Shown in pieces: positions 1 through 33,236 of a stretch of 33,236 bases of DNA. Under the pieces are notes generated by a model that did not search any database, had not been told where the DNA came from, and worked only from the letters and a program-made list of their open reading frames with translations. A program made the translations under genes and the position numbers. Origin of the DNA: Oscillospiraceae bacterium (lineage in GTDB: Bacteria; Bacillota; Clostridia; Oscillospirales; Ruminococcaceae); assembly GCA_029267825.1 (NCBI GenBank), contig JAJUHO010000007.1:1-33236 (forward strand), in the 5' to 3' direction. Position 1 is the first letter of the stretch. Each line of letters opens with the position of its first letter.

Positions 1-231
1 ACACAGACAGTATTTAAGGACACAAGAGTTCTTGCAGCAAAGGCTGTTGAAATGGTTGACGCAGTGCTCAAAGGAACAGAACCGACCATTAACGATACAA
101 CAACTTATGACAACGGCGTTAAGGTTGTTCCCGCTTACCTCTGCGAACCTGTTTCAATCGACAAAGAAAATGCTATAAAGGTTCTCGTTGAAGAATCAGG
201 ATATTATACTCAAGACCAAATTAACGGATAA
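1..231 (+). CDS. chvE: Multiple-monosaccharide ABC transporter substrate-binding protein, C-terminal part
   Basis: This is the 3' end of a gene that begins before the window. Frame 1 is open from base 1 to the TAA at 229-231 (76 residues visible). The visible part starts [19 protein letters not shown] and ends in [11 protein letters not shown]. The QTVFKDTR start and the C-terminal pattern of a possible domain-closing strand ([13 protein letters not shown]) followed by a helix resemble the end of ChvE/XylF-like periplasmic-binding-protein type I sugar receptors, which bind xylose, glucose, galactose or arabinose outside the membrane. The call is supported by the mmsA and mmsB genes directly downstream in the same direction, the usual chvE-mmsA-mmsB (gguAB) order. 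The signal peptide and ligand-binding residues lie outside the window, so the sugar cannot be told. Confidence 0.85.
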
Positions 232-240
232 TCTCTTAAA

Positions 241-282
241 GCATAGCGGCGGCTTTAATGAAAAAAAGCCGCCGCAATATGC
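241..282 (+). promoter_or_regulatory. Intergenic stem-loop between binding-protein and ATPase genes
   Basis: An 11-bp perfect GC-rich stem pairs 246-256 with 265-275 around an 8-nt loop. An outer GCATA/TATGC stem (241-245 with 278-282) stacks on it across a 2-nt bulge. No T-run follows, so it is not a classical terminator. It sits 9 nt after the chvE stop and about 55 nt before mmsA. Hairpins in this position in sugar ABC operons (for example malE-malF) protect the upstream message and raise binding-protein levels; that role is inferred here. Confidence 0.7.
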
Positions 283-336
283 GAAAAATGCCCTTTGAAC
301 GGGCTTTAAACTGGATAAAGGGAGGGCGGATGGTTA

Positions 337-1872
337 ATGGAAAACGTAATACTTGAAATGAGAAACATAACAAAGCTTTTCCCCGGAGTTCGTGCTTTGA
401 ATAACGTAAACCTTAAAGTCAAGGAAAACCAAATTCATGCGCTTGTGGGAGAAAACGGCGCCGGAAAATCTACCCTTATGAACGTGCTTAGCGGTGTTTA
501 TCCGCATGGTACTTATACGGGACAGATTTTTTTCAAAGGCGAAGAATGCATCTTCAAAGATATAAAAGACAGCGAAAAAAAAGGAATTGCCATAATACAT
601 CAGGAACTTGCCCTTGTTCCTTATCTTTCCATTGCGGAAAATATGTTTTTGGGCAACGAACAGGCAAAAAACGGAATAATAGACTGGGGACAAACAATCT
701 CAAAGGCCTCTGAATATCTTTCAAGAGTAGGGCTTAAAGAAAATCCAAATACACTTATAAAGGACATAGGAGTCGGCAAGCAGCAGCTTGTTGAAATTGC
801 AAAGGCGCTTGCAAAGGATGTAAAGCTTTTGATACTTGACGAGCCAACCGCGGCTCTCAACGAAGAAGATTCTGCACATCTTCTTGAAATTATTGTGGAT
901 TTGAAAAAACACGGTATACCTTCAATCATCATTTCGCACAAGCTTAATGAAATCGAACAGGTTGCCGATGAAATAACGGTCATTCGCGACGGCGCAACAA
1001 TAGAAACCCTTGTCAAAGGAGTAGACGACACAAGCGAAGACAGAATCATCAAGGGCATGGTCGGACGTGAAATTACAGACCGCTGGCCGCAAAGAGAAAG
1101 CAAAGTCGGAGATGTATACTTTGAGGTTAAAAACTGGAACGTATATGATCCGGAAGACGAAACAAGGCTCTTTTTAAAGAACATCAACATGAATGTCCGC
1201 CGCGGAGAAGTGGTCGGAATTGCCGGACTTATGGGTTCGGGAAGAACCGAGCTTGCAATGAGTATTTTCGGCAGGGCTTTCGGAGGAAAAATTACCGGAA
1301 GCATAATAAAGGACGGAAAAGAGCTTGAAATTAAAGACGTCGGCGATGCAATCGCAAACGGCATAGCTTATCTTACAGAGGACAGAAAATCGGCAGGACT
1401 TATACTTATAGACGACATCAAAAACAACATTTCCCTTGCCGCAATGAAAAAGATAAGCACCAATTTTGTAATTGACTCCAACCGCGAAATACAGGTTGCG
1501 GAAGAATACCGCAAAAAGCTCAACATAAAAACTCCGAGCATATTGCAAAAAACAGGCAACCTTTCCGGCGGAAACCAGCAGAAGGTAATGCTCAGCCGCT
1601 GGATTTTTGCAGACCCGGATGTGCTTATTCTTGACGAGCCGACAAGAGGTATTGACGTCGGCGCAAAATATGAAATTTATACAATTATAAACCAGCTTGC
1701 CGCCGAGGGCAAAGCAGTCATAATCATTTCCTCAGAGCTTCCGGAAATCCTGGGCATGAGCGACAGGGTTTACGTAATGAACGAGGGACGCATTGTCGGC
1801 GAGCTTGATAAAGCAAATGCCTCTCAGGAAAGCATCATGAGATGCATTATGCAAAGTAACAGGGAGGGCTGA
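337..1872 (+). CDS. mmsA: Multiple-monosaccharide ABC transporter, double ATPase subunit
   Basis: A 511-residue tandem ABC ATPase that powers monosaccharide import on the cytoplasmic face of the membrane. The first half has a full Walker A (GENGAGKST, residues 38-46) and Walker B (LLILDEPT, about 164-171). The second half has a degenerate Walker A (GLMGSGRTE, no lysine, about 297-305), a signature LSGGNQQ (409-415) and a Walker B VLILDEPT (429-436). An asymmetric second site is usual for the RbsA/XylG/MmsA class. The start at 337 follows a GGAGG at 321-325; an upstream ATG at 330 is out of frame. The downstream permease starts 2 nt after the stop, so the two are co-transcribed and probably translationally coupled. 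The ChvE-like partner upstream favours MmsA/GguA over RbsA. Confidence 0.9.
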
Positions 1873-1874
1873 AA

Positions 1875-3047
1875 ATGGATAACATTAAAATAACGTTAAA
1901 ACAAAACATAAGACAGTACGGAATGTTCATAGCGCTTGTTTTCATAATGATTTTTTTCCAGTTTCTTACCGGTGGAGTGCTTTTAAAACCGCTTAACGTT
2001 TCAAACCTTATCATGCAGAACAGCTACGTTCTTATTCTTGCAATAGGAATGCTTCTTACGATACTTACGGGCTATATTGACCTTTCGGTAGGTTCGGTTG
2101 CCGGATTTATCGGGGCAATCTCGGCCGTGTTCATCATACAAATGAATATGCCGGTATGGCTTGCAATCATAATCTCCCTTTTGGTGGGAGCTTTGATTGG
2201 CGCATGGCAGGGCTTCTGGATTGCTTACATCAGAATTCCAGCATTTATAGTAACCCTTGCCGGAATGCTTATTTTCAGAGGTCTTACAATGGTTATCCTC
2301 CAAGGGCAAACTCTTGCGCCATTCCCAAATTCATATACGGGCGTAAGCTCAGGATTTATTCCTGACTTTATAGGTTCTGCTTTTGGCGTAACGGGAATCA
2401 ACATGCTTACCATCCTTGTAGGCATAATAGCTTCTGTAATGTATGTATTTTCCGAATTTCGTTCAAGGAAGGAAAAGCAAAAATACAAATTTGACGTTCC
2501 GTCAATGCCGTTTTTCATTGCAAAGCTTGCTTTGGTAATTTTCGTAATCAACCTTTTCACCTACTGGCTTAACCTTTACAAAGGAATCCCAAGCGTGCTT
2601 GTACTCTTAGGCGCATTGATACTCATTTACTCTTTCATCACATCAAAAACCATTGCCGGAAGACACATTTATGCTTTCGGCGGAAATGAAAAAGCTGCAA
2701 AGCTTTCAGGCGTAAAGACAAACAGAGTATTTTTCTGGGTATATGTAAACATGGGAGTACTCGCAGCCGTTGCCGGAATCGTATTTGCAGGACGTCTTAA
2801 CGCAGCTACTCCAAAGGCCGGCGTAAACTTTGAGCTTGACGCCATTGCCGCTTGCTACATCGGCGGAGCATCCGCTTCCGGTGGTATAGGAACCGTATTC
2901 GGCTGCATAGTCGGTGGTCTTATAATGGGTGTGCTCAACAACGGTATGTCAATCATGGGCATCTCGGTTGACTGGCAGCAAACCATCAAAGGTTTCGTTC
3001 TTCTTGCCGCAGTTGCATTTGACGTATTCACAAAGAAAAGAAAATAA
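1875..3047 (+). CDS. mmsB: Multiple-monosaccharide ABC transporter permease
   Basis: A 390-residue hydrophobic protein with about ten predicted membrane segments, of the BPD_transp_2 (RbsC/XylH/GguB) class. Typical family stretches are GYIDLSVGSVAGF near residue 70 and, towards the end, GVKTNRVFFWVY and AIAACYIGGASASGG. The last is the conserved cytoplasmic coupling region. A basic cytoplasmic loop (RSRKEKQKYKF, about 195-206) separates the two halves, and its length is characteristic of the longer MmsB/XylH permeases. The ATG lies 2 nt after the mmsA stop, with GGGAGGG overlapping the end of mmsA as its ribosome site. It forms the membrane channel for the MmsA ATPase and the ChvE-like receptor. 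It is the last gene of its operon; a strong terminator follows 40 nt later. Confidence 0.9.
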   Translation: MDNIKITLKQNIRQYGMFIALVFIMIFFQFLTGGVLLKPLNVSNLIMQNSYVLILAIGMLLTILTGYIDLSVGSVAGFIGAISAVFIIQMNMPVWLAIIISLLVGALIGAWQGFWIAYIRIPAFIVTLAGMLIFRGLTMVILQGQTLAPFPNSYTGVSSGFIPDFIGSAFGVTGINMLTILVGIIASVMYVFSEFRSRKEKQKYKFDVPSMPFFIAKLALVIFVINLFTYWLNLYKGIPSVLVLLGALILIYSFITSKTIAGRHIYAFGGNEKAAKLSGVKTNRVFFWVYVNMGVLAAVAGIVFAGRLNAATPKAGVNFELDAIAACYIGGASASGGIGTVFGCIVGGLIMGVLNNGMSIMGISVDWQQTIKGFVLLAAVAFDVFTKKRK

Positions 3048-3085
3048 TAAACAAGGCTTTTTCAAAATAATTTTCCTCCCACTTT

Positions 3086-3126
3086 CAAAAACCCCTCCCC
3101 GCACAAACCGCGGGGAGGGGTTTTTT
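3086..3126. terminator. Bidirectional intrinsic terminator between mmsB and the GH38 gene
   Basis: An 11-bp, all-GC-rich perfect stem (3092-3102 with 3110-3120, 7-nt loop) is flanked by a T6 run at 3121-3126 on the + side and an A-run at 3087-3091, which is a T5 run for the - strand. It can end both the mms operon and the convergent mannosidase transcript. Confidence 0.92.
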
Positions 3127-3128
3127 AT

Positions 3129-3158
3129 GCCCCCTGAAAGCTTTTGCTTTCAGGGGGC
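3129..3158. repeat. Second perfect hairpin beside the terminator
   Basis: A 13-bp perfect stem (3129-3141 with 3146-3158) is closed by a TTTT tetraloop. It begins 2 nt after the terminator's T-run and ends 8 nt before the GH38 stop codon. No T-run follows on either strand, so it is not a terminator by itself. It would form the very 3' end of the - strand glycosidase message and may protect it from exonucleases (inference). Confidence 0.7.
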
Positions 3159-3166
3159 TCAAGGTT

Positions 3167-6100
3167 TTATTCGGCAAACGTCACTTTATAGGTTTTTATT
3201 TCATATGGTTTTATAATGTCTTCAAAACTTGTTGCTTCTGCCTTAATTTCTTTAATTTCATTTTCAAGCAAATCGCATTCATATACAGAATTTACATTGC
3301 TTTCAAACAAAACATGCATTTTTGTTTTGGCATTTTCGCATTCATACATCCTTATTATGACTCCGCTGCCGTCCTCTGCACACTTAACAGTTTCAATCAT
3401 TACATTTTTCTTATCTGTACTTACAAATGAAAAAGGTTTTTCAATAGTTCCTTTTAATGCATATGCAGGTTGGTTGATTTTTGCTGCTTCACGTACAACA
3501 TCACCATCGCGCCAACCTCCCTTATGCGGATAAATAGAGTATGTAAAGAAATGTTCTTCTTGGTCGGCAACCGGATTTGGCAGTATGCCGGATTTAATAA
3601 GCGTAAGCGCAATATTCCCATCTTTTACTGAGTATCCGTATTTGCAATCATTTAAAAGGCTAAAGCCATATCCGCCTTCTGACAAGTCTGCCCATTTATG
3701 GCCGCATACCTCAAATCTTGCCATATCCCAGCTTGTATTTGTATGTGTTTTTCTTGTCAAATTACCAAACTGGATATCAAAAGTTGCCTCATCAGTATGA
3801 ACATCAACCGGGAAATGAACTTTTAACAAGTGCTGATGTTCTTTCCAATCAACATATGTGCAAAAATCTATTCTTCTTGAATTTGCATAAAAATAAATTT
3901 TTTGTTTTATAACAGATTTGCTGAACTTTCTTTCAATTTCAAGAGTTGCCCTTACCGGTCCTTTTTCAGTCCATTCCATTCGCATAAGGTCTTCGACATC
4001 CCAAAACTTTTCGGAATAAAAGATGTCTATATCCCAGTTGTCATAATCAACCGGCTTATCCTCATATACCCGCATCAAATTTCCGCGCTGATTTTCTTTT
4101 ATGACCTCACGTTCATTTTCTTTGTCATAAATGGAGGAAATCATTCCCAATTTATCAAAATCAACAACATAAAAAGGTGTTTCTATTCTGCTGCCGGAAA
4201 TCTTAAAGGGATTTTCCGCATTTGCTTTTTGAATTATAGAAAATGTTTTTCCACCTTTTGAAGGTACCTTTTCAAGATATGCTACGGCACCAGTTTCAGT
4301 TTGCTGAACAGGATAAATCTTGCCCATTTCATCGGCAAGTGCGGCGGCCTTAACTTCTCCCAAATTTACTATATCGTTTCTTTCAAATCCAAGAGTATTA
4401 TATACCGTCACAGCGTCACCGGGCTGTGTCAAGGCTTTCACACGCTCACTAATTAAGCTTGAACCGGTTTTGCTTATTTCTTCATATTCTTTTTTTGTCA
4501 CATCATATACTTCTTTTATTGAAGAACCGGGAAGTATGTCATGAAATTGATTGAGCAAAACAACTTTCCAAATTCGTTCAATTTCGGAATGAGGATAAGA
4601 AATGCCCTTATTTTGAGCCAAAACAGAAAACAACTCCAAATCCATAAGCATCAGTTCGCTCTTACGGTTTGAACGTTTATTCCTCGCCATTGACGTATAT
4701 GTTCCACGGTGATATTCAAAGTAAAATTCCCCTTCCCATACAGGAAGTCTTTTATTATCTTTTACTCGTTTTTCAAGCTTTTTAAAATATTCTCCGGCAA
4801 ATTCCTGACGTACTTTTGGAATTCCTTTTATTCCTTTTTCCATTCGAACCGACGTTTCAAGCATTTCTCTTGTCGGTCCTCCACCGCCGTCGCCATAGCC
4901 GTAAGAAATTAAAATATCATTATTTATCTCTTTGTTTTGATATCTTTGCCATGCACCCATTATCGAATCAGGATGAAGCATTCCGTTATAAGTAGTAAAA
5001 AAGTTATTTACATCCTGACCAACTCCCAATGTCGTAATCATATGCGTAAAGATTTCCGTTCCGTCAATTCCTCTCCACATCATTGTATCATAAGGCACTT
5101 TATTGAATTGATTCCAAGACAGCTTGGTTGTCATAAAATATTCTATGCCACATTTTTTCATTATCTGGGGCAATGCTCCTGAATAACCAAATACATCGGG
5201 CAGCCATAAAATTTTGCTGTCAACCCCAAATTCTTCTTTAAAAAATCTTTTTCCATACATAAATTGACGTACAAGCGATTCTCCGGAAGTCAGGTTGCAA
5301 TCGGCTTCAACCCACATTCCGCCTTCCGCCTCCCAGCGGCCTTCTTTTACACGTTTCTTTATTTCATCAAAAAGCTTAGGATATCTCTCTTTCAAAAAAA
5401 CATAAAGCTGCGGCTGGCTTGATATAAACTTATAATTCGGATATTCTTCCATCAATTTAAGTACTGTTGAAAAACTTCTTGCAACCTTTTCACGCGTCTG
5501 CGCAACCGTCCACCACCAAGCAACATCAATATGGGTATGCCCTATGCACGCGGCTGTGACCTCATCAAATCCTGCCATATCCTCATATAATGCTTTCTTT
5601 ATATAAGAGCTTGCTTTTGAAACAGACTCATAAAATTCCTCTGAATATTCATTGCGCAAATCAAGAAGATTTACAGTATTATTTATAACTGTCTGCAAAT
5701 CAAGGCGAATTTTTGAATCTTCATCCATACGGCTGAACGCTTCCAAAGGAACCTTTAAATCATAATATAAATCCAAAATTTTAGAATCAAATTCAACTGC
5801 TTCAACAATTAAATTGAATTCGGAATGATTTATTCCGCTATACGCCTGCAAATCAATTTCATATTGTCTGCCTGCCTGCGCAAATTCTGCTATAAAAACC
5901 TCCCTATGGTTCATATCAATTCCCTGAACGGGTTTTTTATCAACAAAAAGCAAAAATTGGGGATTTCTTGCATCATCCCATTCGTCAATTTGCGTTCTTA
6001 TAACCAGCCAAAGCGGTTTTTTATCAAAAGTTTCAGGTACTTCAAAAATTGTTTTAAACCAATAATGCCTGTCCTTGCCATACCAGTGCATATTTTTTCC

Positions 6101-6253
6101 ATCAAAATCAAGCCATTCACCTTTTTGCGCTTCATCAGGTGTTAAAAAAAGTCCTTCTTTGTACTTCCACTTTGAAATTTCAATGCTTTGTTTTTTGGAA
6201 AGCATTTTTAATTCTTCACATATTTTTTTTGCACGCCTATCGAGTAGTTTCAT
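3167..6253 (-). CDS. GH38 alpha-mannosidase, cytoplasmic
   Basis: A 1028-residue enzyme of glycoside hydrolase family 38 that removes alpha-mannose from oligosaccharides such as N-glycan antennae. It has no signal peptide. The N-terminal 230 residues are a beta-rich region. The catalytic domain has HTHIDVAW (239-246; zinc ligands H241 and D243), WEAEGGMWVEAD near 308-318, and LPDVFGYSG (351-359) with the nucleophile candidate D353. A YGYGDGGGGPT loop further on is typical of bacterial and Ams1-like GH38 enzymes. The length fits the class II (Ams1/MAN2C1-like) group. ATG at 6253 is preferred: AGGCGG lies 11 nt upstream, though a TTG six bases earlier (5-nt spacing) cannot be excluded. It is the last gene of unit A, 27 nt after the GH130 stop. 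The exact linkage preference is not readable from sequence. Confidence 0.93.
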   Translation of the reverse strand: MKLLDRRAKKICEELKMLSKKQSIEISKWKYKEGLFLTPDEAQKGEWLDFDGKNMHWYGKDRHYWFKTIFEVPETFDKKPLWLVIRTQIDEWDDARNPQFLLFVDKKPVQGIDMNHREVFIAEFAQAGRQYEIDLQAYSGINHSEFNLIVEAVEFDSKILDLYYDLKVPLEAFSRMDEDSKIRLDLQTVINNTVNLLDLRNEYSEEFYESVSKASSYIKKALYEDMAGFDEVTAACIGHTHIDVAWWWTVAQTREKVARSFSTVLKLMEEYPNYKFISSQPQLYVFLKERYPKLFDEIKKRVKEGRWEAEGGMWVEADCNLTSGESLVRQFMYGKRFFKEEFGVDSKILWLPDVFGYSGALPQIMKKCGIEYFMTTKLSWNQFNKVPYDTMMWRGIDGTEIFTHMITTLGVGQDVNNFFTTYNGMLHPDSIMGAWQRYQNKEINNDILISYGYGDGGGGPTREMLETSVRMEKGIKGIPKVRQEFAGEYFKKLEKRVKDNKRLPVWEGEFYFEYHRGTYTSMARNKRSNRKSELMLMDLELFSVLAQNKGISYPHSEIERIWKVVLLNQFHDILPGSSIKEVYDVTKKEYEEISKTGSSLISERVKALTQPGDAVTVYNTLGFERNDIVNLGEVKAAALADEMGKIYPVQQTETGAVAYLEKVPSKGGKTFSIIQKANAENPFKISGSRIETPFYVVDFDKLGMISSIYDKENEREVIKENQRGNLMRVYEDKPVDYDNWDIDIFYSEKFWDVEDLMRMEWTEKGPVRATLEIERKFSKSVIKQKIYFYANSRRIDFCTYVDWKEHQHLLKVHFPVDVHTDEATFDIQFGNLTRKTHTNTSWDMARFEVCGHKWADLSEGGYGFSLLNDCKYGYSVKDGNIALTLIKSGILPNPVADQEEHFFTYSIYPHKGGWRDGDVVREAAKINQPAYALKGTIEKPFSFVSTDKKNVMIETVKCAEDGSGVIIRMYECENAKTKMHVLFESNVNSVYECDLLENEIKEIKAEATSFEDIIKPYEIKTYKVTFAE

Positions 6254-6280
6254 CGCCAACGCAACCGCCTTTCAAATAAA

Positions 6281-7270
6281 TTACAACGAATTTTCCTTTG
6301 TGTACTTAACAAGTTCATCTACGGTAGTAAAAGCAAGGCCGGTAACCGTATCTGCGCAACCATAATAAATTGCAATTCTTCCCGTATCAGCATCAGAAAT
6401 TGCTGCGCATGGAAATACTACATTTGGAACATCCCCAACACGCTCATACAATTCTTCCGGCGCCAAAATATAATTTTTTGTCCGGTATTTTACTTTCCAC
6501 GGTTCATCAATGTCAAGTATGGCACTGCCTATACGATATACCATTCCGTTGCACGTTGTCAATACCCCATGGTATATCAGCAGCCAACCTTCATCAGTTT
6601 CTATCGGTATAGGCCCTGCACCTATTTTTGTAGATTGCCATGCAGAAGCATCCCCTCTGTATGTCCCCATTACAAATCTATGCCTGCCCCAGTGTTCAAG
6701 GTCGGGACTTTGGCTGTAAAAAATATCTCCAAATGGCGTGTGTCCGGTATCGCTTGGTCGGCTAAGCATTGCAAAATTCCCGTTTATTTTGCGCGGAAAA
6801 AGCACTCCATTCCTATTATAAGGCAAAAACGCATTCTCGCATTGTATAAATGTTTTAAAATCAAAAGTATATCCAACACCTATTGTCGGACCATGATACC
6901 CATTGCACCATGTTATGTAATATCTATCCTCAATAAAGCAAACTCGCGGGTCATAGCGGTACTCCCTTTTTAAAATTTCAGGATCTGCACCTTCAAATTT
7001 AATTGGTTCATGCTGTATTTCCCAGTTCACTCCATCTTTGCTGAAACCTGCATAAATATCCATGCTTACCGCTTTGCTGTCGCAGCGAAAAATCCCCGCA
7101 TACCCATCTCCAAAAGGAACTACTGCACTGTTGAATATGCTATTTGAGCTTGGTATCCCGTCTTTATTTATTATGGGATTTCCTTTATACCTCCAAACAG
7201 GCCCCTTATATCCAAGCGGTTTTTCTTCCCAAGGCATGTTCTTTATTGCTTCACCTATTATTTTTGCCAT
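6281..7270 (-). CDS. GH130 beta-mannoside phosphorylase (probably Man-beta-1,4-GlcNAc type)
   Basis: A 329-residue five-bladed propeller enzyme that uses phosphate to split a terminal beta-mannoside, releasing mannose 1-phosphate. Family marks are [16 protein letters not shown] (44-59), YDPRV (106-110, catalytic Asp 107), [50 protein letters not shown] and FPCAA. The short length and these stretches resemble, from memory, the GH130_2 subgroup that includes gut enzymes acting on Man-beta-1,4-GlcNAc, rather than the longer GH130_1 mannosyl-glucose phosphorylases. The neighbouring GH38 gene supports an N-glycan substrate, but mannooligosaccharide phosphorylase is the main alternative. It has no signal peptide. 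The start has AAGGAG a few bases upstream. A stem-loop precedes it, separating it from the transporter genes. Confidence 0.9.
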
Positions 7271-7316
7271 ATGATTCTCCTTAAATTTTGTTTTAATTTT
7301 TTATATATAAACTACC

Positions 7317-7353
7317 AAAAACAGGTCGGTCAGTTTTTTAAACCAACCGACCT
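7317..7353 (-). terminator. Attenuator-like hairpin between binding protein and GH130 genes
   Basis: The outer 8-bp stem pairs 7323-7330 with 7346-7353. After a 2x2 internal loop, an inner 4-bp stem (333-336 with 340-343, same thousand) closes on TTT. Read on the - strand the stem is followed by G then T5 (7321-7317), the form of a weak intrinsic terminator. It lies 9 nt past the binding-protein stop and inside the operon, so partial termination would make more transporter than enzyme mRNA. Confidence 0.65.
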
Positions 7354-7362
7354 ATCGGCAAT

Positions 7363-8847
7363 TTATTTTTTATTTGCCAGAAAAGCATCTACTTGCTTTT
7401 GGGCCTCATCCAAAACATCTTGGAATCCTGCGGACATAAGCTCTTTTTTAATTTCCGGAACAGCTTGAGCCGGATCAAGAACACCTGTCAAAATTTCGCT
7501 CTTATATCTGAGCCAGATTTCCAAGCAGTTTGCAAGCTGATCCTTTAAATTAGAATAATCAAAAGTAAATCCAAGCAAAACAGAAGCTTTTGCGTTTTCA
7601 TTAAGTTTCTTTACTTCTTCCCACTGATTTACTTCATCACTTGCAAGCTGTGATACGGTAAAGAACGTTCCTTGAGTATATCCGGCCATAGTCCAATCCT
7701 GATTTAATTTGTTTACTTTATTATCGGATGTATACTCAAAGTTTACGCCTTCTTCACCATAATAAAACATATCTCTAACCTTAGGATCCATATTTACGAT
7801 ATTTAAAAATTCAAGGCATTTTTCAGGATATTTGGTATTTGCCGAAACCATATTCAAAGAACCACGCACAGTATCATTTGATACGATTGTATCCCCAACT
7901 TGTGCGACAACAACATCTTTGCCCATTTGAGGTCCCCAAACCGTTTTTGCGGCAGACGGCCAGCCCTGAGCCACTCTCCATACGTTATAAACCCTTCCCT
8001 CGCTTAATGTAGCTGCGTCAGGATTTATAATGCCTTTTTGATACCATTCATGAATAGTTTGCAACTGTGAATAAATATCATCCTGTTCAAGAGTAAAGCA
8101 AACTTTTGCATTTTTATCATCATAACGTACGCCTAAAACTTGAAGCCCCGCACCAAGCTGATCATATACGTCAAAAATATAATAAAGTCCGTCGTTTTTA
8201 ACATATACCGGATAATCCGATTTGTCTTTTTTAATTTTTTCAAAAGTTTCAGTTAAAGATTGAAGCGTGGTTAAAGAATTGATGTCAAGCTTATACTCAT
8301 CAACTATTTCTTTATCCCAAACGGCATAATTCGACAAGGAACTATCTTTGTAAGTAGGTACCGCATAAATTTTGCCGCCAACCGATACTGCATCCCAATA
8401 CTGCGACGGAAGATAACTATAAAAATCAGGCATTGAGGTTTTTACAAGATTTGTTATGTCGTAATAAGCGCCAAGGTTAATATCTGATATGTAGTTGTTT
8501 GAGTTTCCAAAAATAATATCATAATTCTCATTTGTATTGATAATGATACTTCTTCTATTGTCCCATTCTCCCCATGGAACAATTTCCATTTCTATATTTA
8601 CTCCGATTTTTTTGCCCAAGTATTCATTTAATTTTTTTGCCCAAGAATCATAATTGCTGGGCATGCCGCTTCCCACGGTAACCCATTTTAATGTTACAAT
8701 TTCATCAGATGAACTTTGACTTGAACTTTCAGACCCCTGTGCCGACGACGAACCATCAGAAGATGCTTCTGCCTTTCCGCATCCTGCAAACAATCCGGCA
8801 GACATTACACCCGCCAAACATAATGCCAAATACTTTTTAAACTTCAT
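7363..8847 (-). CDS. Oligosaccharide-binding lipoprotein, LplA-like (unit A)
   Basis: A 494-residue extracellular solute-binding protein. The N-terminus is a lipoprotein signal peptide: basic MKFKK, a hydrophobic core, then LFAGC with the lipidated Cys at 23. A Ser-rich linker (about 29-48) follows. The body is a family 1 sugar-binding fold, and the C-terminal part (from about residue 340, including NVNMDPKVRD-like and NARKASVLLGF-like segments: here IVNMDPKVRD and NENAKASVLLGF) resembles the DUF3502 region of LplA-type receptors. It should capture an oligosaccharide at the outer membrane-face and pass it to the two permeases encoded just upstream. AGGAGG stands 8 nt before the ATG. It is the third gene of unit A; an attenuator-like hairpin follows. 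The ligand is inferred to be a mannose-containing glycan from the enzymes downstream. Confidence 0.9.
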   Translation of the reverse strand: MKFKKYLALCLAGVMSAGLFAGCGKAEASSDGSSSAQGSESSSQSSSDEIVTLKWVTVGSGMPSNYDSWAKKLNEYLGKKIGVNIEMEIVPWGEWDNRRSIIINTNENYDIIFGNSNNYISDINLGAYYDITNLVKTSMPDFYSYLPSQYWDAVSVGGKIYAVPTYKDSSLSNYAVWDKEIVDEYKLDINSLTTLQSLTETFEKIKKDKSDYPVYVKNDGLYYIFDVYDQLGAGLQVLGVRYDDKNAKVCFTLEQDDIYSQLQTIHEWYQKGIINPDAATLSEGRVYNVWRVAQGWPSAAKTVWGPQMGKDVVVAQVGDTIVSNDTVRGSLNMVSANTKYPEKCLEFLNIVNMDPKVRDMFYYGEEGVNFEYTSDNKVNKLNQDWTMAGYTQGTFFTVSQLASDEVNQWEEVKKLNENAKASVLLGFTFDYSNLKDQLANCLEIWLRYKSEILTGVLDPAQAVPEIKKELMSAGFQDVLDEAQKQVDAFLANKK

Positions 8848-8923
8848 AATTGCTTCCTCCTTAAATTTTTAACTTTATTTCAAAATCACAAACAAAAACT
8901 TATTTGCAATTTCGCTGCTTAAA

Positions 8924-9835
8924 TTAACCTTTTACCGCTCCAATTGTCAAGCCAGAAATAAAATACCTCTGAAAGAAAGGATAAACCAATGCAATCGGTA
9001 TAATAATTACAATTGCTATTGCCATGCGCACGCTTTCGGTTGGCATGCTTGCCTTGTACATTTGCATGGAAAGCCCTCCGTAAGGATTATTGGCAAGGTA
9101 TTCAATATTTGACTGAACAAGGTTAAGCATCGCTTGAAGTGATTGAAGTTTTTTATCGGTAATATAAAGCGATGATTGGAACCAGTCGTTCCAATATCCA
9201 AAAGCCGCAAACAATCCTATCGTTGCAAGAATTGGTTTTGACAACGGGAGCACAATTCTGCCAAAAATCACAAGCTGACTGGCTCCATCTATTTTAGCCG
9301 ATTCTATAATTGAATCCGGAATGGTGGTTCTGAAAAAAGTTTTGCAAATAACCACATTAAACGAAGACAATGCAAGAGGAAGAATTAAAGCCCACACAGT
9401 GTTTCTCAAATGCAGTATATTTGCGTTTACCACATAACCAGACAACATTCCTCCGTTAAAAATCATAGGTATAAATACAACCCATGTAAAAAAATTCTTT
9501 AATTTATAAACCGGCCTTGATAAAACATACCCCATTAAAGTTGTCAGCATAACGGAGATGACCGTTCCTGCCGCCGTAACAAAAATCGATATAAATGCCG
9601 CCTGAAGGATGGTTTTTCTTTCATTCCATAAAAAAACGTACGCTGAATTCGACAGTATTTTAGGAATAATTTGATAACCGTATTTTTGAATGCTCTGCTC
9701 ATCCGAAATGGAAATTGAAAAAACAAAAACGACCGGAAAAATGCATATAAAAGACAATATAATAAATAAAATATTAAATAATATATTTGTCGAATTTTTT
9801 ATTTGATTAAGATTTTTGATTTTTTTCGCTGCCAT
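8924..9835 (-). CDS. Carbohydrate ABC permease, LplC/YtcP-like (unit A)
   Basis: A 303-residue membrane protein of the MalG-like BPD_transp_1 class with about six membrane segments, the first at residues 17-38. The conserved EAA loop is at about 180-205 (ESAKIDGASQLVIFGRIVLPL), which docks on the ATPase. The C-terminus, ISGLTIGAVKG, is the usual ending of YtcP/LplC permeases. It partners the LplB-like permease encoded 14 nt upstream and the binding protein 76 nt downstream. No ATPase gene is present in the unit, so it presumably uses a shared MsmX-type ATPase. The start is ATG at 9835 with a GAGG ribosome site. Confidence 0.9.
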   Translation of the reverse strand: MAAKKIKNLNQIKNSTNILFNILFIILSFICIFPVVFVFSISISDEQSIQKYGYQIIPKILSNSAYVFLWNERKTILQAAFISIFVTAAGTVISVMLTTLMGYVLSRPVYKLKNFFTWVVFIPMIFNGGMLSGYVVNANILHLRNTVWALILPLALSSFNVVICKTFFRTTIPDSIIESAKIDGASQLVIFGRIVLPLSKPILATIGLFAAFGYWNDWFQSSLYITDKKLQSLQAMLNLVQSNIEYLANNPYGGLSMQMYKASMPTESVRMAIAIVIIIPIALVYPFFQRYFISGLTIGAVKG

Positions 9836-9849
9836 CTTTTTTACCTCAT

Positions 9850-10833
9850 TTAAATAATGGTATTTTCATTATCAATTTTACTTACAAGCCAGTTTGCCAA
9901 AAGAATCGTTATGCAGCAAGCTATCGATTGGAAAAATGAAGCCGCGGCAGCCCTTCCTATTGAAGCCTGGGTTTGTATTGCATTGTATATGTAAGTATCG
10001 AAAGTAGATACGGTTGAATACAACGACTGTGGTATATGCGCAGGGATTTGATAAAACAATCCGAAGTCAGAATAAAATATCTTGCCGGTATCTAAAATCA
10101 GCATCATTACAATAATAGGTTTAAGGCATGGCAACGTAATAAATTTTGCCTGCTGCCATTTGCTTGCCCCATCAATTATCGCAGCTTCATATAGGCTATA
10201 ATCAATTCCTGTAATACTTGCCAAATAAATAACCATTCCATAGCCCATGCCTTTCCATATTCTCATAAATGTTAAAATAAACGGCCAATACTTGGGCTCC
10301 TGATACCACATAATTTTCTCCCCGCCCAAAAGCGTAATGATTCCATTCAAATAGCCTTTTTCGGGTGACAATACTGCGTAAACAAAATATGCTACAACAA
10401 CCCATGACATAAAGTAAGGAAAAAACATTATTGTTTGATATGCTTTTGATGCAAATTTGCTGTGCAGGTTGCTAATCATCATAGCAAATCCAACCGCCAC
10501 AATAACTCCAAGAATAATAAAAACAATATTATACAAAATTGTGTTTCTTAAAAGCATTGTAAAAGCATTTGAAAATATGAAATATTTAAAATTATCAAAT
10601 CCAACCCAATTGCTTTTAAAAAGACTATACACAAAGCCGTGTCCCGGAGAAATTTTATAATTTTTAAAAGCAATTATAATTCCAAACATCGGCAAATAGG
10701 CAAATAACAGATACCATATAAAGCTTGGAATCGCAAGAATTGTAAGTTCAGTATCATCCATTGTCCATTTTTTAATTTTTGTTTTTAACTTAAAGTGATT
10801 ATTTTCTTTACTTTTGTTAAAAATCCTTTTCAT
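9850..10833 (-). CDS. Carbohydrate ABC permease, LplB/YteP-like (unit A)
   Basis: A 327-residue MalF-like permease, first gene of unit A. A charged N-terminus of about 30 residues precedes the first membrane segment (IPSFIWYLLFAYLPMFGIIIAF). The family stretch GFDNFKYF follows. The EAA loop is YEAAIIDGASKWQQAKFITLP (about residues 215-235), and GLFYQIPAHIPQSL lies in a later loop. About six membrane segments are present. It forms a heterodimer with the LplC-like permease encoded next. It is transcribed from a strong promoter at 10896-10868, with a leader of only about 28 nt and an AAGGGG ribosome site. Confidence 0.9.
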   Translation of the reverse strand: MKRIFNKSKENNHFKLKTKIKKWTMDDTELTILAIPSFIWYLLFAYLPMFGIIIAFKNYKISPGHGFVYSLFKSNWVGFDNFKYFIFSNAFTMLLRNTILYNIVFIILGVIVAVGFAMMISNLHSKFASKAYQTIMFFPYFMSWVVVAYFVYAVLSPEKGYLNGIITLLGGEKIMWYQEPKYWPFILTFMRIWKGMGYGMVIYLASITGIDYSLYEAAIIDGASKWQQAKFITLPCLKPIIVMMLILDTGKIFYSDFGLFYQIPAHIPQSLYSTVSTFDTYIYNAIQTQASIGRAAAASFFQSIACCITILLANWLVSKIDNENTII

Positions 10834-10867
10834 TATCTAGCCCATTCCCCTTACATTTGTTTTTTAT

Positions 10868-10896
10868 ATTTTAATTCTATTTTTTGCTTTTGTCAA
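10868..10896 (-). promoter_or_regulatory. Promoter of unit A (permease-binding protein-GH130-GH38)
   Basis: On the - strand a perfect -35 TTGACA (10896-10891), a 17-bp spacer and a -10 TAAAAT (10873-10868) are seen. Transcription would start near 10861, giving a short leader before the ATG at 10833. The 366-bp region to the divergent regulator at 11200 is very AT-rich and holds no gene. Confidence 0.75.
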
Positions 10897-11059
10897 TACC
10901 CAAAACAACATTTTATAATAAAAATTTATAGTTAAATTTCTAATTTTAAAAATTATATTGTTAAAGTTGCTCTATAAATTTTAGAACAAAAACAATTTAA
11001 AATTACTATTTTAAATATTGTTACTTAATTTTAATTTTAACTTTTGTTTCTGCTAATTT

Positions 11060-11100
11060 ATCAATTTGATATTGATTTTAAAAGCAAATAATGGTATACT
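11060..11100 (+). promoter_or_regulatory. Promoter of the first LacI-type gene with overlapping palindrome
   Basis: The -35 is TTGATT (11072-11077) and the -10 is TATACT (11095-11100) with a TGG extension; the spacer is 17 bp. A 6-bp inverted repeat, ATCAAT-N5-ATTGAT (11060-11076), overlaps the -35. This is a plausible repressor site, possibly autoregulatory. It could equally be chance in such AT-rich DNA. Confidence 0.55.
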
Positions 11101-11160
11101 ATTTATCATTAAAATAAAAAATGGCCCCTGTTCTATGAACCAAAACAAATATTTTTTAAT

Positions 11161-11178
11161 ATATACAATTTCGTATAT
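11161..11178 (+). promoter_or_regulatory. Inverted repeat in the leader of the first LacI-type gene
   Basis: ATATAC (11161-11166) and GTATAT (11173-11178) form perfect 6-bp arms around a 6-bp centre. The repeat lies about 55 bp after the likely transcription start and 21 bp before the ATG at 11200. It is a second candidate operator for a LacI-type dimer; there is no direct evidence of binding. Confidence 0.35.
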
Positions 11179-11199
11179 TACAAAAAGGAATGATATATT

Positions 11200-12243
11200 A
11201 TGAAAAAGGTAACTATGCAAACTATTGCAGATGCTTTAAATATCTCAAGAGTTTCCGTATGGAAAGTTTTAAACAATCAACCGGGAGTATCTGATAACCT
11301 TAGGGCTGCTATTATTGCAACCGCAAACGAACTTGGTTATTTTACTGAAAAACAAACCCCGACAAACAATTCATATAAAAACACATCAATGCCTACTGTG
11401 TCTGTTGTGGTTTCAAGGCCGGATTCCGCTTCTTTTTGGATGAAAATCATTCATAAAATAGCAGAAGACTTTACAAATTTAGGATATAACCTTTTATATA
11501 CATATCTGCCGTCAACTTATACTCAAGGCTACACACTTCCTCAAAATTTAATTAACGGAAGCATAGACGGAATTATAATATTAAACGTTTATGACCAGGA
11601 TATGTTAAGGTTAATCAGTTCAACCAATATTCCAAAAGTGTTTTTGGATATCTCTCCAAAAACCAAGTTTGAAAACCTTAATGGTGATTTGTTTTTGCTG
11701 GAAGGAGAAAGAACAATTTACCAAATTACCGAATCCATTATAAATAACGGCTGCAAAAAAATCGGATTTATAGGGGATATTTATTACTCAAAAACAAACG
11801 AAGAAAGATACCGCGGATATTTAAATGCTTTAAAGGCACACAATATATCACATGATTCAACAATTTGCTTTACAAAAAGTTTGGGAATCACAGATTATAA
11901 AAATGAAATCAAAGAATTTTTAGATTCAGTTGCTAAAATGCCGGATGCTTTCGTTTGCGTAAATGACCACATAGCCAAAGTGGTTTACGATTATTTTACT
12001 AAGAATAATTATGATATACCTACCCAATTATTATTAAGCGGCTACGATGGAGTTTTGGAATACTTTAATGACTCAAAATTTTTAACCACCGCAGAAGTCG
12101 ATACAAAACAGTTGGGGTGCCGCTTAGCAAACCAATTAGTATATAGAGTAAAATATCCAAACGCTCCTTACGAAATAACACATATTACTCCTAAAATTCG
12201 CTATGGAATATCAACAATGCCATCAAAAAATATCGCCAAATAA
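11200..12243 (+). CDS. LacI-type transcription regulator 1
   Basis: A 347-residue regulator. The N-terminal LacI helix-turn-helix covers residues 3-45 (MQTIADALNISRVSVWKVLN), with SRVSVWKV as recognition helix. The usual hinge motif (proline-asparagine then alanine-arginine-leucine) is missing; instead a Ser/Thr/Asn-rich linker runs from about 50 to 68. A periplasmic-binding-protein-like effector domain follows (VSVVVSRPDSASFWMK, FLDISP, KKIGFIGDIYYSK, DAFVCVNDHIAK, LLLSGYDG, LTTAEVDTKQLG). It is divergent from unit A and most likely controls it, with an intracellular glycan breakdown product as effector (inference). It closely resembles the second regulator at 12292 in length and effector-domain motifs. 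AAGGAA precedes the ATG. Confidence 0.9.
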   Translation: MKKVTMQTIADALNISRVSVWKVLNNQPGVSDNLRAAIIATANELGYFTEKQTPTNNSYKNTSMPTVSVVVSRPDSASFWMKIIHKIAEDFTNLGYNLLYTYLPSTYTQGYTLPQNLINGSIDGIIILNVYDQDMLRLISSTNIPKVFLDISPKTKFENLNGDLFLLEGERTIYQITESIINNGCKKIGFIGDIYYSKTNEERYRGYLNALKAHNISHDSTICFTKSLGITDYKNEIKEFLDSVAKMPDAFVCVNDHIAKVVYDYFTKNNYDIPTQLLLSGYDGVLEYFNDSKFLTTAEVDTKQLGCRLANQLVYRVKYPNAPYEITHITPKIRYGISTMPSKNIAK

Positions 12244-12245
12244 AA

Positions 12246-12284
12246 ACAAAAAGCTCCGCCCAATTAACCAGCGGAGCTTTTTGT
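12246..12284. terminator. Bidirectional terminator between the two convergent regulators
   Basis: A 14-bp perfect stem pairs 12246-12259 with 12271-12284 around an 11-nt loop. A-runs on the left and T-runs on the right are built into the stem, so it can stop both the + strand regulator 1 message and the - strand regulator 2 message. Confidence 0.88.
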
Positions 12285-12291
12285 GTTAAAT

Positions 12292-13335
12292 TTAAAAATC
12301 AGTTGATTTTTTAAAGCATACCTTTGAATTGATTTTTATAATTTCATAATCTGATTCCGGATTTCCTATCCTATAAAGGAGCTGGGCAACAAGCCGTTTG
12401 CCAAGCAAATCTTTTTGCACATCTACTGTTGTCAAAAAGGAATCCTCCATTAAAATTTCCCTATTATTGTCATATCCGGATACAGCTATATCCTCAGGAA
12501 TTCTATATCCTTTTTGATTTAAAATTGAAATTAAAATATAAGCTATATAATCACTTGCGCATACAAAAGCCTGAGGAAGACATTTAAGCTGAGATATGAA
12601 TTTTTCTATATTGCCACGATAATTTTCAATTTCAAACCCGGATGTAAAACAAAAATTTTTGTTGATTGAAAGATTGTTTTTTTCCATCGCAAGGCAAAAA
12701 CCTTTCCAGCGTGTATAATTTGATATTGCATAATCAATATCCCCTATAAATCCTATTTCAGTCCTGCCCCTTTTTATAATACTGTCAGTAATTTCATACA
12801 CGCTGTCCTTTCCGTCAAGAATTATCATGTCGCCATTCATTTCCCTGAAAGGAACTTTATTTACACCATCCATAAAAACCTTTGGGATTTCACTTTCAGA
12901 TAAAATTTTAATGACTCTTTCGTCATAAGCATTTATTATAATCATGCCCTGAACATCGCCGTTTTTAATTACCTGAGGCATTTTGAAGCTTGCAAAATCT
13001 TCAAGCATTAAATTTATATAAATGCAATGCAAATCATGCTTGCTTAATTCCGCTGAAATCTGATTTAAAATTTTCATCCAAAAAACTGATGTTTCCGGAC
13101 GAGCCGCAATTACTGCAATATTTGAAACTTTTATTCCTCCATCCTCTTTTTTATCCATTAAAATATTATCCCGTTTAATGGCATCAGCAATGTTATATTT
13201 TAATTCGGAAGCCTTTTGAAGAATTTTCTCTCTTGTTGCTTCCGATACTCCTTTTTGACCATTCATAACCTTCCAAACGGTTACGCGTGATACTCCTGCC
13301 TCGTCGGCAATATCTTGAATGGTTACTTTTTTCAT
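12292..13335 (-). CDS. LacI-type transcription regulator 2
   Basis: A 347-residue sister of regulator 1. The helix-turn-helix is at 3-45 (IQDIADEAGVSRVTVWKVMNG), followed by a linker rich in charged residues without the standard hinge sequence. The effector domain has VIAARPETSVFWMK, VFMDGV, TEIGFIGDIDYA, QAFVCASDYIAY, AVSGYDNN and LTTVDVQKDLLG, parallel to regulator 1. The start is set at ATG 13335, where GAGGGAG lies about 7 nt upstream and the product begins MKKVTIQ like its sister. A TTG seven codons earlier is less likely. It lies downstream of the GH20 gene with a 160-nt gap holding its own promoter, and probably controls unit B and the divergent fucosidase (inference). Confidence 0.9.
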   Translation of the reverse strand: MKKVTIQDIADEAGVSRVTVWKVMNGQKGVSEATREKILQKASELKYNIADAIKRDNILMDKKEDGGIKVSNIAVIAARPETSVFWMKILNQISAELSKHDLHCIYINLMLEDFASFKMPQVIKNGDVQGMIIINAYDERVIKILSESEIPKVFMDGVNKVPFREMNGDMIILDGKDSVYEITDSIIKRGRTEIGFIGDIDYAISNYTRWKGFCLAMEKNNLSINKNFCFTSGFEIENYRGNIEKFISQLKCLPQAFVCASDYIAYILISILNQKGYRIPEDIAVSGYDNNREILMEDSFLTTVDVQKDLLGKRLVAQLLYRIGNPESDYEIIKINSKVCFKKSTDF

Positions 13336-13419
13336 TTTCTGCTCCCTCTGCACCAATACAATGCAACAAAAATTAAGCTCTTATTATGCAAATCAATTTT
13401 TACCATTTTGTCTGTTCAA

Positions 13420-13448
13420 AGTATACCACAATTTAAATTTTGCCGCAA
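13420..13448 (-). promoter_or_regulatory. Promoter of LacI-type regulator 2
   Basis: On the - strand the -10 is TATACT (13425-13420) with an extended TGG before it, and a weak -35 TTGCGG (13448-13443) lies 17 bp upstream. The same TGG-TATACT element precedes regulator 1. A 10-bp palindrome AATTTAAATT (13431-13440) sits in the spacer. The regulator can thus be expressed apart from unit B. Confidence 0.5.
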
Positions 13449-13495
13449 TAGATTGAATGCTCTTGCAAGCAAATTCATACTTTTATTATTTCATA

Positions 13496-15346
13496 TTACA
13501 AACTCCTTAACAAGTCAGCATACCAAAATATTACGTCTTGAATTCTAAATAATTCACCCTCTTTGCTGTGTTCCCTCCAAATATTTTTATAATCATTCCA
13601 CCAATATTCAAGAGCGACAGCAGTTTCTTTTGGGGTTGAAGTCAATATTTCATTCCCATTAAACATACTATTTTTAATAATCGCACCTATGTTGTTAAAA
13701 ATGGCAACGGCTTTTGCCATTATAAGATATTCTTTTACCAATTCCCTTTTTGAAGTTTCCATTGAAATTATTATTCCATACAGGCGTTCCGTTAAGGAAA
13801 AAATTTTTTGGTTAGCCTCAAATACATTTTCAATTCTAATATTATTAAAATACTTCTTTATTTCTTCGTCCGGCATTTTTTTAACATAAGCCTCCATATA
13901 TTGGACTGCATTTTCCCAAGTAAAAAGCTGCCTTTTAGCTATTGACGAAATTATATCGACAAATGATTCAGTTTTATCTCCATACGCCAAAACAGAAATC
14001 ATTTTATTGATGTTTTCATATTCAATCTGTTCTTTATTCCATGAAAAAGCAGCTCCATAAATCATTCCCGCCACAGAGCATCTTGCAAAATTTATATGGC
14101 CATAATCTCCCCAATCAGTATTTAAAATCCCCACCGCATTGTATTTAAAGGCATAATTGCACATCCTGCTGATATTTTGATATGCGTAATCATTCCTATT
14201 TAAAAATTGCCTCCATCCATGCACACCAGGGCACAAATATTGCAGTGCACCTGTTTTGCTTATTTCATAAGAATTCTTTTCACTCTCATTGGCAGAATAG
14301 CCCCAGTTAAGGCAAATGATATCCTCCGGAAGGTCTTTTATAAGTTCTGGATTTTCAATAATAACATCCCCCCAAAACATTGGCTGCCTGCCCTGCTCCT
14401 TTACAACTGAGCAGATTTTATTTACAAAATCAACATAAACACGATGTAGTCCTTCTTTTTCAGTCATTTTTCTGCTCTTGCCTTTTCCCAAATCAAAAGT
14501 TTCATCAGCACATATATTAAACTTTTTTGATGAAAACAAAGGCATAAATTCCAAAAGCATTTTCTTAATCATCTCAAAACTTTCGGGATTGGACACGTCA
14601 ATAGTATGATGAATCATTCTATCAACAAAAGTAAACGGCTCATTTTGATTCCAATTTAATTCACAAAGATGGGAATAAGTTTTTGTTGAAAGCACCTTAT
14701 GCAAATGCCCAAAACTTGCTATGGCCGGCACAAGCTCTATATTTAAACTTTGGCAATATTCGTCAAATTCCATTATTTCTTCAGCACTCAAAGGCGTGTC
14801 ATCTCTCCACACCTCGCTAAAATCCTTAAATAAAAAACTATGCTCGATATAAAGCTGCATTTGATTTATTTTATAATAACTCAAATTATCAGCAATCTGT
14901 TTTAATGTTTTTAATGTCGGAATTCTTCCTCTTGTAACATCATGAAGAAAGCCTCTTTCCAAAATATCCGGATAATCTTCAATATCAAAACAAGGAATTA
15001 CAGGCCCATATTGATTTATAATTTGTCTGAATGTTTGTACACCATAAAGTAGCCCTTCTGTATCTCCGCCAATAATATGCACATGGTTTTCATTGACATT
15101 TATTTTATAGCATTGTTCTTTTAAATCTTTATTTATTTGCAAGAAAATGCTGTTTTTTTCAGCTTTATTTGATTTTATTATCGGAAGGTCAAACGAAATA
15201 ATTTTTTGTATATCTGTTTTAATCAATTTTGCATAATTAAATTCCTTGCAAGAACTTCCTTCAAAAATTATTAGCTCGGTATCGTATTTTATTATAAAAA
15301 ATCCTTCATCAATTTTCATTTTATGCGGCATAGGAAGCAAATACAT
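13496..15346 (-). CDS. GH20 beta-N-acetylhexosaminidase, cytoplasmic
   Basis: A 616-residue exo-enzyme that removes terminal beta-GlcNAc or GalNAc by substrate-assisted catalysis. An N-terminal GH20b-type domain occupies about 1-120 (VHIIGGDTEGLLYGVQTFRQI). The barrel begins at PDILERGFLHDVTRGRIP. Catalytic Asp-Glu pair D281-E282 lies in NICADETFDLGKGKS. WGD and a tryptophan-rich end (LNTDWGDYGH) are also seen. A helical C-terminal region runs from about 450. The ADETFDLGKG form resembles broad-specificity GH20 enzymes such as pneumococcal GH20C (from memory). No signal peptide is present, unlike secreted hexosaminidases. ATG at 15346 is chosen because AAGGGG lies 9 nt upstream; the TTG two codons earlier is too close. 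It follows the B-type fucosidase by 32 nt. Confidence 0.92.
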   Translation of the reverse strand: MYLLPMPHKMKIDEGFFIIKYDTELIIFEGSSCKEFNYAKLIKTDIQKIISFDLPIIKSNKAEKNSIFLQINKDLKEQCYKINVNENHVHIIGGDTEGLLYGVQTFRQIINQYGPVIPCFDIEDYPDILERGFLHDVTRGRIPTLKTLKQIADNLSYYKINQMQLYIEHSFLFKDFSEVWRDDTPLSAEEIMEFDEYCQSLNIELVPAIASFGHLHKVLSTKTYSHLCELNWNQNEPFTFVDRMIHHTIDVSNPESFEMIKKMLLEFMPLFSSKKFNICADETFDLGKGKSRKMTEKEGLHRVYVDFVNKICSVVKEQGRQPMFWGDVIIENPELIKDLPEDIICLNWGYSANESEKNSYEISKTGALQYLCPGVHGWRQFLNRNDYAYQNISRMCNYAFKYNAVGILNTDWGDYGHINFARCSVAGMIYGAAFSWNKEQIEYENINKMISVLAYGDKTESFVDIISSIAKRQLFTWENAVQYMEAYVKKMPDEEIKKYFNNIRIENVFEANQKIFSLTERLYGIIISMETSKRELVKEYLIMAKAVAIFNNIGAIIKNSMFNGNEILTSTPKETAVALEYWWNDYKNIWREHSKEGELFRIQDVIFWYADLLRSL

Positions 15347-15378
15347 AAACAAAAGCCCCTTTCGTTATAATTATAGTT

Positions 15379-16785
15379 TTAATAAATGCCTAAAAATTTT
15401 AATGTCGGGCATTTTCTTGATTCTTTTATATGAATTTCAATTTTTTTGGTGTGAATTTTTCCAAGTTTACATATCTTTTTATAACCAACAGTTAAAGCGG
15501 AATAAACTTTTTCAAATTTTCCTTCTATATCTGCCCATATCTCAAATCTTTCTATCCTTTGGCTGCATTTTATTTGCTCTTGCAATATAATCCATTTCAA
15601 TGTTTGCGCGCAAGGAAATTCAATTTTTATACTACATTCTTCACAATAATCCTCAGCTTTCCAATAAGATTCATCTTCTTTCAAAACATTTTCAACAGGA
15701 AAACCTTGCTGATGAGAAGAAGCAAAAATACTGGCCTTTGAATTCAATAAATTTTTTGAAAATTCTTCAGAAATAAACTTTCCAATCTCTTCAAGACGTG
15801 CTGCATCATACCGTGTAATATATCCGTCAGGATGCGGAGGAATATTCAAAAGCATAACCCCATTTCCCCCAACTGAATTTAAATAAATATCAATCAAATT
15901 TTCCAACGAACGAATTTTATCATCTTCTGATTTATGATAAAACCAACCTGGCCTTATTGAAACATTAATTTCAGCCGGATACCATATTAATTTTTTTTCT
16001 TTTTTAACCACTTTACGGCTTCCTAAGTCTTTTTCATCAGGTTCAAGTCTTTTTTGCCTAAAAACAGCATCGTCTTCTTTTTGTGATTTTTCAGCTGTTT
16101 TAATATTTGAAAACAATTTTGCAGGAACAACGCTCCACTCAGCTTGTCTGCATTCTCCGGCTTCATTTCCACACCAGCGCACATCAGGTCCAGAAATAGA
16201 AATTACCGCATTAGGCTGAAAATCGCGTATAATTTTATAATATCTTTCCCAATCGTATTCCTGTTTTTTCCCATTCTCCCCCTCTCCACACGCCCCGTCA
16301 AACCAAACAGAATAAATTTCTCCGTAATTTGTCATTAGTTCTGACAACTGTCCACAAAAAAAATCATCATATGCCTTCCCTTGGCCATATGTTTTCTCAT
16401 GCCTATCCCATGGAGAAAGATAAATGCCTAATTTTAAATCATATTTAACACATGACTGAGCCAATTCCGAAACAATATCCCTTTTAAAACTGGTATGCAT
16501 TACAGAATAATCCGTATATCCAGTATTCCAAAGACAAAAGCCATCATGATGCTTTGCAGTTATTATGCAAGCCCTTATGCCTGCTTTTTTTATGCTTTCG
16601 CACCATTGATCAGTATCAAGATTTTTAGGATGAAAAATAGAAATATCTTCTGTACCTGTTCCCCATTCACAATCAGTAAAACTATTTATGCCGTAATGAA
16701 AAAAAGCACAAAATTCTAATCTCTGCCACTCAATTTGTCTATTATGTGGAACAATAGACACCAGTTTATCGACAGATAGTTCCAT
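15379..16785 (-). CDS. GH29 alpha-L-fucosidase, B-type (alpha-1,3/4), cytoplasmic
   Basis: A 468-residue fucosidase. The catalytic barrel shows FFHYGINSFTD, TAKHHDGFCLW (77-86), SPWDRHE and VWFDGACGEG with nucleophile candidate D163. The stretch SGPDVRWCGNEAGECRQAEW (199-217, with E208 as acid/base candidate) is typical of the B subfamily, which prefers alpha-1,3/1,4-linked fucose. From about residue 345 a beta-rich C-terminal domain resembles the F5/8 discoidin-like module of GH29-B enzymes. It has no signal peptide. The start is ATG 16785, with GAGGAG about 10 nt upstream. A frame extending to 16887 would add 34 residues starting MRRLGFLRLRR, but these are translated from an intergenic hairpin and are rejected. 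It is the first enzyme gene after the unit B binding protein. Confidence 0.92.
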   Translation of the reverse strand: MELSVDKLVSIVPHNRQIEWQRLEFCAFFHYGINSFTDCEWGTGTEDISIFHPKNLDTDQWCESIKKAGIRACIITAKHHDGFCLWNTGYTDYSVMHTSFKRDIVSELAQSCVKYDLKLGIYLSPWDRHEKTYGQGKAYDDFFCGQLSELMTNYGEIYSVWFDGACGEGENGKKQEYDWERYYKIIRDFQPNAVISISGPDVRWCGNEAGECRQAEWSVVPAKLFSNIKTAEKSQKEDDAVFRQKRLEPDEKDLGSRKVVKKEKKLIWYPAEINVSIRPGWFYHKSEDDKIRSLENLIDIYLNSVGGNGVMLLNIPPHPDGYITRYDAARLEEIGKFISEEFSKNLLNSKASIFASSHQQGFPVENVLKEDESYWKAEDYCEECSIKIEFPCAQTLKWIILQEQIKCSQRIERFEIWADIEGKFEKVYSALTVGYKKICKLGKIHTKKIEIHIKESRKCPTLKFLGIY

Positions 16786-16849
16786 TTTAATCTTTTCTCC
16801 TCTTAAATTATTTTTAAAATATAGCCATACGGAAATCCAGATATTTGGC

Positions 16850-16887
16850 ATGCGGCGCCTTAGCCTTAAAAAACCAAGACGCCGCAT
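16850..16887 (-). promoter_or_regulatory. Intergenic stem-loop after the unit B binding-protein gene
   Basis: An 8-bp GC-rich stem (16850-16857 with 16880-16887) continues after one mismatch into 3 more pairs. It begins 24 nt past the binding-protein stop and has no following T-run on the - strand. It matches in position the stem-loops at 246-275 and 7323-7353 and probably stabilises the upstream message (inference). Confidence 0.65.
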
Positions 16888-16911
16888 CCTAATTATTCTA
16901 TATTAAAATTT

Positions 16912-18525
16912 TTATTGTGTTATGCTGTTTTGTCTTATTTTAATTAAATCCTGCAATCCAAGTTTGTCAAGCTGTGCACAATAATTGCTCCATTCTTCTT
17001 CAACATTTGCCTGACCTGTAATCCATTGCGCTTGTTTTTGTTGAATATAATCCTTTATGGCAGTGGAAATGTCCGCATACGTTGTAGCATCCTCAGCTTT
17101 AACCCAAGCAATCGGTATCGGGCCTACCAAAGAAGACTGCAAAACCTTATCGGCAGCACCCTTTTCATCATATGTCGGATTATCCTGCTGAACTTTAAAA
17201 TCAAGAGGGAAGAAGTGCGGAAGCGATTGAGCCCACATATTTGACCAGCTATATTTTTCTTTGTCCTCAGCACTTAATTCTGACTCCGGAACAGCTTTAT
17301 AACCGCCATCAGAAGTTTTATTGATTTTTATTCCAATAGGTCCCCACTGGCTCTGAAGAGAATTTTCCAATTTAAAGAAATTATCCCACCAACGGCAAAT
17401 CAATTCAGGATTTTTTGCATTATCTGTTATAACCACTTGTGTATTGAAAACAGTGCTGCCCTGAGTATTTGCAAGAAATACCGGCTTGCTGCAAGACGGA
17501 CTTGAAAGAACTGGCAAAGCGACAAAATCAGGAGCCTTAGAGTTGTCATATTCCTTAAAGTCGCCGCTGCCATATGCTATGCTGCAACCATAAAGATCTT
17601 TCGCTCCCTTTGCTTTCCACTGAGAAAGATCCTGCGTAAACAGTTCGGGATCAATCAAACCTTGTGAGTACAAATTTGCCATCCATTTTATAAATTCCTT
17701 ATAATTGTCAGTATTTGCCCCAAAAGTAAGTTTTCCGTCAACCATTGTAAATCCGTCATCGGCAAGAGACATTCCAAAATATCCTGCCATATACCCTAAA
17801 TGCTTATTATTTGGGTCAGCTGAAAACGGTATTTCATCTGCTTTTCCATTACCGTTTGGATCTTTTGTTTTAAAAGCTTTCAGAACTTCTTCAAATTCTT
17901 CTGTTGTTTTAGGCAGTGAAAGTCCTAATTTTTTAAGCCATGCTTCATTTATAAAAGGCTCAAAATCCACAAGGGGAGCATTAAGAACATAGGGAATAGA
18001 ATAAATATGTCCGTCCGGAGCGGTCATAGCCTGCTTTACTCCCGGAATTTCAAGAATTTCCATAATTTGAGGGCAATATTCTTTAAAGTAATCTTCAAGC
18101 GGAATGTATACTTTTTGGTCCACACCATAAGTCAATATGTCATTTTGAGTTAAACACCACCCTCCAATGCAATCAGCATAAGTACCTGAATTAAGTGCCA
18201 ATTGAAGTTTTTCCTTTGCCACTTCATAAGGATAACGCTGAACATTTACCTTAATTCCTGTCTGCTTTTCCAAATAAGGGAACATCCATTCATCACTTGT
18301 ATTGCTGTCATCCACAAACAATGTAAAACTATAGCTTCCTTCCGGACTGACAATAGGATTTGTATTTTCTTTTGGCCCGGATGAAGCATCAGATGACGAA
18401 TTTAAATTCTCTGCAGACGAATCGGCAGATGATTTTTCATCCACGCCGGATTTTGAACAGCCTGCAAAAGCCGTCAACACAAAGCTGATGCTTATTATAC
18501 CAGCAACTACTTTCTTGAACTTCAT
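16912..18525 (-). CDS. Oligosaccharide-binding lipoprotein, YtcQ/LplA-like (unit B)
   Basis: A 537-residue extracellular sugar receptor. The signal peptide MKFKKVVAGIISISFVLTAFAGC ends in a lipobox with Cys 23 lipidated. A Ser/Glu/Asp-rich linker runs to about 60. A calcium-loop-like DPNGNGKADEIP (222-233) is typical of large YtcQ-type receptors. A Gln-rich C-terminus (YIQQKQAQWITGQANVEEEW) ends with a helix. It is larger than and different from the unit A receptor, so it probably binds another, perhaps larger or fucosylated, glycan. AGGAGG is 7 nt before the ATG. It follows the LplC-like permease gene by about 70 nt and precedes the fucosidase and hexosaminidase genes. Confidence 0.9.
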   Translation of the reverse strand: MKFKKVVAGIISISFVLTAFAGCSKSGVDEKSSADSSAENLNSSSDASSGPKENTNPIVSPEGSYSFTLFVDDSNTSDEWMFPYLEKQTGIKVNVQRYPYEVAKEKLQLALNSGTYADCIGGWCLTQNDILTYGVDQKVYIPLEDYFKEYCPQIMEILEIPGVKQAMTAPDGHIYSIPYVLNAPLVDFEPFINEAWLKKLGLSLPKTTEEFEEVLKAFKTKDPNGNGKADEIPFSADPNNKHLGYMAGYFGMSLADDGFTMVDGKLTFGANTDNYKEFIKWMANLYSQGLIDPELFTQDLSQWKAKGAKDLYGCSIAYGSGDFKEYDNSKAPDFVALPVLSSPSCSKPVFLANTQGSTVFNTQVVITDNAKNPELICRWWDNFFKLENSLQSQWGPIGIKINKTSDGGYKAVPESELSAEDKEKYSWSNMWAQSLPHFFPLDFKVQQDNPTYDEKGAADKVLQSSLVGPIPIAWVKAEDATTYADISTAIKDYIQQKQAQWITGQANVEEEWSNYCAQLDKLGLQDLIKIRQNSITQ

Positions 18526-18570
18526 AACAATTCCTCCTCAATATTTATATAATAAGCTCAAAACAAACCC

Positions 18571-18596
18571 ATCCGTTTTGAAAATGTTAAACGGAT
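18571..18596 (-). repeat. Small hairpin between permease and binding-protein genes of unit B
   Basis: Perfect 8-bp arms (18571-18578 and 18589-18596) enclose a 10-nt loop. The structure begins at the last base of the permease stop and has no T-run. It could mark a processing point that frees the 5' end of the binding-protein message; this is a guess. Confidence 0.45.
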
Positions 18597-19510
18597 TACC
18601 CTTTGAGAGAGCCTATCATAACCCCCTTAACAAAATACTTTTGAATCAAAGGATACAGCATGATGACAGGCAAACTGGAAACTATGATAAGTGAATATTT
18701 CATCAGCTCAACTACTTCCTGCTGTCTTTTTTGTTCCAGCAATTCCTGTGGATTAACCGCTGTATGCTTTTGCAAAGCAACAGAATTTTGAATCAATATG
18801 GAACGCAGTACCAACTGCAAAGGAAATTTTTCCTTTGTCGAAATATATATTAGCGCTGAAAAATATGAGTTCCATTGACCAACACCATACCATAATACCA
18901 AAATTGCAATAATTGCGCTTGAAAGAGGCAACACAATAGTAAAAAAGAATCTTGTATTGCTGCATCCGTCCAGTTTAGCTGCCTCCAAAAGTTCATTAGG
19001 GATACTGGTTTTAAAAAAAGTTCTTGCAACAATCATATTATAGGCGCTTAAAGCCCCCGGAAGCACCAAAGCCCATACCGAATCAAGCAGTCCGCAATTT
19101 TTTACTACCAAATAAGTGGGAACCATTCCACCGCTGACAAACATGGTAATTAAATAAAATATTGTCACAAATTTTTTGCCATAAAAATCAGAACGTGATA
19201 AAGCATAAGCCGTGGGCAATGTAACAACCAAACTGATAGCAGTTCCAACTATGGTATATATAACCGAATTTATAAATCCATAAACAACCTCAGTATTTTT
19301 AAATACAACTTTATATCCGTCAAAATTAACCCCAACAGGCAACAAAATAACCTCGCCTCCGGCAACGGCTTCAGGGTTGCTAAAAGAAGAAATTACAACA
19401 AAATAAAGAGGATATGCTACGCATAAAAACACAATAGTTAAAATAACAAAAATAACGGCATCATAAATTTTATCGTTTTTTGACCGTTTAATTGCTTTTG
19501 CTGCTGCCAT
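18596..19510 (-). CDS. Carbohydrate ABC permease, LplC/YtcP-like (unit B)
   Basis: A 304-residue MalG-like permease with about six membrane segments. The EAA loop is LLEAAKLDGCSNTRFFFTIVLP, and the C-terminus, VKGVMIGSLKG, is the usual YtcP ending. A charged stretch, PQELLEQKRQQEVVE, precedes the last segment. ATG 19510 is chosen over ATG 19516: AGGTGA is 7 nt before the former and only 1 nt before the latter, and the product then starts MAAAKAIK, like MAAKKIK of the unit A paralogue. It partners the LplB-like permease 13 nt upstream. No ATPase is encoded nearby. Confidence 0.9.
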   Translation of the reverse strand: MAAAKAIKRSKNDKIYDAVIFVILTIVFLCVAYPLYFVVISSFSNPEAVAGGEVILLPVGVNFDGYKVVFKNTEVVYGFINSVIYTIVGTAISLVVTLPTAYALSRSDFYGKKFVTIFYLITMFVSGGMVPTYLVVKNCGLLDSVWALVLPGALSAYNMIVARTFFKTSIPNELLEAAKLDGCSNTRFFFTIVLPLSSAIIAILVLWYGVGQWNSYFSALIYISTKEKFPLQLVLRSILIQNSVALQKHTAVNPQELLEQKRQQEVVELMKYSLIIVSSLPVIMLYPLIQKYFVKGVMIGSLKG

Positions 19511-19523
19511 ATTCATCTCACCT

Positions 19524-20462
19524 TTACCACAAACTGTAATCTGAAACTTTTCTTGCTATATTATTTACTATAATTAAAAGCACTGCATTAATAGTAGAGT
19601 TAAATAGTCCTATTGCAGTTGAATAAGATAAGTCATTTTGAACCAATCCAACCTTATAAACATAAGTAGAAATAATTTCAGACACATTTAAATTCAAATC
19701 ATTTTGCAGTAGAAAAACTTTTTCAAATCCCACCGACAAAACGCTTCCGCAGTTCATAATCAATAAAATTATAGCCGTCGGAAGTATTGAAGGAAAATCA
19801 ATATACAATACTTTTTGAAATTTTGATGCTCCATCAACTGTTGCCGCTTCATACATTTCAATATTTACTCCGGATAGTGCTGCAAAATAAATTACCGAAT
19901 TCCAGCCTGTATTTTGCCAAATCCCGGACCATACATAAATGTGCCGCCACAAATCTTGTTCTCCCATAAAGTTAACCGGCTGCATGCCTAAAATTTTTAT
20001 TATGGAATTTACAATCCCCATGCTTGGTGAAAGAAACAATACCAACATTCCGCACATAACAACCGTAGAAATAAAATTAGGAGCATATGTAACCGTTTGA
20101 ATAAGTTTTCCATACTTTTTATGTCTGAACGAATTAAGCAATATGGCAAGGATTATGGGGAAAGGGAAACTTGCAACCAAGGAATAAACACTTAAAATAA
20201 ATGTATTTTTAAGAGTTGGGATAAAATAAGGAGAATTGAAAAACCTTATGAAATTTTGAAAGCCAACCCATGGGCTTCCAAAATATCCTTTCTTATAAGA
20301 AAACCTCTGAAAAGCTATCGTCAACCCATACAAAGGAATATAGCTAAATATAAAAGTAATTATCATACCTGGAAGCACAAAAAGCCACAAATCAAAATTT
20401 GCTTTTATTTTCTCAAAAAAGGGTTTCTTCTTTTGCGCAGTTGTTATTTCATAAGGATTCAT
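19524..20462 (-). CDS. Carbohydrate ABC permease, LplB/YteP-like (unit B)
   Basis: A 312-residue MalF-like permease and first gene of unit B. After a polar N-terminus come a first membrane segment near residues 25-47 (LWLFVLPGMIITFIFSYIPLYG), then GSPWVGFQNFIRFF. The EAA loop is YEAATVDGASKFQKVLYIDFP, and EKVFLLQNDLNLNVSEIISTYVYKVG is a typical YteP late loop. AGGAGG lies 11 nt before the ATG. It is transcribed from a strong promoter about 125 bp upstream; the long leader carries clustered TGTTAA motifs that may be operator sites. Confidence 0.9.
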   Translation of the reverse strand: MNPYEITTAQKKKPFFEKIKANFDLWLFVLPGMIITFIFSYIPLYGLTIAFQRFSYKKGYFGSPWVGFQNFIRFFNSPYFIPTLKNTFILSVYSLVASFPFPIILAILLNSFRHKKYGKLIQTVTYAPNFISTVVMCGMLVLFLSPSMGIVNSIIKILGMQPVNFMGEQDLWRHIYVWSGIWQNTGWNSVIYFAALSGVNIEMYEAATVDGASKFQKVLYIDFPSILPTAIILLIMNCGSVLSVGFEKVFLLQNDLNLNVSEIISTYVYKVGLVQNDLSYSTAIGLFNSTINAVLLIIVNNIARKVSDYSLW

Positions 20463-20512
20463 TTATTAAAATACCTCCTAATATTAAGTTGATAAAATAA
20501 TTCATTGCAAAT

Positions 20513-20590
20513 TTAACATAATTAAAAAAATCAATTTATTCTCAAAAATAATGTTAATAGTGTTAAATATTTTTATTAACAACGTTAGTA
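20513..20590. promoter_or_regulatory. Cluster of TGTTAA half-sites in the unit B leader and promoter
   Basis: TGTTAA occurs at 20552-20557 and 20561-20566 and its complement TTAACA at 20513-20518 and 20576-20581. A CG-centred 14-bp dyad with 5 of 7 pairs (20577-20590) spans the -10 and start region of the - strand promoter. The layout suits LacI-type repression of unit B. Further copies lie at 20704-20709 and 20805-20812. Confidence 0.45.
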
Positions 20591-20615
20591 TACACCTCTT
20601 TTAAAGTTTTGTCAA
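20587..20615 (-). promoter_or_regulatory. Promoter of unit B
   Basis: On the - strand a perfect -35 TTGACA (20615-20610), a 17-bp spacer and a -10 TATACT (20592-20587) are seen. The start would be near 20580, leaving a leader of about 118 nt. The 352-bp region between the divergent genes (20463-20814) holds no gene. Confidence 0.75.
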
Positions 20616-20751
20616 TAGTGTTTAGTTAATTATTTTTATGTTTTATTTTTTTGTGATATAATCTAACTAATTTAATTTTAATCATGTACTAAATTTATCA
20701 TTTTTAACATTTTATTTAACTAATGTTATTTGAGCAATTTAAATTTTTGCA

Positions 20752-20812
20752 TTGCATTTTTAAAGAAATTTGTTATAATTATATTTATAAAAAAATAAAA
20801 GGAGTGTTAACA
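20752..20812 (+). promoter_or_regulatory. Promoter and TGTTAACA palindrome before the A-type fucosidase
   Basis: The -10 is TATAAT (20774-20779) with a perfect TGT extension, and a weak -35 TTGCAT (20752-20757) lies 16 bp upstream. The start would be near 20786. A perfect 8-bp palindrome TGTTAACA (20805-20812) lies between the AAGGAG (20799-20804) and the ATG at 20815. A second extended -10 (TGA-TATAAT, 20657-20662) could give a longer leader. Confidence 0.6.
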
Positions 20813-20814
20813 GC

Positions 20815-22206
20815 ATGAATTCCGAACCAACCCATGAAAATGAAGAAATTGACAAAATTAAAGAGGGCACACACAATTATACCGCCGAAGAAAAATATAC
20901 CGCCCCAACCGATCCTAAAATATTAAACCAACTGGAGTGGTTTAAGGATCAAAAATTAGGACTTATGATGCATTGGGGAATTTATTCCCAAATTGGAATT
21001 GTCGAATCATGGGCCTTAAGTGACCAGGATGCGGATTGGTCAAGAAAGTGCATTGATTGGGACGTCAATGGTGAAGAATTTAAAAAACAATATTTTAATC
21101 TTAGCAAAACATTCAACCCTATTCGTTTTGAGCCTGAAAAATGGGCGGATATGGCTCAAAAAGCAGGATTTAAATATTTAATTTTTACAACTAAACATCA
21201 TGACGGTTTTTGCATGTGGGACTCAAAATATTCAAATTATAAAGTCACTGCTCCAGACTGCCCCTTCCATTCGCATAAATACGCAGATATCTGCAAAAAT
21301 CTTTTTGAAGCTTTCAGAAAAAGGGGCTTGGGAATTTTTGCATACTTTTCAAAAGCCGATTGGCATATTCCATCGTATTGGAATAATCAATATGGTTATG
21401 GAAATTTTACTTGGAGAGGCCCCTCTTACAATCCATTGGAAAAGCCTGAAATTTGGGAAGAATTTGTTCAATTCACTCACAATCAAATAAAAGAACTATG
21501 TACGGATTACGGTAAAATTGATGCCCTTTGGCTTGACGCAGGATGGGTTTGTCCCCAAACAAATCAAGATATCCGTTTAGGAGAAATCATTGAAGAGGTA
21601 CGAAAAATCCAACCGTGGCTCTTGTCGGTAGACCGTACCGTCGGAGGTGCTTATGAAAACTATATTACACCTGAACAATGCATCCCCGACAAGCCATTAA
21701 ACGTTCCTTGGGAAAGCTGCATTACCATGGGCACATCATTTTCTTTTAAATATGAAGATACTTATAAATCTCCTCGTGAAATAATAAGCCTGCTTGTCGA
21801 TATTGTGGCAAAAGGCGGAAATCTTGCGTTAAATATTGGTCCTCAACCTGACGGAAGATTGCCGGAAGGCGCAATAAAATCAATGGAAGGTCTGGGAGAA
21901 TGGCTTAATGTTTACGGAGAAGCAATTTACGGCACGCGAATTTGCCCGCCGTATAAAAAAGATGACATTGCCTTCACTAAAAAAGCCAATGCCAACGATG
22001 TTTACGCATTTAAGGTTTATAAAAATGATTTTGAAAAAGTGGATACAAAAATTTTCATTCCTTACACCGGCCCCGTATCAAACATAATTATGCTCGGTTT
22101 AAATATCCCTGTTCCTTTTGAGCAAAAATGCGATGGAATTTTTGTTACCATACCGGACTCCGAAAAAAAGCATACCCCCATTGCGCATGTATTTAAAATC
22201 AATTAA
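20815..22206 (+). CDS. GH29 alpha-L-fucosidase, A-type, cytoplasmic
   Basis: A 463-residue fucosidase unlike the B-type enzyme of unit B. A charged 35-residue N-terminus precedes the barrel: LEWFKDQKLGLMMHWGIYSQ, FTTKHHDGFCMWDSKYSNY (124-142), FAYFSKADWH and DALWLDAGWV with nucleophile candidate D241. E300 in VPWESC is the likely acid/base (inference). LALNIGPQPDGRLPEGAI closes the barrel, and a small beta domain ends the protein. A-type enzymes have relaxed linkage preference and can include core alpha-1,6 activity. No signal peptide is present. AAGGAG lies 10 nt before the ATG. It is divergent from unit B and shares its control region, which suggests co-regulation. A perfect terminator overlaps its stop. 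Confidence 0.92.
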   Translation: MNSEPTHENEEIDKIKEGTHNYTAEEKYTAPTDPKILNQLEWFKDQKLGLMMHWGIYSQIGIVESWALSDQDADWSRKCIDWDVNGEEFKKQYFNLSKTFNPIRFEPEKWADMAQKAGFKYLIFTTKHHDGFCMWDSKYSNYKVTAPDCPFHSHKYADICKNLFEAFRKRGLGIFAYFSKADWHIPSYWNNQYGYGNFTWRGPSYNPLEKPEIWEEFVQFTHNQIKELCTDYGKIDALWLDAGWVCPQTNQDIRLGEIIEEVRKIQPWLLSVDRTVGGAYENYITPEQCIPDKPLNVPWESCITMGTSFSFKYEDTYKSPREIISLLVDIVAKGGNLALNIGPQPDGRLPEGAIKSMEGLGEWLNVYGEAIYGTRICPPYKKDDIAFTKKANANDVYAFKVYKNDFEKVDTKIFIPYTGPVSNIIMLGLNIPVPFEQKCDGIFVTIPDSEKKHTPIAHVFKIN

Positions 22207-22248
22207 AAATATCCCCGCTTAAAATAAAATTTAAGCGGGGATATTTTT
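22205..22248. terminator. Bidirectional terminator between fucosidase and CNNM-type genes
   Basis: A perfect 19-bp stem pairs 22205-22223 with 22230-22248 around a 6-nt loop, with A5 and T5 ends. It begins inside the fucosidase stop codon and ends 1 nt before the stop of the convergent gene. It closes the glycan island on this side. Confidence 0.93.
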
Positions 22249-22249
22249 A

Positions 22250-23500
22250 TCATTCCTCATTCTTTTCTTCTTCAATTTCAATCCTAAGCAGCAAAACCCT
22301 CTGTTCGTCTTTTTTTAGCACGGTCAAGTTAAAGATGCCGTCTTTTATTGAATCCCCCTCTTCGGGAATTCTGCCGAAAAGCTCCATAACCCAGCCGCCT
22401 ATGCTGGTGCTGCTGCTTTCTATAATATCCTCCGGAAGCTCAAGCTCTTCAAGCATATCGTATATTGAAAGCTCTGCGGAAACCTCGTATACATTTTCGG
22501 AAACCTTTTTAAGCATTGGGGTAATCTCGTCGTTTTCATCATAAATTTCCCCCACAAGCTCTTCTATTATGTCTTCCATGGTCACAATCCCCTGCGTGCC
22601 GCCATACTGGTCAAGCACGACCGCAAGGTGGATTTTTTTCTTTTGCATTTCCCTCAAAACTTCCGAAATCGGCCTGAGTTCGGAAAAATAAAGGGTTTTT
22701 GAAATAATGCCCTCTATTGAATCCCCCCCGCAGGCCCTCATTTTAAAGAAATCCTTTTCGTTTATTATACCTATTATCTTGTCAATGCTTTTTTCATAAA
22801 CAGGCATACGGCTGTACATTTCATTTAAAAAAAGCTGCTCTATTTCCAAAACAGGCTGATTTTTTTCAACTGCAACAACATTGACCCTCGGAACAAGCAC
22901 TTCGCCAACAAGAATTTCGTCAAATTCAAGAGCATTCCTTACAAGGTCGCTCTCCTGCTCTTCAAGCACGCCCTCGTCCTCTATTTCGTCAATGATGTAC
23001 TTAAGCTCATCCTCGGTTACGCTGGGACGTTCCTCACCGGAAAACACCAGCTTTGAAGCAAAAAGCTTTATCTTTCCAAAAATCCATGTAAACGGAGTAA
23101 GAAGAAATATCACCAAATTGAGTATCCCCGCAACGGACAGTGCCATACCCTCGGCATTTTCCTTTGCTATTGATTTTGGAAGTATCTCCCCAAAAATAAG
23201 CACCAGAACAGTCATTACCGCCGTGGCAATTCCAACACCGCTATCGCCGAAAAGCTTTGTAAAAACTATGGTTCCAAGAGATGCCGAAGCTATGTTTACT
23301 ATATTGTTGCCAATAAGTATAGCCGTTATCGCGCGGTCGTAATTTTCAGAAATTTCAAGCGCCTTGCCTGCCCTCCTATCACCTTTTGCGGCATAATTTT
23401 TAAGCCTTATCCGGTTTACGGACGCAAATGCCGTTTCGGATGCCGAAAAAAATGCTGAAAGCAATAGCAACACGACAATAAGCAGAAAATTTAAAAGCAT
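22250..23500 (-). CDS. CNNM/CorC-HlyC family membrane protein with CBS domains
   Basis: A 416-residue protein. Residues 1 to about 180 form the DUF21/CNNM membrane domain (LLLSAFFSASETAFASVNRIRL, then GNNIVNIASASLGT and IFGEILPKSIAKENAE). A pair of CBS domains covers about 200-320 (LVPRVNVVAVEKN, SRMPVYEKSIDKIIGIINEKDFF, HLAVVLDQYGGTQGIVTMEDIIEELVGEI). A CorC_HlyC domain ends the protein. Relatives (YhdP/YrkA, CorC, CNNM) act in magnesium or cobalt export or homeostasis; the older haemolysin label is not supported by the sequence. AGGAGG is 4-5 nt before the ATG. It is expressed alone from the palindromic divergent promoter near 23546. Confidence 0.9.
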   Translation of the reverse strand: MLLNFLLIVVLLLLSAFFSASETAFASVNRIRLKNYAAKGDRRAGKALEISENYDRAITAILIGNNIVNIASASLGTIVFTKLFGDSGVGIATAVMTVLVLIFGEILPKSIAKENAEGMALSVAGILNLVIFLLTPFTWIFGKIKLFASKLVFSGEERPSVTEDELKYIIDEIEDEGVLEEQESDLVRNALEFDEILVGEVLVPRVNVVAVEKNQPVLEIEQLFLNEMYSRMPVYEKSIDKIIGIINEKDFFKMRACGGDSIEGIISKTLYFSELRPISEVLREMQKKKIHLAVVLDQYGGTQGIVTMEDIIEELVGEIYDENDEITPMLKKVSENVYEVSAELSIYDMLEELELPEDIIESSSTSIGGWVMELFGRIPEEGDSIKDGIFNLTVLKKDEQRVLLLRIEIEEEKNEE

Positions 23501-23515
23501 TTTTCCTCCTTAATT

Positions 23516-23554
23516 TTGCAAAAATAATGAATATGTGCTATTATATAATAGCAA
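23516..23554. promoter_or_regulatory. Divergent promoter centred on an 18-bp perfect palindrome
   Basis: TGCTATTATATAATAGCA (23537-23554) is a perfect palindrome holding a TATAAT on each strand (23545-23550 on +, 23546-23541 on -). A TTGCAA at 23516-23521 is 18 bp before a TGC-TATTAT on the + strand. It lies between the divergent CNNM-type and GtrA genes and probably serves both. Confidence 0.6.
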
Positions 23555-23577
23555 TTTAAAAAGAAAGGCAAAAACAA

Positions 23578-24006
23578 ATGGATAAGTTTATTGATTTTGC
23601 AAAAAAAATGTATAAAAAATATGAAGCCATCATTCTTTATGTATTTTTTGGCGGGCTTACAACCGTTGTAGATTTTACGGTATATTTCAGCACCACAAGA
23701 TTTTTGAGGCTCAACGAGCAGATTGCAACTTGGCTTGCATGGTTTTTTGCGGTGCTGTTTGCGTTTTTTACAAACCGAAAATGGGTTTTCAAAGCCGAGC
23801 ATCCCGGATTTAAGGCTTTTGCATGGCAGGTGGCAAGCTTTTTTGCATCAAGGCTTTTTTCCGGCTTTGTAAACTGGCTAATGATTTTTATTTTCGTAAG
23901 CCTGATGGGAATAAGCGACATAATTATAAAATGCGCCGCCGCCGTGGTTGTCATTATTTTAAACTACATACTCAGCAAGCTTATAGTTTTCAAGAAAAAA
24001 GACTAA
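23578..24006 (+). CDS. GtrA-like small membrane protein
   Basis: A 142-residue protein with four predicted membrane segments and the GtrA family pattern: YVFFGGLTTVVDFTVYF in the first segment, then FFTNRKWVF after the second and ILNYILSKLIVFKKKD at the end. GtrA proteins are thought to help flip or handle lipid-linked sugars for cell-surface polysaccharide modification, but no glycosyltransferase partner lies beside it, so the substrate is unknown. AAAGG is about 10 nt before the ATG. Its TAA overlaps the TAG of the convergent Smr gene (shared bases 24003-24006), so there is no room for a terminator between them. Confidence 0.88.
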   Translation: MDKFIDFAKKMYKKYEAIILYVFFGGLTTVVDFTVYFSTTRFLRLNEQIATWLAWFFAVLFAFFTNRKWVFKAEHPGFKAFAWQVASFFASRLFSGFVNWLMIFIFVSLMGISDIIIKCAAAVVVIILNYILSKLIVFKKKD

Positions 24007-24266
24007 ACCTTCTCACGCGGCTTTACTTTAAGAATGGTAACCCCTTCGTTAAGCGAAAGAATCCTGCCGGCAATCCTTTTGTGCTTTAAATCCTTCCGAA
24101 CAAGGTTTAAAAGCGCCCTGCCTCCGGTATAGCCATGAATTACTTCAATTTCATTGATATCATCCCCACAGGTGTTAAGCAGCCTTTCAAGCTCCCTTTT
24201 AGCCTGAGAAACCGTCATCCCGTGGATGTCAATTTGAAGTGAAAAGCCAAATTTTTTAAGTGTCAC
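24003..24266 (-). CDS. Small stand-alone Smr domain protein
   Basis: An 87-residue protein made almost wholly of one Smr domain (as in MutS2 C-terminal), linked in the family to nuclease or nucleic-acid binding activity. It shows DIHGMTVSQAKRELERLL and the family loop IEVIHGYTGGRALLNLVR, where the usual HGxGTG order reads HGYTGG. The best start is GTG 24266, with GGGAGGG 7 nt upstream inside dusB and an 11-nt overlap with the dusB end, which points to translational coupling. An ATG-initiated frame 13 codons longer is possible but has no clear ribosome site. The role is unknown; it may act with tRNA or RNA, given the dusB link. Confidence 0.8.
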   Translation of the reverse strand: MTLKKFGFSLQIDIHGMTVSQAKRELERLLNTCGDDINEIEVIHGYTGGRALLNLVRKDLKHKRIAGRILSLNEGVTILKVKPREKV

Positions 24267-25248
24267 TCTCAATCCCTCCCGCACGGCGCCTTGCTTCATC
24301 AACAAGATTTTTCAAATCCTCATATGTGCAAAGAGAACCGCAGGCATTCCTGAATGCGGCGGCATCCGGCATGCCCTTCAAATACCATGCGGCATGTTTA
24401 CGCGCCTCTTTCATTCCAATCTTTTCACCCTTGAATTTAATTATCATTGAAACGTGCCTAAGCAGCACCTCGGTCTTTTCCTCAAAAGACGGCTCCTCTG
24501 GCAATTTTCCGGTTTCAAGGAAATCCCTTATCTGCTTAAAAATCCACGGACGGCCAAGACTTCCCCTTCCAACCATCACAAGGTCACAGCCAGTCTGGTC
24601 ATACATCTTTGCGCAATCCTGCGCAGAATTTACATCTCCGTTGCCTATTACGGGGATTTTTACAGCCTGCTTGACCTTCCTTATGATTTCCCAATCCGCC
24701 TTGCCGGAATACATTTGGTTTCTTGTCCTGCCATGAACCGTTATTGCCGCCGCTCCGGCATCTTCAAGCATTTTTGCAAATTCAACGGCATTTATGCTGC
24801 CCTCATCCCATCCGCTGCGGATTTTAACCGTAACCGGACATTTTGCCGCCGCCACGGCTGCACGGACAATCTTTTCGGCAAGTTTTGGATTTTTCATAAG
24901 CGCCGAACCGCTGCCGTTGCCGGCTATCTTTGGCACCGGACATCCCATATTTATATCTATTATACTTGGGATATATTTATCACATAATTCTACCGCTTTT
25001 TGAAAAAAAATCGGGTCTTCGCCAAAAAGCTGCAAAGCGGCGGGATATTCCTCCGGTGAAAGGGTGCAAAGCTCACCGGTTTTTTTATCGCCATAGCAAA
25101 GTCCTTTTGTGCTTATCATTTCGCTGACAACATAAGCCGCTCCGAATTCCTTGCACAAAAGCCTGTATGCCCCGTCCGCCACAGACGCCATAGGCGCAAG
25201 GCAGGCGGTTTTTTCTATTTCAACATTTCCTATTTTTATGGTTTCCAT
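24256..25248 (-). CDS. dusB: tRNA-dihydrouridine synthase B
   Basis: A 330-residue FMN enzyme that reduces uridine to dihydrouridine in the tRNA D-loop using NADPH. The FMN barrel begins CLAPMASVADGAYRLLCKEFGA. The catalytic Cys is C103 in DINMGCPVPKIAGNGSGSALM (98-118). ITVHGRTRNQMYSGKADW (169-186) and VIGNGDVNS, then MVGRGSLGRPW, are FMN- and substrate-binding stretches. A helical C-terminal domain with RKHAAWYLKGMP completes the family pattern. GGAGG is 5 nt before the ATG. It forms a two-gene unit with the Smr gene and is divergent from polA. Confidence 0.93.
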   Translation of the reverse strand: METIKIGNVEIEKTACLAPMASVADGAYRLLCKEFGAAYVVSEMISTKGLCYGDKKTGELCTLSPEEYPAALQLFGEDPIFFQKAVELCDKYIPSIIDINMGCPVPKIAGNGSGSALMKNPKLAEKIVRAAVAAAKCPVTVKIRSGWDEGSINAVEFAKMLEDAGAAAITVHGRTRNQMYSGKADWEIIRKVKQAVKIPVIGNGDVNSAQDCAKMYDQTGCDLVMVGRGSLGRPWIFKQIRDFLETGKLPEEPSFEEKTEVLLRHVSMIIKFKGEKIGMKEARKHAAWYLKGMPDAAAFRNACGSLCTYEDLKNLVDEARRRAGGIESDT

Positions 25249-25277
25249 TTATCCTCCATATTTGATGCATTTAAGAA

Positions 25278-25333
25278 ATTATATCATATTTTTAGAAAAA
25301 ATAATAGGGTTTCAATTTAAAATGTGCTATAAT
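25278..25333. promoter_or_regulatory. Divergent extended -10 promoters for dusB (-) and polA (+)
   Basis: On the - strand TGA-TATAAT occupies 25286-25278. On the + strand TGC-TATAAT occupies 25325-25333. Neither has a good -35, as is common for extended -10 promoters. The + element shares ATGTGCTAT with the gtrA promoter. The dusB and polA leaders are both about 25-30 nt. Confidence 0.55.
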
Positions 25334-25365
25334 AAAAGAGATATGATTTTTTAGGGGGAATAATT

Positions 25366-27912
25366 TTGCGTTTTCTTGCAATTGATGGCAACAGCATAAT
25401 GAACCGTGCGTTTTACGGAATAAAACTTCTTACCAACAAAAAAGGAGAATTTACAAACGCAATTGTTGGGTTTATGAACATATACCTTAAAGCCGTTGAA
25501 GAACTCCATCCTGATGCGGCGGCAGTTGCTTTTGATGTTTCTGCGCCAACTTTTAGGCATGAGGCTTCAAGTGCATACAAAGCAAACCGCAAGGGCATGC
25601 CGGAAGAACTGCGCGGGCAAATGCCAAGAATAAAGTCGATACTTTCCGCACTGGGCATAAAAATAATTGAAGCCCCCGGCTTTGAGGCGGACGACATACT
25701 CGGCACCATTTCAAAGCTCTGCTCCGAACAGGGCCACGAATGCTGGATTCTTACCGGCGACCGTGACAGCTTGCAGCTCCTTGACGAAAGGGTTTTTGTA
25801 AGGCTTGCCACCACAAAGGAAACAATAATTTTTACTCCTGAAAAATTCAAAGAAGTGTATGGGCTTGAACCTTTACAGCTTATAGACCTTAAAGCTCTTA
25901 TGGGCGACAGTTCGGACAACATCCCCGGAGTTGCGGGAATAGGCGAAAAGACCGCCTCCGCCCTGATTGCAAAATTTGATAGCGTGGAAAATCTTTACGA
26001 AAAGCTTGAAAGGGATGAAATCCCCGCGGGAGATATTTCTGCATCAGTGCTGACAAAGCTTAAAAACGGAAAAAACGCAGCGTTTGAAAGCAAATTCCTT
26101 GCCGCAATAAAAAGGGATGTGCCAATTGAGAAGGACTTGCAAAGCTATATTCCGGCTCAACCAAATGCGGAGGAATGTTCAAAAATACTTACCGAGCTTG
26201 AAATGTTTTCACTCCTTGAAAGGCTTAATTTAAAGCCGTCCTCATCTGTTGAAACGCCAAAAGAGGAAATTCCGGATATTCAGGCAGAAGAATTGACAAA
26301 CGACATCGTTGAAAGGGCAAACCGCGAGGAACTTTTTGCCCATATGATTTTTGACGGAAAAAACTTAAAGCTTTTGCTTGAAGACAAGGTTTATCTTACA
26401 CAGGACAAGGGCCTTATTTTGGATTTCCTTTGCGGGAGCGCAAGAAAAACCGTTTTTGACGCAAAGCCATGCTATAAATTTGCGCTTGAAAACTCACGCG
26501 AGGCAAAAAATATAATCTTTGACTGCTATATAGCCGCCTATCTTTTAAATCCATCCGCCGGACAATATACTGTTGAACGTTTATGCTCAGAGTATAAAAT
26601 TCCTTATTTTCTACAAAAAGGCGATATATCTGACATTTTAAGCCTTAAAGCGCTTTCGGCAAAGCTTGCAGATGAGCTTAACAAAACCGGAATGGACAAC
26701 CTTTTCTATGAAATAGAACTTCCCCTAACCGAAGTGCTTGCCTCAATGGAGCATGAGGGATTCCTGATTGACGCAAAAGGAGTAAAGGATTTTGGAGAAG
26801 TGCTTAAAAGCGACCTTATGGAGCTTGAGGGCAGGATTTATTCCATTGCGGGGAAAAAATTCAACATCCTTTCACCAAAACAGCTTGGCGAGGTGCTTTT
26901 TGATGACCTTGGCCTTCCCCCTAAAAAGAAAACCAAAACAGGATATTCAACTAATGCGGAAGTACTTGACGAGCTTTCCGGAAAGCACCCGATAGTTGAG
27001 CTTATTTTGCAGTACAGACAGCTTTCAAAGTTGAATTCAACCTATGTGGAGGGACTTTTAAAAGCGGTTTCTCCGGATGGCAGGATACATTCAAGCTTTA
27101 ACCAGACCGAAACAAGAACCGGCAGGATTTCTTCCACCGAGCCTAATATGCAAAATATTCCCGTAAGAACCGAGCTTGGCAAAAACATGAGAAAGTTTTT
27201 TGCCGCAAAGGACGGCTTTGTGCTTTTGGATGCTGATTACAGCCAAATTGAGCTTAGAATCCTTGCGGCGGTCTGCGGCGATAAAACCATGCAATCCGCT
27301 TTTGCAGAAGGACATGATATCCACGCAATAACCGCATCTCAAGTTTTTGGGCTCCCGCTGGAAATGGTGACTCCGTCAATGAGGCGCGCGGCAAAAGCGG
27401 TAAACTTTGGTATAATTTACGGCATTGGCGCATTTTCGCTTTCAAAGGACATCGGCGTTTCCGTGGCCGAGGCGGACAAGTACATCAAAGAATACCTGCG
27501 TCATTATCCAAATGTAAGCAAGTATATGGAAAAAACCGTCGAGGATGCTGTCAAGAACGGATTTGTAACCACGATTTTTAACCGCAGGAGATATATTCCC
27601 GAGCTTTCGTCAAGCAACAAAAACATACAGGCTTTCGGGAAAAGAGCAGCAATGAACGCACCGATACAAGGCTCTGCGGCGGACATAATAAAAATAGCAA
27701 TGGTAAAGGTCTATAAAAGGCTCAAAGAAGAAGGCCTTGATGCAAGACTGATTTTGCAGGTGCATGACGAACTTATCGTCGAGGCCTCCGAAAAAGACGC
27801 AGAGGCTGCCGCAAAGGTGCTAAAAGAAGAAATGGAGGGCGCCGCAAAGCTTTCGGTTCCGCTCATTGCCGAAGTAAACAAGGGGAAAACATGGTATGAC
27901 GCAAAGGACTGA
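25366..27912 (+). CDS. polA: DNA polymerase I
   Basis: An 848-residue repair and Okazaki-fragment polymerase. The 5'-3' exonuclease (FEN-like) domain covers about 1-290 (FLAIDGNSIMNRAFYG, FEADDILGTI, TGDRDSLQLL, LMGDSSDNIPGVAGIGEKTA). The middle 3'-5' exonuclease-like domain (about 300-460) lacks the D-x-E active residues, so proofreading is probably lost, as in other Firmicutes. The polymerase domain has motif A LDADYSQIELRIL (catalytic D624), motif B RRAAKAVNFGIIYG (K677, F681) and motif C LQVHDELIVEA (D801). The start is TTG 25366, with AGGGGG 7 nt upstream. It overlaps rimI by 17 nt, forming a polA-rimI-tsaD operon. Confidence 0.96.
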   Translation: MRFLAIDGNSIMNRAFYGIKLLTNKKGEFTNAIVGFMNIYLKAVEELHPDAAAVAFDVSAPTFRHEASSAYKANRKGMPEELRGQMPRIKSILSALGIKIIEAPGFEADDILGTISKLCSEQGHECWILTGDRDSLQLLDERVFVRLATTKETIIFTPEKFKEVYGLEPLQLIDLKALMGDSSDNIPGVAGIGEKTASALIAKFDSVENLYEKLERDEIPAGDISASVLTKLKNGKNAAFESKFLAAIKRDVPIEKDLQSYIPAQPNAEECSKILTELEMFSLLERLNLKPSSSVETPKEEIPDIQAEELTNDIVERANREELFAHMIFDGKNLKLLLEDKVYLTQDKGLILDFLCGSARKTVFDAKPCYKFALENSREAKNIIFDCYIAAYLLNPSAGQYTVERLCSEYKIPYFLQKGDISDILSLKALSAKLADELNKTGMDNLFYEIELPLTEVLASMEHEGFLIDAKGVKDFGEVLKSDLMELEGRIYSIAGKKFNILSPKQLGEVLFDDLGLPPKKKTKTGYSTNAEVLDELSGKHPIVELILQYRQLSKLNSTYVEGLLKAVSPDGRIHSSFNQTETRTGRISSTEPNMQNIPVRTELGKNMRKFFAAKDGFVLLDADYSQIELRILAAVCGDKTMQSAFAEGHDIHAITASQVFGLPLEMVTPSMRRAAKAVNFGIIYGIGAFSLSKDIGVSVAEADKYIKEYLRHYPNVSKYMEKTVEDAVKNGFVTTIFNRRRYIPELSSSNKNIQAFGKRAAMNAPIQGSAADIIKIAMVKVYKRLKEEGLDARLILQVHDELIVEASEKDAEAAAKVLKEEMEGAAKLSVPLIAEVNKGKTWYDAKD

Positions 27913-28348
27913 TGTGAAAATCGTTCCCATGGACAGGGAAAATGCGGAATTGATTGCGCAAATCGAAGCAGAATGCTTTTCACAGCCTTGGTCAAAGGAA
28001 GCTTTTTTAAATGAGCTTGAAAATCCGGCGGCAATTTCGCTTGCCGCCGTTTCGGATACCGTTTGCGGCTTTGTCAATGCTCATAAAATCCTTGATGAGG
28101 TCTATATAAACAACATAGCCGTAAAAAGTGGGTACCGCAGGCTTGGAATAGCCTCTGCGCTGCTTTGCGAACTTGAAAAATACGCCGGAAAGATTTCGCT
28201 TATAACGCTTGAAGTGCGCAAGTCCAATCTTGTGGCAATAAGCCTTTACGAAAAACACGGCTACCAAAAGGTTGGAGAGCGGAAAAATTTTTATTCGTTT
28301 CCGGCGGAAGATGCAGTTTTAATGACAAAATATTTTGTTGAGAGGTAA
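27896..28348 (+). CDS. rimI: Ribosomal-protein S18-alanine N-acetyltransferase-like
   Basis: A 150-residue GNAT acetyltransferase. EAECFSQPWSKEAFLNEL, DEVYINNIAVKSGYRRLGIASALL (acetyl-CoA loop RRLGIA) and LEVRKSNLVAISLYEKHGYQKVGERKNFY are the RimI pattern. The enzyme acetylates the N-terminus of S18, and perhaps other proteins. The ATG at 27896 overlaps the polA end by 17 nt and has AAGGGG 10 nt upstream. A GTG at 27914 with a closer AAGGA is an alternative that would shorten the product by 6 residues. Its position just before tsaD is common in Firmicutes, although tsaB and tsaE are not here. Confidence 0.9.
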   Translation: MTQRTDVKIVPMDRENAELIAQIEAECFSQPWSKEAFLNELENPAAISLAAVSDTVCGFVNAHKILDEVYINNIAVKSGYRRLGIASALLCELEKYAGKISLITLEVRKSNLVAISLYEKHGYQKVGERKNFYSFPAEDAVLMTKYFVER

Positions 28349-28353
28349 TTTAA

Positions 28354-29385
28354 ATGAAAATTCTGGCAATAGAATCCTCCTGCGACGAAACTGCCGCCGC
28401 AGTCGTTGAAGATGGAAAAAAAGTGCTTTCATCAGTTATAGCATCGCAGGTTGAAGAACACAAGCTTTACGGAGGCGTGGTTCCCGAAATAGCTTCAAGG
28501 CGGCACAGCGAAGCAATACTTGGTGTTGTAAAAAAGGCCCTTGACGATGCAAATCTTTCCCTTTCGCAAATTGATGCAATAGCGGCAACCTTTGCCCCGG
28601 GGTTAATTGGGGCTTTGCTTGTGGGCACAAGCTTTGCAAAAGGGCTTGCCATGGCTGCCGGAAAGCCGCTTATTCCCGTGCACCACATAGCCGGACACAT
28701 AGCGGCAAATTATCTTGCGCACCCGGAGCTTGCGCCACCGTATCTTTGCCTTGTGGCAAGCGGTTCGCACTCGCATATTGTCGAAGTTTGCGATTATACT
28801 AAATACCGTGTACTGGGCAGAACTCACGACGACGCCGCGGGAGAATGTTTTGACAAAGCAGCAAGGGTGCTTGGATTTCCATATCCGGGAGGAATTCACA
28901 TAGACCGTGCCGCAAAGCTTGGAAATTCACATGCTTACGAGCTTCCCAAGCCGAAAGTCGCATCAAATCCTTATGATTTCAGTTTTTCGGGACTTAAAAC
29001 GGCGGTAATAAATATTGTGCACAACGCAAAGCAAAAAAATGAGGAAATAAATAAAAATGACCTTGCCGCAAGCTTTCAGCGCACGGTTTGTGAAATTCTC
29101 TCGGAACGCACTTTCCTTGCCGCACAAAACTACGGCCACAAAACAATAGCCCTTGCAGGAGGAGTCAGCGCAAACAGCGCGCTTCGTGAAGTTTTTGAAA
29201 AGGAATGCAAAAAGCGAGGGATGCAGCTCTTTCTTCCTCCGCTTGAGCTTTGCGGCGACAATGCGGCAATGATAGGCTGCCAGGCATATTACGATTTCCT
29301 TGCAGGCAAAAGGGCAAACGAAGGCACAAATGCCTTTGCAAGCTTTCCATTAGAGGAAAGCGAAAGCTTTTGCAAAAATTTTTGA
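28354..29385 (+). CDS. tsaD: tRNA threonylcarbamoyladenosine transferase subunit TsaD
   Basis: A 343-residue ASKHA-fold protein that transfers threonylcarbamoyl to A37 of ANN-decoding tRNAs, with TsaB and TsaE as partners. It begins ILAIESSCDETAAAVVEDG. The metal-binding HHIAGH (110-115, H111 and H115) is intact. DDAAGECFDKAARVLGFPYPGG and the late ALAGGVSANSALR and CGDNAAMIG are family marks. Length is normal. It starts 5 nt after rimI, with GAGAGG as ribosome site, so the two are co-transcribed. The region after it (29386-29512) shows no gene and no clear terminator. Confidence 0.96.
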   Translation: MKILAIESSCDETAAAVVEDGKKVLSSVIASQVEEHKLYGGVVPEIASRRHSEAILGVVKKALDDANLSLSQIDAIAATFAPGLIGALLVGTSFAKGLAMAAGKPLIPVHHIAGHIAANYLAHPELAPPYLCLVASGSHSHIVEVCDYTKYRVLGRTHDDAAGECFDKAARVLGFPYPGGIHIDRAAKLGNSHAYELPKPKVASNPYDFSFSGLKTAVINIVHNAKQKNEEINKNDLAASFQRTVCEILSERTFLAAQNYGHKTIALAGGVSANSALREVFEKECKKRGMQLFLPPLELCGDNAAMIGCQAYYDFLAGKRANEGTNAFASFPLEESESFCKNF

Positions 29386-29487
29386 AGGCTCTTTTGCGGC
29401 AAAACATCAAAAACAAACAAAAAGTTTTCGACATATGCCTTTTTAAATCAAGATAATGAAAGTGAAAATCATTTTTCCTGCAAAAAA

Positions 29488-29567
29488 TGTCAAGAAATTC
29501 ACAAACAACCTATTGACTTCTTGACAAAATAAGTTTATAATGGTATTTGAGGAAAAATTGTTTTTCC
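29488..29567 (+). promoter_or_regulatory. pckG promoter with long inverted repeat and leader hairpin
   Basis: The -35 is TTGACT (29513-29518) and the -10 is a perfect TATAAT (29536-29541), with a 17-bp spacer. A perfect 9-bp inverted repeat, TGTCAAGAA (29488-29496) and TTCTTGACA (29518-29526), brackets and enters the promoter. Starting near 29548, the leader opens with a 7-bp stem (29551-29557 with 29561-29567, loop TTG) that may stabilise the mRNA. Confidence 0.7.
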
Positions 29568-29603
29568 GGGCTAAATGTCGAAAAATGAAAGGGGATTTTG
29601 AAA

Positions 29604-31394
29604 GTGTTGACAAACAACAAGAATGTCTTGGCTTGGGTTGACGAAATGGTTGCCCTCACAAAGCCGGACAAAGTAGTATGGATAGACGGAAGCGATGAAC
29701 AGCTTTCGGCTTTGAGGGAGGAGGCTATTTCCACCGGGGAACTTATAAGGCTTAATCAGGAAAAACTCCCCGGATGCGTATACCACAGGACAAATCCTAA
29801 TGACGTTGCGCGCGTTGAAGATAGAACTTTTATCTGCTCAAAGAGAAAAGAAGATGCAGGCCCGACAAACAACTGGTGCGACCCTGAGGAAATGAAAGCA
29901 AAGCTTATGCCTATGTACGACGGCGTTATGAAGGGACGTACAATGTACGTTATCCCCTACTCCATGGGTCCTATCGGCTCTCCGTTTGCAAAGGTCGGCG
30001 TTGAGGTTACCGACTCAATTTACGTCGTTCTCAACATGGACATTATGACAAGAATGGGAAAACAAGCTTTTGAAAACCTCGGCGAAACTTCAAATGATTT
30101 CGTACGCGGACTTCACTCAAAGGCTCAAATAGACCCTGAAAACAGATATATCTGCCACTTCCCGGAAGAAAACACCATTATGTCCATAAATTCCGGATAC
30201 GGCGGAAACGTTTTGCTTGGCAAAAAGTGCTTTGCGCTTAGAATTGCTTCATATCAGGGCAAGAATGAGGGCTGGATGGCTGAACACATGCTCATCCTCG
30301 GTGTTGAAAAGCCAAACGGCGAAGTTAAGTATGTCTGCGCCGCATTCCCGTCCGCTTGCGGAAAGACCAACCTTGCAATGCTCATCCCGCCTGAGGTTTA
30401 CACAAAGCAAGGTTATAAGGTATGGTGCGTGGGCGATGATATCGCTTGGCTCAGAATCGGACCCGATGGAAGACTTTGGGCAATCAATCCTGAAAACGGC
30501 TTCTTCGGCGTTGCTCCCGGAACAAACGAAAAATCCAACCCGAACGCTTTGCATACCACAAAGAAAAATACCATCTTTACAAACGTTGCGCTTAACAACG
30601 ATGATATGACTGTTTGGTGGGAAGGCCTTGACAAGAATCCTCCGGAAAATGCAACCGAGTGGACAGGCAACAAGGTAAACGGCAAGGAATACACCGCTCA
30701 GGGCAACAAGCTTGCTCACCCGAACTCAAGGTTTACGGCGCCTGCAATCAACTGCCCGTGCCTTAGCAAGGAATTCAACAATCCGAACGGCGTTCCGATT
30801 TCTGCTATCGTATTCGGCGGAAGACGTGCAAAGACTGCTCCGCTGGTATATCAATCCTTCTCATGGCAGCATGGAACATTTGTAGGCTCAACAATGGCTT
30901 CTGAAACAACTGCAGCAGCTATCGGCGCTGTCGGTGTTGTACGTCGCGACCCGATGGCTATGCTTCCGTTCTGCGGATACAACATGGGCGATTATTTCGC
31001 ACACTGGCTTGAAATGGGCAAAAAGCTCGGCGACAAGGCTCCTAAGATATTCCATGTAAACTGGTTTAGAACCGATGACAAGGGGCACTTCATTTGGCCC
31101 GGATTCGGCGACAACATGAGAGTGCTTGATTGGATAATCAACCGCTGCGAAGGCAATGCTGACGCTGTTGAAACTCCTATCGGATACGAACCAAAGCCGG
31201 AGGACATCAACATCAGCGGTCTTGAAAACGAAGGCATAACTGTTGACGTTGTAAAAGACCTTCTCAGCGTTGACAAGGAACTTTGGAAAGAGGAAACCAA
31301 GGGCATTCACGAATTCTATGCAAAATTCGGCGACAGGCTGCCTAAGGAACTCAACGAAGAACTTGCTGCTCTTGAAGCAAGGCTTGCAAAGTAA
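29604..31394 (+). CDS. pckG: Phosphoenolpyruvate carboxykinase (GTP)
   Basis: An enzyme of 596 residues that interconverts oxaloacetate and phosphoenolpyruvate with GTP/GDP. The length and the P-loop AAFPSACGKTNLAML (C252 and K254 in the PSACGKT kinase loop) identify the GTP-type class, distinct from the shorter ATP-type enzyme. Other marks are YVIPYSMGPIGSP, GRLWAINPENGFFGVAPGTN, PISAIVFGGRRAKTAPLVYQ and NWFRTDDKGHFIWPGFGDNMRVL. The start is probably GTG 29604 with AAGGGG 9 nt upstream; a TTG at 29598 is only 3 nt from that site. Codon use is strongly biased, suggesting high expression. In anaerobes it often runs toward oxaloacetate, conserving energy (inference). Confidence 0.95.
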   Translation: MLTNNKNVLAWVDEMVALTKPDKVVWIDGSDEQLSALREEAISTGELIRLNQEKLPGCVYHRTNPNDVARVEDRTFICSKRKEDAGPTNNWCDPEEMKAKLMPMYDGVMKGRTMYVIPYSMGPIGSPFAKVGVEVTDSIYVVLNMDIMTRMGKQAFENLGETSNDFVRGLHSKAQIDPENRYICHFPEENTIMSINSGYGGNVLLGKKCFALRIASYQGKNEGWMAEHMLILGVEKPNGEVKYVCAAFPSACGKTNLAMLIPPEVYTKQGYKVWCVGDDIAWLRIGPDGRLWAINPENGFFGVAPGTNEKSNPNALHTTKKNTIFTNVALNNDDMTVWWEGLDKNPPENATEWTGNKVNGKEYTAQGNKLAHPNSRFTAPAINCPCLSKEFNNPNGVPISAIVFGGRRAKTAPLVYQSFSWQHGTFVGSTMASETTAAAIGAVGVVRRDPMAMLPFCGYNMGDYFAHWLEMGKKLGDKAPKIFHVNWFRTDDKGHFIWPGFGDNMRVLDWIINRCEGNADAVETPIGYEPKPEDINISGLENEGITVDVVKDLLSVDKELWKEETKGIHEFYAKFGDRLPKELNEELAALEARLAK

Positions 31395-31397
31395 AAT

Positions 31398-31435
31398 AAA
31401 AAACCGCTCCGCAATAAAATGCGGGCGGTTTTTTT
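31398..31435 (+). terminator. Terminator of pckG
   Basis: The stem pairs 31401-31407 and 31409-31413 with 31420-31431 around a 6-nt loop, with one bulged T at 31408. It is followed by a T-run to 31435 and preceded by an A-run. It ends the pckG message just past the stop. Confidence 0.9.
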
Positions 31436-31480
31436 ATTTAAACCTCTATTGCCCTTTTCTTTTCGTCCATTGATTTTAGA

Positions 31481-31514
31481 CCGCAATAAAATGTAGGCGT
31501 TTTTTTACTTAAAC
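31481..31514. repeat. Decayed copy of the pckG terminator
   Basis: This 34-base stretch matches 31409-31443 with only a few changes (CG to TA in the stem, one missing G, one T to C). The changes break the hairpin, although the T-run remains. It overlaps the stop codon of the convergent GH13 gene. The two copies are 72 bp apart as direct repeats. Confidence 0.7.
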
Positions 31515-33233
31515 TTTAAAAACACAAAAGCCGAAAGGCAACAGGGAATTTTCCGAAAATCCCTCGCTTAAAAGGATTTTTGCATTCGCCGGAACTGGAT
31601 TTGTGATTTTTTCCTCTCTTTCTCCGGCATTTAAAATCACGCAGATTTTTTCGTCTTCATATTCGCGCGAAAAAGCGTAAATCTTTGAATATTTAGGTGC
31701 CAAGAACGAACGGTATCCGCCTTTTCCAAATGCGGGATGGCTTTTTCTTAAAGCTATTGCCGACTTATAGAAGCTATACATTTCATCATAAGTTTCTCCC
31801 CATCTCATTGGCTGACGGTAATCAGATTCCTTGTAACCCTCTATCCCCTGCTCATCACCGTAAAGAACCGACGGGATTCCCACAAAGGTCATCTGAAAGA
31901 GCACTGCAAGCTTTAAGCGCCTTTTGTCGCCGCCGCAAAGTGAAAGGAACCGCGGAACATCATGGCTATCAAGAAGATTTAAAAGCCCATAGGAAATATT
32001 TTTCTTGTACATCATAAGAATATTCGAAATTTTCGCGTCAAATTCAAAGGCATCAAACCTGTCAAGGGCAAAAAAGTCACGGCAGGCATTCCTGAATGGA
32101 TAATTCATAACCGAATCAAACTGGTCGCCTTTAAGCCATTCTCCGGCGGGTTCCCAAATTTCGCCGATAAGAATACTGTCCGGATTTGCCGCTTTTGCCG
32201 TTTTTCTGAATCCCCTCCAAAAATCGTGATTTACTTCATTTGCAACATCAAGCCTCCAACCGTCTATGCCGTAATTTTCAATCCAATGCCTGCAAACATT
32301 GTAGAAATACTCCATCACTTCCGGATTGGAAGTATTCATTTTAGGCATTTTCTTTTCATAGGCAAAGCAATCGTAATTTGGATAATCCCCGGAAGCATCT
32401 GATTTTATCAAAGGAAAATCAAGTTTATAAAACCAGTTTTTATACTTTGAATTTTCGCCATTTTTTATAACGTCCTCAAAGGCAAAAAACTTCCAGCCGC
32501 AGTGGTTGAAAACCCCGTCCAAGATTACCTTGATTCCATTCTGATGGCATTTTTCCACAAGCTCTTTAAAATCTTCATCTGTTCCAAAGCAAGGGTCAAT
32601 ATGAAAATAATCAATCAGGTCATATTTATGATATTCTCCCGCAGCAAATATGGGATTCATATATATGCAGTTTATCCCAAGCTCTTTAATATAATCAATA
32701 TTTTCTGTTATCCCCTTTATTTTCCCCCCAAGCAGGCTTTTTGTCTTGTGATGGCCATATTCAGCAGTGCAAGGTTTGCCGCTTATGTATCTTCTTGAAG
32801 CCGCAAAGCTGTCCGGAAAAATATTATAAACAACAGCATTTTTGCACCATTCGGGAATTTTGGCTATATCCTCCCTTCTATTGAACGGAATTTGATAATA
32901 CTCGCTCCTTTCGTCAGGATGTTCTTTTGAAAAAATATCAGAATAATAAAGCAGAGTTTCTTTGCCATCGCTTATTTCAAAGCAATAGCAAATCCTTGTA
33001 TAGGGAGTTTCAACGCAGGCTTCAAAATAATCAAAAAGCTCATCCGATGCTGCAAGCTCCATTTTGGCCTTTATAAAAACAACCGGATTTGAACAGCAGC
33101 ACCTATCTCCATAAAAAAGCGTAACAGTTTTTAAATCTCCCCTCGCCGCCCTCAAACGGAATACTATATGATTTTCATCAACGGCATGGGCATAATTTGA
33201 AAGCGGAATATGCAGCAATGCTTCTTTTATCAT
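31509..33233 (-). CDS. GH13 neopullulanase/cyclomaltodextrinase-like alpha-glycosidase
   Basis: A 574-residue alpha-amylase-family enzyme. The N-terminal 110 residues are a CBM34-like beta domain, typical of the GH13_20 group (neopullulanase, maltogenic amylase, cyclomaltodextrinase). The barrel shows VVYNIFPDSFA, DGVFNH (239-244), GIDGWRLDVANEV (nucleophile D329), LIGEIWEP (acid/base E358) and LLDSHDVPRF (D425). The MPKMN (296-300) after the second region is a group mark. No signal peptide is present, so it should open maltodextrins, cyclodextrins or pullulan fragments in the cytoplasm. The ATG at 33233 is 3 nt from the window end, so its ribosome site and any gene before it cannot be seen; a longer product cannot be fully excluded. 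Confidence 0.9.
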   Translation of the reverse strand: MIKEALLHIPLSNYAHAVDENHIVFRLRAARGDLKTVTLFYGDRCCCSNPVVFIKAKMELAASDELFDYFEACVETPYTRICYCFEISDGKETLLYYSDIFSKEHPDERSEYYQIPFNRREDIAKIPEWCKNAVVYNIFPDSFAASRRYISGKPCTAEYGHHKTKSLLGGKIKGITENIDYIKELGINCIYMNPIFAAGEYHKYDLIDYFHIDPCFGTDEDFKELVEKCHQNGIKVILDGVFNHCGWKFFAFEDVIKNGENSKYKNWFYKLDFPLIKSDASGDYPNYDCFAYEKKMPKMNTSNPEVMEYFYNVCRHWIENYGIDGWRLDVANEVNHDFWRGFRKTAKAANPDSILIGEIWEPAGEWLKGDQFDSVMNYPFRNACRDFFALDRFDAFEFDAKISNILMMYKKNISYGLLNLLDSHDVPRFLSLCGGDKRRLKLAVLFQMTFVGIPSVLYGDEQGIEGYKESDYRQPMRWGETYDEMYSFYKSAIALRKSHPAFGKGGYRSFLAPKYSKIYAFSREYEDEKICVILNAGEREEKITNPVPANAKILLSEGFSENSLLPFGFCVFKV

Positions 33234-33236
33234 ATC

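Follow-up and report, generated by a model that had tools for sequence, protein, structure and literature searches.

An operon joining a GH130_2 phosphorylase to a GH38 alpha-mannosidase in an Oscillospiraceae genome, probably for N-glycan core utilisation

Several bacterial systems for the use of N-glycans have been described. In Streptococcus pneumoniae, they comprise the importer NgtS-P1-P2 and a locus with GH38, GH125, GH92, GH20C and GH29 enzymes; the binding protein NgtS was crystallised with Man1GlcNAc and Man5GlcNAc, the reducing-end GlcNAc being buried (PMC5215778). In Bacteroides thetaiotaomicron, GH92 alpha-mannosidases are used on high-mannose N-glycans (PMC10154615). The Gram-positive N-glycan locus described with proven core cleavage, that of Cutibacterium acnes, ends hydrolytically with a GH5_18 enzyme, and the same source notes a GH38/GH5_18 pair in bifidobacteria too (PMC6160142). 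Searches of an open-access library gave no description of a GH38-GH130_2 operon in Bacillota.

Such a pair, proposed in an earlier note, is present on the minus strand of the stretch of 33,236 nucleotides analysed here (the window), and both open reading frames lie exactly where the note had placed them (Table 1). The GH130 (329 aa) and GH38 (1,030 aa) genes are separated by 21 bp. The note described a mannosidase followed by a phosphorylase, which is correct in coordinate order only, as GH130 is transcribed first and GH38 second. The unit containing them spans at least five genes, in the order permease-permease-binding protein-GH130-GH38 (10833-3167). This order, with tight spacing, is repeated in 5 of the 56 other distinct loci of the GH130_2 clade to which the window gene belongs (L023, L032, L037, L038 and L052), homologs of the first permease occupying the same position in each. 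Past the GH38 stop, a stable hairpin is the probable terminator, and it is absent from the four terminator-like sites given by a consensus scan. A promoter-like site upstream of the first permease is one of three in the stretch with 11 of 12 consensus matches. Shuffled sequences would give 31.1 sites on average and the real one gave 29, so this candidate is favoured by its position alone.

Table 1. Features of the operon and of the adjoining genes in the window
Feature	Coordinates	Strand	Evidence
Hairpin past GH38 stop	3080..3140	-	fold -34.9 kcal/mol, z -5.2
GH38 alpha-mannosidase (Ams1-like)	3167..6259	-	four GH38 Pfam domains; Ams1 6lz1 E 3e-148
GH130 gene (GH130_2)	6281..7270	-	PF04041 248.6 bits; UhgbMP 4udg E 3e-162
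Lipoprotein solute-binding protein, NgtS-like, DUF3502 C-terminal domain	7363..8847	-	PF12010
ABC sugar permease	8924..9835	-	ORF; PF00528 28.1 bits
ABC sugar permease, first gene of the operon	9850..10833	-	ORF; PF00528 40.5 bits
Promoter-like site TTGACA-17-TAAAAT, upstream of first permease	10868..10896	-	11/12 consensus matches
LacI-family regulator, divergent from the operon	11200..12243	+	PF00356 28.3 bits (cut-off 27), PF13377
Second LacI-family regulator	12292..13356	-	PF00356 50.8 bits
GH20 beta-N-acetylhexosaminidase-like	13496..15352	-	PF00728, PF02838 over cut-off
GH29 alpha-L-fucosidase, resembling alpha-1,3/4-fucosidase 3mo4	15379..16887	-	PF01120; 3mo4 E 1e-138
Second ABC importer	16912..20462	-	PDB relatives 5g5y, AlgQ2
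Binding protein of second importer	16912..18525	-	
Permeases of second importer	18596..19516, 19524..20462	-	
Second GH29 alpha-L-fucosidase	20815..22206	+	PF01120 293 bits; 6gn6 E 2e-56

We then compared the GH130 protein with solved structures. In the PDB sequence comparison, it matched UhgbMP, the nearest of them, with 542 bits, RaMP2 with 487 and TM1225 with 461 (70%, 64% and 61% identity in the alignment, respectively), all remaining matches having 125.4 bits or less and the GH130_1 structures only 96 and 79. By these comparisons the protein belongs to GH130_2 and not to GH130_1, as the earlier note had suspected. Its Tyr106-Asp107 pair aligns with Tyr103-Asp104 of UhgbMP and is invariant across UhgbMP, RaMP2 and TM1225; in GH130_2 a tyrosine precedes the catalytic aspartate, whereas GH130_NC has a glutamate there (PMC4264767). 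Three phosphate-binding basic residues are expected of this subfamily; Arg153, Lys161, Arg171 and Lys215, among others, are invariant in five aligned GH130_2 proteins and are candidates for them. The placement leaves the substrate undecided, because RaMP2 and TM1225, also GH130_2, are described as beta-1,4-mannooligosaccharide phosphorylases (PMC8950772, PMC4264767). The phylogenetic check that the note had proposed is thus not decisive in itself, and subfamily membership was dropped as proof of Man-GlcNAc specificity.

Within GH130_2, a tree built without BT1033 places the window gene in a clade of 57 distinct loci (window included), on the same side of the split as RaMP2, and a 14-row mannan side has a support of 100/100. 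Joining the window gene with the six epimerase-linked rows was rejected by the AU test (p = 1.9e-9), and grouping it with the RaMP2 clade was rejected weakly (p = 0.03). A position merely beside the TM1225-side branch was not rejected (p = 0.235); there the gene would still fall outside the mannan clade. Thirteen signature columns separate the two sides, and the window protein has the window-clade state at all 13, compared with 11 for UhgbMP, 7 for RaMP2, 1 for TM1225 and 0 for the mannan paralog of the same genome.

The gene neighbourhoods (10 kb) of the two sides also differ. GH38 is found at 30 of the 57 window-clade loci and at none of the 13 TM1225-side loci, and an epimerase at 0/57 and 6/13, respectively (Fisher p = 3e-4 and 1e-5, kinship ignored; leaving aside the locus of this genome, only 4 of 12 on the TM1225 side have full flanks). 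Among the 30 window-clade loci with at least 9 kb of DNA on both sides, 19 have GH38 nearby, and, the window aside, GH38 lies directly downstream of GH130_2 on the same strand at 15 of 56 distinct loci. With these counts, and with the one GH38 of this genome lying here, the pairing exceeds chance. When GH38 presence (within 6.5 kb) is mapped on the tree, 14 changes suffice, whereas shuffled labels require 25.0 on average and none of 500 shuffles was as low. An NgtS-like binding protein is near GH130_2 at 18/57 loci. In the flanking DNA covered, alpha-mannosidases and mannan markers are both missing at 27 window-clade loci; 16 of them have less than 9 kb on one side and 11 have full flanks. In addition, GH38 is carried somewhere by 20 of the 25 genomes or records of loci without a close GH38. 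Around 23 window-clade loci without a close GH38, Pfam covered 71 of 119 ORFs, with GH3 twice and GH125, GH35, GH2 and GH32 once each among the 25 families listed of 91. As for GH92, it lies within 10 kb at 7/7 Flavobacteriia of the wider 65-row clade, at only 2/8 UhgbMP-side Bacteroidia and at 1/13 TM1225-side loci. At the five RaMP2-clade loci, no marker query matched nearby, and little was gained from this neighbourhood as a guide to the role of RaMP2; 10 neighbouring ORFs scanned with Pfam are phosphomannomutase-like (two), GH94, FeoB, pyruvate kinase, AMP-binding, LRR, sigma-region (two) and one without a match.

The rest of the genome (2.14 Mb in 228 contigs, 96.7% complete) holds a mannan set. 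On contig C138, a GH130_2 gene is followed by an epimerase, a GH130_1 and a GH36N gene, and a GH26 gene is present elsewhere outside the window, so the organism probably uses mannan. The earlier note had argued from the absence of GH26, GH113 and an epimerase: this is true of the annotated ORFs of the window, but GH26 and the epimerase occur on other contigs, and the argument therefore becomes a comparison of paralogs. On one reading, the window enzyme would be a RaMP2-like phosphorylase salvaging mannooligosaccharides from plant mannan, and its adjacency to GH38 incidental. Mannan use by the organism fits this reading, as do the identity and shared signature states with RaMP2; we nevertheless judge it improbable, since a mannan-type GH130_2 gene already stands beside an epimerase in this genome, the window clade has GH38 nearby at 30 of its 57 loci and an epimerase at none, and the AU test rejects the RaMP2 clade weakly and the epimerase-linked clade strongly. 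A generalist beta-1,4-mannosidic phosphorylase, acting on both N-glycan cores and mannooligosaccharides, is a somewhat less remote idea, partly compatible with the N-glycan reading, and still rather unlikely. Side activity within GH130_2 is real, BT1033 being described as yielding some longer products with more than one mannose added on GlcNAc-type acceptors (PMC10619541). Against this, the genome carries two GH130_2 paralogs whose neighbourhoods differ, which suggests a division of labour.

The GH38 protein has its N, middle and C domains over cut-off (PF01074, PF09261, PF07748 and PF17677), and its PDB matches are Ams1 (6lz1) and the entry 7ufr (E 1e-125). It is the only PF01074 match in a profile search of the whole genome. 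No signal peptide is apparent by eye in GH38 or GH130, and GH38 is presumably cytoplasmic. GH38 members in other bacteria act on mannosylglycerate-type or alpha-mannan compounds, and action on yeast mannan has been described (PMC10154615). The operon could thus serve such alpha-mannose compounds instead of N-glycans, and GH38 does match mannosylglycerate hydrolase (MngB, NF007331), weakly, with 162.6 bits for a cut-off of 1138. This seems very improbable to us, as the score is far below the cut-off and such a role would leave the beta-1,4-mannoside phosphorylase, GH20 and the NgtS-like binding protein without an evident role.

The binding protein, with a lipobox-like LFAGC read from its sequence, matches three PDB sequences (E <= 0.01), two of NgtS (5swa with 5swb, and 5suo) and a further entry, 5mlt, with E from 2e-51 to 1e-50; its identity to NgtS is about 30%. 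NgtS as best match is weak evidence because few members of the family have solved structures. Trp81 of NgtS is conserved, while Trp386, described as stacking on Man-GlcNAc (PMC5215778), is replaced by Tyr in the window protein and in 18 aligned homologs (>300 bits).

Beside the operon, GH20 (PDB matches of 55.1 bits at most) is predicted to trim antennal GlcNAc, and homologs of it (>300 bits) lie within 10 kb of GH130_2 at 11/57 window-clade loci, window included. Homologs (>200 bits) of the divergent LacI regulator do so at 8/57, also counting the window; the second LacI regulator probably closes the adjoining operon. A search of the AT-rich intergenic regions for operators gave no convincing shared palindrome.

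Taken together, the tree, the neighbouring genes, the transporter and the signature columns support, at the sequence level, the Man-beta-1,4-GlcNAc of N-glycans as the GH130 substrate, in agreement with the earlier note. We consider it likely that the operon is a phosphorolytic unit for N-glycan core utilisation. Other organisms would probably release, outside the cell, a soluble piece of N-glycan that has a single GlcNAc at its reducing end. In this fragmented assembly (96.7% complete), no endo-beta-N-acetylglucosaminidase of its own was found, nor GH85, GH125 or DUF4838. Three partial GH18 matches (C186, C194 and C76), one of them over cut-off, were dropped as endoglycosidases; by eye they resemble YaaH-type spore enzymes. 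The NgtS-like lipoprotein would bind the released glycan and the two permeases import it. In the cytoplasm, GH20 and GH29 of the neighbouring operon would take off antennal GlcNAc and fucose, GH38 would strip the alpha-mannoses to leave Man-beta-1,4-GlcNAc, and GH130_2 would cleave the latter by phosphorolysis, giving alpha-mannose 1-phosphate and GlcNAc. Mannose 1-phosphate may then reach fructose 6-phosphate via a mutase and an isomerase (three mutase-family matches and one mannose-6-phosphate isomerase match in the genome). The ATP saving put forward in the note would apply to the one beta-mannose of each glycan and not to the alpha-mannoses freed by GH38, and would therefore be modest.

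More tentatively, it is possible that this pathway (NgtS-type importer, GH130_2, GH38 and often GH20) is a widespread standard in Bacillota, with Lachnospiraceae, Oscillospiraceae and Paenibacillus among its carriers, that the two paralogs here serve N-glycan cores and plant mannan, respectively, and that RaMP2-like enzymes on the N-glycan side of the split owe their mannan assignment to test-tube activity alone. A conserved operon ending in phosphorolysis would give a sequence rule (operon partners and 13 columns) to separate N-glycan from mannan GH130_2 enzymes, which family models such as Pfam PF04041 label alike as beta-1,4-mannooligosaccharide phosphorylase; the two paralogs of this genome are a ready test pair.

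Compared with known systems, the locus shares with S. pneumoniae, as described, an NgtS-type binding protein, two permeases, GH38, GH20 and GH29. The pneumococcus however has GH125 and EndoD, its importer is apart from the enzyme locus whereas here importer, GH130 and GH38 form one operon, and its gene table lists no GH130 (PMC5215778). The C. acnes locus, in the source's description, likewise has a cytoplasmic Ams1-like GH38, a beta-mannoside cleaver and a GH20, with a regulator and genes for an ABC importer close by, but Man-beta-1,4-GlcNAc is cut there by a GH5_18 hydrolase, of a family unrelated to GH130_2 (PMC6160142). BT1033 and UhgbMP share the subfamily, the catalytic Tyr-Asp pair and the predicted substrate (PMC8950772, PMC10619541, PMC4264767); their sources are Bacteroides and a gut bacterium not in culture, whereas here an ABC importer and GH38 accompany the enzyme in a Clostridia-type genome. 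The mannan loci reported for Roseburia intestinalis and Faecalibacterium prausnitzii also have GH130_2 in Bacillota and, in R. intestinalis, a binding protein, permeases and a LacI regulator, but the GH130_2 partners listed are an epimerase, GH130_1, GH36 and GH113, with GH26 in R. intestinalis (PMC6385246, PMC8262883); their epimerase-GH130_1-GH36 arrangement is found here on C138, not in the window. Each single step is known in other bacteria; put together in this way, the steps seem to form a variant of their own, present in many Bacillota.

Placement of the window's GH130 gene in GH130_1, which the earlier note had named as evidence against its own reading, was checked against PDB sequences. 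The protein gave 542 bits with UhgbMP, 487 with RaMP2 and 461 with TM1225 (the GH130_2 reference structures) vs. 96 and 79 with GH130_1 structures, the remainder all scoring at most 125.4; by this similarity it is a member of GH130_2. In the available parts of the sources, this subfamily includes Man-GlcNAc phosphorylases (BT1033, UhgbMP) and a mannooligosaccharide phosphorylase, RaMP2 (PMC8950772, PMC4264767), TM1225 being listed with the latter activity (PMC8950772). Since both substrate types occur inside GH130_2, placement there does not by itself identify the substrate.

We used two sets of loci. A scan of genome contigs confirmed at least 584 relatives among at least 594 stretches, from which the best 80 were kept, ranked by similarity to the window gene. 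Order-level genomes, with a GH130 match in 49 out of 147, provided 30 regions from 30 genomes (best match >200 bits, the window's own genome left out). With references, this made 117 rows, one contig being common to both sets (L024 = L097), and a bootstrapped tree was built from 62 rows. The window gene falls in a clade of 25 rows (support 99/99), i.e. 22 of the window clade and 3 Flavobacteriia. In separate groups, 14 rows form the TM1225/epimerase side (100/100), 6 rows the RaMP2 clade (100/100) and 9 rows the UhgbMP Bacteroidia (99/91). Grouping the window gene with six epimerase-linked rows was rejected (delta lnL 110, AU p 1.9e-9) and with the RaMP2 clade weakly rejected (AU p 0.03); a position beside the whole TM1225 side was not rejected (AU p 0.235). 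RaMP2 and five of the order relatives (L113, L114, L100, L102, L105) fall on the same side of the GH130_2 split as UhgbMP. At thirteen alignment columns, the window clade and the TM1225 side are set apart; window-clade states number 13 in the window gene, 1 in TM1225 and 0 in a paralog on contig C138 of the same genome, all three among the rows defining the columns, and 11 in UhgbMP and 7 in RaMP2, both outside the definition.

Neighbourhoods were then counted within 10 kb for the best 80 of the at least 584 relatives and the order regions, the window clade comprising 57 distinct loci, window included. The marker queries were genes of the window's own genome plus GH92, so distant families escape these counts. 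Among the matches listed, window-clade loci carry GH38 (30/57), an NgtS-like solute-binding protein (18/57), GH20 (11/57), LacI (8/57) and GH29a (2/57), the mannan-marker epimerase in none (0/57), and 27 have neither alpha-mannosidase nor mannan marker. GH38 was listed in 19 of the 30 loci whose two flanks each span 9 kb or more, and in 11 of the 27 with shorter flanks. On the TM1225 side (13 loci), matches listed within 10 kb were the epimerase (6), GH130_1 (4), GH36 (2) and GH92 (1), with no GH38 (0/13), and 6 loci with neither kind of marker. On the same basis, GH92 accompanies 7/7 Flavobacteriia and 2/8 Bacteroidia with UhgbMP, and the remaining loci have GH38 in 1/22 and the epimerase in 1/22. 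No marker was listed within 10 kb at any of the five RaMP2-clade loci, so a mannan role is unsupported by the neighbourhood observed there. Among the matches listed for the 56 other distinct loci, GH38 lies directly 3' of GH130_2 on the same strand in 15 and the binding protein directly 5' in 12 (duplicate removed); the whole five-gene order with tight spacing was listed at five loci (L023, L032, L037, L038, L052). Five Paenibacillus loci (L013, L019, L020, L022, L025) have GH38 upstream of GH130_2, and a distant second GH38-like match (55-67 bits) just downstream.

Gene layout in the window
Feature	Position	Strand	Basis
Sugar-type ABC ATPase and BPD_transp_2 permease	337-3047	+	
GH38, last in transcription order	6259-3167	-	ORF
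GH130	7270-6281	-	ORF
Lipoprotein binding protein	8847-7363	-	ORF
Second permease	9835-8924	-	ORF
Permease, first in transcription order	10833-9850	-	ORF
LacI regulator, divergent from the GH130-GH38 operon	from 11200	+	
Second block: importer, GH29, GH20, second LacI	20462-12292	-	
Further GH29	from 20815	+	

Folding placed a strong hairpin 3' of GH38, absent from the list of the consensus terminator scan. The ABC genes convergent with GH38 have no binding protein seen alongside, the window start being the contig end. The binding protein of the operon is matched by three PDB sequences, 5swa and 5suo (both NgtS, from Streptococcus pneumoniae) and 5mlt. According to the available part of PMC5215778, NgtS holds the reducing-end GlcNAc buried, with Trp386 stacking against Man-GlcNAc. 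In the alignment, NgtS Trp81 is conserved in the window protein, and the Trp386 position is Tyr in it and in all 18 aligned homologs above 300 bits. This comparison is suggestive of N-glycan import by the operon, short of proof. The GH29 of the second block is near the alpha-1,3/4-fucosidase 3mo4 in the PDB comparison; candidate substrates of this block are complex N-glycan antennae, mucin or milk-type sugars. Because no signal peptide was seen by eye in the GH130, GH38, GH20 and GH29 proteins, these should be cytoplasmic.

Clade, neighbourhood, residues and transporter support, on a repaired argument, the earlier reading of the GH130/GH38 pair as removing alpha-mannoses and then splitting Man-beta-1,4-GlcNAc with phosphate. 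ENGase-type fragments would be imported and trimmed by GH20, GH29 and GH38, and Man-beta-1,4-GlcNAc would then be split by phosphorolysis into Man1P and GlcNAc. In Bacteroides thetaiotaomicron, a mutase and an isomerase reportedly convert Man1P to fructose 6-phosphate without ATP (PMC4264767, in part); the genome search here gave three mutase-family matches and one mannose-6-phosphate isomerase. The alpha-mannoses released by GH38 would still require a kinase, and the saving would therefore be one ATP per glycan.

Across the whole genome, PF01074 has one match, and family searches gave none for GH85, GH125 or DUF4838, the last presumably a mark of GH163 endoglycosidases. With no GH125 match in the genome, alpha-1,3 and alpha-1,6 linkages would be left to GH38 alone. 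GH18 matches are partial and YaaH-like by eye. The ends of contigs C194 and C76 (L122, L124) hold pieces of seemingly one GH18-like lipoprotein gene with a common sequence stretch, which looks like an assembly break or a near-duplicate. GH26 was found on contig C33. Contig C138 (L119:597-4935) encodes a GH130_2, an N-acylglucosamine 2-epimerase family protein, a GH130_1 and a GH36 N-domain, i.e. the makings of galactoglucomannan salvage.

To a specialist, the window operon is sensible more than surprising; the two GH130_2 paralogs in one genome make the N-glycan reading directly testable. As far as the available parts of the sources go, the C138 set is close to the mannan loci of R. intestinalis and F. 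prausnitzii (PMC6385246, PMC8262883), and the closest known layout to the window operon is the GH38/GH5_18/GH20 locus of C. acnes, which also has the Ams1-like type of GH38 but uses a hydrolase where the window has a phosphorylase (PMC6160142).
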